A DNA stretch of 44,764 nucleotides, from NCBI RefSeq assembly GCF_001854805.1, contig NZ_MBLO01000045.1, forward strand, positions 2,614 through 47,377. The letters run 5' to 3'. The stretch is from Pseudofrankia coriaricola (GTDB taxonomy: Bacteria; Actinomycetota; Actinomycetes; Frankiales; Frankiaceae). The position numbers and the translations under genes are program-made. Numbering within the stretch: position 1 is the first letter of the stretch; the number at the start of each line of letters is the position of its first letter. The notes under the pieces are model-generated. The model saw nothing but the letters and a program-made list of their open reading frames with translations, made no database searches and was not told where the DNA came from. Shown piece by piece: positions 1 to 44,764 of this stretch.

Positions 1-10
1 GAGCACCTCC

Positions 11-101
11 TCGCGGTGGTCGTAGGCAGGGACGCGCGCTCGACTCGCCAGCTTGAGCGAGCCGCTAGTCGAGTCCGGCTCCCTGCCTCCACCAGCCGCG
101 A
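11..101. repeat. Long imperfect inverted repeat (hairpin) at the left edge
   Basis: Read directly: 11-16 pairs with 96-101, 17-20 with 91-94, 24-32 (AGGCAGGGA) with 80-88 (TCCCTGCCT), and 39-45 (CTCGACT) with 67-73 (AGTCGAG). That makes 26 paired bases around small internal loops and a loop at 46-66. No T-tract follows on either strand, so a classical intrinsic terminator is not proven. It could be the terminator of a gene left of the window, a structured RNA or a mobile-element remnant. It does not fold as a convincing tRNA despite the CCACCA-like end near 89-94. Confidence 0.6.
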
Positions 102-150
102 GCCGTATCGGACGCAAAACTTAACCACGTAGTGGCCCGATCGTCAAGGG

Positions 151-180
151 TTGAATTGTGACCCACCCTATTGCTAGCGT
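151..180 (+). promoter_or_regulatory. Possible promoter of the monooxygenase gene
   Basis: TTGAAT at 151-156 and TAGCGT at 175-180 resemble -35 and -10 hexamers with an 18-nt spacer. They lie about 185 bp upstream of the chosen TTG start. The assignment rests on matching the consensus by eye and on position, so it is tentative. Apart from this, the hairpin at 11-101 and the heptads at 181-201, I see no gene or other signal in 1-365. Confidence 0.3.
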
Positions 181-201
181 CAGACGTCAGACGTCAGACG
201 T
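181..201. repeat. Three tandem CAGACGT heptads
   Basis: CAGACGT occurs three times head-to-tail with no spacer, at 181-187, 188-194 and 195-201. The array sits immediately downstream of the promoter-like hexamers. Each junction creates the self-complementary hexamer GACGTC, and the position suits an operator or an upstream leader element. Function is inferred from position only. Confidence 0.7.
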
Positions 202-365
202 CCGCACCAGGCTAGGACCTCGTCGCAGATTCAGACCTTGCCGCCTCAGAAGCCATGCCCGACCTCGTGGGGTCTGGGTCTTCGTGTCGGCCACATCGCC
301 GGACAGTCCGGCCGCAGTGTGTGCTCTCCGGACGGGGTGACAGGAAGTCCTATGGAGGTAGAGCG

Positions 366-2390
366 TTGAAACGAGTGATCTGCACTTCAGTGGACCGAGG
401 CGTCGCCCCGTCCGACATCGGCCCTGACGACCTGCGCAAGCACCTCAGTGTCGCAGACACCGCCCGTATGCTGGTGTGCGCCGTCCACCTGACCGGCGAT
501 CTCACTCTTCTCGATCGGTACGAGGCGCATGTCACCGCCTCAGGCGGTGCTGGACAGTTCTTCGTCGTGGAGGGCGGTGCTGGAGACCACCCCGTGGGAG
601 ACCCTGAGCCGGACGGGTTGGCCGAAAACCAGGTACGCGCGGAACTGACCGACATTCTCTGCGAGGCCGTTGCGCAGACCCCGCTCAACCTCTACACCCC
701 CTTCGACGACAAGACCACATTCATTCGGCTGGGCAGCGTGGCCTCGGGCGCCAAGATCGACTCGGCCTACAGCCAGTTCCTTCTCGAGCAGGCCGGGTTC
801 CTGAATGACCTCGTTCAGGACGAGCCCGCGAAGGCGACCTCGGACGTGCACATCGCGATCATCGGCGCCGGTATGGGTGGCCTCGACGCGGCGGTTCGGG
901 CCACGGCGCTGGGCCTTGACTACACCATCCTCGAGAAGGCCGCCGGTGTCGGCGGTGTGTGGCAGACCCACCGCTACCCCGGCAGTGGCGTGGACACCCC
1001 GTCGGTGGCGTACTCGATGTCCTACGAACTCAATCCCGACTGGGGTCGCGAGTTCCCGCTGTCCGACGAGTACCGGTCGTACCTCGAGGACTTCGCCGCA
1101 AAGCACAATATTCTTGAGCACGTGCGGTTCGGCACCACCGTGTCCGCGATGGTGTGGAACCCGGACGACGCGACGTGGGAGCTCACGGTGAGCTCCCCAG
1201 GCGGCGACCGCGTGGTCCGCGCGAACGTCGTCATCTCGTCGGCCGGCACTCTCAACGAGGCGAGTATCCCGAACATCGAGGGCCTGGACAGCTTCCAGGG
1301 CGACATGGTTCACACCACGCACTGGCGTCCCCTCGACGTGGCAGGCAAGCGCGTCGCGGTGATCGGTACGGGTGCTGCCTCGATCCAGACCGTCGCGTCG
1401 ATCGCGTCGGAGGTGGGCTCACTCACCGTATTCCAGCGGCAGCCGCACTACCTGATGCCCAACAAGGCGTCCGACATCGTGCCGGACAGCGAGATCTGGC
1501 TACGCCAGAATCTCCCATTTTACCTGCAGTGGACCAGACTAAAGTCGGTCTGGGAGCTGAGCGATGCGGATCTCTACGAGATGAGCTACGTAGACCGTGA
1601 GTGGATGAAGACGCACGACATGTCGTTCTCCGCCGCGAACGAACGCAGCCGGCAGGCGTCGCTCGACTACATCAACGAGTGCTTCGGCGAACGCTCCGAG
1701 CTGGCGCGGAAGGTGACGCCGGATTACCCTTTCATGACCAAACGACCGTTGCGTGACCCAGGGACCTTCGGTCCCGGCGGTTTCTACTACGCACTCACTC
1801 TGCCGCACGTCGAGCTCGTCGCTGAAGGAATCGACTCAATCGGGCCGAACTTCATCCGCACGACAAGCGGTGAGAAGATCGAGATCGACACGATCATTCT
1901 CTGCACCGGAATGGTGCTCCACTGGATGAAGCACATCGACGTAGTCGGCGTCGACGGCGTCAAGCTCGTGGATGTGTGGGGCGAGGACGACCCCCGCGCG
2001 TACCTGGGTGGGACCGTTCCAGGCTTCCCGAACTTCTTCATGAACAACGGGCCGAACACGGCAGGTGGGCACGGAGGCACGCATACCCTCCAGGCAGAGA
2101 CGGTCAACCACTACTCCTTCGAGTGCATCAGGTTCATGCTCGAGAAAGGTGCCCGGTCGATCGAGGTCACGCAGGAGGCGTTCGACGACTACCAAGCTCG
2201 TCTTGACGAGGCGATGAAGGACAAGGTGTGGGTGGCCGATGATCGCGCCCACAACTTCTGGAGGAACTCCAAGGGTCGCGTCATCCTTCAGCAGCCGTGG
2301 CGTCTCCTCGACATGTGGCGCATGTGTCGGCGGCCGAAACCAGCTGATTTCGTGCTCGCTCCCGGCCCGGTGCTGGTGGAGTCAGCGTGA
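366..2390 (+). CDS. FAD-dependent Baeyer-Villiger monooxygenase, HAPMO-like
   Basis: Predicted 674-aa flavoprotein using NADPH and O2 to insert oxygen next to a carbonyl, giving an ester or lactone. Visible motifs: the FAD dinucleotide fold GAGMGG near residue 167, the type I BVMO fingerprint FxGxxxHxxxW at 310-320 (FQGDMVHTTHW), and a second nucleotide fold GTGAAS at 334-339. The roughly 150-residue N-terminal extension before the FAD fold is typical of 4-hydroxyacetophenone monooxygenase rather than cyclohexanone monooxygenase. I chose the TTG at 366 because GGAGGT (354-359) lies six bases upstream. The same frame is open back to 255, but that part looks non-coding. A hairpin follows the stop and the next gene is a GntR regulator. 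No esterase for the product is seen beside it. Class assignment is firm; substrate unknown. Confidence 0.88.
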   Translation: MKRVICTSVDRGVAPSDIGPDDLRKHLSVADTARMLVCAVHLTGDLTLLDRYEAHVTASGGAGQFFVVEGGAGDHPVGDPEPDGLAENQVRAELTDILCEAVAQTPLNLYTPFDDKTTFIRLGSVASGAKIDSAYSQFLLEQAGFLNDLVQDEPAKATSDVHIAIIGAGMGGLDAAVRATALGLDYTILEKAAGVGGVWQTHRYPGSGVDTPSVAYSMSYELNPDWGREFPLSDEYRSYLEDFAAKHNILEHVRFGTTVSAMVWNPDDATWELTVSSPGGDRVVRANVVISSAGTLNEASIPNIEGLDSFQGDMVHTTHWRPLDVAGKRVAVIGTGAASIQTVASIASEVGSLTVFQRQPHYLMPNKASDIVPDSEIWLRQNLPFYLQWTRLKSVWELSDADLYEMSYVDREWMKTHDMSFSAANERSRQASLDYINECFGERSELARKVTPDYPFMTKRPLRDPGTFGPGGFYYALTLPHVELVAEGIDSIGPNFIRTTSGEKIEIDTIILCTGMVLHWMKHIDVVGVDGVKLVDVWGEDDPRAYLGGTVPGFPNFFMNNGPNTAGGHGGTHTLQAETVNHYSFECIRFMLEKGARSIEVTQEAFDDYQARLDEAMKDKVWVADDRAHNFWRNSKGRVILQQPWRLLDMWRMCRRPKPADFVLAPGPVLVESA

Positions 2391-2420
2391 GATGGTGGCC
2401 CTGACTGATATTCTGGATCA

Positions 2421-2440
2421 TGCCGGCCGAGCGGCCGGCA
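2421..2440 (+). terminator. Hairpin after the monooxygenase gene
   Basis: TGCCGGCC and GGCCGGCA form a perfect 8-bp stem with a four-base loop, starting 31 bases after the stop codon. There is no T-tract, which is common for GC-rich actinobacterial terminators. Termination is inferred from structure and position. Confidence 0.5.
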
Positions 2441-2468
2441 GGTCGCCTAGTCACTAGCAGCACCGCGG

Positions 2469-2529
2469 TGCCTGTCCGGTAACGGAACCTGTGGGATTGT
2501 GGCTCACAGGCATCCGTTGCCGGAAGGCA
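2469..2529. repeat. Extended hairpin between monooxygenase and GntR genes
   Basis: 2475-2486 (TCCGGTAACGGA) pairs with 2513-2524 (TCCGTTGCCGGA) with one non-Watson-Crick position. Inside it CCTGTG (2488-2493) pairs with CACAGG (2505-2510), and outside it TGCCT (2469-2473) pairs with AGGCA (2525-2529) across a one-base bulge. The structure lies about 130 bp before the GntR start. It could be a second terminator, an operator-sized dyad or an RNA leader element. Confidence 0.6.
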
Positions 2530-2656
2530 GTCGGGTGTGACGCGTGCGGGACTCTCGTTCAGCGGGCACGAAGGAACTTGATCCTCAAGCGTGTGACCAG
2601 GCTAGTTGCTGGCGATCATCAGCCCTGTCACTGACAACACCGCGAGGCCTGCGAGT

Positions 2657-3388
2657 ATGGCAAGACATCAACCACGTCAGCGAAGCACCTCTGCTCAGGT
2701 CGAGGAGCTGGTCCGAAAGCTTGCGGCCAACGGTGAGAAGCGAGTGCCCAACGAGGACCTCCTGGCGTCGGAGCTTGGAGTGAGCCGGCCTACGATCCGA
2801 ACCGCTCTGCAAGCGCTTCAGCGCGACGGGCTCATCAGGCGGCGCCACGGTACCGGAACGTTGATCAACCATTTTGCCTTCGGTCGCGACACGACAAGCA
2901 TCACCGCTGAGCGCGACATCATGGCCCACATCAAGGAGTGCGGTCACGAGCCACGCCTCGAGTCCGTCGCGGTCATCCCGTCGGTCACACACGAGGGCGC
3001 CGGGGCCGAGCTTGGCGTGTCGGCTGATGAGCCGCTTTGCGAGATTCGGCGGGTGTACACCGCCGGCGAGGTGCCGGCCGTCCTCACCTACGAGTACATC
3101 CCCGAAACCTACATCCACGTGCCAGCCGAGGCGCGCGTACCCTCCCGCACGATCCTCGACTTCGTCGCGGCGTGCACCGAGTTCCGCGTCGCCTACACGG
3201 TCACCTCGCTCGTGCCAGCCGTGGCCGACGCCGAGGTCGCGTCGGCCCTCGACCTCCCCCCGGGCACGCCGATCCTGTGCTTCGACAGCCTCCAGATCGC
3301 GTCCACCGAGACTCGCGTGGCGTTCTCGCGGTCCTGGGTCAGCTACGGCGTCGTCCGCTACTGCGTGGTCCGCGACCAGGGTGGCTGA
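2657..3388 (+). CDS. GntR-family transcriptional regulator, HutC/UTRA type
   Basis: A 243-aa DNA-binding protein. The N-terminal winged helix-turn-helix spans about residues 10-72 (SELGVSRPTIRTALQAL recognition region, then a GxGT wing). The rest matches the UTRA effector-binding fold of the HutC subfamily, including the typical segments LCEIRRVY and YEYIPE. Such proteins repress nearby catabolic genes until a small ligand binds. The start is uncertain: ATG 2657 gives a compact N-terminus, and an in-frame TTG at 2606 would add 17 residues. It follows the monooxygenase on the same strand after 266 bp and converges with the oxidoreductase at 3470. Its target is probably the monooxygenase gene or the operon to its right (inference). 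Confidence 0.85.
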   Translation: MARHQPRQRSTSAQVEELVRKLAANGEKRVPNEDLLASELGVSRPTIRTALQALQRDGLIRRRHGTGTLINHFAFGRDTTSITAERDIMAHIKECGHEPRLESVAVIPSVTHEGAGAELGVSADEPLCEIRRVYTAGEVPAVLTYEYIPETYIHVPAEARVPSRTILDFVAACTEFRVAYTVTSLVPAVADAEVASALDLPPGTPILCFDSLQIASTETRVAFSRSWVSYGVVRYCVVRDQGG

Positions 3389-3469
3389 CGCTGGTCAAGC
3401 ACGCCCACGCGGCGATATGCCAGGGCCGGGACCATGACGAGGGAAGAAGGCGCAGCAGCACGGGATCTC

Positions 3470-4444
3470 CTAGATTTCGAGCACGAGCCGGCCGAACGCC
3501 GCGCCGCTCTCCAGGCGTTCGTGGGCGGCGACCACCTCGTCGAGCGGGAACGCGCGGTCGACGACCGGTGGCGGGACGTTGTACGAGGCGAGCACGGACA
3601 TCAGGCCGGCGAAGTCCTGCGGGCTGCCCATCGTGGTGCCAAGCAGCGAGTACTGGCCGAAGTAGTAGGGCCGGACCGCGATGCGAGCTTCCTCGGCTCG
3701 CGACGCACCGAGCACGACCAGCCGCCCACCGGGGCGCAGGGCACGCAGCGCGTCCTCCCACGTGCCGACCGAGTCGAGGACGACGTCGAAGCCTCGTCCG
3801 CCCACGAGTCCCCGCGCGTCCTCCGGCCAGCCGGGGTGGTCGTATCGCACCCCTGCGGCAGCCCCCAGCCCGCGGGCCCGGTCGATCTTCTCCTGGCTCG
3901 ACGACGTCACGACAACTCGAGCGCCGACGGCGGAGGCCAGCGAGACCGCCATGGTCGCGACGCCACCGCCCGCGCCCAGGACGAGCAGCGACTCGCCCTC
4001 CTTCAGCGCGGCCCGGGTGAACAGCGCCCGATAGGTGGTCAGCCCGACCAGGGGCAGCGCGGCGGCCTCAGCCCAGGACAGGCCAGCCGGCTTCGGGACG
4101 ACGCACTCGCGAGGCACCCGGACAAGCTCGGCATAGGTCCCGTTGCGGCGGTCTCCGAGGATCTCCCACCCCGCTCCGGGCGCCGCCACGTCCTCGCCCC
4201 ACCACAACGAGGGCACCACCATCACCTCGTCGCCGGTGACGGCGTCCACACCGGCACCGTCCGCGCCAGGGACGTGCGGCAGCGGCGAATCGTAGCGACC
4301 CTGCCGGACCAGCACGTCGTGCCAGTTGAGTGCGGCGGCCTTCAGCCGGACCACCGACCAGCCGGGTGCGGCCTCAGGATCTGGTACGGCGGCCATCCGG
4401 AGCACTCCCGGGGGGCCGAACTCGTCCAGTACCGCCGCCCTCAT
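3470..4444 (-). CDS. MDR-superfamily NAD(P)-dependent oxidoreductase
   Basis: A 324-aa medium-chain dehydrogenase/reductase with an N-terminal GroES-like domain (VRLKAAALNWHDVLVRQGRY, PGADGAG) and a Rossmann fold carrying LVLGAGGGVATMAVSLA near residues 152-168. The four-cysteine structural zinc lobe is missing, and a Cys ligand for catalytic zinc is not evident at the usual position. A quinone-oxidoreductase or enoyl/zinc-free MDR reductase is therefore likelier than a classical alcohol dehydrogenase. It is the last gene of the leftward group, 52 bp after the lyase gene, and converges with the GntR gene. Physiological substrate unknown. Confidence 0.8.
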   Translation of the reverse strand: MRAAVLDEFGPPGVLRMAAVPDPEAAPGWSVVRLKAAALNWHDVLVRQGRYDSPLPHVPGADGAGVDAVTGDEVMVVPSLWWGEDVAAPGAGWEILGDRRNGTYAELVRVPRECVVPKPAGLSWAEAAALPLVGLTTYRALFTRAALKEGESLLVLGAGGGVATMAVSLASAVGARVVVTSSSQEKIDRARGLGAAAGVRYDHPGWPEDARGLVGGRGFDVVLDSVGTWEDALRALRPGGRLVVLGASRAEEARIAVRPYYFGQYSLLGTTMGSPQDFAGLMSVLASYNVPPPVVDRAFPLDEVVAAHERLESGAAFGRLVLEI

Positions 4445-4496
4445 GCCGCCCCCGGCGCAGTACGGTGCGCCATCTTTCCTCGCGCTTCTCCTGTGA

Positions 4497-5438
4497 TCAG
4501 GCCGGGTACCAGCTAACCGGCCCGGCCACGATCGAGTGGCTGGTCAGCTGGCGGCCCAGGGTGGACTGGGCCTCACGAGCAGCCTCGATGATCAGCTCGA
4601 GGTCGAGACCGGTGTCGACCCCCATCTCGTGGAGCATCGAGACGAGGTCCTCGGTGGCGATGTTGCCCGTCGAGCCAGCCGGCACCGGGCAGCCGCCCAG
4701 CTCGCCGAAGCTGGACTCGAAGCTGGTGCAGCCCGCCTCCAACGCCGCGTAGGCGTTGGCCAGGCCCTGACCCCGGGTGTTGTGGAAGTGCGCGGTGACC
4801 TCGATGCCGGGCAGCCGCTCGATGGCCGCCGTAAAGAAGCGCGAAGCGTACGCCGGGTTGCACATGCCAGTGGTGTCGCCGAAGCCGATCTCGGTGGCCC
4901 CGGCCTCCGCGAACCTCTCGGCGAGATCCAGCACCCGACTCATCTCGACCTTGCCCTCGAACGGACAGCCGAACGAGGTCGCGATTATCGCGCACAGCCT
5001 GAGACCCTCGGCCAGAATCCGCTTTCCCATGACCTGGACGCCGGCCACGGTCTCCTCGACCGTGCGGTTGATGTTGCGCTTGTTGTGCGTCTGGGACGCG
5101 GAGACGAACAGCGCCGCTTCCTCGAAGAACTCACGTTCACGCAGCGCGTTGTCGAGACCGCGACTGTTGGGGACGAGCACCATCCGGGCGACGTCGCCGG
5201 GCACGTCGATGCCGCGCAGCACTTCGGCCCCGTCCGCGAGCTGCGGGATGACGTCGGGCCTGACGAAGCTGGCCACCTCGATCCGCTTGAAGCCTGCGCG
5301 TCCCAGGGCGTTGACGAGCCGGATCTTGTCCGGGGTCGGGATCCTCTCCGGCTCGCTCTGGAACCCGTCGCGAGGTCCGACCTCGCGGATGTGCACGCGT
5401 CGGGTCTCTCCGTCGGTCGCGTTGGGGTAGCTGGTCAT
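4497..5438 (-). CDS. Hydroxymethylglutaryl-CoA lyase-like enzyme
   Basis: A 313-aa TIM-barrel lyase of the HMG-CoA lyase branch of the DRE-TIM family. It would cleave a 3-hydroxy-3-methylglutaryl-type CoA thioester into acetoacetate (or an analogue) and acetyl-CoA. Seen: REVGPRDG near residues 18-25 (catalytic Arg-Asp), SFVRPDVIPQLAD at 58-69, GCPFEG at 157-162, GDTTG near 188-192, the metal-binding HFHNTRGQ at 217-224 and the cysteine loop GGCPxxxGSTGNIATED at 248-264. The AGGAGG sequence fits the ATG at 5438 better than the overlapping GTG at 5441. It lies 12 bases after the ligase stop, so the two are probably translated together. A longer-chain 3-hydroxy-3-alkylglutaryl-CoA, as in acyclic terpene or leucine catabolism, is possible. 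Confidence 0.85.
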   Translation of the reverse strand: MTSYPNATDGETRRVHIREVGPRDGFQSEPERIPTPDKIRLVNALGRAGFKRIEVASFVRPDVIPQLADGAEVLRGIDVPGDVARMVLVPNSRGLDNALREREFFEEAALFVSASQTHNKRNINRTVEETVAGVQVMGKRILAEGLRLCAIIATSFGCPFEGKVEMSRVLDLAERFAEAGATEIGFGDTTGMCNPAYASRFFTAAIERLPGIEVTAHFHNTRGQGLANAYAALEAGCTSFESSFGELGGCPVPAGSTGNIATEDLVSMLHEMGVDTGLDLELIIEAAREAQSTLGRQLTSHSIVAGPVSWYPA

Positions 5439-5450
5439 CACACCTCCTGA

Positions 5451-7385
5451 TCAGCGCAGCTTGTCGACGAGGCCGCGGATCTCGTCCACGGCCTGCGGGT
5501 TCTCGGCGCTCGACAAGTCGCCCGGATCGGTGCCGAGGACGGCCGCGCGGATTGCCCGCCGCAGGATCTTCGCCGAGCGCGTCTTCGGTAGCCGCTCGAC
5601 CCGGAGCACCTGGCTTGGCGTGAAGGGCTTCCCCACACCACCGGCCACCAGGCCGCGCACGCGGCTCGCCACGTCGGGCTCCGCAGCGGCGTCGCGCGCG
5701 GCGACGTAGAAGACCCACACCGCCTCGCCCTTGCTCGGGTCCGGGATGCCGACGACCGCGCACTCCGCCACGTCGGGGTCCGCGGCGACGACCGACTCGA
5801 TCTCGCCCGGCGCAACGCGTTTGCCCGCCACATTCATCACGTCGTCGGAGCGGCCCAGGACGAACCAGCTACCGTCCTCGTCAACGAGCGCGAAGTCGCC
5901 GTGCCGCCACAGGCCATCGAAGGTCGACCAGTAGGCCTCGTGGTAACGCGAGCCGTCGGCGTCCTGCCAGATGCCCCTGGTCATCGAGGGCCAGGGCTGG
6001 CGACAGACGAGCTCGCCGATCACGCCTCGGACCGACTCCCCCTGGTCGTCGACCACGTCAACGTCCATCCCGAGCGCAGGACCGCCGAGCGAGCAGCTTC
6101 GGATCTCCTCGACCGGGTAGGGACAGAGGAACGAGCCCCCGACCTCGGTGCCACCGGAGAAGTTGATGACCGGCACCCGGCCGTCGAAGACGTCGCGTGC
6201 GAGCCACTGGTAGGACTCGGGATCCCACGGCTCTCCGGTGGAGCCAAGGACACGCACGCTACCGAGGTCGTGACGCGCCACGCCGCCGTCGGCCCGGAGT
6301 GCCCGGACCAGGGTCGGGCTCACGCCCAGCATCGAGACCTGGTGCCGCTCGACGAGGTTCCAGAGCCGCTGCGTGTCCGGCATGTCGGGCGAGCCTTCGT
6401 AGAGCAGAAGGGTGCCCCCGGTGCCGTGCGTACCGAAGATCGAGAGCGGGCCCATGATCCAGCCCATGTCGGTGATCCAGCAGAAGGTGCGTCCCGAACC
6501 CAGGTCGAAGCCGTAGGCGACCTCGGAGGCCGTCTTCGTCACAAAGCCCGCGTGCGTGTGCACTGCTCCCTTCGGCCGTCCAGTGGTGCCCGAGGTGTAG
6601 GCCAGTAGCAACACGTCGCCGGCCGCCGTGGACTCGACCACGGGATCCAGATCGCCGGCCAGCGCCTCGTACCAGGCGATCTCGCCGTCGACGAGCTCGA
6701 GCGGCCGCCCGAGGTTGCCGACCACTACCACCGTCTCCACGCTTGGAGACGATCCGAGGGCGGTCCGCAGCATTGGGAGCATCGCCGTCTCCCTGGAGCG
6801 GCGCACCGTGCCGTCCGCGGTGATCACCACCTTCGCCCGCGCGTCCCGCAGACGGCGCGCCACGGCTAGCGGCGCGAAGCCCGAGAACAACGGGACGAGA
6901 ATCGCGCCCAGGCTCGCGACGGCGTACGTCGCCACTACGGCCTCGGGCGTCATCGGCAGGTAGATGGCCACCGCGTCGCCCTTGCGGACGCCCCGGGCCC
7001 GGAGCGCACCTCGCAGCCGGGCCACGTGGTCGGCGAGTTCACAGTAGGTGAGCGTTCGGACCCGCCCATCCTCGGACTCGTGCACCACCGCCCTGACGTC
7101 CGGGGAGCGGTCCGCCCACGCACCGAGGCAGGCGTCGGCCGCGTTGAACCCGGCGCCGACGAACCATTCGGGCCACGCGATGCCCCGGCTCTGGTCGACC
7201 ACCTGGCTGTACGGCGTCCGGAACGTCAGCTGCAGGTCGTCGACCACCTCGCCCCAGAAGGCACCGATGTCGGCCACCGACCGGGCGCGCAGCTCGTCGG
7301 CCGTCGCTACGCCGAGCCGGCGCATCAGCCGTGCGACGTTGCTGTTCTCCAGATAGTCGCGGCCGGGGCGCCAGACGTAGGTCAT
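5451..7385 (-). CDS. Acetyl-CoA-synthetase-like acyl-CoA ligase
   Basis: A 644-aa ANL-superfamily ligase that would form an acyl-adenylate and then the CoA thioester. The N-terminal 100 residues match the ACS-type cap domain (FWGEVVDDLQLTF, WPEWFVGAGFNAADA). The ATP-binding loop YTSGTTGRPKGAVHTHAG is at 263-280, the WRHGDFALVDEDG region follows, and the A10 catalytic lysine lies in TRSAKILRR (K606). The overall plan resembles acetyl/acetoacetyl/propionyl-CoA synthetases rather than fatty-acid FadD proteins. It lies 46 bp downstream of the MaoC-type gene and just before the HMG-CoA-lyase-like gene, suggesting activation of a short branched or keto acid. Substrate not deducible. Confidence 0.85.
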   Translation of the reverse strand: MTYVWRPGRDYLENSNVARLMRRLGVATADELRARSVADIGAFWGEVVDDLQLTFRTPYSQVVDQSRGIAWPEWFVGAGFNAADACLGAWADRSPDVRAVVHESEDGRVRTLTYCELADHVARLRGALRARGVRKGDAVAIYLPMTPEAVVATYAVASLGAILVPLFSGFAPLAVARRLRDARAKVVITADGTVRRSRETAMLPMLRTALGSSPSVETVVVVGNLGRPLELVDGEIAWYEALAGDLDPVVESTAAGDVLLLAYTSGTTGRPKGAVHTHAGFVTKTASEVAYGFDLGSGRTFCWITDMGWIMGPLSIFGTHGTGGTLLLYEGSPDMPDTQRLWNLVERHQVSMLGVSPTLVRALRADGGVARHDLGSVRVLGSTGEPWDPESYQWLARDVFDGRVPVINFSGGTEVGGSFLCPYPVEEIRSCSLGGPALGMDVDVVDDQGESVRGVIGELVCRQPWPSMTRGIWQDADGSRYHEAYWSTFDGLWRHGDFALVDEDGSWFVLGRSDDVMNVAGKRVAPGEIESVVAADPDVAECAVVGIPDPSKGEAVWVFYVAARDAAAEPDVASRVRGLVAGGVGKPFTPSQVLRVERLPKTRSAKILRRAIRAAVLGTDPGDLSSAENPQAVDEIRGLVDKLR

Positions 7386-7431
7386 GAGTGGTTCCGTTCG
7401 ACGACGAGGTGGACACTGCGCGCGGTCCGGC

Positions 7432-8643
7432 TCAGAACCGGCTGCGCGCTCTGCGGGCGGCCGGGGTTGTGGCGGATGTGCGTGACGGCAGGCCGACGGT
7501 GGCCTTGCCAGGCATGACGTCCTCGCCGCGCTGGTTGCGCGCGAAGGTCGTGACGTGGACGAGGGACTCGCCGTCCTCCGACACCTCCTTGCCGACCACT
7601 TCGCCGCCGAGCTCGATCACATCGGAGAGGTAGACAAAGCCCCGGTACTGCGAATCCAAGTGCTTCACCCAGCCAGCGTCACCCACCCAGTGAGTCATCA
7701 GCTGGATTTGCCAGCACTGACGCTGGAAGCCCACGTCATACTGGAACGCGACGCCCATCGCATTGGCGGCCGCCCGGTTGTAGTGCACCGCGTAGATCGG
7801 CTCCTGCGCACCGGTCGTGGGGTCACGAAAAGACCATGCAGGGTGAGCTGCGTAGTCGACAAGCGACGCCGCGTGCGCCTTCAGCCGGGGGATCGGGGTG
7901 CCGCCCCCGGCGATGAACGCGACCTCGTCGGTGAGCCCGACCGGGCCCTTGGTCAGGCGCGAGACGGTGTCGCCGACCTCGACGTCCTCGAAGTAGCGGG
8001 GCTCCTCACCACGCGGCTGCTCCGTAAGAACCTGCTTCTCGACCTCCTCGATCTCCCCAGAGGTCCACGGGTGCGGAATCGTCAGGGGCTTGCGCTCGCT
8101 GTTGTTCTTGCGCGCGGTGGCCCGTTCGTAATTCACGACCTGCCAGCGGATCTCGGCGACCGTCTCCCCAAGCTGGTTGGTGTAGGAGTTCGTGAAGTGG
8201 TCGGTGACCATCTGCCGCGCGAACGACGACGGCCGCGGGCCTGTGAAACCGTCGTAGCGGCAGCTCGCGGTGATGGTGTCACCCCAGTAAACCGGCCTGA
8301 ACAGGTCCATGTCGGTCGCCGAGTGGAAGGAGCCCAGACCCGGCCAGCCGAACTGAATGCCGGAGAAGCAGCCGATGACAAACGACGGCGGCGCTACCGG
8401 CGCGCCGTAGTCCGAGGCCCGACCGCGCTCGGCGTCGGTCCAGAGCTCGTTGACGTCCCCTATGCCGCCGGCGAACTTCGCGACCGCGATCCGCGTGGCT
8501 TCCTCGTTGTTCACCGAATGACCGATACGCAGGTCCACCCCAATCTTCGCCCGCATCGACTCCATCATTTCCTCGCCAATGACAGCCTCCGGCATACGTG
8601 CCTCGGACGTCGAGGTCGGAAGTGACGAGTTTTCGGTGCTCAC
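7432..8643 (-). CDS. Double hot-dog MaoC-like protein (FAS1-DH-like N-terminus)
   Basis: A 403-aa protein with two hot-dog units, roughly residues 20-165 and 215-380, as in two-domain MaoC-family acyl-CoA hydratases. The N-terminal unit carries GDVNELW at 62-68 where active R-hydratases have GDxNPxH, so the usual catalytic His is replaced by Trp. I see no clear Asp-His dyad in the second unit. It may work as a hydratase with other residues or as a partner subunit. The GTG start at 8643 has AAGGAG eight bases upstream. It is transcribed away from the DUF35 and thiolase genes and leads the operon that continues to 3470. In steroid side-chain degradation a MaoC hydratase works with a DUF35 protein and an SCP2-thiolase-like aldolase, so a similar partnership is plausible. 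Confidence 0.75.
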   Translation of the reverse strand: MSTENSSLPTSTSEARMPEAVIGEEMMESMRAKIGVDLRIGHSVNNEEATRIAVAKFAGGIGDVNELWTDAERGRASDYGAPVAPPSFVIGCFSGIQFGWPGLGSFHSATDMDLFRPVYWGDTITASCRYDGFTGPRPSSFARQMVTDHFTNSYTNQLGETVAEIRWQVVNYERATARKNNSERKPLTIPHPWTSGEIEEVEKQVLTEQPRGEEPRYFEDVEVGDTVSRLTKGPVGLTDEVAFIAGGGTPIPRLKAHAASLVDYAAHPAWSFRDPTTGAQEPIYAVHYNRAAANAMGVAFQYDVGFQRQCWQIQLMTHWVGDAGWVKHLDSQYRGFVYLSDVIELGGEVVGKEVSEDGESLVHVTTFARNQRGEDVMPGKATVGLPSRTSATTPAARRARSRF

Positions 8644-8743
8644 CGAGGAAGCTCCTTTGCCGTGGCCAACAGATCATTGTGCGGTCCGTGCGCGCTGTGG
8701 TGCAGTCCTCGCACCCGACTAGGTCATCTACGCCTTCCGCCAT

Positions 8744-8772
8744 GTAGTCTAGTGCTATATCATCCAGTAGTC
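8744..8772. promoter_or_regulatory. Divergent control region with GTAGTC repeats
   Basis: The 191-bp region between the MaoC-like and DUF35 genes holds an AT-rich island. GTAGTC occurs at 8744-8749 and 8767-8772, 23 bp apart, with TAGTGCT at 8750-8756 and TATATC just after. The heptamer TAGTGCT and the TAGTC pentamer also occur in the element upstream of the ABC binding protein (15570-15604). A shared operator is an inference. Confidence 0.4.
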
Positions 8773-8834
8773 GAGCGATCCGATGCCACTCGAACGGATG
8801 TTGCAGGCTCCCGTTTCCAGACCGGAAGGCCACG

Positions 8835-9239
8835 ATGCCGAGACAGATCCCTGTAGTCGAGTACCTCGCCCTCGGCGACGATCCTCACCTGACGAGCCAT
8901 GCCTGTCGGTCGTGCGGTGCCCTGTACTTCGACCGCCGCAACGCGTGCGCCAAGTGCTTCGCCACGGACTTCGACACCACCCACCTCGCCAACCGAGGAA
9001 GGGTACGGGCCTTCACCATCGTCGGTCGGATCAAGCGTCCGTTCGTGTCGGTGGTCGTCGATCTCGAGGGCGGCGGGGTCGTGAAGGCGAACCTGCTGGG
9101 AGTCGACGACCCAGACGCGATCACTCCCGGGATGCCCGTCGAGCTCGCGACCTTCGTCGCGGGCACCGACGACGAGGGCACCGAGGCCATCGCGTTCGGG
9201 TACCGACCGCGGTCCGACAGAGAGGCGCAGCCGGCATGA
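8835..9239 (+). CDS. Zn-ribbon/OB-fold protein (DUF35 family)
   Basis: A 134-aa protein with a rubredoxin-like zinc ribbon at C24-x2-C27 and C38-x2-C41, followed by an OB-fold (residues about 50-125). DUF35 proteins bind beside SCP2-type thiolases or aldolases and are often required for their activity or stability, as in the Ltp2-ChsH2 pair of cholesterol side-chain degradation. GGAAGG lies five bases upstream of the ATG. The stop overlaps the start of the thiolase gene (ATGA), which supports obligate co-translation. An independent catalytic role is unlikely; it is probably a subunit of the neighbouring thiolase-like enzyme. Confidence 0.85.
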   Translation: MPRQIPVVEYLALGDDPHLTSHACRSCGALYFDRRNACAKCFATDFDTTHLANRGRVRAFTIVGRIKRPFVSVVVDLEGGGVVKANLLGVDDPDAITPGMPVELATFVAGTDDEGTEAIAFGYRPRSDREAQPA

Positions 9240-10441
9240 GCGCGGGTGACATCTGGATCGTCGGCGCGAGCATGACGCCGTTCGGTCGGTTCGCGGACAA
9301 GGATCTCGTCGACCTCGCAGCCGATGCGACGCTGGACGCCCTGCGCGACGCCGACATGACCATGGCCAATATCGGGATCCTCGCGCTGGGCAACGTCTAC
9401 GAGGCCAACTCCCACAACGGTCAACGGCTCCAAAAGCAGATCGGCCAGACCGGCATCCCGGTCTACAACGTGGTCAATGCCTGCGCGACCGGAGCGAGCG
9501 CGGTCCGGATCGCGATGCTCGCCGTCGCTGCTGGCGAGACTGAGGTCGGTCTGGCCGTCGGCGTCGAGAAGATGGGCAAGATGGGCATGATCGGCGGCGC
9601 GGCGGCCGCGCGCGCCGAGAAGAAGGTCTACGGGCCGCGCGGCCGGTACGGCGCGGTAATGAAGTCCGAAGGCCTGTTGGGCACCGGGCTCATGCCGGGT
9701 GTCTTCGCCCAAGCCGGCACCGAGTACGCCCTGGCGAACGGGGTGACCGCGACACAGTTCGCGAAGGTCGCCCAGAAGAACCACGCGCACTCGGTGCTCA
9801 ACCCCCTGGCTCAGTATCGCAAGGAGTTCTCACTCGACGAGATCGTCTCCGCCGAGATGATCTCCTACCCCAACACGCTGCCCATGTGCTGCCCCACCGG
9901 CGACGGGGCGGCGGCCGTGGTCCTCGTGTCCGACCAGAAGCTCCGCACTCTCGACCCCGACGTCCGCCGGCGCGCTGTCAAGATCTCAGCCTCGATCATG
10001 ACGTCGGACCCCTGGACCGAGTCCGACCAGGTGCAGCCGGACGTGAACACGCTTACCCGGATGGCCGCCGACGCAGCGTACGAGACGGCGGGCCTCGGCC
10101 CGGCCGACCTCGACATCGTGGAGCTGCACGACTGCTTCGCCACCGCGGAACTGCTGCACTACGACAACCTCCGGCTCTGCGAACCCGGCGGAGCCGGGGA
10201 CTTCATCGACTCCGGTCGCCCCTGGCGAGACGGCGACACCCCCGTCAACGTCTCTGGAGGACTGCTCTCCAAGGGCCACCCGCTCGGCGCGACCGGCGTG
10301 GCGAACCTCTTCGAGGTAGTCACCCACCTACGCGGCGAGGCCGGTGACCGCCAGGTCGAGGGGGCCCGCGTCGGGCTCACCCACGTCATCGGACTCGCCT
10401 CCGCCTGCGCCGTCCACATCCTCGAGGCGCCCGCCCGCTGA
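9236..10441 (+). CDS. SCP2-type thiolase / lipid-transfer-protein-like acyltransferase
   Basis: A 401-aa thiolase-superfamily enzyme. Cys83 in NACATGASA is the nucleophile position. HDCF at 298-301, GHPLGATG at 347-354 and Cys391 near the C-terminus complete a normal thiolase set. The full set argues for thiolytic cleavage, although close relatives coupled to DUF35 proteins (Ltp2 type) act as retro-aldolases. The ATG at 9236 overlaps the DUF35 stop by four bases; the same frame is open upstream to 8783, but that stretch overlaps the DUF35 gene. A strong hairpin follows the stop. It probably acts on the product of the divergently encoded MaoC-like protein (inference). Confidence 0.85.
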   Translation: MSAGDIWIVGASMTPFGRFADKDLVDLAADATLDALRDADMTMANIGILALGNVYEANSHNGQRLQKQIGQTGIPVYNVVNACATGASAVRIAMLAVAAGETEVGLAVGVEKMGKMGMIGGAAAARAEKKVYGPRGRYGAVMKSEGLLGTGLMPGVFAQAGTEYALANGVTATQFAKVAQKNHAHSVLNPLAQYRKEFSLDEIVSAEMISYPNTLPMCCPTGDGAAAVVLVSDQKLRTLDPDVRRRAVKISASIMTSDPWTESDQVQPDVNTLTRMAADAAYETAGLGPADLDIVELHDCFATAELLHYDNLRLCEPGGAGDFIDSGRPWRDGDTPVNVSGGLLSKGHPLGATGVANLFEVVTHLRGEAGDRQVEGARVGLTHVIGLASACAVHILEAPAR

Positions 10442-10459
10442 CAGTCAAGGAGGAGCGGA

Positions 10460-10503
10460 CGGGACGGACCGCCTCGGGTGCGCCGTGCAGGCGGTCCGTC
10501 CCG
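10460..10503. terminator. Bidirectional terminator hairpin
   Basis: GGGACGGACCGCCT (10461-10474) and its exact complement (10489-10502), extended by one C-G pair, form a 15-bp perfect stem with a 14-nt loop. It sits between the convergent thiolase and LivF genes, so it can serve both transcripts. Confidence 0.8.
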
Positions 10504-10523
10504 GCGTCGCAGCGGAGGCTGGC

Positions 10524-11291
10524 TCAGCTTGCTGATCCTGCCGACAGGTAGTGCGCGAACAGGTCGCTGGCGCGCAGCTCGGCCGACGGACCGGCAAACG
10601 CCAGCTCGCCTCGCCTCAGGACGAAGGCGTGCTGGGCGATGTCGAGCACCCGGTGTACCAACTGGTCGACGACCAGCACCGAGACACCACGTCCTGCCAC
10701 CAGCTCGTTCTCGAGGAACTGGAAGATCGCGTCGGTGACGATGGGCGCCAGACCGAGCGACGGTTCGTCCAACAGCACGAGCTGCGGCTTCCGCACATAG
10801 GCGCGGGCCATGGCCAGCATCTGTTGCTCGCCACCGCTCATCGTGCCTGCCAACTGCTCCATCCGCTCGCCCAGGCGCGGGAACACCGTGGTGGCCAGGT
10901 CGGCCGCTTCACGTTCGCGTCCCTTCTCAGCTTGCATGATCAGGTTCTCGCGCACGGTCAGGCGTTTGAAGACAGCCCTGCCCTCGCCGATGTGGCACAG
11001 GCCCATCTTGGTCCGCCTATACGGTGCCAGGGTTGTGATGTCGCTGTCGTAAAGGGAGATTGTGCCGCGGGTCGGGCGGATCAGGCCCGCGATCGTGTTG
11101 AGCAGCGTCGACTTACCTCCACCGTTCGGGCCGACAAGCGCAACGACCGACCCGGCGGGAACCTGCATCGAGACTCCCCGCAGCACCTCCGTCCGGTCAT
11201 AGCCGGCCGCGAGGTCCTTGACTTCGAGCGCCGGTGTGCCGGCCATCGGCTGCGGAGACCGGGTCGCGGGTGGGGTCGGTGCGGCGTTCAT
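10524..11291 (-). CDS. livF: LivF-type ATPase of a branched-chain/hydrophobic amide ABC importer
   Basis: A 255-aa cytoplasmic ATPase. Walker A is GPNGGGKST at 54-62, the LivF-characteristic IGEGRAVF at 101-108, signature MSGGEQQ at 151-157 and Walker B LVLLDEP at 171-177. ATG 11291 overlaps the stop of the fused permease-ATPase gene by four bases; a second ATG 15 codons on is possible. It pairs with the LivG domain of that gene to drive the importer. In catabolic clusters this transporter family often carries aromatic or other carboxylic acids rather than amino acids, so the symbol denotes family only. Confidence 0.9.
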   Translation of the reverse strand: MNAAPTPPATRSPQPMAGTPALEVKDLAAGYDRTEVLRGVSMQVPAGSVVALVGPNGGGKSTLLNTIAGLIRPTRGTISLYDSDITTLAPYRRTKMGLCHIGEGRAVFKRLTVRENLIMQAEKGREREAADLATTVFPRLGERMEQLAGTMSGGEQQMLAMARAYVRKPQLVLLDEPSLGLAPIVTDAIFQFLENELVAGRGVSVLVVDQLVHRVLDIAQHAFVLRRGELAFAGPSAELRASDLFAHYLSAGSAS

Positions 11292-14071
11292 GCCGTTCCT
11301 CCGGCGCTGACCTGGATGGGGGCGGCTGACCCTACCTGCGGGCGCTCGCGGGTTCCCGTCTGCTCGGCGCCCAGGTAGGCGGCCTGCACTTCGCGGCTCT
11401 GGGCCACCTCCGAGGGAGTCCCCTCGAAGACGAGCTGCCCGAAGTCGAGGACGTAGATGTAGTCGCAAAGCCCCATTACAAGCGACATGTCGTGCTCGAC
11501 GAGCAAGATGCCGCAGCCCCGCTCTCGCACCACCTCCCGCAAGATCGCCGCGAACCGCCTGGTTTCCTCGACGCCTAGCCCGCTCGACGGTTCGTCGAGG
11601 AGCAGGGTGTCGAACGGCCCTGCAAGACACCGGGCGAGCTCGACGAGGCGGCGTTGGCCGGTCGACAGGCTGCCCGCCTGAACGCCGGCGACATCGGTGA
11701 CCTCGCAGAGTTCCATGGCCTCCTGCACGGCGGCGTCGCGACTGCTCAGTTCGTGCCGTCCCGCGATCAGCTGCCGCCAGGGCGCGGCGCCCGCGCGGCT
11801 CGCCTCCCAACCAATACCGACGTTGTCGGCCACCGTGAGTGAATCGCAGAGCTCCATCACTTGGAACGTCCGGCCGAGCCCCAGCCTCGCCCGCGCACTC
11901 GGCGAACGGTGGGTGATGTCGCGGTCGTGGAGCTTGACGGTGCCCTTCGACGGCCGGTCGAAACCACTGCAGGCGTTGAACGTCGTGGTCTTACCGGCGC
12001 CGTTGGGCCCGATCAGTCCGGTGATCTGCGCTGCTTTGGCCTTCAGCGAGACGTCGTTGACTGCCACCAGCCCACCGAACCGGATGGTCAGGTGCTCGAC
12101 CGTCAGCGCGCTGGAGCCGGGAGCGAGCCGGGCGGGCGGCGTCTTGGTCCGCTCGACGCGGGGGCCCGTCGACGACGGGTGGGCCGACCGACGGCCAGCC
12201 CGACCGAACTTCGACTCGAAGAATTCCTGCAGGCGCTTCGGCATGGGAGCCGGCCCGCCCTGAGTCGCGACGAGCACCGCGAAGAACCCGAACAGGACGT
12301 TCATGACGCTCGTGGTGTTCTCACCCGGCAAGTAGCCGGGGATCACAGCTGTGATGCCGGCGAACAGCCCGTACCACGGCACCCGGAAGGGAGCCAGGGC
12401 CAGGATCGCCAGTAGGACGACGGAGTTGAACGATGTGAAGTAGGAGTTGGTCGGTCCGACGCTGCCGAGCATCGCGCCGTACAGGGCCCCGGCCACTGCG
12501 GCGATGAAGGCGCTGGTGCAAAACACGATCACCCTGGTGACCCGCACGTCCACTCCCAGCGTCGACACGGCCTTCGCCGAGTCGCTCAGTGCCCAGAGCA
12601 GCCGACCGAGCCTCGCGCGATGGATCACGCCGACGAGGACGACCGTCGCAAGGAGGAACGCCATGACCACGTAGTAGTAGGCGACGTCGGACTGCGCCCA
12701 GCTCGGCCGCGGCATCGAGCGCCCGGCCGCGAGCGTGGTGAACATCCAACCTCGGCGGTACAGCAGGCGCTCGACCAGCAGCCCGAACCCGAGGGTCGCC
12801 AGGGCGAGGAACAATCCCGAGAGCCGGATGGCTGGTATGGCCACCAGGGCTCCGACCGGGACGGCGATCAGACCCGCGGCAAGGATCGCGAGTATCCATG
12901 GGAAGCCGGCCTCTAGCTGCAGCTGGGAGAAGGCGACGGCACCGATGGCGGCGAAGGCCGCACTGCAGAGCGAGACAATGCCCGCGGTCCGCACCAGCAG
13001 CCCCAGGGCCAGGATCATCATCGCCATCGTCAGCGCGCCGGTCCAGTACGGCGTCAACTTGTACCCGGGCGCCCAAAGCGGCACGGACGCGAGAGCGCCG
13101 AACACCACCACGTACGCGGCGAAACGAAGCGAGCGCGGGCCGTGCCAGAGCAGCGCCGGGCGATGCTCGAAGGTGGAAGGCGGCAGCAAGGTGCGCTTGG
13201 GGAGGAGCAGCATCGCGCCGATGAGCACCACGAAGGGCAGCGCCTTCGACATCCCCAGGAGGGCAGGGTACGTCAGCTCGTACCGGGAGATGACCGCTTC
13301 ACCGACTCCCACCAGGATGCCACCGACGAAGGTCATCGAGATCGAGGCGAACCGGCCGACCGCGGCCGCCGCGAAGCTCTGGACCACGAGGAACGTCAGC
13401 AGGATCGGGTCCAGACCAAGGAACGGCAGGATCAGCACGCCGGACATGGAGGCGATCGTGCAGCCGAGGACCCACGACACGCGGCGCACCCGGACGGGAC
13501 TGACCCCTTGGACGTCCGCGAGGTTCGGGTCCTCGACCACGGCACGCATCGTCAGGCCGAGCCTGGTCTTCTTGAACAGGACCGTCAAAGCGAGGACGAC
13601 CAGCGTGGCTGCGACGAGGACGGTTACCTGGCTGTAGCGGACATTGACGTCGAACAGCCGGAACATCTCGTTGCCGCTGGGGAGGTACTGACGGACGGGC
13701 CTGGTGTCGGGACCGTATTTCAGCGTGCCGGCGCCCTGCATCAGCAGGATCAAGCCCGCGGTACCGACAATCTTCCACGCGGTGCGCTGATGGGAGAGCC
13801 GTCGAGCGACGAATTCCATCACGAGTCCGGCGACCGGGCCGGCTACCAGGACCGCGACCACCGCGGCGACGATCCAACTGGCCTGTTGCTGGACGTAGAA
13901 GTAGTAGAAGACGTACGCGCCGAAGGTAGCGATCGCCCCGTGCCCGAAGTTGAGGATGCCTGCCGTCTTGTACGTCAGAACCAACCCGGTTGCTGCCAAT
14001 CCGTAGATGGCACCAGTAACGATCCCGGCGACGACGAAGGGAAGGATTTGTAACACCTGACGACCACGCAA
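11288..14071 (-). CDS. Fused LivH-LivM-LivG: two permease domains plus ATPase
   Basis: One 927-aa frame contains three normally separate components. Residues about 1-295 are LivH-like (GIVTGAIYGLAATGLVLTY, ILNFGHGA). About 305-615 is LivM-like, with multiple hydrophobic helices and the IPAIRLSGLFLALATLGFG segment. A Pro/Ser/Arg-rich linker near 615-655 leads to a LivG ATPase with Walker A GPNGAGKT near 688, signature LSTGQRRLVELAR near 801 and Walker B TLLLDEP near 820. No internal stop or start suggests separate genes. The start is TTG 14071 or possibly GTG 14056; neither has a strong ribosome site. It follows the binding-protein gene after 135 bp containing a hairpin and overlaps livF. Double fusions of these parts are known in actinobacteria; the triple arrangement is less common. 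Confidence 0.88.
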   Translation of the reverse strand: MRGRQVLQILPFVVAGIVTGAIYGLAATGLVLTYKTAGILNFGHGAIATFGAYVFYYFYVQQQASWIVAAVVAVLVAGPVAGLVMEFVARRLSHQRTAWKIVGTAGLILLMQGAGTLKYGPDTRPVRQYLPSGNEMFRLFDVNVRYSQVTVLVAATLVVLALTVLFKKTRLGLTMRAVVEDPNLADVQGVSPVRVRRVSWVLGCTIASMSGVLILPFLGLDPILLTFLVVQSFAAAAVGRFASISMTFVGGILVGVGEAVISRYELTYPALLGMSKALPFVVLIGAMLLLPKRTLLPPSTFEHRPALLWHGPRSLRFAAYVVVFGALASVPLWAPGYKLTPYWTGALTMAMMILALGLLVRTAGIVSLCSAAFAAIGAVAFSQLQLEAGFPWILAILAAGLIAVPVGALVAIPAIRLSGLFLALATLGFGLLVERLLYRRGWMFTTLAAGRSMPRPSWAQSDVAYYYVVMAFLLATVVLVGVIHRARLGRLLWALSDSAKAVSTLGVDVRVTRVIVFCTSAFIAAVAGALYGAMLGSVGPTNSYFTSFNSVVLLAILALAPFRVPWYGLFAGITAVIPGYLPGENTTSVMNVLFGFFAVLVATQGGPAPMPKRLQEFFESKFGRAGRRSAHPSSTGPRVERTKTPPARLAPGSSALTVEHLTIRFGGLVAVNDVSLKAKAAQITGLIGPNGAGKTTTFNACSGFDRPSKGTVKLHDRDITHRSPSARARLGLGRTFQVMELCDSLTVADNVGIGWEASRAGAAPWRQLIAGRHELSSRDAAVQEAMELCEVTDVAGVQAGSLSTGQRRLVELARCLAGPFDTLLLDEPSSGLGVEETRRFAAILREVVRERGCGILLVEHDMSLVMGLCDYIYVLDFGQLVFEGTPSEVAQSREVQAAYLGAEQTGTRERPQVGSAAPIQVSAGGTA

Positions 14072-14131
14072 TCAAGCTAGGGGGCAAAGACTCGGCGAGA
14101 CTCTCGCTGGGCGGTCTTTCTGCCAACCGAC

Positions 14132-14201
14132 CCGACAGCGTGACGTCTCGACCGCTCCTGGCCAGCCGGGAGGTCAACTGGCCGCGACGCCACGCTGTCG
14201 G
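14132..14201 (-). terminator. Intra-operon hairpin between binding protein and permease
   Basis: CCGACAGCGTG (14132-14142) and CACGCTGTCGG (14191-14201) are perfect 11-bp complements enclosing 48 nt that contain further CTGGCCAG/TGGCC pairing. In the leftward transcript it begins six bases after the binding-protein stop. A partial terminator or mRNA-stabilising stem would give more binding protein than membrane protein, as is common for such operons (inference). Confidence 0.5.
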
Positions 14202-14206
14202 CAACA

Positions 14207-15502
14207 TCAGCTCTGGACGCACTCCGAGGCCAGGTCACCCTTGGCGCCGTTGCCGGACTTGCCCTCGAAGGCGACCCGCTTGAATTCGCCCTTGGAGTCG
14301 CGCTCGATGGTCCAGAAGCAGCTGATCGCTGGGCTGGGCCCGTCCTTGGTGAAGGTCAGCGGCTGCGGAAGCAGACCGTCGAGCGTCTCGTCCTTGACCT
14401 GCCGGTAGGCGCCCAGCACGCTGGCGCTCGTGACATCGGCGCTCGACGCGGGATCCTTCTGCATGGCCTTGCGGAACAACTCCAGAGTCGACCACGTCGT
14501 CGTCTGGACGTACCCGCGATAGTCCACACCGTGGCCGTAGCGCTGCACCGCGTCACGGAACTGCTTGGCAGGCGCGGCGTCGGCGAACCACGGGAAGCCG
14601 GTCGACATCCCGTACATGGGCGTGTCGCCAAGCGACTCGAAGAGCTTGGCGTACGTCGAGACCAGGATCAGCGGCCCGGTGTAGCCCTGCGTACGACACT
14701 CCACCAGGAGCTTGGACAGCGGGTTGGAGGTGACGTACCCGGCGATCCCGCCCGGCTTCTCGTTGACGATTTGCAGGCACTGGGCGGTGGCACTGGTGTC
14801 GTCCGCGGCCATTGTGACCGTGCCCTTGTAGTCGATGCCGACCTTGGGTGCATAGGCCTGCTGGACTTTGCCGATCGCCGCGCATTCGGGGACCTCAGAG
14901 CAGACGACGCCTACGGTCGAGTGGAGACCGGCGTCCTTGGCCACGTTCGCGGTCGTCTGCAGGATCTGGGGCGCCTGGATGTCCGTGCCGAACCACGTGC
15001 TCGGGGAGTTCTCCGCGCTCCGGGCGAAGTTGACGCCGCCGATGATCGGGACGCCCTTGGAGTCGAGGTAGTCAGCGATGGCTGGTCCGGCGACGGAGCT
15101 TTCGATCGCGATCGCGACCACCCCGTCCTGCTCGACCGCCTCGCGCGCGGCCGCGGCCGCTTTGTCGGCCTGGAGCTGGTCGTCGTACACCTTGACGGTG
15201 ACCGGGTGCCCGTTGATGCCGCCCAGCTCCTTGTTGACCATGTCGGCCCAAGCCTGGGAGACCGGGCCGGCCGGCGCATAGGTCTCTGAGAAGGCGCCGG
15301 TGCTGGAGGCGATCAGACCGATCGTGATGGGCGTCCCGGTCGGCGTGGGGCCCGCGCCGGCCGGGGGCAGGTCACTCGCTAAGGGGTTCCCCGTCGCAGA
15401 GTCGACCGCACTGCCGCCTCCGCCACACGCAGAGAGCACGAGCGCAGCCACAACGCCCGTGAGAGCGATACGCCTACAAGATCGGGATTTTTTCAACGCC
15501 AC
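14207..15502 (-). CDS. ABC transporter substrate-binding lipoprotein, LivJ/LivK-like
   Basis: A 431-aa type I periplasmic-binding-fold protein of the leucine/amide family, anchored outside the membrane. The signal peptide has basic residues (KKSRSCRR), a hydrophobic core and lipobox LSAC with the lipidated Cys at 26, then a Gly-rich tether. The mature part begins ITIGLIASSTGAFSETYAP, typical of the family. I chose GTG 15502 because AAGGGGG stands a few bases upstream and the signal peptide starts there; an in-frame GTG at 15580 would add residues before the signal. It heads the transporter operon, preceded by a palindromic operator-like element at 15570-15604. Ligand unknown. Confidence 0.9.
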   Translation of the reverse strand: MALKKSRSCRRIALTGVVAALVLSACGGGGSAVDSATGNPLASDLPPAGAGPTPTGTPITIGLIASSTGAFSETYAPAGPVSQAWADMVNKELGGINGHPVTVKVYDDQLQADKAAAAAREAVEQDGVVAIAIESSVAGPAIADYLDSKGVPIIGGVNFARSAENSPSTWFGTDIQAPQILQTTANVAKDAGLHSTVGVVCSEVPECAAIGKVQQAYAPKVGIDYKGTVTMAADDTSATAQCLQIVNEKPGGIAGYVTSNPLSKLLVECRTQGYTGPLILVSTYAKLFESLGDTPMYGMSTGFPWFADAAPAKQFRDAVQRYGHGVDYRGYVQTTTWSTLELFRKAMQKDPASSADVTSASVLGAYRQVKDETLDGLLPQPLTFTKDGPSPAISCFWTIERDSKGEFKRVAFEGKSGNGAKGDLASECVQS

Positions 15503-15569
15503 TTGTGACCCCCTTGGTTGGCGGCAGCCTGCATTGGTCTCGGAAGTATGGTGTGCGTCACCAGCAGGG

Positions 15570-15604
15570 TCAATAGTCATCGACTATTTAGTGCTCGACT
15601 ATTT
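15570..15604. promoter_or_regulatory. AATAGTC palindrome and repeated CGACTATTT, likely operator
   Basis: AATAGTC (15572-15578), three bases, then GACTATT (15582-15588) is a perfect 7-3-7 palindrome. CGACTATTT is present at 15581-15589 and again at 15596-15604, 15 bp apart, and TAGTGCT lies between. The block is AT-rich in very GC-rich surroundings and lies about 70-100 bp upstream of the binding-protein start. It probably overlaps the transporter promoter. The neighbouring MarR protein is the obvious candidate binder. In the rest of 15503-15971 I see no gene; the short frames there have no support. Confidence 0.6.
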
Positions 15605-15971
15605 TTCCAGGCCAGGGATCCTCGTACGCCGCCCGGCGGGCCGGCACGTCAGGTGGCGAGTGCCCTGCCGAAGGGGGTGGTACGCACCTCAAACGGTCGT
15701 ACGCGCCTCGCGACGACACGGCGACGGTGCGTTACCGAAGGTGCCGGCACCGCAGGGACTGGTCGTCCGGCAGTCCCACCGACCTGGGGCGGGGCCGAGC
15801 TACAACGCGGTACCGCTACGACGATGTACGGAGCACCGGCTGATGTATCCCGCGCACAATGCCCCTGCTCAACCGCGAACTCGGAGCGGGATGGTGGCGT
15901 ACATACGCTGAGACGCACCAGGCGTTCGCCAGTCCGGACGCCAGAGGATGCGACGTGGGCGACGGGACATC

Positions 15972-16565
15972 TCAGGCGTCATGTGTCGGGCGCACTTTTG
16001 AGATGACGTTGGTGTCGCCGCCCCTCATACGCATACGCGCCAGGATCTCGGCGAAGTCCGCGCGGTCCGCGGCGCTGCTGCCGCACAGCCCGAAATCGAC
16101 CTGCCGCACTGAGTCCGTCGCCTCCGACGAGATCCTCTTTCCGGCGGCCGTAATCGACACCAGGGTCGCGCGCCGATCCGTCGGGTGCGGACTGCGAACG
16201 ATCAGCCCCCGCTTCTCGAGTCGGTCCGTCGCCAGAGTCGCTGTCGTGGCGTGCACGAGCAGGATCCGCGCCAGTTGACTGATCAGGCGGGTCCCGTTGT
16301 CGCTGAGACGCAGCGTCATCAACAGCATGTAGTCGGTGATGTTGAGCTTGTGGGCACGCAGCGCGCCCTCGACCTGGTCGGCCACCATCCGGTGGAAGCG
16401 GAACAGCGAGCCCATGGTGAAGAACTCGTCTTGCTGCTCGCCGAGGCCGTGCAGCGCCCAGAAGGGACGTGCCCACTCCAGCGGGTCGATGGGCGATGTG
16501 ACCCGCGCCGAACTGCTCTCGTCCGAACGAGATGACATCGCTGGCTCCGTTTCGGTCGAGCCCAT
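15972..16565 (-). CDS. MarR-family transcriptional regulator
   Basis: A 197-aa regulator with a winged helix-turn-helix of MarR type: helices around residues 53-120 (LNITDYMLLMTLRLSDNGTR, ISQLARILLVHATTATLATDRLEKRGLI) and the wing RSPHPTDRRATLVSIT at 124-139. The N-terminal 45 residues are a low-complexity Ser/Glu stretch plus a helix. Family members are dimers that repress nearby catabolic or efflux genes and are released by phenolic, CoA-thioester or other small ligands. It lies between the amidohydrolase and transporter genes, all leftward. The ATG is about 17 nt downstream of a TATAGT box with no clear ribosome site, so the mRNA may be almost leaderless. Confidence 0.88.
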   Translation of the reverse strand: MGSTETEPAMSSRSDESSSARVTSPIDPLEWARPFWALHGLGEQQDEFFTMGSLFRFHRMVADQVEGALRAHKLNITDYMLLMTLRLSDNGTRLISQLARILLVHATTATLATDRLEKRGLIVRSPHPTDRRATLVSITAAGKRISSEATDSVRQVDFGLCGSSAADRADFAEILARMRMRGGDTNVISKVRPTHDA

Positions 16566-16582
16566 CGAATACTGTGGAATGA

Positions 16583-16611
16583 ACTATACGGGACCGCACC
16601 ATTTACGGTGC
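16583..16611 (-). promoter_or_regulatory. Promoter and dyad of the marR gene
   Basis: On the minus strand TATAGT (16588-16583) fits a -10 box. Upstream, GCACC (16596-16600) and GGTGC (16607-16611) form a 5-6-5 dyad over the place where the -35 would lie. A repressor bound there would block its own promoter. The reading is by eye. Confidence 0.4.
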
Positions 16612-16672
16612 CCCCGCCATGCGTCGCCGCGCCCCCCCCGCGGCCGGTCCCCCGCCCTCCCGCCCCGCGGCC

Positions 16673-17683
16673 TCAGTCCGGGAGCCCAAGGAACCGACGC
16701 GCATTGCGAAAGGTGACCTGCTCCAGCATGTCGCTGGGCAGGGAGCCGACCTGGTCGAGGATCAGTCCAGGAAGGTCCGGCCCGAACGGGTAGTCCGAAC
16801 CGACGACTATCTGCGAGGTCCCGTACGTCTGCTCGAGGTGCCGGAAGGCCGCCGGGGCGAAGACCAGGCAGTCGACCCACATCCGTCGCGCGTACGCGCT
16901 CGGCGTCTCCGGCAGCACGTCCATGAGGTGCAGGTCACGTCGATCAACGGGTCGGTGGTCTGACCGCCACGTCCGGTCCAGGCGCGGCAGGATCATCACC
17001 AAAGAGCCCGCGCCGTGACTCGCGCATATCCTCAGCCGTGGGAAGTCGCGCACGATCCCCTCGATGATCAGCCCCGCGAGCGCGGCTCCGATCTCGTTGG
17101 GGAGCGAGGTCGCCGCGGCGGCGGTCTCCCAGGTTATCCCCAACGGTGCGCGTCCCTGACCAGCATGCACGAACAGCGCGAGGTCGAGCCGTGCTGCCTC
17201 CGCGAAGAAGGACCGGTACCGGGCGTCGCACAGCGGCACGCCGGCCACACTCGACCCGATCTCGACGCCGCGCAGCCCCGCGGCGCTGACCTCGCCCAAC
17301 ATCTGGGTGGCGGCGTCAGGTTCCTGCATCGGCACGACGCCCAGACCGACCAACTTGCCCAGTCCGCTCGCCACCTGGTCCGCGATCCACTCGTTCGTGC
17401 GCGAACAGAAGTGTGCCGCCTCGTCGGCCGGTGCCTCGTAGTTCAGCAGCGCCGGCATCATTGAGAGCACCTGGATCTCGACGCCGGCCTCGCGCATGTC
17501 GTCGAGGCGTTCGGCCAGGCTGTAGCCCCCCGGCTTGACAGCTCGGGTCTTACGCCCGCCGCGGCACAACCAGGCTTCCTCGCCCGACCGGTCGAGCGAC
17601 TGCCAGGGATAGCTGCCGCTCAGCCCGAACGGGATCTCCGGGGGCACGACGTGCGTGTGTACGTCGATCATCTGATTGACCAC
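16673..17683 (-). CDS. ACMSD-type amidohydrolase-family (decarboxylase/hydrolase) enzyme
   Basis: A 336-aa metal-dependent TIM barrel of the amidohydrolase-2 family, which includes aminocarboxymuconate-semialdehyde decarboxylase, gamma-resorcylate decarboxylase and related ring-product hydrolases. All expected metal and catalytic residues are visible: H9 and H11 in DVHTH, H173 in FVHAG, H223 in ASHGAG and D297 in GSDYPFG. GTG 17683 is chosen because AGGAG lies eight bases upstream; ATG 17671 would remove four residues. It starts 129 bp after the small helical protein gene, a gap in which I see no clear signal, and precedes the marR gene. Reaction unknown; decarboxylation or C-C hydrolysis of an intermediate is plausible. 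Confidence 0.82.
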   Translation of the reverse strand: MVNQMIDVHTHVVPPEIPFGLSGSYPWQSLDRSGEEAWLCRGGRKTRAVKPGGYSLAERLDDMREAGVEIQVLSMMPALLNYEAPADEAAHFCSRTNEWIADQVASGLGKLVGLGVVPMQEPDAATQMLGEVSAAGLRGVEIGSSVAGVPLCDARYRSFFAEAARLDLALFVHAGQGRAPLGITWETAAAATSLPNEIGAALAGLIIEGIVRDFPRLRICASHGAGSLVMILPRLDRTWRSDHRPVDRRDLHLMDVLPETPSAYARRMWVDCLVFAPAAFRHLEQTYGTSQIVVGSDYPFGPDLPGLILDQVGSLPSDMLEQVTFRNARRFLGLPD

Positions 17684-17812
17684 GCCGAGAGCTCCTAACC
17701 ACGACCATTGACGCTTCGGCTCAAGAGCCTCGACGCCATCGATTTACCAGCATCACCGAGCTTCGGTACGGGTTGCGCCGCTCCTGCCACGAAACGCGGG
17801 GAACGTGGCGGG

Positions 17813-18259
17813 TCACTTCGCCAGCTGCGCAACGATGCGCAGGCGCAGCTCGGGACATGAGTCATCCGATTCCGAGCCCTGGTGCGCACGCCACCACACG
17901 CCCAGGTCGTGGCTGGCCTGAGCGAGGATCTCCGCGGCCTGCGTGTAGCGCGCGTTGACCTCGGCGAACGTCTCCAGAGGACCGTCGCTCAACGAGCGGA
18001 TCCGCCGGGCGAGGTCGGCGAAGTGGTCCCTTCTGTCGCCATCGGCCCCGACCCACTCGTCGATGTCGGCGAGCAGCCCGACGACGAGGTCGGTGCGGTG
18101 CCGCACCCGGAGCGCCGCGTCGTCCCAGTCGATCTGCGCGAGGACGGCTCGGATCTCACGCAGGCGTGCGCGCGCGAAGTCCGAGCGCACCTCCGGCTCG
18201 ATGACGTCCCTGAGTACGGCGCGGACCCCGGCGATCGTCTCAGCGGGTGTCGGTCGCAT
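17813..18259 (-). CDS. Small helical protein, candidate partner of the APH-type kinase
   Basis: A 148-aa protein, mostly predicted helix, with no catalytic motif I recognise. It begins two bases after the stop of the phosphotransferase gene and has a long purine ribosome site (GGAGGGAAGG) before ATG 18259, so the two are translated as a pair. Size and placement recall LvaB, the small protein needed by the LvaA kinase of Pseudomonas levulinate catabolism, and the small uncharacterised proteins found beside similar kinases in actinobacteria. The N-terminal pattern (RPTPAETIAGVRAVLRD) loosely fits that group. This relation is an inference I could not test. Confidence 0.6.
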   Translation of the reverse strand: MRPTPAETIAGVRAVLRDVIEPEVRSDFARARLREIRAVLAQIDWDDAALRVRHRTDLVVGLLADIDEWVGADGDRRDHFADLARRIRSLSDGPLETFAEVNARYTQAAEILAQASHDLGVWWRAHQGSESDDSCPELRLRIVAQLAK

Positions 18260-18261
18260 TC

Positions 18262-19314
18262 CTACCTTCCCTCCGCCGCGAGGACCGCCGCGAGGACCCT
18301 CCGGACGAGGCCGTCGGACGGCGGCTGTGGTCGGTCGGTGGTGCCGAGGGCGAAGTTCCGCGCCGCGGTCACCGCGATGACGGCCAGTCGGAAGGCCGAC
18401 ATGATCTGCCAGAATTCCAACGCCCTCCGGTTGATCTCCAAACCCGTCCGTTCGGTGTAGCGGCGCAGGAAGTCCTCGACCTCCCACCTGCCAGGGATGA
18501 AGTGCTCGTGCGTGTAGAGCGTCGTCGTGTACCAGCCGAGGTCGTCGAGCGGATCACCGAGGTGGACCAGTTCCCAGTCGAGTACGACGGAGAGCTTGCC
18601 TTCGTGGACCAGGACGTTGGCCGGGCGGAAGTCGCCGTGCACCACCACCATCCGGGCCGGCGGCGGCGGGGGGTTGTCGCGCAGCCACGCCGCGACCGCC
18701 CGCAGACCGGGCTCGGGTTCGATCTGCGCGGCGTCAAGCCTACCTTCCCATTGCTCCAGCTCCTGCAACGCGGGCTCGGGACCCGGGTCGGGCAACACTC
18801 CCTGGACTCCGGTCTCGTTCGCGTCGATCACGTGCAGCTGACCCAGAGCATCCGCCAACGAGGCCGCGAAGGCTGACTGACCTTCCGTACCCAGTCTGAG
18901 TGGATCGTTCGGCCGCAGCACCGCACGGTGCGCTGAACCCTCGCAGCGTTCGACGATCATCGCGGGCCGGAGCAGCTGCTCGCCGGTGTCGTCGAGCCAG
19001 TGGACCCGCGGGCTGGGCATGCCGGTTCTCGCCAGGTGCTTGAGCACGGCGAACTCGGCCACCCGTTGCGTCTCGACCACGTCGGCGGGCGGATCTCGCC
19101 GCATCAGGAGTCGGTGGACAGACCGTTCGCCGTTGTCGGCCCAGACCGCGTCGAAGGGCCAGTTCTCCCTCGAGGCACCGCCACCGGAGCGACGCAGGTT
19201 CGTGACCTCAGGCTCGGCCCCGTCTGGGAGGTTCGCGCGCAGGAACGCCGTGAGCGCCTCGACGACGGCGTCAAGCTCCGGGGCGGCCGCAGGCTGGACG
19301 GCCACAGCGTTCAC
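18262..19314 (-). CDS. APH/ACAD10-like phosphotransferase (possible hydroxyacyl-CoA kinase)
   Basis: A 350-aa protein-kinase-like fold of the aminoglycoside-phosphotransferase family. The catalytic loop HGDFRPANVL has H226, D228 and N233, and the metal-binding VLDWE has D246. An N-lobe segment RRSGGGASRENW near 41-52 occupies the Gly-rich-loop position. Members embedded in fatty-acid operons include LvaA and the kinase domain of ACAD10/ACAD11, which phosphorylate 4-hydroxyacyl-CoA. Its setting near an acyl-CoA dehydrogenase, with a small protein directly behind, favours such a role over antibiotic resistance. The GTG start overlaps the preceding stop by four bases (GTGA). Confidence 0.8.
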   Translation of the reverse strand: MNAVAVQPAAAPELDAVVEALTAFLRANLPDGAEPEVTNLRRSGGGASRENWPFDAVWADNGERSVHRLLMRRDPPADVVETQRVAEFAVLKHLARTGMPSPRVHWLDDTGEQLLRPAMIVERCEGSAHRAVLRPNDPLRLGTEGQSAFAASLADALGQLHVIDANETGVQGVLPDPGPEPALQELEQWEGRLDAAQIEPEPGLRAVAAWLRDNPPPPPARMVVVHGDFRPANVLVHEGKLSVVLDWELVHLGDPLDDLGWYTTTLYTHEHFIPGRWEVEDFLRRYTERTGLEINRRALEFWQIMSAFRLAVIAVTAARNFALGTTDRPQPPSDGLVRRVLAAVLAAEGR

Positions 19315-20438
19315 GGGCCGGCCTTGTACTTCGCCGCGACCGCCTCCGGGTACTTGGTGTAGCCGGGGAGGACCACGTACTGCATGACGCCGTAGCCGAC
19401 CTGGCCCTCGTGCCGCACCTCGAACAAGTGGTCGCTGCCCGCCTTGGCGTAGCGGTAGATCTGGCTCTCGTCGGTGAGGTCCCAGGTCTCGTGCTCCAGG
19501 CTCTCCTCACCCTTCCAGTGGCCCTGGAACCACCCGTTCCAACCCTCGTACCCGCCACCGCGCAGGTGGGCGCGCCCAGGGTGGGCCTTGAGTTCGAACT
19601 CCATCGCGCGGCCCGACTCCAGCGTGAGCGTGATCAGTCCGCCGTCGAGAGCCGGGGCCGGGGCGCCGTGGATCCACTGGAGGTCGTGTTCCACCCCGAT
19701 GATCGCGTCGTCGTCGGCGGGAGCGCCGAAGCGTCGCCCGATACCTGCGGTCAGGTGCGTCAGCCGACCGGGCTGGTCCTCGCGGATGTAGACGTGCACC
19801 CCGAACTCGGGCAGCTGGAAGGGGCAGAACATCGCGAACTTCCACTTTGGGCGGTCGGCCGGCTGCGCGCCCTGCACGCGCGGCAGCGGGCGGGTACCCC
19901 AGGAGTGGTCGCGCTCGCCCCACCAGGTCTCCGGCGTCAGGGTCCATTCGCCGGTGGGTCCCTGCAGCGTGCCCGCTCCGCGCCCCATCTGCGCGTAGCG
20001 GGCCGCGTCGTAGACGACCCGGCTCCGGGCCACCTCGAAGTGCCGATCCTCCAGGATCGGCTCCTGGTCACTGGTCCAGGTGATGTCGAACGCCAGGCCG
20101 GACGGGTTGTCGTCGAGGATGAACCGGATCTCCTCGTACGGTTTGACGATCTCGGCCCGGAGCGGACCGACGGCCATCAGATCATTGCGGGGCGAGAGCG
20201 CACGGGCCATCCGAACATTGGTCTGCGTGTCCCCGTGAGCCAGGACGGCGTAGGCCTCCTGGGTGTCCTGGTTGGGGTAGTGGCCCAGCCCCAAGGTCAG
20301 CACGGCGTCCTTGGACCGGACGTCCTGAAAGCTCACCCAATACCGCTCGCGCCAGCTCGGGTCGCTCGACGCGACCATCGCGTGCGGGTAGGAGACCTGG
20401 TGATAGAAGTACTCGTCAGGCGGACTCAAACGCACCAT
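19311..20438 (-). CDS. CrtC/AttH lipocalin-like protein
   Basis: A 375-aa protein with no signal peptide or membrane segment. Its aromatic-rich beta-strand composition and WGERDHSWGTRP motif (residues about 170-181) recall the two-lipocalin fold of carotenoid 1,2-hydratase (CrtC) and AttH-like proteins. Hydration or isomerisation of a double bond, or lipid binding, are possibilities. ATG 20438 is preferred because conservation-like sequence (VRLSPPDEYFYHQ) begins there; the frame is open upstream to 20597 but that portion is Ala/Arg-rich. It overlaps the kinase gene by four bases, implying a joint function, and starts 139 bp after the crotonase stop. The family link is from memory of the motif and is uncertain. 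Confidence 0.55.
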   Translation of the reverse strand: MVRLSPPDEYFYHQVSYPHAMVASSDPSWRERYWVSFQDVRSKDAVLTLGLGHYPNQDTQEAYAVLAHGDTQTNVRMARALSPRNDLMAVGPLRAEIVKPYEEIRFILDDNPSGLAFDITWTSDQEPILEDRHFEVARSRVVYDAARYAQMGRGAGTLQGPTGEWTLTPETWWGERDHSWGTRPLPRVQGAQPADRPKWKFAMFCPFQLPEFGVHVYIREDQPGRLTHLTAGIGRRFGAPADDDAIIGVEHDLQWIHGAPAPALDGGLITLTLESGRAMEFELKAHPGRAHLRGGGYEGWNGWFQGHWKGEESLEHETWDLTDESQIYRYAKAGSDHLFEVRHEGQVGYGVMQYVVLPGYTKYPEAVAAKYKAGP

Positions 20439-20577
20439 TTCATTCCCATCTGCTGTCGGCCACCGTGCGGTGTGAGTGTGTGGTGGACCGACAAAGGCCC
20501 TCCACGACGCGGCAGCCTGCAACGCCTGCTCTGGGCGCGCACCCTGCCGCCGCTCGGCCGCGGCCGCCTGGAGCTCC

Positions 20578-21444
20578 TCAGCGGCCCTGCCACACACCCG
20601 GACGCTTCTCGCTCAGCGCGGCTACCGCCTCCCGCAGGTCCTCGCTCTGCGTGGTGATCGCCTCCAGGTAGAAGCCGGTGTCGAAGCACTGGTCGATCCG
20701 TGACGCCAGGGCCTTGTTCAATGTCCGCTTTGTCAGCTGCACCGCCACAGGCGGGAGCGCGGCCACCTGCCGCGCGAGCTCGAAGGCGAGCGGGCCGACC
20801 TCTTCGGGGGTTTCGACGAGATCGCTGACCATCCCGAGCTTCCACGCGTCCTCTGCGAGCAGCCACTCACCCCACAGCAGGTGACGCTTGGCTCGCGCCA
20901 GGCCGAGGTGGCTCGGCCACATCACAGCGCCACCGTCACCCGCCACCAGGCCGAGCTGGACGTGCGGGTCGGAGAACCGCACTCCTGGCGTCGAGACGAT
21001 GCGGTCCGTGGTGAGCACGAGGCTGGTAGCGACGCCGAACACGTGACCGTGCACGGCGCTGACGATCGGCTTGGTGAAGTCGGCGAACTGCCGGAACAAC
21101 CGTCGACCAGTGTCGACGTCCTTGAGTAGCAACCGCAGATCGGCGTTGATCTGCAGCATGCGCTCCGTGTCACCACCTGCGGAGAAGTGCTTGCCGGTCG
21201 AGGTGAGCACGACGGCGTTCACGCCGTCGTCGCCCTCAAGCTCCGCGAACGCCGGTCCCAGCTCCCCGAACAGCAGCTCGTCGAACCGGTTGTGCAGTTC
21301 CGGGCGGGTGAACCGCACCTCGCCCACGGCGTCGTGCCTGTGCACCGCCAGCGTGCTGTATTCCGTCATCGTTGTGCCCGTCTGCTCGCTGCGCTGTTCG
21401 GCCAGGTCCAGGTCGTCTCCACCAGACGAGGCGTCGGCCCTCAT
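20578..21444 (-). CDS. Crotonase-superfamily protein lacking both hydratase glutamates
   Basis: A 288-aa enoyl-CoA hydratase/isomerase fold. The oxyanion segment GKHFSAGGD and core HGHVFGVATSLVLTTD are clear. The two catalytic glutamates of true hydratases are absent: the GGGxE position reads GVATS, and the second Glu reads His in SDPHVQLG. An Asp in VAGDGGA may serve instead, as acidic residues in this loop do in isomerase-type members. ATG 21444 overlaps the racemase stop (ATGA); the family-like sequence starts at a second ATG, 21369 (MTEYSTLAV), which would shorten it by 25 residues. Isomerase or other CoA chemistry is likelier than hydration. Confidence 0.75.
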   Translation of the reverse strand: MRADASSGGDDLDLAEQRSEQTGTTMTEYSTLAVHRHDAVGEVRFTRPELHNRFDELLFGELGPAFAELEGDDGVNAVVLTSTGKHFSAGGDTERMLQINADLRLLLKDVDTGRRLFRQFADFTKPIVSAVHGHVFGVATSLVLTTDRIVSTPGVRFSDPHVQLGLVAGDGGAVMWPSHLGLARAKRHLLWGEWLLAEDAWKLGMVSDLVETPEEVGPLAFELARQVAALPPVAVQLTKRTLNKALASRIDQCFDTGFYLEAITTQSEDLREAVAALSEKRPGVWQGR

Positions 21445-22577
21445 GGGGCGGAGGCCACCGCGACGCCCTGCTGCGTCAGGTCGTCGATCTCGTCAGCCGT
21501 CAAGCCCCAGTCCCGCAGCGCGTCGACGGTGTGCTGCCCAGGTCGAGGGGCTCCAGCCGAGACCGCACCCGGCGTCCGGGAGAACCGGGGCGCCGGGGCG
21601 GGTTGCGGGACGCCGGCGACCTCCACGAACGTGCCGCGAGTGCGGTTGTGCTCGTTCTGGGGCGCCTCGGTGAGCCGGAGGACAGGAGACACGCAGGCTT
21701 CGGTCCCGGCGAAGTGAGCGGTCCATTCCGCGCGCGTCCGGATCTTGAAGACCTCCCGGAACCGCTCACGCATCGCCGGCCAGGAGGACTGGTCGTCCTG
21801 AGGCCCGACGGTTGCCGGGTCCAGGCCAAGGCCGTCGAGCAGCGCGGCGTAGAACCGGGGCTCGATCGCGCCCACGGCGACGTACTCACGGTCCGAGGTC
21901 TCGTACGTGTCGTAGAACGGGGCGCCACCGTCGGTGAGGTTGACACCTCGCTCGTCGACCCACCACCCCTCCGCGATCATGCCGTGCAGGCACGAGGTCA
22001 GCAGGGCGGCACCGTCCACCATCGCGGCGTCAACGACCTGGCCTCGGCCACTGCGGGCCCGTTCGACGAGCGCCGACACAAGACCGACAACGAGCAGCAT
22101 TCCGCCACCGCCGAAGTCTCCGACGAAGTTGACTGGCGGCACGGGCCGCTCGCCCACCCGGCCGACTGGGTGGAGCGCACCTGCGATCGCGATGTAGTTG
22201 ATGTCGTGGCCGACCTCCGGGGCCAACAAGCCGGTCTGCCCCCAGCCGGTCATCCGTCCGTACACCAGCCTGGGATTGTGCTCCCAGCAGTCCTCCGGGC
22301 CGATGCCGAGGCGCTCGGCAACCCCGGGTCGGTTGCCCTCGACGAGGATGTCGGCGTGGGCGACCATACGCAGCAAGGCGCCGCGCCCCGCGGGCTTCTT
22401 CAGGTCAAGGATCGCCGAGCGCTTCCCACGCCCCAGCGTGAGCGGCGCCTCCAACTCCCGCGAGGGCCGGTCGATGCGAAGCACGTCAGCACCCATGTCG
22501 GCCAACATCGCGCAGGCGAACGGGGCCGGCGCGAGACTCGCGAGCTCGATCACGCGCACACCAGCTAGCGGACCCAT
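21441..22577 (-). CDS. mcr: Alpha-methylacyl-CoA racemase
   Basis: A 378-aa family III CoA-transferase fold of the racemase branch, which interconverts 2R- and 2S-methylacyl-CoA so that acyl-CoA dehydrogenase can act. Diagnostic residues correspond to those of mycobacterial MCR: H124 in GHDINYIA, D154 in NFVGDFGGG and E239 in AIEPRF. GWGQTG precedes the His. Length matches the family. GGGAGG stands five bases before ATG 22577. It lies 81 bp after the thiolase gene and overlaps the crotonase. Its presence implies a methyl-branched (isoprenoid or steroid-like) acyl chain. Confidence 0.9.
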
Positions 22578-22658
22578 GGCACCCTCCCAGGAGACGGCGG
22601 CGGACGAGCCTCGAACGGGAGCTCGGTGCGCCGCGGCTCACCGGTCCCGGTCGATCGG

Positions 22659-23885
22659 TCAGACCCGTTCGATGATCGTCGCGGTGCCCATGCCGCCGCC
22701 CGTGCACATCGTGATCAGGCCAATCGTCTGGTCGCGGCGCTCGAGCTCGTCCAGGACGGTCTGGAACAGGACCGCTCCGGTCGCCCCGATCGGGTGACCC
22801 AGCGCGATCGCACCACCGTTCACGTTCACCCGGCTTTCGTCGATCTTGAGGTCACGCATCACCTTCATCGGGACGGCGGCGAAGGCTTCGTTGATCTCCC
22901 ACAGGTCGATGTCCGCGACGGACATCCCGGCCTTGGCCAGGCATGCCTCGGAGGCCGGTCCCGGCGCGGTGAGCATGATGACCGGATCCGCGGCGGCCAC
23001 GGTTCCGGCCACGACGCGAGCCCGAGGTCGCAGACCGTGGGCCCGGGCATAGGCCGGCGACGCGAGCACCATCGCCGCGGCAGCGTCCACGACGCCGGAG
23101 GAGTTGCCGGCGTGGTGAACGTGATCGATCCCGGTGACCTCGGGGTACACCACAGCACACCGCTCGTCGTAGCTCCGGCCCTCGGGCTGGACCTCGGCCC
23201 CCAGCGCGACGAAGGCCGGCTTCAGCTTCGCGAGCGACGCGACGGTCGTGCCCGGCCGCGGGTGCTCGTCCCGGTCGAGCACAACCTGGCCGGTCGCGTC
23301 CTTGACCGGCAGAATGCTCCTGTCGAAGGCGCCGTTCTCCATGGCCGCCGAGGCCCGGTCCTGGCTGCGCACCGCGAAGGCGTCGAGCTCAGACCGGGTG
23401 AACTTCTCTCGCGTGGCGATCAGGTCCGCGGAGATCCCCTGCGGCACCAACGGATAGAGGTCGAGCAGGCGGTCGTTGCCGGCCGCCGTCGGCGTGGTGA
23501 TGCCGCCCGGGTACCGGGACATGGACTCGACGCCGCCGGCGACGACGAGATCCTGCCAGCCAGCCGCGATGCCCATCGCGGCAAACATGATCGCCTGCTG
23601 CCCGGATCCGCAGAACCGGTTGAGGACCACGCCGGGAATCTGCTCCGGCCATCCCGCGGCGAGGACCGCCAACCGGGCGATGACGTTGGCGTGGTCACCA
23701 TCTGGGTTGCCGTTCCCCATGATGACGTCCTCGACCGCCGCGGGGTCGATCCCGGCGCGTTCGACCAGGCCGTTGAGCACCTGCGCCAGCAGCTCCTGCG
23801 GATGGATGTCGTGGAGCCCGCCCCCCGGCTTGCCCTTGGCCCGGGGAGTACGGGCCCCGTCGATGATCCACGCTTCGTTCACCAT
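22659..23885 (-). CDS. Acetyl-CoA acyltransferase (thiolase, FadA type)
   Basis: A 408-aa degradative thiolase for thiolytic release of acetyl- or propionyl-CoA from a 3-ketoacyl-CoA. Catalytic residues are visible: Cys92 in [10 protein letters not shown], His364 in GHPIGATG and Cys394 in [22 protein letters not shown] in the middle resembles FadA5-type steroid thiolases. Two consecutive ATG codons occur (23888 and 23885); GGAGG is two bases before the first and five before the second, so I chose 23885. The crotonase stop overlaps both, so translation is coupled. Confidence 0.9.
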
Positions 23886-24664
23886 CATTGCCTCCGATCA
23901 GACCAGACGGACCAGTCTCTGGGTTGAGTCGAGCCATCCGGGCGCCCGAGGGCGCTCGAGCTTCCCGCGGGCGACGATCCGGACCGCCGCGCCACCTCCG
24001 CCCGCAGCAGGTCGGCGGAGCCGACGACATCGTTGAACGCCGACCGTGCACGCTCGAGTGCCGAGGGCCGACAGCCTGCCAACGTCGAGGCGAGCTCCAG
24101 CCCGGCATCGACGAGGTCAACCGGCTCGGCCAGCCGGTCGGCGAGGCCGGCGGACCAGGCGGTCGCGGCGGGCACCCGCTCCCCGAGGAGCACCATGCGA
24201 CGTGCCAGCGACAGGCCGACCCGTGCCACCAAGGAGCGGTAGGTGTACTCGCCCACACGGATCCCGAGCGGGATCTGCGGGAGCGAGAAGTAGGCGTCGG
24301 TTCCGGCGACAACGAGGTCACCACACAGCGCGAGCTCCACGCCCCCGCCGATCGCGCCTCGCTGCACGCACACGACGACCGGGACCGGGCACCTCGTCAC
24401 CTCGTCGAACAAGGAGACCAGGTCGACGAGGTAGCCTCGGAACTCGTCCGCGGTCAGGGCCGCCGCCTCCGAGTGATCGCCACCGGCGCAGAAGTGCTTG
24501 CCCTGCGCCGACAGCACGACGGCCGAGCCGAGATCGGTCGCGTCACGGATCGCCTCCCGGAGGTCTGACACCAGCTGCGGCCCCAGCGCGTTGTTCCGCT
24601 CCCCGTCGGCCAACTGGACGTGGGCGACGCGGCCGTGCCGGCTGACGACGACCAGGCCGGTCAT
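23885..24664 (-). CDS. Enoyl-CoA hydratase/isomerase family protein
   Basis: A 259-aa crotonase-fold protein. GKHFCAGGD supplies the oxyanion hole and RGAIGGGVELALCGD keeps the first hydratase glutamate (GGGxE). The second glutamate position reads Gln in SLPQIPLG. Many such one-glutamate members are isomerases or act on unusual acyl-CoAs. ATG 24664 overlaps the acyl-CoA dehydrogenase stop by four bases, and its own stop overlaps the thiolase start, placing it mid-operon. The reading frame is open far upstream to 24886, but that lies inside the dehydrogenase gene. Confidence 0.8.
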   Translation of the reverse strand: MTGLVVVSRHGRVAHVQLADGERNNALGPQLVSDLREAIRDATDLGSAVVLSAQGKHFCAGGDHSEAAALTADEFRGYLVDLVSLFDEVTRCPVPVVVCVQRGAIGGGVELALCGDLVVAGTDAYFSLPQIPLGIRVGEYTYRSLVARVGLSLARRMVLLGERVPAATAWSAGLADRLAEPVDLVDAGLELASTLAGCRPSALERARSAFNDVVGSADLLRAEVARRSGSSPAGSSSALGRPDGSTQPRDWSVWSDRRQ

Positions 24665-25818
24665 GACTGCGTCCCCGCGGCCGCGAACTCGGCGCGCCCG
24701 ATGATCAGGCGCAGCACCTCGGACGTCCCCTCCCCGATCGAGAACGCCTGACTGTCGCGGAAGAAGCTGAGAACCGGTCCCTCGTCCGTGAAGCCGATGC
24801 CTCCGTGGAGGTGGAGCGCCGCTTCGGTCGCGTCGTTGGCGAGCTCGGAGGCCGCGAGCTTGGCCATCGCCGACTCGGTGGAGCACCGCTGGCCCGCGTC
24901 GAACATGTCGATGGCCCGCTCCATGAGCAGCTGCGCGCCGTCCAGCCGCACGCGTAGGTCGGCGATGCGGGCCAGGACGACATCGTTCGTCGATAGCGGA
25001 CCGCCGAAGGAGTGCCGGTCCTGCAGGAAGTCCACCGTCGACGCCAGGACGCTCTTGGTCATGCCGAGGCAGATCGAGGCGACGCCGATGCGGCCGAACT
25101 CGACCATCGCCATCATCTGGTAGAAGCCGCGCCCCTGCTCGCCCATCAGGCGCTCGTCCGGGACGAAGCAGTCGTGAAGTTCGAACCAGCCGACACCGGC
25201 CGCGCGCAGGCCCAGCGTGCTGTGTCGACCTCCGAACTTGAAGCCCGGGTCGTCCCTGCGCACGATGAACATCGACAGCCCGCGGCGGGGCGGGCCGTCA
25301 GGGTCGCTGCGGGCGCCGACGAGGACGAAGTCGGCGTTCGCCGCGTTGTCGATCAGCCGCTTGCCGCCGTTGAGGACCCAACCGCGGTCGACGCGGATCG
25401 CCGTCGTCCTGAGTGCGGCGGCGTCCGAGCCGCCGTGAGGCTCGGTCCAGCCCACGGCCCCGAGCGACTCGCCGCTGGCGGCCAGGGGCAGCAGCTCGGC
25501 CTTCTGGGCGGCCGACCCGAATCGGTGCAGCAGCAGTCCGCTCAGGTTGGACCAGGTCGCGGCGACGGCGCCGGTCGGCCATACCCGCGAGAGTTCCTCC
25601 TGCTGGATCGCGAAACCGCGCAGTCCGTCGTCGGCGCCGCCGTACTCCCGCGGAAGCGCCCGTCCGAAGCATCCGGCCTTGGCCATCTCCCCGCGGATCT
25701 CGGGGGTGATCTCCTCGCGCTCGTCGGCCGCCGGCACGAACGGCCTGATCCGCTCGGCCAGCCGCCGCATGCGATCACGGTGGGCTGCCTCCCACTCGCG
25801 CCGGGCCTCGAGCGCCAT
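24661..25818 (-). CDS. Acyl-CoA dehydrogenase
   Basis: A 385-aa FAD enzyme that would introduce the alpha,beta double bond. Seen: WTEPHGGSDAAALRT (FAD/substrate loop, about 125-139), the LHLHGGIGFTDEGPVLSFFRD region and IGEGTSEVLR near the C-terminus with the Glu position of short/medium-chain enzymes. The family is used for branched substrates and, in the LvaC/ACAD10-11 group, for dephosphorylating isomerisation of phospho-acyl-CoA. ATG 25818 is chosen because AGAGG lies seven to eight bases upstream; two GTG codons at 25827 and 25824 are alternatives. It heads the operon 24661-20578, with an AT-rich promoter region just upstream. Confidence 0.88.
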   Translation of the reverse strand: MALEARREWEAAHRDRMRRLAERIRPFVPAADEREEITPEIRGEMAKAGCFGRALPREYGGADDGLRGFAIQQEELSRVWPTGAVAATWSNLSGLLLHRFGSAAQKAELLPLAASGESLGAVGWTEPHGGSDAAALRTTAIRVDRGWVLNGGKRLIDNAANADFVLVGARSDPDGPPRRGLSMFIVRRDDPGFKFGGRHSTLGLRAAGVGWFELHDCFVPDERLMGEQGRGFYQMMAMVEFGRIGVASICLGMTKSVLASTVDFLQDRHSFGGPLSTNDVVLARIADLRVRLDGAQLLMERAIDMFDAGQRCSTESAMAKLAASELANDATEAALHLHGGIGFTDEGPVLSFFRDSQAFSIGEGTSEVLRLIIGRAEFAAAGTQS

Positions 25819-25851
25819 CGACACCACCTCTTGAGGGAATTTGCTTAAAGC

Positions 25852-25874
25852 TCAATAGTTTGCAGTTAGACCAT
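25852..25874 (-). promoter_or_regulatory. AT-rich control element before the dehydrogenase operon
   Basis: Between the two acyl-CoA dehydrogenase genes lies TCAATAGT (25852-25859) and TTAGACCAT (25866-25874). The first octamer also occurs at 15570-15577 and the nonamer at 32617-32625, both upstream of other leftward units. It lies 34-56 bp before the start codon, where a promoter or operator is expected. Confidence 0.45.
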
Positions 25875-25906
25875 AATCCTCAAGCGAGCGCGGGGCATGA
25901 CCTGTG

Positions 25907-27022
25907 TCACAGACCCAGCTTCGCCGCCACGGTGTCCAGGTGGTCGTCGACGACCGCCAGCAGGCGGGCGGACGACACCGCGCGCTTCAGGAACAGGTGG
26001 GCGTCGTGCTCCCAGGTGTAACCGATGCCGCCAAGCACCTGCAGCAGGCTCGACGCCGTGCGCTGGAACGCGGTCGACACCGACGAGCTGGTCATCGCGA
26101 CCAGGAGTTCCTCGTCCTGGGCAGTTGCCTCGGCGAGGGACCAGGCGGCGTAGTACACGACCGACCGGCTGGACTCGACGGCGACGAACATGTCCGAACA
26201 ACGGTGCTTGATGGCCTGGAAGGCCCCGATCGGCCGACCGAACTGCACCCGCGAGCCGGCGTAGGCGACCGCCATGTCCAGGCAGGCCTGCATGCCACCG
26301 AGCTGCTCTGCGGTCATGATGACCGTGGACACCAGTCGCGCGCGGTCCAGCGACCGGACGTCGCCCGCCGCACCCACTAGCTGCGCTGGGGCGGCGTCCA
26401 ACGACAGGATCCCGAGCGGCCGGGTCGGATCAAAGGCTTTCGACGGCGTCGCGACGAACCCTGCCGCGTCCTTTGACACCGCGAACAGCGCCGGACCGCC
26501 GGTGGTGGCAGCGACGACGAGGACGAGGTCGGCGGTCGCGGCGTCGACGACCGCGGTGCACGTCCCCGAGAGGCTCCAGTTACCCGCCGCGTCGCATGCC
26601 GCGTCGACGGTGCCGTCACCTCCCCGGACTCGGCCGGGTTCGCCGCTCGCGACGGTGGCCGTGATCGCCCCGGCGGCGATCTTCGAGAGCAACTCCTGCC
26701 GGACGAGCCCGTCGGCCGCCTCGAGGAGCGCCGGCACGGCCAGGCCGGCCGTAGCGAACAGCGGCGAGCACAGCAGGTTGCGCCCGGCCTGCTCGAACAG
26801 CACGACCTGCTCGACCAGACTCGCCTCGGACCCGCCCGCACCCTCCTGGACGAGGAGTCCGGACAGGCCGAGCCCTTCAGCCAGCTCGGCCCACAGCCTC
26901 TCGTCGTAGGCACCGTCGCCGTCAACGAACCGACGACGGTGGTCGGCGCCGACGCGGCTGCCGAAGAAGTCCTCGAGCACTTCCCGGAACGAGCCCTGCT
27001 CATCGGACAGTGCGAATCGCAT
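25907..27022 (-). CDS. Acyl-CoA dehydrogenase, smaller subunit of a probable pair
   Basis: A 371-aa acyl-CoA dehydrogenase fold with degenerate motifs: the middle domain is rich in Ala/Gly/Val without a clear WxTEPxxGSD loop, while the C-terminal domain has SRVQFGRPIGAFQAIKH and LGGIGYTWEHDAHLFLKRA. Such proteins typically form alpha2beta2 complexes with a second dehydrogenase encoded next door, as ChsE1-ChsE2 do in cholesterol degradation. Its ATG is 11 bp after the stop of the 413-aa dehydrogenase. MRFALSDEQGSFREVLEDFF at the N-terminus is family-like. Confidence 0.83.
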   Translation of the reverse strand: MRFALSDEQGSFREVLEDFFGSRVGADHRRRFVDGDGAYDERLWAELAEGLGLSGLLVQEGAGGSEASLVEQVVLFEQAGRNLLCSPLFATAGLAVPALLEAADGLVRQELLSKIAAGAITATVASGEPGRVRGGDGTVDAACDAAGNWSLSGTCTAVVDAATADLVLVVAATTGGPALFAVSKDAAGFVATPSKAFDPTRPLGILSLDAAPAQLVGAAGDVRSLDRARLVSTVIMTAEQLGGMQACLDMAVAYAGSRVQFGRPIGAFQAIKHRCSDMFVAVESSRSVVYYAAWSLAEATAQDEELLVAMTSSSVSTAFQRTASSLLQVLGGIGYTWEHDAHLFLKRAVSSARLLAVVDDHLDTVAAKLGL

Positions 27023-27033
27023 GTACAGCTCCT

Positions 27034-28275
27034 TCAGCTGGTCCGAGGGACTTTCACGCGCGGCTCACGTGGAAGACCGAGAACCTGCTCGCCGATCGTG
27101 TTCCGCTGGATCTCCGACGAACCGCCGTAGATGGTCGTCGGGCGGGCATGAAGGAAGTCGTAGGTCCACACGGCCGTGGACGTCGGGTCGATACCCGCGG
27201 GGTGAGGACCGAGCACCGCGAGGCCGGGGGCACCCGACGGCGCCAGGATGCCGCGGCCCGCGACGTCGAGCGCCAGCTCGGTCACCTGGTGGCGGTACTC
27301 GGAGGTCACCAGCTTGGTGATCGACGACTCCGGGCCGGGTGGCTCGCCCGAACTGCCGCTGGCCAAGGCACGTAGCGCCAGACAGTGCAGGGTGTGCACG
27401 GTCGCGCGGCAGGCCGCGATCCGTCGCCGGACGGCCGTGTCGCTCGCGCGGCCCGTGCGGCGGGCGAACTCGACCAGACGATCCAGCTCCGCACGCGCCT
27501 CGAGCGCCGCCGCGACACCGCCCGCCCCGCGTTCGTAGCCCAGGAGCGTGATGGCCACCTTCGACCCGTTGCCGACACCGCCGACCACGTTCGAGGCGGC
27601 CGTGCGTGCGTCGGTGAAGAAGACCTCGGCCAGCTCGGTGTCGTCGGCCATCGACCGGATTCCGCGGACGTCGACGCCTGGCTGGTCCATCGGGAGGAGC
27701 AGGAACGACAGCCCCTTGGACCGCTCCGCCTCCGGGTCGGTGCGGGCCACCAGGAAGATCCAGTTGGCGTCGAGGCCGCCGGACTGCCAGACCTTCTGGC
27801 CGTTGACGACCCACTCGTCGCCGACGAGACGGGCCTGGGTCTTGACGTTGAAGAGGTCAGAGCCCGCCTCGGGCTCGGAGTAACCCTGGCACCACCGCAC
27901 CTCACCGTCGATCGTCGCCTGGAGGAACTGTTTCTTCTGCTCGTCGGTGCCCCAGTGCAGCAGGGTCGGTCCGAGCAGCACCAGGCCGGAGGAGTCGGTC
28001 GAATGCGGGTAGCGAGGAACACCCGCCCGAGCCAGTTCCTCCGCCAGGATCGACTCACTGATCAGGTCCCGCCCGCGGCCGCCGAACTCCTCGGGCCATC
28101 CGGGTGCGAGAAGGCGCACCTCCCGCAACGAATCGCGCCACCAGGCCAGCCAGGAAGCTCGCTCGCTCGCCTCGACGTCGCCGGAGCCCCGCCAGTCGGA
28201 CGGGAACACGCTCGAGATCCACTCTCGTACCTCGAGACGGAAAAGCTCCGCTTCCTCGGAATAACGCAGGTCCAC
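27034..28275 (-). CDS. Acyl-CoA dehydrogenase, larger subunit of a probable pair
   Basis: A 413-aa FAD enzyme. QGYSEPEAGSDLFNVKT is the FAD/substrate loop, NGQKVWQSG follows, and IYGGSSEIQRNTIGEQVLGLPREPR is the C-terminal signature of the FadE subgroup whose members pair with a smaller subunit. Together with the next gene it probably forms a heterotetramer acting on a bulky or branched acyl-CoA. It starts at a GTG (28275) with only a weak GGGTGAG site, 55 bp after the hydratase stop. Confidence 0.86.
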   Translation of the reverse strand: MDLRYSEEAELFRLEVREWISSVFPSDWRGSGDVEASERASWLAWWRDSLREVRLLAPGWPEEFGGRGRDLISESILAEELARAGVPRYPHSTDSSGLVLLGPTLLHWGTDEQKKQFLQATIDGEVRWCQGYSEPEAGSDLFNVKTQARLVGDEWVVNGQKVWQSGGLDANWIFLVARTDPEAERSKGLSFLLLPMDQPGVDVRGIRSMADDTELAEVFFTDARTAASNVVGGVGNGSKVAITLLGYERGAGGVAAALEARAELDRLVEFARRTGRASDTAVRRRIAACRATVHTLHCLALRALASGSSGEPPGPESSITKLVTSEYRHQVTELALDVAGRGILAPSGAPGLAVLGPHPAGIDPTSTAVWTYDFLHARPTTIYGGSSEIQRNTIGEQVLGLPREPRVKVPRTS

Positions 28276-28330
28276 GTGTGCTCACCCGTTCAATCTGTCC
28301 GGTGGGTCCCGGCGGGTTCCCGCGACGTGG

Positions 28331-29218
28331 TCACGAGGTCGGGCCTTGTGCCGGGTGACACGTGGCACGGCCTTCGTCCAGCACTGCCCGGGGAGCCGAG
28401 CCGTCCGGTCCTGCGGCCTCGGTCCTGAAGACGGCAGAGCCCTCGTCGGTCCGCCAGACCGACGTCGTCAGGGTCTCGCCCGGGAACGTAGGCGAGGTGA
28501 AGCGCACCGACAGCGAGCTCAGGCGGTCAGGATCACCGTCACCAAGGACGGAGACGAGGGCGCGGCCCGCGATCCCGTAGACGCAGAGCCCGTGAATGAT
28601 CGGCTGCGGGAAACCGGCCCTCTCCCGGGCGAACCACGGGTCGCTGTGCAGCGGGTTGCGGTCACCCGAGAGCCGGTAGATGAGCGGGAGACGCTCGTCG
28701 GTCGCGAAGACGACCTGGGCGTCAGGCTCCCGGTCCGGGACCGGCTGGGGCTCCGGCTTCTCGCCCGGCGAGCCGCCGAAGCCGCCCTCGCCACGAAAGA
28801 CCAGAGTCGTCCGGGTCGTCACGAGGGTCTCCCCGCTCTCGGGATCGGCTCCGGTCCCCAACAGCACGACGACGGCGTTCTTGCCCGGGCCTTTGTCCCG
28901 AATCTCACCGATCCGCGAGGTCACGGCCAGCGAACCCGCCGGCACGAGCGGGCGACACACGCGGATCTCCTGCGCGCCGTGCAGCAGCCGACCCCAGTTC
29001 GGCCTGCCCACGAGCGGCAGCGCCTCGAAGCCTGCCGCGACGATCACGCCGAAGGTGGGCAGGACCTTCTGCGGCAGGTCATGGGAGTTCTCGGTGGTGA
29101 GCGCGAGGTCATCTGCCCCCGCGCCGACACCAAGTGCATACAGCAAGGTGTCACGGTCGGTCCACGAGACGACCTTGGGGCCGACGGTCACGCCCAGGCT
29201 CTTGAGTTCGATTCCCAC
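28331..29218 (-). CDS. R-specific (MFE2-type) enoyl-CoA hydratase
   Basis: A 295-aa two-hot-dog MaoC hydratase adding water across a trans-2-enoyl-CoA to give the 3R-hydroxyacyl-CoA. The catalytic segment YRLSGDRNPLHSDP contains D186 and H191 in the hydratase-2 arrangement, followed by PIIHGLCVYG. GTG 29218 is preferred since AGGAG is five bases upstream; GTG 29224 would nearly touch that site. It lies 52 bp after an MFE2-type SDR gene, so the pair reproduces the hydratase and 3R-dehydrogenase steps of peroxisomal multifunctional enzyme 2 as separate proteins. Confidence 0.88.
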   Translation of the reverse strand: MGIELKSLGVTVGPKVVSWTDRDTLLYALGVGAGADDLALTTENSHDLPQKVLPTFGVIVAAGFEALPLVGRPNWGRLLHGAQEIRVCRPLVPAGSLAVTSRIGEIRDKGPGKNAVVVLLGTGADPESGETLVTTRTTLVFRGEGGFGGSPGEKPEPQPVPDREPDAQVVFATDERLPLIYRLSGDRNPLHSDPWFARERAGFPQPIIHGLCVYGIAGRALVSVLGDGDPDRLSSLSVRFTSPTFPGETLTTSVWRTDEGSAVFRTEAAGPDGSAPRAVLDEGRATCHPAQGPTS

Positions 29219-29270
29219 GCCCACTCCTGCACGTCATGGCCTTCCGGCCTTCCACCTCGCAGTTGGCTGA

Positions 29271-30185
29271 TCAGCTCGCGAGGCCCTCCGGGTTGGCGCT
29301 CCATTTCTCCGTCAGCGGCAGCCCGATCTCGGCGACGACGTCAACGAGCTTCTCGTGGGTCCAGCGGCCGTCGGTCGACAGCGTCCACGACTTGTCGGCC
29401 TGCCACGGTGCGACCCGCTGCACCTTGCTCCCGCCGACGACGAACACTTCACCGGACATCTCGCAGTCGGGGCTGACGAGGTACGCGACGAAGGGAGAGA
29501 TGTTCCCGGGGTGCCACCGGTCGAACGCACCCTCCTTCGCGGCCAGGGCCGCGCCGAAGCTCTCCGTCAACCGGGTGCGAGCCTGGGGCGCCACGGCGTT
29601 CACGCGTACGCCGTACCGGGCCAGTTCCTTGGACGCGACCTGCGTCAAGGAGGCGACGCCGGCCTTGGCGGCCGCGTAGTTGGCCTGCCCCGGATTGCCG
29701 AAGAGGCCGGATTCGCTGGTCGTGTTGACCACGGCGGCGTTGACCTTCTCGCCCGCCTTCGACCGCGCACGCCAGTAGGTGCCAGCGGCACGGGTCAGCA
29801 GGAAGGTGCCCCGAAGGTTCACCCTGACGACCAGGTCCCAGTCGTCGTCATCCAGGTTCACGAGCACCCGGTCACGCAGCACGCCGGCGTTGTTGATCAG
29901 GATGTCCAGCCGATCGAACTCGTCCAGCGCCGTGTCCACGAGCCGCTGGGCACCCGCCGGGTCGGAGATGTCGTCGGTGTTCGCCACCGCACGCAGGCCC
30001 TCGGCCCGGATCTCCGCGACCACGCTCTCCGCGGGACCAGCGGCGTTGCCGGTTCCGTTCTGCGCACCTCCGAGGTCGTTGACCACCACCGAGGCACCCT
30101 GACGTGCAAGGAGCAGAGCGTGCTCGCGGCCGATTCCGCGACCTGCTCCCGTCACGATCGCCGTCAAGCCGTCCAGACCAGCCAT
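29271..30185 (-). CDS. SDR dehydrogenase, MFE2/17beta-HSD4-like
   Basis: A 304-aa NAD(P)-dependent dehydrogenase, predicted to oxidise 3R-hydroxyacyl-CoA. TGAGRGIG at 12-19 binds the cofactor, VVVNDLGG at 33-40 indicates NAD preference with an acidic residue after beta-2, NNAG is at 98-101, S157 precedes the active-site Y170 and K174 (YxxxK). The C-terminal 60 residues beyond the SDR core are as in the MFE2 dehydrogenase domain. It is the first gene of the leftward unit and follows a 132-bp spacer with an AT-rich promoter-like element. Confidence 0.87.
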   Translation of the reverse strand: MAGLDGLTAIVTGAGRGIGREHALLLARQGASVVVNDLGGAQNGTGNAAGPAESVVAEIRAEGLRAVANTDDISDPAGAQRLVDTALDEFDRLDILINNAGVLRDRVLVNLDDDDWDLVVRVNLRGTFLLTRAAGTYWRARSKAGEKVNAAVVNTTSESGLFGNPGQANYAAAKAGVASLTQVASKELARYGVRVNAVAPQARTRLTESFGAALAAKEGAFDRWHPGNISPFVAYLVSPDCEMSGEVFVVGGSKVQRVAPWQADKSWTLSTDGRWTHEKLVDVVAEIGLPLTEKWSANPEGLAS

Positions 30186-30261
30186 GGGACACCCATCCGA
30201 TCACTCACGCGGCGGCGCCTGAAGACCCCGCTGTCGGGGTTGCCGCACGGACGAGGAAACT

Positions 30262-30293
30262 CTATCAATATATAATCGTTCTATCTACTAAAG
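30262..30293 (-). promoter_or_regulatory. AT-rich promoter/operator region before the SDR operon
   Basis: CTATC repeats at 30262-30266 and 30281-30285 flank TATATAATCG in an otherwise GC-rich spacer. TATATT-like -10 sequences are present on the minus strand. The element lies about 80-110 bp upstream of the SDR start. No precise -35/-10 pair could be fixed. Confidence 0.4.
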
Positions 30294-30317
30294 CTCGTCG
30301 TCCGGAAGCGGGATCAC

Positions 30318-30719
30318 TCACGCGGAGAGATCGGCACCGAAGTCTTCGACCTGGCGTGGGTCGAAGTAGTCGCGCCAGTAGCGGATCTTGCCGTCGACGA
30401 CCTCGAAAACACCCATCAGCTCCATCTTGTGGATGCGCTCGCCCGCTTCGTCGAGAAACCAGTCGATGCGCTCGGTCAGCACCTTCGTACCGTTGGAGGC
30501 GACGTTGACCACCTCGATCTCGTTTGTGTACTTCAGCGCGTCCAGGTGGGACCTCACGAGCGCGAGGATGGCCTGCTTACCGCTCTGGTTCGGGAAGCCG
30601 GGGCCGGGCGCAAAGACGGCGTCATCGGCGAAGAGCTCGTCGATCGCATCAATGAAGCCGCCCTTGAGGGGCATCTTCGCGAACAGCTCCTGCACCACGT
30701 CTGCGGGTTCAGCACTCAT
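30318..30719 (-). CDS. Limonene-1,2-epoxide-hydrolase-like protein (NTF2 fold)
   Basis: A 133-aa NTF2/SnoaL-fold protein. The C-terminal half closely follows Rhodococcus limonene epoxide hydrolase: TERID gives R84 and D86, GVFEVVDGKI follows, and WRDYFD gives W115 and D117, which together match the catalytic Asp-Arg-Asp triad. The Tyr and Asn that hold the attacking water in the Rhodococcus enzyme are replaced by Phe and Pro in AVFAPGP (34-40), so the active site is altered. AGGAAGG lies upstream of ATG 30719. It is 52 bp after the GMC oxidoreductase gene and probably co-transcribed. Epoxide hydrolysis is likely but the substrate differs; another NTF2 activity is possible. Confidence 0.75.
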   Translation of the reverse strand: MSAEPADVVQELFAKMPLKGGFIDAIDELFADDAVFAPGPGFPNQSGKQAILALVRSHLDALKYTNEIEVVNVASNGTKVLTERIDWFLDEAGERIHKMELMGVFEVVDGKIRYWRDYFDPRQVEDFGADLSA

Positions 30720-30771
30720 CGTCTAGCCTTCCTTTCGTTGGAGGTCGTCCAGTTGGAGGTCGCCGTGCGGA

Positions 30772-32406
30772 CTATCGCTGGTTGCGGATCAGGTCTGCGG
30801 CTCGCTCGGCGATCATGATCGTCGGCGCGTTCGTGTGTCCTGCGATGAGCGTCGGCATGACGGAGGCATCGACGACCCTGAGGTTCTCGACGCCGTGCAC
30901 CCGCAGCTCCGGGTCCACCACGCTGGCCGCATCCGTGCCCATGGCGCAGGTTCCCGAGGGGTGCTCACCGCGGAACGCGCCGACGCGGAAGAACTCCGCC
31001 CACTCGTCGTCGGTCTGGACCGAGTCGCCGGGGACGATCTCACGGCCGGCGTACGGCGCCATCGCCGGCTGCCGGATGAGGTCGCGCACGATCCGCGCGG
31101 CCTGCCGCAACGCGGCTACATCGTCGTCGCGCCCCAGCAGCTCGTGGCGCACCCGCGGGCCGTCGTCGGGATTGGCGGACCGCAGCGTGACACTGCCCCT
31201 GGCCACCGGGTGCGACACCGATGGCAGCGCCATCATCGCCGGCTGCCTCATCGGCCGCATCTTGTTGACGTCGTGCTGGTGGTCCTCGGCGCCGTCGCCC
31301 CCGCCCGATTCGAGCGCAGCCGGGTTGAAGGCGATCTCGTAGTCGACGTACGGCTCGTCGGACCCGTCGAACCGGCCGAACACGAAGGCATTTCCGATAC
31401 AGGCGGTCGCGGGCCCCCTGCCCTTGCGGACTAACTGCCACGCAGCCTTCGCCACTGCCGCCGGCCCCATCTGGGAGTTCAACGTGGGGATCGTCGACTC
31501 GTACATGAGGGAGGTGTACAGGTGCTCCTGGAGGTTCTGTCCCACCCCTGGGATGTCGGCGGCGATCTTGATGCCGAGGCTCGACAGGTCGGCCCCCGGC
31601 CCGATCCCCGACAGCATCAGCAGCTTCGGTGTGGCGATCGCGCCGAGCGAGAGGATCACGGACTTGTCGGCGTGCTCACGGTGGATCTGACCGCGGTGGC
31701 GGTACTCGACCGCCTTCGCCACACCGCGCTCCACGATGACGCCGGTTGCGTAGGCGTGGGTCCGCACCCGCAGGTTGCGTCTGCGACGCACAGGGGCCAG
31801 GTAGCCGCGCGCCGTGCTGTAACGCAGGCCGCGGCGCTGCGACAGTTGGACGTAGGACACCCCGTTGGCGCGTCTGCCGTTGTAGTCCGGGTTGTACGGA
31901 AGCCCCAGCTGTTCCCCCGCGGCGACGAACGCATGGGTCAGCGGGTGCACGACCGCGGTCGGCGATACCCGCTGCGGTCCGTAGCAGCCTCGGTACTCGT
32001 TGCCGGGGCCCGTGTACGTCTCCGACTTGCGGAAGTACGGGAGCACCGACCGGTAGTCCCAGCCCGTCGCGCCCAGCCGGGCCCAGCGGTCGTAGTCCCC
32101 CGGGCTCCCGCGCGTCCACATCTCTCCGTTGATCGAGCTTGAGCCGCCCAAGACCCGACCACCACCCCACTGGTCCACGGCACCGCCCCGGCTCTGGTCG
32201 GGCTCTCCTTCGTACCGCCAGTTGTATTTCTTCGACAGTTTGAGGAGTCCCACCGGGAGGTGGATGAACGGGCTGTAGTCCTCGCCACCCGCCTCGAGCA
32301 GCAGGACGGACGCCGACGGGTCCTCGCTCAGGCGGGCCGCCAGGACGCAACCTGCGGACCCGCCGCCGACGATGACGTGGGACCAGGACCGCCGTTGTCG
32401 GCTCAC
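30772..32406 (-). CDS. GMC-family FAD oxidoreductase (choline-dehydrogenase-like)
   Basis: A 544-aa flavoprotein oxidising an alcohol to the aldehyde or ketone. GGGSAGCVLAARLSE near residues 14-28 is the FAD fold, GGGRVLGGSSSIN the GMC signature 1, and GAIATPKLLMLSGIGP signature 2. The active-site His is in HPSGTCAMG and the second basic pair position in AGHTNAPTIM near the C-terminus. I chose GTG 32406 because GGAGG lies five bases upstream and the protein then begins right before the FAD fold; the frame is open to 32472. A 240-bp spacer with an operator-like element precedes it, and the LEH-like gene follows. Several terpene and polyether alcohols are oxidised by relatives. Confidence 0.88.
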   Translation of the reverse strand: MSRQRRSWSHVIVGGGSAGCVLAARLSEDPSASVLLLEAGGEDYSPFIHLPVGLLKLSKKYNWRYEGEPDQSRGGAVDQWGGGRVLGGSSSINGEMWTRGSPGDYDRWARLGATGWDYRSVLPYFRKSETYTGPGNEYRGCYGPQRVSPTAVVHPLTHAFVAAGEQLGLPYNPDYNGRRANGVSYVQLSQRRGLRYSTARGYLAPVRRRRNLRVRTHAYATGVIVERGVAKAVEYRHRGQIHREHADKSVILSLGAIATPKLLMLSGIGPGADLSSLGIKIAADIPGVGQNLQEHLYTSLMYESTIPTLNSQMGPAAVAKAAWQLVRKGRGPATACIGNAFVFGRFDGSDEPYVDYEIAFNPAALESGGGDGAEDHQHDVNKMRPMRQPAMMALPSVSHPVARGSVTLRSANPDDGPRVRHELLGRDDDVAALRQAARIVRDLIRQPAMAPYAGREIVPGDSVQTDDEWAEFFRVGAFRGEHPSGTCAMGTDAASVVDPELRVHGVENLRVVDASVMPTLIAGHTNAPTIMIAERAADLIRNQR

Positions 32407-32603
32407 GGGCACCTCCATGATGGAAACCGGACCTGCTCCCGCCCGCCGGGGCCTGTTCTGGTCACGCGGCACGGCCGGTTTCGGCGTCGGACTGTCGGGT
32501 CGTGCCGGAACTCGCCGTGACGGGCGAAGTGCAGGGCCGTCTACGGTTGCTGTCGTCCGTCGTCGGGAAACCTACTTGTCACGACAGTGAAAAACAGATT
32601 TGT

Positions 32604-32625
32604 AGACTATCGCGTCTTAGACCAT
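32604..32625 (-). promoter_or_regulatory. AT-rich operator-like element before the GMC gene
   Basis: AGAC (32604-32607) and GTCT (32614-32617) form a small dyad within TAGACTATCGCGTCTTAGAC, followed by TTAGACCAT (32617-32625). That nonamer also stands before the acyl-CoA dehydrogenase operon (25866-25874) in the same orientation to its gene. The rest of the 240-bp spacer shows nothing else I can name. Confidence 0.4.
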
Positions 32626-32646
32626 TTGCGAACCACGGCCCGCCCG

Positions 32647-33837
32647 TCACCGGCTCGGTGGCTCTGAGTCACGGAGCACCCCGCTCGCACGAAGGGACTC
32701 AAGTTCTGCCTGGTCCAGCCCCAACCACTCGACCAGCACCTCCTCGGTGTGCTCCCCGACGAAGGCCGCGCCCGCCCTCGGTCCGCTCGCGGCGTCGGAG
32801 AACCGGTAGGGCATGCGGACGACCGGACGCGTCCCGCCGCGACGGTCGTCCACCGGGACGGCGATTCCTCGCTCGACCGCCGAGGAGGAAGCCACTGCCT
32901 CGTCGGTGCTCTTGACGACCGCCCAGGCGAGCGTCGCGTTCTCGAGCTGCTCGAACAGGTCACGCCGGTCCTGGAACGCCAGAACCCACTCACGCACCAC
33001 CCGGGCGCGCGCGGCGAACTTGTCCTCGTCGGGCAGGAACTCGCTGGGATCGGTCAGGCCGGCGGAGTCACGTAACGACATCCAGATGTGCCGAGGCTCT
33101 CCGGCGATGAGGACGTCGCCCTGCGGGTGCGGGTAGGTGACCCCACGCCCCTCGACGGGCGGGCCGTTGGCCTCCAGGCTGTAGTGAACGTAGTCGTCGC
33201 TGGCGAGCATCGCCTCGAACATGCTGAGATCGATGTGCTGACCCACCCTGGTGTCGTCGCGCAGCCGCAATGCCGCCAGGACGGCGATCGCGCCGTGCAG
33301 GCCCGCGAGCGAGTCGGCCAGCGCCAGCGGGAGGTCCGTGGCCTCTCGTCGGTCCATTTCGGCCATCCGAGCGAGCAGGCCCGATTCGGCGTGGAGCACG
33401 GGGGCGTAGGCCGGCCGCTTCGCCTCCGGTCCGGTCTGACCGAAGCCGCTGATGGACAGCATGATCAGCCCTGGGTTCAGCTCAGCTAGGCGCTGCCACC
33501 CGACTCCGAGCCGATCCATGACCCCCGGGCGATAATTGTTCACCAGCACGTCGCACTCACCGACCAGACGGCGAAAGAGCGAGACTCCCCCGTCGGTGCG
33601 CAGGTCCAGCGAGATGTTGCGCTTGCCGGCGTTCATCTGCACGTAGAGCCCCGAATGCGGGGCGTCACTCACGCCGAAGGCCTGCGAGACGTCGCCGCCG
33701 GGCAGCTCCACCTTGACGACGCTGGCACCGAGGTCACCGAGAATCCGTCCCACGTACGGTCCCGAGACGGCCCGGGACAGGTCGAGAACACGAATTGACG
33801 CGAGCGGGTACCCAAGACTTCCTGCGTGGTCGGACAT
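32647..33837 (-). CDS. CaiB/BaiF family III CoA-transferase
   Basis: A 396-aa protein that would move CoA from a donor thioester to an acid. The N-terminal segment RVLDLSRAVSGPYVGRILGDLGA is typical, NNYRPGVMDRLG follows, and Asp175 in LALADSLAGLHGA sits at the position of the catalytic aspartate of formyl-CoA transferase. No racemase-type GHD His is seen, which separates it from the racemase gene at 21441. AGAGG precedes ATG 33837. It lies 93 bp after the cyclase-family gene. Donor and acceptor unknown. Confidence 0.86.
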   Translation of the reverse strand: MSDHAGSLGYPLASIRVLDLSRAVSGPYVGRILGDLGASVVKVELPGGDVSQAFGVSDAPHSGLYVQMNAGKRNISLDLRTDGGVSLFRRLVGECDVLVNNYRPGVMDRLGVGWQRLAELNPGLIMLSISGFGQTGPEAKRPAYAPVLHAESGLLARMAEMDRREATDLPLALADSLAGLHGAIAVLAALRLRDDTRVGQHIDLSMFEAMLASDDYVHYSLEANGPPVEGRGVTYPHPQGDVLIAGEPRHIWMSLRDSAGLTDPSEFLPDEDKFAARARVVREWVLAFQDRRDLFEQLENATLAWAVVKSTDEAVASSSAVERGIAVPVDDRRGGTRPVVRMPYRFSDAASGPRAGAAFVGEHTEEVLVEWLGLDQAELESLRASGVLRDSEPPSR

Positions 33838-33930
33838 TTCGAACCTCTCAGATCCGCTGTACCCGGCTGTCGCCGGTCGACGGACGGCCGGCGCACCTGT
33901 TCCCCGCTGGCCGCGGCGAGCAAGACCCGG

Positions 33931-34848
33931 TCAGAAGACGGCGAGCGGGTTGACCGGAGACCCAGTACCGCCCGGGATCCGCAGCGGGGCGATCAAGGTG
34001 AGGAACTCGTAGCTACCCACCTCGACACACACCTCCGCCAGCCTGTCGACCTGCGCGTTGTCGACCAACGCGACTCCGTAGGCCCAGATCATCGAGTGGA
34101 CGGTATGGGCGATCTCGGAGTAGCTGGGATAGGACGCGTCGTGCATGTCGGCGATCACCACCGCGAAGTCGTACTCGCGGATGAACTCCAGACAGGACAC
34201 GTCGAGGCCCGGGCGCGCGAAGTCGGTCATGTCGGCGTTCCAGACGCCCCACTGGCCCTTCTCCTCGAGCCACGCCTCGAGACCGCAGTTGATGACCAAC
34301 GCATCGCCCGGCTCCGGGGTCAGCTCGGTTTTGGCCAAGATGGCCTCCAGTTCCGCCCCGGTGACCGGGACGTCCGGTGTCACGCTCGGCGTACCGCGAT
34401 GCTTCGGAACGTCGAGCAGGACGCCCCGGGTAATGATGCCGTCGTGCCAGACGTCGACGTCGGCCCAGCTGGCTTTGTTCGCCCTGAAGACCTCGTCCAC
34501 GCGGCGTCCGTTCCACACTCCGTCCCGGTCCCAGTTGTGGTTCAGCGCGTCGATGTGCGTGCTCCCGAGGCAGTGGATCGGGAGCTGAAGGTGGTCGAAG
34601 GCGTTGCCGGTGTCCCGCCACCCGAACTGCTGGACGACCTGCCGCTGTCCTGGCTGGGGCGAGGTGCTGATCGGGCGCGCCATTGAGACCGTCCGGCCCG
34701 CGCGGACCAGGCCCAGGGCGGCGAGGCGCTTCTCGGGAGTGATCAGGTTGACCGCGCCGGCCTGGTCGTCCTCGCCCCACCGGCCCCAGTTGCGCTTCTC
34801 GACCAGCCAGGTGTCGATGTCCTCGGCGGTCCATTTCTGAACGCTCAC
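33931..34848 (-). CDS. Cyclase-family metal hydrolase (kynurenine-formamidase-like)
   Basis: A 305-aa protein of the cyclase superfamily (KynB-like metal hydrolases, including isatin hydrolase). The metal-binding motif is LGSTHIDALNH with H98, D100 and H104. WGRWGEDDQAGAVNLITPEK near residues 21-40 is typical of the longer bacterial branch. It would hydrolyse a cyclic amide, ester or 1,3-diketone-like ring. The GTG start overlaps the acyl-CoA ligase stop by four bases (GTGA); the frame is open upstream to 34989 inside the ligase gene. Placement between a ligase and a CoA-transferase suggests ring opening before or after activation. Confidence 0.82.
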   Translation of the reverse strand: MSVQKWTAEDIDTWLVEKRNWGRWGEDDQAGAVNLITPEKRLAALGLVRAGRTVSMARPISTSPQPGQRQVVQQFGWRDTGNAFDHLQLPIHCLGSTHIDALNHNWDRDGVWNGRRVDEVFRANKASWADVDVWHDGIITRGVLLDVPKHRGTPSVTPDVPVTGAELEAILAKTELTPEPGDALVINCGLEAWLEEKGQWGVWNADMTDFARPGLDVSCLEFIREYDFAVVIADMHDASYPSYSEIAHTVHSMIWAYGVALVDNAQVDRLAEVCVEVGSYEFLTLIAPLRIPGGTGSPVNPLAVF

Positions 34849-36524
34849 ACCCGCTGTCCCTTCTCGTCGGTGCCCCGCTCGGGCTCCGGACCCGTCGCCG
34901 CCTCGGTGGCGAGGAACTCGGCCTTGACGGTCTTCTTGTCGATCTTCTCGCCGGCCAGCGTCGGCAACCGGTCCGTACGGATGGACCACCGGGTCGGGAA
35001 GGCGAAGTAGGCGACGGCTCCCCGGAGGAATGTCGTCAGGTCCTCGGGCGTCACGGTGACGCGTTCCTTCGCGACGACGACAGCGGCCACCTCCTCACCC
35101 AGGTCCGCGTGCGGGATGCCGAAAACGGCGACTTCGAGGACCTCTGGGTGCCGCGCGATCGCCATCTCCACGTGCCCGGTGGCAACGTTCTCACCACCAC
35201 GGATGACGACGTCCTTGCTACGACCGTCGAGGTAGAGGTAGTTGTCCTCGTCGAGGTGCCCGAGATCGCCGGTGTGCAACCAGCCCTCGCTGTCGACAGT
35301 CTCGTCGTCGAGCCCCAGGTAGCCGAGCATCACGGTAGGGCTGCGGACCAGCACCTCGCCGGACCCGGTCCCGTCGGGGTCGAGGATGCGCAGTTCGGCC
35401 ACCGGATACGGTCGTCCGACCGTACCCGGTCGCTGCTCCAGGTCCTTGTTGCCGGCACCGGTGACGAAGCCGCCCGACTCGCTCATCCCCCAGGTGTTGC
35501 CCAGTCCACGCCTCTTGAGCTGCGGGAGCTGGCGGGCCAGGCGTTCCAGGAGGGCGGGCGACACCGGGGCGCCACCAAGCGGCCACGAACGCAGGCTGGA
35601 GAGGTCGTGTTCCTCGAACGACGGGTGTTCGAGCACCCTGATGGCCATGGTCGGCACTCCGCCGAAGCTCTGCACCTTCTCGGTCTCGATCAGACGCAGG
35701 ATCTGCGCGGGATCGAACTTGCCCTCGTTGAGGACCATCTTTCCGCCGACGATCAGGTTCGTCAGCACGTTGGTCACGCCGCCGACGTGGAACAGGGGCG
35801 TGCAGACCAGCGTGACCGACTGTTGGCCGTTGGGATCGAGGCCGGCGGGCAGCCGTCGTGAGCGCATCAGCAGGTTGTGCTGGTTGGCGATCACCGCGCG
35901 CTGGGACAGCACGACGCCTTTCGGCGCACCCGAGCTCCCGGAGGTGAAGATGACGAGGGCCGGGTCGTCCTCTTCTCGAGTGGCGAAACCGTCCATAACG
36001 GCGTCCGCGTCGCCCACGGACCCTGCCTCGTACGCCGCGGCGAAGTCAGCGATCGCCAGGGCGCCGCTCATCCCGCAGGGCGCCGGATCAGGGAGGTCGG
36101 TGATCACCAGGGCCGGGCGGGTCAGCTCGAGGCTGTTGGCGAGCTCCGCCTCGCTCCACCACCGGTTGCCCAGCACCGGGGTCGCGCCAGCCTGCCAGCA
36201 GGCCCACAGCGCGAGGACCCAGTCCGGGCTGTTGTAGCCGAGGAGGAGCACGTGGTCACCCGGTTGTACGCCGCGTCCCGTGATGATCTCCCCGGCTCGC
36301 GGGAGGGCGGCCACGAATTCGCCGAAGGAGATACGGCGCTCGCCCTGCACGAGATACGTCCGCTGGGCCCAGCGGTCGGCCCCGACAAGAACGTCCCTGA
36401 GCGACCGCGGGCGCGGCTCGAAGACCAAGCCCACGTGCCCGGCGTACTCGGCGGCCACGACCGACGAGCCCCACAAGCGCGCGAGCTCGGTCACTGCGCG
36501 CTTGCGCGCGTCCGCCGTCGTCAT
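34845..36524 (-). CDS. Fatty-acyl/aryl-CoA ligase, FadD-like
   Basis: A 559-aa ANL ligase. FTSGSSGAPKGVVLSQ at 193-208 is the ATP loop, GNTWGMSESG the A5 region, GWLHTGDLGHLDEDNYLYLDGR the adenylate-ribose and hinge motifs, and EKIDKKTVK near the C-terminus holds the catalytic lysine. It lacks the ACS-type N-terminal cap of the ligase at 5451, so medium-chain, branched or cyclic acids are likelier substrates. A 161-bp spacer with an AT-rich GATAAC stretch separates it from the crotonase upstream and may hold a promoter. It overlaps the cyclase gene. Confidence 0.87.
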   Translation of the reverse strand: MTTADARKRAVTELARLWGSSVVAAEYAGHVGLVFEPRPRSLRDVLVGADRWAQRTYLVQGERRISFGEFVAALPRAGEIITGRGVQPGDHVLLLGYNSPDWVLALWACWQAGATPVLGNRWWSEAELANSLELTRPALVITDLPDPAPCGMSGALAIADFAAAYEAGSVGDADAVMDGFATREEDDPALVIFTSGSSGAPKGVVLSQRAVIANQHNLLMRSRRLPAGLDPNGQQSVTLVCTPLFHVGGVTNVLTNLIVGGKMVLNEGKFDPAQILRLIETEKVQSFGGVPTMAIRVLEHPSFEEHDLSSLRSWPLGGAPVSPALLERLARQLPQLKRRGLGNTWGMSESGGFVTGAGNKDLEQRPGTVGRPYPVAELRILDPDGTGSGEVLVRSPTVMLGYLGLDDETVDSEGWLHTGDLGHLDEDNYLYLDGRSKDVVIRGGENVATGHVEMAIARHPEVLEVAVFGIPHADLGEEVAAVVVAKERVTVTPEDLTTFLRGAVAYFAFPTRWSIRTDRLPTLAGEKIDKKTVKAEFLATEAATGPEPERGTDEKGQRV

Positions 36525-36685
36525 CGCGTCTCGCTCACGAGCGGGACTCCTGTGCCGGTCCTTCGTGGGCTACCTGGCCCGGACAAAGTTATCAGCACGA
36601 ACGCCTTTCCATCCATCCAGCTCGGCCGTGCCGACCAGACAGGCCCGAGTTCCCGACGGTTCGGCCGATCCACCGCGTTCGCAGC

Positions 36686-37495
36686 TCAGCCTGTCCCAGA
36701 TGGCCCGGCGTCCAGCGGGCGAGCAGCACCGAAGACCGGTCGACGCTTCTCCCGCCGGGCCGCCTGCGCCTCCAGGAAATCCGGGCCCGTCAACGCGCTC
36801 TCCGCAGTCAGGTCGAGTCCGCGCACCGCCTTGATCTGACGACCTGAGACGACGCCGTCGCGGATCGCGAGAGCGAACTCCTTTCCACGCGCGATCGAGA
36901 ACGGCGACAAACCACTGAGCCGCTCGACCAGCTCGGCGACCCGGTCGTCGACCGCGGCGGCGGCCACGGCCTCACTGACCAGGCCGATCCGCGTCGCTGT
37001 GTCCGCGGTGACGCGCTCCGCCGTCAACAGCATGCGCCGAGCCCAGCCCGAACCGACAGCATCGACGAGCCGGTGGACGCTCGCGATCGGGTAGACCACG
37101 CCGAGCGCGGCTGGCGGGACGATGAACTTCGCGCTTGTCGACGCGATGCGGATGTCGCACGACAGCGCCAGCTCCAGGCCGGCGCCAGCGCAGCCGCCCT
37201 CGATCGCACCGATCACGGCACCCGGGTGCCGCTCAAGATCGTCAAAGAGACCCGAGAGCAAGTGGGCGTCGGTACTCGCGTCGAGATCGCCGATGCTGTA
37301 GCCCGAGCAGAAGTGACCGCCCGAGCCCTGGACCACGACGATCTCCGAGCCGTCCAGATCGGCCAGGGTCCGGCGGATCTTCCTGATCATCGGCGGCGTC
37401 ATGGCGTTGCGGACCGTCTCGTTGCTGAGCTTGATGTGGACGGCCCGGTCCTTGACGACTACGTCAACGTCTCCGTGCGTGGCGTCTCCGTGCAT
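36686..37495 (-). CDS. Enoyl-CoA hydratase/isomerase family protein
   Basis: A 269-aa crotonase-fold protein. GGHFCSGYSIGDL gives the oxyanion region and GGCAGAGLELALSCD keeps the first catalytic glutamate. The second reads Pro in FIVPPAALG, so a standard hydratase mechanism is doubtful; decarboxylase, isomerase or hydrolase chemistry is possible. It starts eight bases after the stop of the CoA-transferase at 37504, so both are on one transcript. The C-terminal 40 residues (ARREKRRPVFGAA) are basic. Confidence 0.8.
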   Translation of the reverse strand: MHGDATHGDVDVVVKDRAVHIKLSNETVRNAMTPPMIRKIRRTLADLDGSEIVVVQGSGGHFCSGYSIGDLDASTDAHLLSGLFDDLERHPGAVIGAIEGGCAGAGLELALSCDIRIASTSAKFIVPPAALGVVYPIASVHRLVDAVGSGWARRMLLTAERVTADTATRIGLVSEAVAAAAVDDRVAELVERLSGLSPFSIARGKEFALAIRDGVVSGRQIKAVRGLDLTAESALTGPDFLEAQAARREKRRPVFGAARPLDAGPSGTG

Positions 37496-37503
37496 GGCAG
37501 GTC

Positions 37504-38721
37504 CTAGGAGTCGATCGGGATGCGGTAGTGCGTGTCGGTCCGGAGGACGCCTGCGGAGTGGAGGTCCGCTAGGGCGGCCTCGTCCAGCTTCAGCAGGTCG
37601 GCGAGGACCTCTCGGGTGTGCTGACCGAGCCGAGGAGCCAGCTCACGCCCGTCGAACTCGTGGGAGCTCTTGATCGGGTTGCCGGCGAACGCGAAGTTCA
37701 GGCCGTCCGCCGTGATGTCGAGGAGCATGTCACGCGCCTCGACGTCCGGCTCGGCGAACGCATTGCGGATGCCGTTGACCGGGCCGCTCGGAACGTCGTG
37801 CTCATCAAGGACCTTGAGCCAGGTCGCGGTGTCGGCCTTCTTGAACTCTGCCGCGATCTCCCGCTCGAGCTCGTCGCGCAGCTCGACCCGGCCGTTGTTC
37901 GTCCGGTAGCGCGGGTCGCTCTCGAGATCCGGACGCCCGATCGCGCGACACAGCTTGGGCCAGAAATCGTTGCTGAACACGGCGATGATGATGTAGCTGT
38001 CGGTCGTCTCGTAGGCACCGTAGGGCACCACCTTGGAGTTACCACTACCTTGGGGCGGAATATCCTCATTCAGATTGAGCGCCAGCGCAGCCCAGTACAT
38101 CAGCAGCGACAGCTGGCAGTCGAACATCGAGATATCGAGTTCCACGGGCTCGTCGACCCGGCCGCGCTTCACGAGCGCGGCAAGCACCGAGATGACTAGA
38201 AACATCCCGCCCGCAAGGTCCGCGATCGGGACTCCCGCTCGGGCCGGGGGGGTGCCCGGATGACCGGTGATGCCCATAACGCCGCTGCGCGCCTGGATCG
38301 CCACGTCGAACGCCGGCGCGTTGCGGCGCGGGCTGGTCGTGCCGTACCCGGACAGCTGGCCAACGATGATCTTAGGGTTGGCTTCCTTCAGGATGTCGGT
38401 CGAGAGCCCCAGCCGGTCCATGACGCCGGGCCGGAAATTGTGGAACACGATGTCGGCCTCGGCGACCACGCGCAGGAAGAGCTCGCGCCCGCGCGGGTCG
38501 CGCAGGTCGATCGACACGCTCTTCTTGTTGCGGTTGATCGCGGCGAACATCAGCGGGACTTCGCCCTTCAGCGGACCGCTCGCTCTCGTCGGGTCGCCGG
38601 TCGGCGGCTCGATCTTGATGACCTCGGCTCCCATGTCGGCCATCAGCAGCGAGCCGTACGGTCCGGAGAGATGCATCGACAGATCAAGGATACGAATCCC
38701 CGAGAGTAAACCGTCACTCAC
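37504..38721 (-). CDS. CaiB/BaiF family III CoA-transferase
   Basis: A 405-aa CoA-transferase. ILDLSMHLSGPYGSLLMADMGAEVIKIEPP, read across residues 11-40, is the typical N-terminal fold. NFRPGVMDRLG follows and Asp168 in PIADLAGG is the catalytic aspartate position. It differs clearly in sequence from the transferase at 32647, so the two probably serve different acids. GTG 38721 is preferred (AAAGG some 11 bases upstream); the frame extends to 38763. It is divergent from the aldehyde dehydrogenase across a 575-bp spacer. Confidence 0.85.
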   Translation of the reverse strand: MSDGLLSGIRILDLSMHLSGPYGSLLMADMGAEVIKIEPPTGDPTRASGPLKGEVPLMFAAINRNKKSVSIDLRDPRGRELFLRVVAEADIVFHNFRPGVMDRLGLSTDILKEANPKIIVGQLSGYGTTSPRRNAPAFDVAIQARSGVMGITGHPGTPPARAGVPIADLAGGMFLVISVLAALVKRGRVDEPVELDISMFDCQLSLLMYWAALALNLNEDIPPQGSGNSKVVPYGAYETTDSYIIIAVFSNDFWPKLCRAIGRPDLESDPRYRTNNGRVELRDELEREIAAEFKKADTATWLKVLDEHDVPSGPVNGIRNAFAEPDVEARDMLLDITADGLNFAFAGNPIKSSHEFDGRELAPRLGQHTREVLADLLKLDEAALADLHSAGVLRTDTHYRIPIDS

Positions 38722-39296
38722 AGCGGCCAACCTTTCTTGCGTCGGGCACGGGGCACCGACCAACTCGACTGGAGTGGTGGTACCAGGCTCTGCCAGGACA
38801 CCCGGTGAGCGCCAGGCTCGCGCCGTGCGTGGGCAGCGCGGGCACAGGAACTCCGCCCGGCCGCCCGGTCGCTATTTCCCCCGAGGCGGGCCGACCCGCT
38901 CGCGGTGCGTCATCGTCATCCGTCTTCACTCTTGCGCGTGGCTGCCCACCGGAAGCACCATACTGCCAAATAGTTGAGAACGCGAGTAGTATCGCGGGCC
39001 CAGGGCAGTTCGCTGCCGCACCGGGAGGCCACTGTGGACGCGCTCGTCATGGAGGGGCAGCTCGGCGGGGCACGTCACCCATGTCGACCGTGGCCGGCAC
39101 CCGGACGGCCCCGTTCGCGCCGGCTCGCCCCCCGCGTCATGACCATTGCGAGCGGGTCCAGCAAAGGGCGAGACGCAGGCTGTCCGCTGATCGCGCCGTC
39201 CGGGCCGGCGTCCGTTCGACCGGCCGACGACGAGGACCACACCATCGAGACGATCACACCACTGAGAAGCGCCAACACCGAGCTCCGAGGACTGAC
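38722..39296. promoter_or_regulatory. 575-bp divergent intergenic region
   Basis: No convincing gene is visible in either direction; the short frames have arginine/proline-rich composition. An AT-rich block at 38959-38992 contains AATAGTT (38969-38975, also at 25854-25860) and an ATACT/AGTAT pair about 22 bp apart, and may hold control sites for one or both flanking operons. GAGG lies six bases before the aldehyde dehydrogenase start at the right end. Confidence 0.4.
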
Positions 39297-40778
39297 ATGA
39301 CGACAGACAGGTCCAAACTCTTCATCGGCACCGAACTTGTCGACCCGCTCGGTACGGATCGGTTAACCATCGCCTCGCCCATGACCGAAGAGGTCGTGGG
39401 CTCCTCCCCCGCCGCTTCCGAGGCCGACGTCGACCGCGCCGTCGCCGCTGCGCGCGAGGCGTTCGACCACGGTCCATGGCCCTCGATGGACCCGGAGGAG
39501 CGCCGGGAGATCCTTCGCCGTGCGGGCAAGATCCTCGAGCCGCGGGCCGCGGAGCTCACGGAGCTGATCGTGCGCCAGAACGGAACGCCGTCCCGCTTCC
39601 AGCCCGGCAACAGTCAAGGCGCGTTCGAGTACTTCACCAGCCTGCGGATGCCGAGCCCACGCCTCGGCGAGTCCTCCCCCGGCAACCAGGCCGTCGTCGT
39701 CCACGAGCCCGTGGGTGTGGTTGGGGTCGTGATCCCATGGAACTGGCCGATTGGCCAAGGCCTGAGCAAGGCGCTGCCCGCTCTGCTCGCGGGCAACTGC
39801 GTGATCGTCAAGCAGTCGCCCGAGACCCCTCTTCAGGACGAGGCTGTCGGCGAGGCGTTCATCCAGGCGGGTCTCCCGAAGGGAGTGCTGACCATCATCG
39901 CCGCGACCTCGGGTCCGTCCGAGTACCTGGTCGGACATCCCGGCGTCGACATGGTCTCCTTCACCGGCAGCACCGAGGTCGGGCGTCGCGTGGGGAGCAT
40001 CTGCGGCGGCCAGATCAAGCGCGCGCTGCTCGAGCTCGGCGGGAAGTCCGCGGCGATCGTGCTGGACGACGCCGACTTCGGCGAGGTCGCCCCTACCGTG
40101 CTGAACTGGGGCGTCTTGCTCCTCAACGGGCAGGCATGCTCGGCTTGGTCCCGCATCCTGGTGCCGCGGAATCGGTACGACGAAGCCGTGGACGCGTTCG
40201 CGGACGTCATGTCATCCGCGCGGGTAGGCGATCCGCTCGACCCCGAGACCGAGGTTGGGCCGTTGGTCACCAGCAAGCAGCGCGACCGGGTGGAGGGACT
40301 CATCGCGTCCGGAGTGGCCGAAGGCGCGCAGATCAAGGTCGGCGGGGTGCGACCCGCCGGTTACGACAAGGGCTGGTTCGTCGAACCGACCCTGTTCGTC
40401 GAGGCGAACAATGCCATGCGCATCGCCCGCGAGGAGATCTTCGGTCCCGTCGCGCTGCTCCTGCCCTACGAGGACGAGGACGATGCGGTGAACATCGCGA
40501 ACGCGTCGACGTACGGCCTGGCCGGCGGCGTCTTCACCAAGGACCCCGCACGCGGCGCCGCCGTCGGTCGACGGATCAGAAGCGGTGCTATCAGCGTGAA
40601 CTGCTTCAGCAACAGCGACGCCCTGCCTTTCGGCGGCTACAAGGACTCCGGGGTCGGCCGGGTCGGCGGTCCCGAGGGCTTCGCCGAGTTCTTCGAGACC
40701 AAGGCCATCGGGTTTGCCGGCGCGGTGCCCGAGCTGCTGAGCCCGAAGCAGGCGAAGGGTCTGGACGATGAACAGTGA
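39297..40778 (+). CDS. Aldehyde dehydrogenase
   Basis: A 493-aa NAD(P)-dependent aldehyde dehydrogenase converting an aldehyde to the acid. N149 in PWNW, the SFTGSTEVG cofactor loop (221-229), the general base E246 in LELGGK and the nucleophile C281 in NGQACSAWSR are all present, and length is normal. ATG 39297 has GAGG six bases upstream; the frame is open far upstream (38805) without coding character. It overlaps the lactonase-like gene by 11 bases. The GMC oxidoreductase at 30772 would supply an aldehyde (inference). Confidence 0.9.
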   Translation: MTTDRSKLFIGTELVDPLGTDRLTIASPMTEEVVGSSPAASEADVDRAVAAAREAFDHGPWPSMDPEERREILRRAGKILEPRAAELTELIVRQNGTPSRFQPGNSQGAFEYFTSLRMPSPRLGESSPGNQAVVVHEPVGVVGVVIPWNWPIGQGLSKALPALLAGNCVIVKQSPETPLQDEAVGEAFIQAGLPKGVLTIIAATSGPSEYLVGHPGVDMVSFTGSTEVGRRVGSICGGQIKRALLELGGKSAAIVLDDADFGEVAPTVLNWGVLLLNGQACSAWSRILVPRNRYDEAVDAFADVMSSARVGDPLDPETEVGPLVTSKQRDRVEGLIASGVAEGAQIKVGGVRPAGYDKGWFVEPTLFVEANNAMRIAREEIFGPVALLLPYEDEDDAVNIANASTYGLAGGVFTKDPARGAAVGRRIRSGAISVNCFSNSDALPFGGYKDSGVGRVGGPEGFAEFFETKAIGFAGAVPELLSPKQAKGLDDEQ

Positions 40779-41661
40779 CTCGGTGACCCGATCGGCGGTG
40801 GAGCTGCGCCGCGGCGGGGTCTTCTACGAAGCACCGCGATGGCATGGCGGACGCTGGTGGGTGTCGGACCAGCAGGGCACCGAGGTCCTGGCGATCTCCC
40901 CGGAGGATGGCACCGAGGTCTACGCATCGGTGCCTGGCGGACCGTCGGGACTGGGCTGGCTCCCGGGCGGCGATCTGCTCGTGGTGTCGATGAGCGATCG
41001 GAGAGTGCTACGCCGACGTGGCGACGGCCAGCTCGTCGTGCACGCCGATCTCGCCGAATTCACCAACTACCGGATCAATGACATGATCGTCAACAGTCGC
41101 GGGCAGGCCTACGTCGGTTGCATCGGCTTCGACGACGAGTCGTCGACAGCTCCGTTCAGCACCGGTTCGCTCATCCGCGTGGATCCCGACGGAACTGTGT
41201 CAACTGCCGCCGAATGCCTCAGATGCCCGAACGGATCGTTCTTCCTTGACGGCGAGCGGACTCTCGTGGTGGGCGAGACGATGCTGCCGGGTTACACCGC
41301 GTTCACCGTCCAGGACAACGGCACCCTGACCGAACGACGGACCTGGGCTCAGATCGGACCGACCCCGGCGTCGACGACGGTCGCGGAGATGTTCCCGCAG
41401 CTGGTCTTCGCGCCGGACGGGTGTGCGGGTGCCCCGGACGGAACCGTCTGGTCGGCAGATCTGAGCAACGCACGGTGCGTCCACCTCGCTGAAGGCGGGG
41501 ACGTCATCGAGCAGGTCGACGCCCCCGCAGGACAGATGGTCTTCGCGTGCGCCCTAGGCGGTCCGAGCGGCAGGACGCTGCTGTTGTGCGTCGCTCCTGA
41601 TTGGGATCCGCGCGCGCGCAAGGCCGAGCACAACGCCTCGCTGATCACCGTGGAACTGTGA
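40768..41661 (+). CDS. SMP-30/gluconolactonase-like protein
   Basis: A 297-aa six-bladed beta-propeller of the SMP-30/gluconolaconase/LRE family, calcium- or zinc-dependent lactonases. Expected metal ligands are visible: E21 in YEAPRW, N104 in RINDMIV, N155 in RCPNG and an Asp in the late TVWSADLSN segment. It overlaps the aldehyde dehydrogenase by 11 bases, implying one transcript. With a Baeyer-Villiger enzyme in the window, hydrolysis of a lactone product is attractive but unproven. Confidence 0.83.
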   Translation: MNSDSVTRSAVELRRGGVFYEAPRWHGGRWWVSDQQGTEVLAISPEDGTEVYASVPGGPSGLGWLPGGDLLVVSMSDRRVLRRRGDGQLVVHADLAEFTNYRINDMIVNSRGQAYVGCIGFDDESSTAPFSTGSLIRVDPDGTVSTAAECLRCPNGSFFLDGERTLVVGETMLPGYTAFTVQDNGTLTERRTWAQIGPTPASTTVAEMFPQLVFAPDGCAGAPDGTVWSADLSNARCVHLAEGGDVIEQVDAPAGQMVFACALGGPSGRTLLLCVAPDWDPRARKAEHNASLITVEL

Positions 41662-41789
41662 GCGGCCCGCGGCGGCCGACTGCAGGCTGACGTCGGCCCT
41701 GGTCCCGTGAGTCGTCGGCCTTCTGCCCAGCGAAGTGCACGTCGCCGCGCCGATGTCTGAGCGTTCGAAGATCAAGGAATGGAGTGGAG

Positions 41790-42644
41790 ATGCCGGCAAG
41801 TGGACGGCTTGAGGGAATGGCCGCGGTCATCACGGGTGGGGCTCGCGGTCTCGGCCTGGGAATTACACGGTTGTTCCTCGATCAGGGCGCGAAGGTCTGC
41901 ATGGCCGGACGCACGCAGTCGTGGGGCGACGAGGCCGTCGAGCAGTTCCAGAAGATCAGCGACGACGTCATGTTCGTGCAGTGCGACGTCGCCGAGGAGG
42001 CCGATGTCGCACGCTGCGTAGCGGCGGCCGTGGAGCGCTTCGGATCGCTGCACATCGTGGTGAACAACGCGGGCGGCACGACGTTCGGCACGGGCGCCAA
42101 GGCGTGTGACACGGAGCTCGCGGAGTTCCAGCGGGCGTTCCACGTGAATACCGATGGCCCGTTCCTGATGGCCAAGCATGCGATTGCGCACATGCTCGAC
42201 GCTGGCTACGGCTCGATCGTGAATGTCAGCTCGAATGCTGCGATCCGGGCGTCCGCCAACGCGAACGTCGGCTACCACGCGAGCAAGGCAGCCCTGCACG
42301 GCCTGACGTTGAGTCTCGCCCGGGAGTACGGTCCGCAGGTTCGCTGCAACGAGATCGTCATGGGGCACCTCCACCCGCCGAACCCGGACCTGCCCCGCCA
42401 CCGGTACGTAGAAGAGGACGAGGCGGCGCGGACTGCTGTCGAGCAAAACTACATGGTCGGCCGCTGGGGCTCCCCGGACGACCTCGGGTATGCCTGCGTC
42501 TTCCTCGCCTCCAGGGAGTCGGGCTTCATCACGGCGACCTCACTCCGCCTCGACGGCGGATCGCAGTCGAGGATGCAGTTCCCGCACCTGACCGGATACG
42601 AGGATTGGCTGGCCACCCAGCACAGCGCACAGGCGACGGCATGA
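41790..42644 (+). CDS. SDR-family oxidoreductase
   Basis: A 284-aa classical short-chain dehydrogenase: TGGARGLG at 15-22, NNAG at 92-95, S148, and Y162/K166 in YHASK. C-terminal LRLDGGSQSR replaces the common DGG-xx ending. The start is ATG 41790 with GGAG five bases upstream, or GTG 41784 served by AAGGA. A 128-bp spacer separates it from the lactonase gene, and its stop overlaps the next SDR start (ATGA). Probably oxidises a hydroxy- or 3-hydroxyacyl intermediate. Confidence 0.85.
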   Translation: MPASGRLEGMAAVITGGARGLGLGITRLFLDQGAKVCMAGRTQSWGDEAVEQFQKISDDVMFVQCDVAEEADVARCVAAAVERFGSLHIVVNNAGGTTFGTGAKACDTELAEFQRAFHVNTDGPFLMAKHAIAHMLDAGYGSIVNVSSNAAIRASANANVGYHASKAALHGLTLSLAREYGPQVRCNEIVMGHLHPPNPDLPRHRYVEEDEAARTAVEQNYMVGRWGSPDDLGYACVFLASRESGFITATSLRLDGGSQSRMQFPHLTGYEDWLATQHSAQATA

Positions 42645-43576
42645 ACGACGAGATTCGCTTCGACGGCCGGGCCGTCATCGTCACCGGCGCCGGCCGGGGC
42701 CTGGGGCGGAGCCACGCCCTGCTGCTGGCTTCCCGCGGCGCCCAGGTCGTCGTCAACGACCTGGGCGCCGCGCTGCGCGGGGGCGGTTCGTCGACGGGGC
42801 CAGCACAGTCGGTCGTCACCGAGATCGAACAGGCGGGCGGCCTCGCCGTTCCGCACTACGGCGACGTGACGACACAGGAGTGCGGCGAGTCGATGGTCGC
42901 CACGGCGCTCGAGCACTTCGGCCGAGTCGACGCCATCATCTGCAACGCCGGGTACTCCAAGCACGCCCCCGTGCTGGACAGCGACATCGGACAGCTCGAC
43001 GAGATGTTGCGTGTACATGTGCACGGGGCCTTCCACGCGATCCGCGCGGCCTGGCCGACGTTCGTGGCCCAGAACTGCGGTCGGGTCGTGGTGACGAGCT
43101 CGTCGGCCGGCCTGTACGGCGGGACAACCCGGGTATCTTACTCGACAGCCAAGATGGGCCTTCTGGGCCTGGCCCGAGGCTTCGCCATCGACGGCGCCGA
43201 GAACGGTATCAACGTCAATGTCGTCGCCCCAGGGGCTGCGACCCGGCTGAGTGATGGCATGAAAGACGAGGTGCTGCGGGAGAAGCTGCGCCGCGAGGCG
43301 CCCGCGGAGCTCGTATCGCCTGTCTTCGCCTGGCTCGCACACCCGGATTGCAATGTCTCGGGGCAGTTCTTCCACGCGACGTCGGGTCGCGTCGCTCGGG
43401 TGCTCGTCGGTGAGACCCATGGCTACGCAAGGCGCGACCTCTCCGTCGAGGACGTGCGCGACCACTGGGCAGACATCTGTTCGGAAGATGCAGGTTATCT
43501 CCATCCGTCCAGCAACTACGAGGCTCAGAACATCGCCATGCGTCTCATCGAAAGCGGTGCCCTCTCGGGCTCGTGA
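42641..43576 (+). CDS. SDR dehydrogenase, MFE2/17beta-HSD4-like
   Basis: A 311-aa SDR with TGAGRGLG at 15-22, VVVNDLGAA around 36-44, CNAG at 101-104, a serine cluster at 153-155 and Y167/K171 in YSTAK. Like the protein at 29271 it has the VNDLG motif and a C-terminal extension of the MFE2 dehydrogenase type, so 3R-hydroxyacyl-CoA oxidation is likely. ATG 42641 overlaps the preceding SDR stop by four bases. A perfect hairpin follows in the spacer to the convergent amidohydrolase. Confidence 0.86.
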   Translation: MNDEIRFDGRAVIVTGAGRGLGRSHALLLASRGAQVVVNDLGAALRGGGSSTGPAQSVVTEIEQAGGLAVPHYGDVTTQECGESMVATALEHFGRVDAIICNAGYSKHAPVLDSDIGQLDEMLRVHVHGAFHAIRAAWPTFVAQNCGRVVVTSSSAGLYGGTTRVSYSTAKMGLLGLARGFAIDGAENGINVNVVAPGAATRLSDGMKDEVLREKLRREAPAELVSPVFAWLAHPDCNVSGQFFHATSGRVARVLVGETHGYARRDLSVEDVRDHWADICSEDAGYLHPSSNYEAQNIAMRLIESGALSGS

Positions 43577-43631
43577 ACGATGTAAGGCTTCACCTGGCGT
43601 GCGTCTCCTCCGTCACGCACGACGAGAAGCA

Positions 43632-43678
43632 CCAGGGGCAGCCGGCCAGATCCGAATACTGGCCGGCTGCCCGCCTGG
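43632..43678. terminator. Bidirectional terminator hairpin
   Basis: GGCAGCCGGCCAG (43637-43649) pairs perfectly with CTGGCCGGCTGCC (43659-43671) around a nine-base loop, and the stem extends through 43636/43672 and further CCAGG/CCTGG pairing. It lies between convergent genes (SDR at 43576 and amidohydrolase at 43722). Confidence 0.8.
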
Positions 43679-43721
43679 CGAGCTCAGAACCGTGGGAATC
43701 GGCGCTGAGCTTGACCTGGTC

Positions 43722-44764
43722 TCAGCTCGCCGCATCGGCCAGCACTCGACCGACGTCGTCTTGGACGAGCTTCGTGAAACGATCCATCGGAAGCGACATC
43801 GCCTTCCGAATCCCACTACGGGCATGGAAGTGATCAACCATTGCGGGATCGACCTGCTGGTGGCTGCCCAGCAGGTCGCTCGGCAACGGACCACATCTCA
43901 GGGCCGCAGCCTCCAGAGCCGGTCGGTCTAGGCCGTAGAATTTGATCATGTTCTCGCCGAGGATCAGGCGGACCTCGTCCTCCGGCACGTCTCGCATCGT
44001 CTCCCGGATGTACTCCCGCGTGTTCGGCCACGTGCTCTCGGGGTGCAGATAGTCGGTGCCGAACATGAACTGTCGACGCCCACTTCGTGCCGCACCGCCA
44101 GGTCCCCATACCGCATGATCGTGGCACCCGCCGCGCAGTTGCGTTGCCAGTACTCGCTTGGGAGCAGCTTGGTCGGGTGAGTCCTGGCAAACGTGTCCAG
44201 ATAGTGCAGCGTGTCCGGTACCCAGTCGCAGTGGATCTCCATGAATCCCACCCGGAGGTCCGGGTGGCGATCGAACACTCCACCCCAGATCATCTGCCAC
44301 AGCGGACGGCGCTCTACGAAGGTGTCCAGAACGTTCTGCAACGCGGTGTCCTCGCCTTTCGCGGCGCGCGCTGCCGCAGTGACCAGGTGGAGCATCCCCT
44401 GCGGGTGACCCCAGCCCGCATGGATGTGGGACGGCGAGCCCGAAATCGACACAAGCGTCCCAGAGCCGGTCGTAGAACGGGTCCCACAACCCCGGCGCCG
44501 GGTCGCCCTCAGCACCCGATCGCCTTCGCACCTGCCTCAGCCGCCCGGCGGCAGTCCTCGACAGCCAGGGCTGCGGCAAGTTTGCTTGGTAGCGACCGGT
44601 AGGTCGTGCTGAGTCCTCCGGGCCCTTCGGCCGGCCGCGCAAGCGCGGAAATTTTGGGGTGGGCCTGTAAGAACAACGGCTCTGGCGCATATTCGGTGGT
44701 GACGTTCAGTGATCGCGTGGTGAGACGCCGCTTGCGTCTACTTTGTCCTGGTTGAGGCTTTCCA
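43722..44764 (-). pseudogene. Amidohydrolase-2 family gene with apparent frameshifts, cut by window edge
   Basis: Recognisable protein segments occur in order but in shifting frames. Near 44600-44512 is KLAAALAVEDCRRAAEAGA, ending at TGA 44511-44509. Then EGDPAPGLWDPFYDRLWDAC is one frame over. From about 44428 HIHAGWGHPQGM and MEIHCDWVPDTLHYLD lie in a third frame, and from about 44077 FMFGTDYLHPES and the C-terminus to 43722 return to the second. Removing one base at 44511 and one from the three-base run at 44428-44430, and adding one near 44077, would restore a single frame. Either the gene is decayed or the assembly has errors near its end. The intact protein would be a metal-dependent hydrolase or decarboxylase like that at 16673. 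The N-terminus lies beyond the window. Confidence 0.65.

Follow-up and report, generated by a model that had tools for sequence, protein, structure and literature searches.

The gene block and its products

How might the leftward gene block at positions 17813–25818 of the window, the whole stretch of 44,764 nucleotides of Pseudofrankia coriaricola DNA that was analysed, remove a hydroxyl group, and which of its products would carry out each step? ATP-dependent dehydration removes hydroxyls that lie beyond the reach of ordinary hydratases. A preliminary description of the locus had proposed such a removal via a phosphate ester, a route that is also the best reading of the sequences here. The trio of genes at 17813–20438 probably encodes a two-step ATP-dependent dehydratase, composed of a kinase with an LvaB-like subunit and a phosphate lyase. 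The features concerned are as follows.

17813–18259, minus strand: LvaB-like small protein, 148 aa, all-helical, putative kinase partner (profile comparisons, structural model)
18262–19314, minus strand: APH-family kinase, 350 aa, with HGDFRPAN and DWE (Pfam, motifs, tree)
19311–20438, minus strand: Rv3169-family protein, 375 aa, homologue of 25-phosphosteroid lyase, with R176-D177-H178-S179-W180-G181 (NCBIfam, PDB homology)
20578–21444, minus strand: crotonase-family protein, true start probably at 21369
21441–22577, minus strand: class III CoA-transferase/racemase family protein, the racemase of the preliminary description
22659–23888, minus strand: thiolase
23885–24664, minus strand: second crotonase-family protein
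24661–25818, minus strand: acyl-CoA dehydrogenase with catalytic Glu (GEGTSEV), ATG at 25818
34845–36524, minus strand: acyl-CoA synthetase

The genetic layout was confirmed as first described. The kinase belongs to Pfam family APH (110 bits) and retains both HGDFRPAN and DWELVHLGDP intact; the ATG of the small helical protein (18259) is located 2 bases past the kinase stop codon, with the ribosome site GGAGGGAAGG immediately upstream; and an acyl-CoA dehydrogenase is encoded within the same block. The GTG start of the kinase gene overlaps the stop of the lyase-homologue gene by 4 bases, and the stretch from kinase to dehydrogenase holds two crotonases, a thiolase, the class III CoA-transferase/racemase and the Rv3169-family protein. 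The operon is conserved across several genera, with lyase homologue, kinase and small protein as direct neighbours in other genera too. The crotonase at 20578–21444 is kept beside the module in loci L009 and L010 and in five clusters of the group f81, and in L009 and L010 the gene directly ahead of the lyase encodes a likely orthologue of the synthetase at 34845–36524 (818–830 bits).

The kinase and its putative small subunit

In the levulinate system of Pseudomonas putida, the hydroxyl is lost through a phosphate ester and the APH-family kinase LvaA has its small partner LvaB encoded directly after it, as reported in PMC6692424. The window resembles this arrangement in that the small protein is likewise encoded directly after an APH-family kinase and loss of a hydroxyl via a phosphate ester is proposed; unlike LvaB, its small protein is longer and is not assigned to DUF6285 by Pfam. 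It is predicted to be all-helical (mean pLDDT 90.7), and orthologues with 50–52% identity were found in Actinomadura sp. NBRC 104425 and Streptomyces sp. NWU339, in both cases encoded directly 3′ of an orthologous kinase gene with a 4-base overlap. Because of this conservation, the small protein is no chance reading frame.

Some results would suit the view that the helical protein is unrelated, perhaps regulating the operon, and that the kinase beside it works alone like the 25-hydroxysteroid kinase 25-HSK. A Pfam search of the small protein matched no family, including DUF6285 (PF19802), a family with no member in the organism's own genome and to which LvaB is assigned from one annotated lva-type operon. 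When the profile of the window family was set directly against that of DUF6285, the match was weak, at 17%. Searches with the structural model singled out no relative: Foldseek returned no match at E 0.001, and the best hit of the fold search was a generic bundle with Z 10.0, a value of the order given as usual among helical bundles. Profile searches of the PDB with DUF6285 (A8) and with a partner family (A4) gave no convincing relative either, the best E values being 0.51 and 0.0014, the latter for a designed helical bundle. Five near relatives of the window kinase (f81) are also without a small partner; the gene after the f81 kinase in L149 lies on the opposite strand.

Against such an unrelated protein stand the profile searches that proceed through intermediates. 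With the window small-protein profile, four other kinase partners outranked all reversed sequences and all decoys; the set of 181 decoys inadvertently included four DUF6285 proteins, and these were treated as DUF6285 when retrieved. Profile–profile comparison linked the window family to 15 other kinase partners at 97.3%, and these 15 to DUF6285 at 94.7%, with reversed controls at or below 0.3% in both cases. A blind profile, built without DUF6285 rows, retrieved 11 places outside the own genome, nine of them beside or fused to a kinase, and three of these nine are DUF6285. Two natural fusions of a kinase with a small-like domain give a hint of contact between the two proteins. Reach was short for simpler queries: as a single sequence, the small protein found eight of 296 genomes of the phylum at E ≤ 0.01 (own genome 1.3e-93, next best 1.6e-5), and a three-row profile matched two of 393 genomes of the class, the own genome and one at 3.2e-4. 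The relation to DUF6285 is indirect, depending on intermediates whose joint alignment presupposes kinship.

Further evidence was obtained from a tree of 128 kinases, assembled by dropping rows below 110 bits or 230 residues and leaving out 25-HSK. A small partner was recognised in 39 of the 52 kinases on one side and in none of the 76 on the other, absence meaning that partner profiles recognised none within 600 bases. The window kinase falls on the partner-bearing side together with that of the lva-type operon L272, and outside the DUF6285 clade (100/98). A more careful tree was restricted to 74 of the 128, namely all 52 of the first side and a random 22 of the 76; in it, one pair of long branches (L263 and L155) meets. 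The best solved relatives of the kinase include ACAD11 and Rv3168, and its score with PDB chain 9fsg, which we guess may be 25-HSK (the PDB name does not say so), is 53.8 bits, no better than with 9o56 or 3ats.

Since every recognised partner belongs to a kinase from a single side of the tree, and since the blind profile led mostly to places beside or fused to kinases, an unrelated small protein is unlikely. The LvaA/LvaB-type pair proposed in the preliminary description is supported by the tree position and by the intermediate families leading to DUF6285, so that the expected kinship with LvaB appears as an indirect profile relation and not as a Pfam or direct profile match. Membership in an LvaB superfamily in the wide sense is indicated by this relation together with the position after an APH-type kinase.

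The probable eliminating enzyme

The protein at 19311–20438 had been set aside as a merely additional, CrtC-like part. It belongs to the NCBIfam "Rv3169 family" (324 bits) and matches the PDB protein named 25-phosphosteroid lyase (entries 9fzn, 9g2i, and 9g4c) with E 5.4e-35 over residues 3–363 of 375 in a single-sequence search and with E 1.6e-66 in a profile search. A [RK]-D-x-x-W motif is present in 55 of its 57 distinct relatives, and D177 aligns with the motif Asp of 25-phosphosteroid lyase (R-D-x-S-W-G), which is Asp in 9fzn and Asn in 9g4c; this deposited Asp-to-Asn change suggests that Asp177 is likely catalytic. The AlphaFold model of the homologue (mean pLDDT 44) was too poor for a fold search, and a literature search turned up no description of 25-PSL as an isolated enzyme. 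Because it is a homologue of 25-phosphosteroid lyase, the Rv3169-family protein is likelier than the dehydrogenase of the block to be the eliminating enzyme.

A counterpart in Sterolibacterium denitrificans is the 25-hydroxysteroid system with a kinase and a separate lyase; according to PMC8449060, 25-HSK works as a monomer by itself, and as of 2021 no lyase candidate was noted near its gene. A lyase-linked kinase therefore need not have a partner. The window shares the division into two separate proteins and a homologous lyase that keeps the motif Asp; unlike partnerless 25-HSK, as portrayed there, its kinase adjoins both a small protein and a lyase homologue. In mammalian ACAD10 and ACAD11, a hydroxyacyl-CoA is phosphorylated and then undergoes elimination within a single chain that includes an Asp-type dehydrogenase domain, as given in PMC12440821 and PMC11342911. 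The window kinase belongs to the same wide kinase group, whereas the window proteins are separate and the block has no Asp-type dehydrogenase. In the Rv3168–Rv3169 pairs of mycobacteria and their relatives, too, a gene of the same lyase family is the immediate neighbour of one for an APH-family kinase; in these pairs, however, the kinase gene lies upstream of the lyase gene, no small partner is recognised, and the kinases occupy the opposite side of the tree.

In a different division of labour, the kinase and small protein would produce a 4-phosphoacyl-CoA in the manner of LvaA/LvaB, an LvaC- or ACAD10/11-type dehydrogenase encoded elsewhere in the genome would eliminate the phosphate, and the Rv3169-family protein would be otherwise employed. 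The own genome does encode several Asp-type dehydrogenases (e.g., in L124–L126 and L128–L130, and beside another kinase–small protein pair in L134/L258). Gene order speaks against this arrangement, which we consider improbable: the gene of the lyase homologue overlaps that of the kinase and adjoins it in L009, L010, and others, and an Asp- or Glu-type dehydrogenase within 2 kb was seen for none of the flanked kinases that have a non-DUF6285 partner, 22 in number. Two observations weigh against the main reading: for 11 of these 22, no lyase homologue lies within 2 kb, and the homologue is also encoded at places where no kinase of this type is close by. Loci L254, L255, L273, and L274, whose clusters contain the homologue more than 2 kb from the kinase, were counted as lacking it, and some kinases classed as partnerless have a DUF6285 gene more than 600 bases off (e.g., L102, L110, and L118). 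For these counts, 69 of 133 kinases were excluded for short flanks. Since the loci were gathered by searching for lyases, DUF6285, small proteins, and kinases, they form a non-random sample, and the Fisher values (0.002 and 0.0001) serve as description only.

That the dehydrogenase at 24661–25818 itself eliminates phosphate, as the preliminary description proposed, is very unlikely. It shares the block with the kinase, and dehydrogenases with Glu at the catalytic column occur in some DUF6285 operons, so Glu alone is no bar to a role in such a pathway. However, the enzyme lies more than 4 kb from the kinase and was rejected as an LvaC because it carries the ordinary Glu instead of the Asp of LvaC; among solved structures, it is closest to butyryl- and other short-chain acyl-CoA dehydrogenases. 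The two other dehydrogenases of the block have Leu and Gly at this column, so that, unlike in LvaABC, no dehydrogenase of the block carries the catalytic Asp. The block differs from LvaABC also in that its kinase adjoins a lyase homologue from another family. An antibiotic-modifying phosphotransferase beside unrelated catabolic genes, an idea for which the Pfam family APH speaks, is hardly credible and was rejected, since every curated antibiotic-kinase model that hit the kinase stayed well short of its cut-off (best 40.8 bits, cut-off 205), the solved relatives include ACAD11 and Rv3168, and conservation of the operon extends to several genera.

Proposed mechanism

Going by its homologies, the trio is best read as a cross between the levulinate system and that for 25-hydroxysteroids. 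In a first step, the kinase would transfer phosphate from ATP to the substrate hydroxyl, with the small helical protein bound to it as a required or activating subunit by analogy with LvaB and LvaA. In a second step, the Rv3169-family protein would expel the phosphate to leave a C=C bond, for which Asp177 of the R-D-H-S-W-G motif is the likely catalytic residue. The synthetase, dehydrogenases, hydratases, racemase, and thiolase would then feed the product into beta-oxidation. We infer these activities, and also a hindered or tertiary hydroxyl on a substrate that may or may not be a CoA ester; the methyl-branched substrate envisaged in the preliminary description would be one candidate.

Implications

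In a wider joint reading, for and against which the scales are about level, LvaB would be the earliest recognised representative of a broad superfamily, for the most part without annotation, whose members serve as small helical subunits of kinases and set apart a single branch of the APH-type enzymes. On that branch, the enzyme that carries out the elimination would have been swapped, with acyl-CoA-dehydrogenase-fold enzymes accompanying DUF6285 and 25-phosphosteroid-lyase-family enzymes accompanying longer partners, as here. The result would be a general class of modular ATP-dependent dehydratases in aerobic actinomycetes, with hindered alcohols as their targets during the catabolism of lipids, terpenoids or steroid-like compounds.

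The module probably combines parts known from two different pathways, and its likely second enzyme is the very CrtC-like part once set aside. If true, levulinate degradation and anaerobic sterol degradation, pathways from different organisms, would have exchangeable parts in common. LvaB would be one of a family of kinase subunits, visible by gene position where Pfam is blank, and a testable function would be gained for many actinomycete genes that neighbour a phosphotransferase gene and are labelled "hypothetical" or "Rv3169 family".

A minus-strand block with a kinase, a small partner and a lyase homologue

The preliminary description had placed a kinase, a 148-aa protein and an acyl-CoA dehydrogenase in one block on the minus strand of the window, an arrangement that gene calls and coordinates bear out. 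The order on this strand is lyase homologue, kinase, small protein:

19311-20438, minus strand: lyase homologue, overlapping the kinase gene by 4 bases
18262-19314, minus strand: kinase (Pfam APH, 110 bits) with HGDFRPAN and DWE motifs
17813-18259, minus strand: gene of the 148-aa small protein, starting two bases after the kinase stop, with GGAGGGAAGG upstream

Upstream of the lyase homologue a crotonase gene comes first, then genes for a CoA-transferase/racemase, a thiolase, another crotonase and, last, an acyl-CoA dehydrogenase. The window as a whole is catabolic in character and also encodes CoA ligases, an ABC transporter, a GMC oxidoreductase, an aldehyde dehydrogenase and more dehydrogenases. 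Possible substrate hints are a row of HMGL-like, CoA-ligase and FAS1-dehydratase-like genes (4497-8643) and a limonene-epoxide-hydrolase-like protein (30318-30719).

The lyase homologue

The protein initially regarded as a CrtC-like extra part belongs to the Rv3169 family (NCBIfam NF053593, 324 bits), and its solved relatives are named 25-phosphosteroid lyase (25-PSL; PDB 9fzn, 9g2i and 9g4c), with an E of 5.4e-35 across residues 3-363 of its 375; a profile of eight relatives matched the 25-PSL entries with an E of 1.6e-66. At the Asp position of the R-D-R-S-W-G motif, one of the deposited sequences has Asn, which suggests that a catalytic Asp was replaced by the depositors. The corresponding stretch of the window's homologue is R176-D177-H178-S179-W180-G181, and [RK]-D-x-x-W is kept in 55 of 57 distinct relatives by our count, the exceptions being those at loci L207 and L218. 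A study on Sterolibacterium denitrificans describes phosphorylation of the tertiary C25 alcohol by 25-hydroxysteroid kinase (25-HSK) and removal of the phosphate by a separate lyase, then unknown (PMC8449060).

Rv3168-Rv3169 type pairs of mycobacteria and relatives (loci L072-L100, L136-L141) join an APH-family kinase to a gene of the 25-PSL family and may be ATP-dependent dehydratases too. One lyase subgroup with K-D-R-S-W-G has no kinase of the window kinase's type within 1.8 kb (L123, L152, L153, L162, L166, L167, L172, L173, L175).

Dehydrogenases of the block

The acyl-CoA dehydrogenase at 24661-25818, proposed earlier as the counterpart of the levulinate eliminase LvaC, does not fit that assignment, having Glu and not Asp at the catalytic column read from 91 aligned dehydrogenase rows. 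Leu and Gly occupy this column in the block's two other dehydrogenases; the adjoining pair with these residues at 25907-28275 resembles a heteromeric steroid-type pair. Dehydrogenases near many other kinases have Asp, and the motif in an lva-type operon is IYDGPSEVH.

Neighbours within 2 kb were counted for the 64 of 133 kinases with enough flank, which are not a random sample. A lyase homologue occurred near 11 of the 22 kinases whose partner is not DUF6285 (the Pfam family taken for LvaB), near none of the 14 with DUF6285 and near 16 of the 28 for which no partner was recognised; for an Asp- or Glu-type dehydrogenase the counts were 0 of 22, 8 of 14 and 7 of 28, respectively. The Glu type at 7 of these 14 DUF6285 loci speaks against a simple rule, so a dehydrogenase with Glu may still have a part in such a pathway. 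Actinomycete DUF6285 operons whose adjacent dehydrogenase has Glu where LvaC has Asp are L103, L105, L109, L111, L116 (by pattern only), L117 and L119.

The small protein and DUF6285

No Pfam family matched the window's small protein, and no DUF6285 protein was found in its own genome (GCF_001854805.1). Actinomadura sp. NBRC 104425 and Streptomyces sp. NWU339 carry an orthologous kinase (62% identity) with a small-protein orthologue (50-52%) directly after it. Inspection of the gene after each of 154 distinct kinases of the same type revealed DUF6285 and also other small proteins of 126-178 aa; 8 of the 12 non-DUF6285 small proteins gathered by then overlapped the kinase gene by 4 bases. Natural fusions also occur as single ORFs, kinase first, with a C-terminal small-partner-like domain (L244:1426-2988, L245:1471-2985; also L263, L264).

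A window-family profile (three rows) scored four other kinase partners at 14.4 to 9.2 bits, above all decoys (best 4.6 of 153 scored) and reversed sequences (best 5.7), with DUF6285 proteins reaching only 5.5. With the L178/L179 profile, the highest ranks went to the window family and to DUF6285 proteins, among the latter four that had slipped into the decoys. Profile-profile comparison linked the window family to 15 other non-DUF6285 partners (97.3%, E 2.7e-11) and those 15 to DUF6285 (94.7%, E 6.1e-8), with reversed controls at 0.3% or less. The suggested LvaB likeness is supported through intermediate partners; direct comparison of the window family with DUF6285 gave 17.3%.

Blind retrieval was tested with a profile built from 12 non-DUF6285 small proteins and no DUF6285 row; across 296 genomes of the phylum it found 11 places outside the own genome at E <=0.001. 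At seven of these the match is encoded directly behind a kinase gene, at two it forms the C-terminal part of an ORF beginning with a kinase, and the remaining two have no kinase in the vicinity. Of the nine kinase-linked places, three were DUF6285. LvaB is equated with DUF6285 on the strength of an lva-type operon annotated on a plasmid of Stutzerimonas; the DUF6285 protein of this operon scored 17.7 bits with the 12-protein profile (set of 13). The AlphaFold model of the small protein is a confident helical bundle, with which structure searches gave no informative match.

Kinase phylogeny

One branch of a 128-kinase tree splits 52 kinases from 76 (SH-aLRT 99), and all 39 with a recognised small partner fall within the 52. 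When 74 of these rows were used for a careful tree, the split was supported (90/80), the 22 other-side rows grouped together in 200/200 bootstrap trees, and the DUF6285 kinases were united in one clade (100/98). Among the 76 are kinases of the Rv3168 type next to lyase-family genes, and others next to Asp-type dehydrogenases. Nearest to the window's kinase are those of L009, L010 and two Rhodococcus plasmids. Five kinases of family f81 (L149, L156, L157, L158, L160) join this group yet have no small protein, so its absence reads as loss. Possible pseudokinases occur at L009:10507-12081 and L259:7076-9202, both of them related kinases next to a lyase homologue and a small partner. In each, HGD no longer has its catalytic Asp (KGNNGHGEE, KGTNGLGEE), but DWE is kept.

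Conserved setting and relation to known systems

At L009 and L010 the genes run from crotonase through acyl-CoA synthetase, lyase homologue and kinase to the small protein, with a synthetase that is the likely orthologue of the window's 34845-36524 (818-830 bits); all but the small protein are kept in five f81 clusters. On Rhodococcus plasmids the module lies amid beta-oxidation genes, with cytochrome P450 genes in 4 of 5 annotated records; profiles identified the lyase homologue and small protein in three records, and the lyase homologue was also identified in R. opacus B4. The plasmid of Rhodococcus sp. ZPP encodes a 'PEP-utilizing enzyme' after the small protein (L270:21452-23191) and another nearby, beside a histidine phosphatase (L270:11153-12886), perhaps further phosphate-handling parts. 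This setting suggests that the module serves the breakdown of some hydroxylated acid, probably a branched or cyclic one.

The first step of the module is probably like that of LvaA/LvaB and the second like that of 25-HSK/25-PSL. LvaABC has a DUF6285 partner and an Asp-type eliminase, whereas the window's module, tested for both, has neither; 25-HSK/25-PSL has a separate kinase and phosphate lyase, and the window has the lyase homologue with a kinase that is at most a possible 25-HSK. The module is therefore a member of neither system as defined. No description of a kinase, small partner and lyase homologue together was found in the one limited literature collection searched. The module joins known parts in a new and recurrent way, and its partner family lies outside Pfam.
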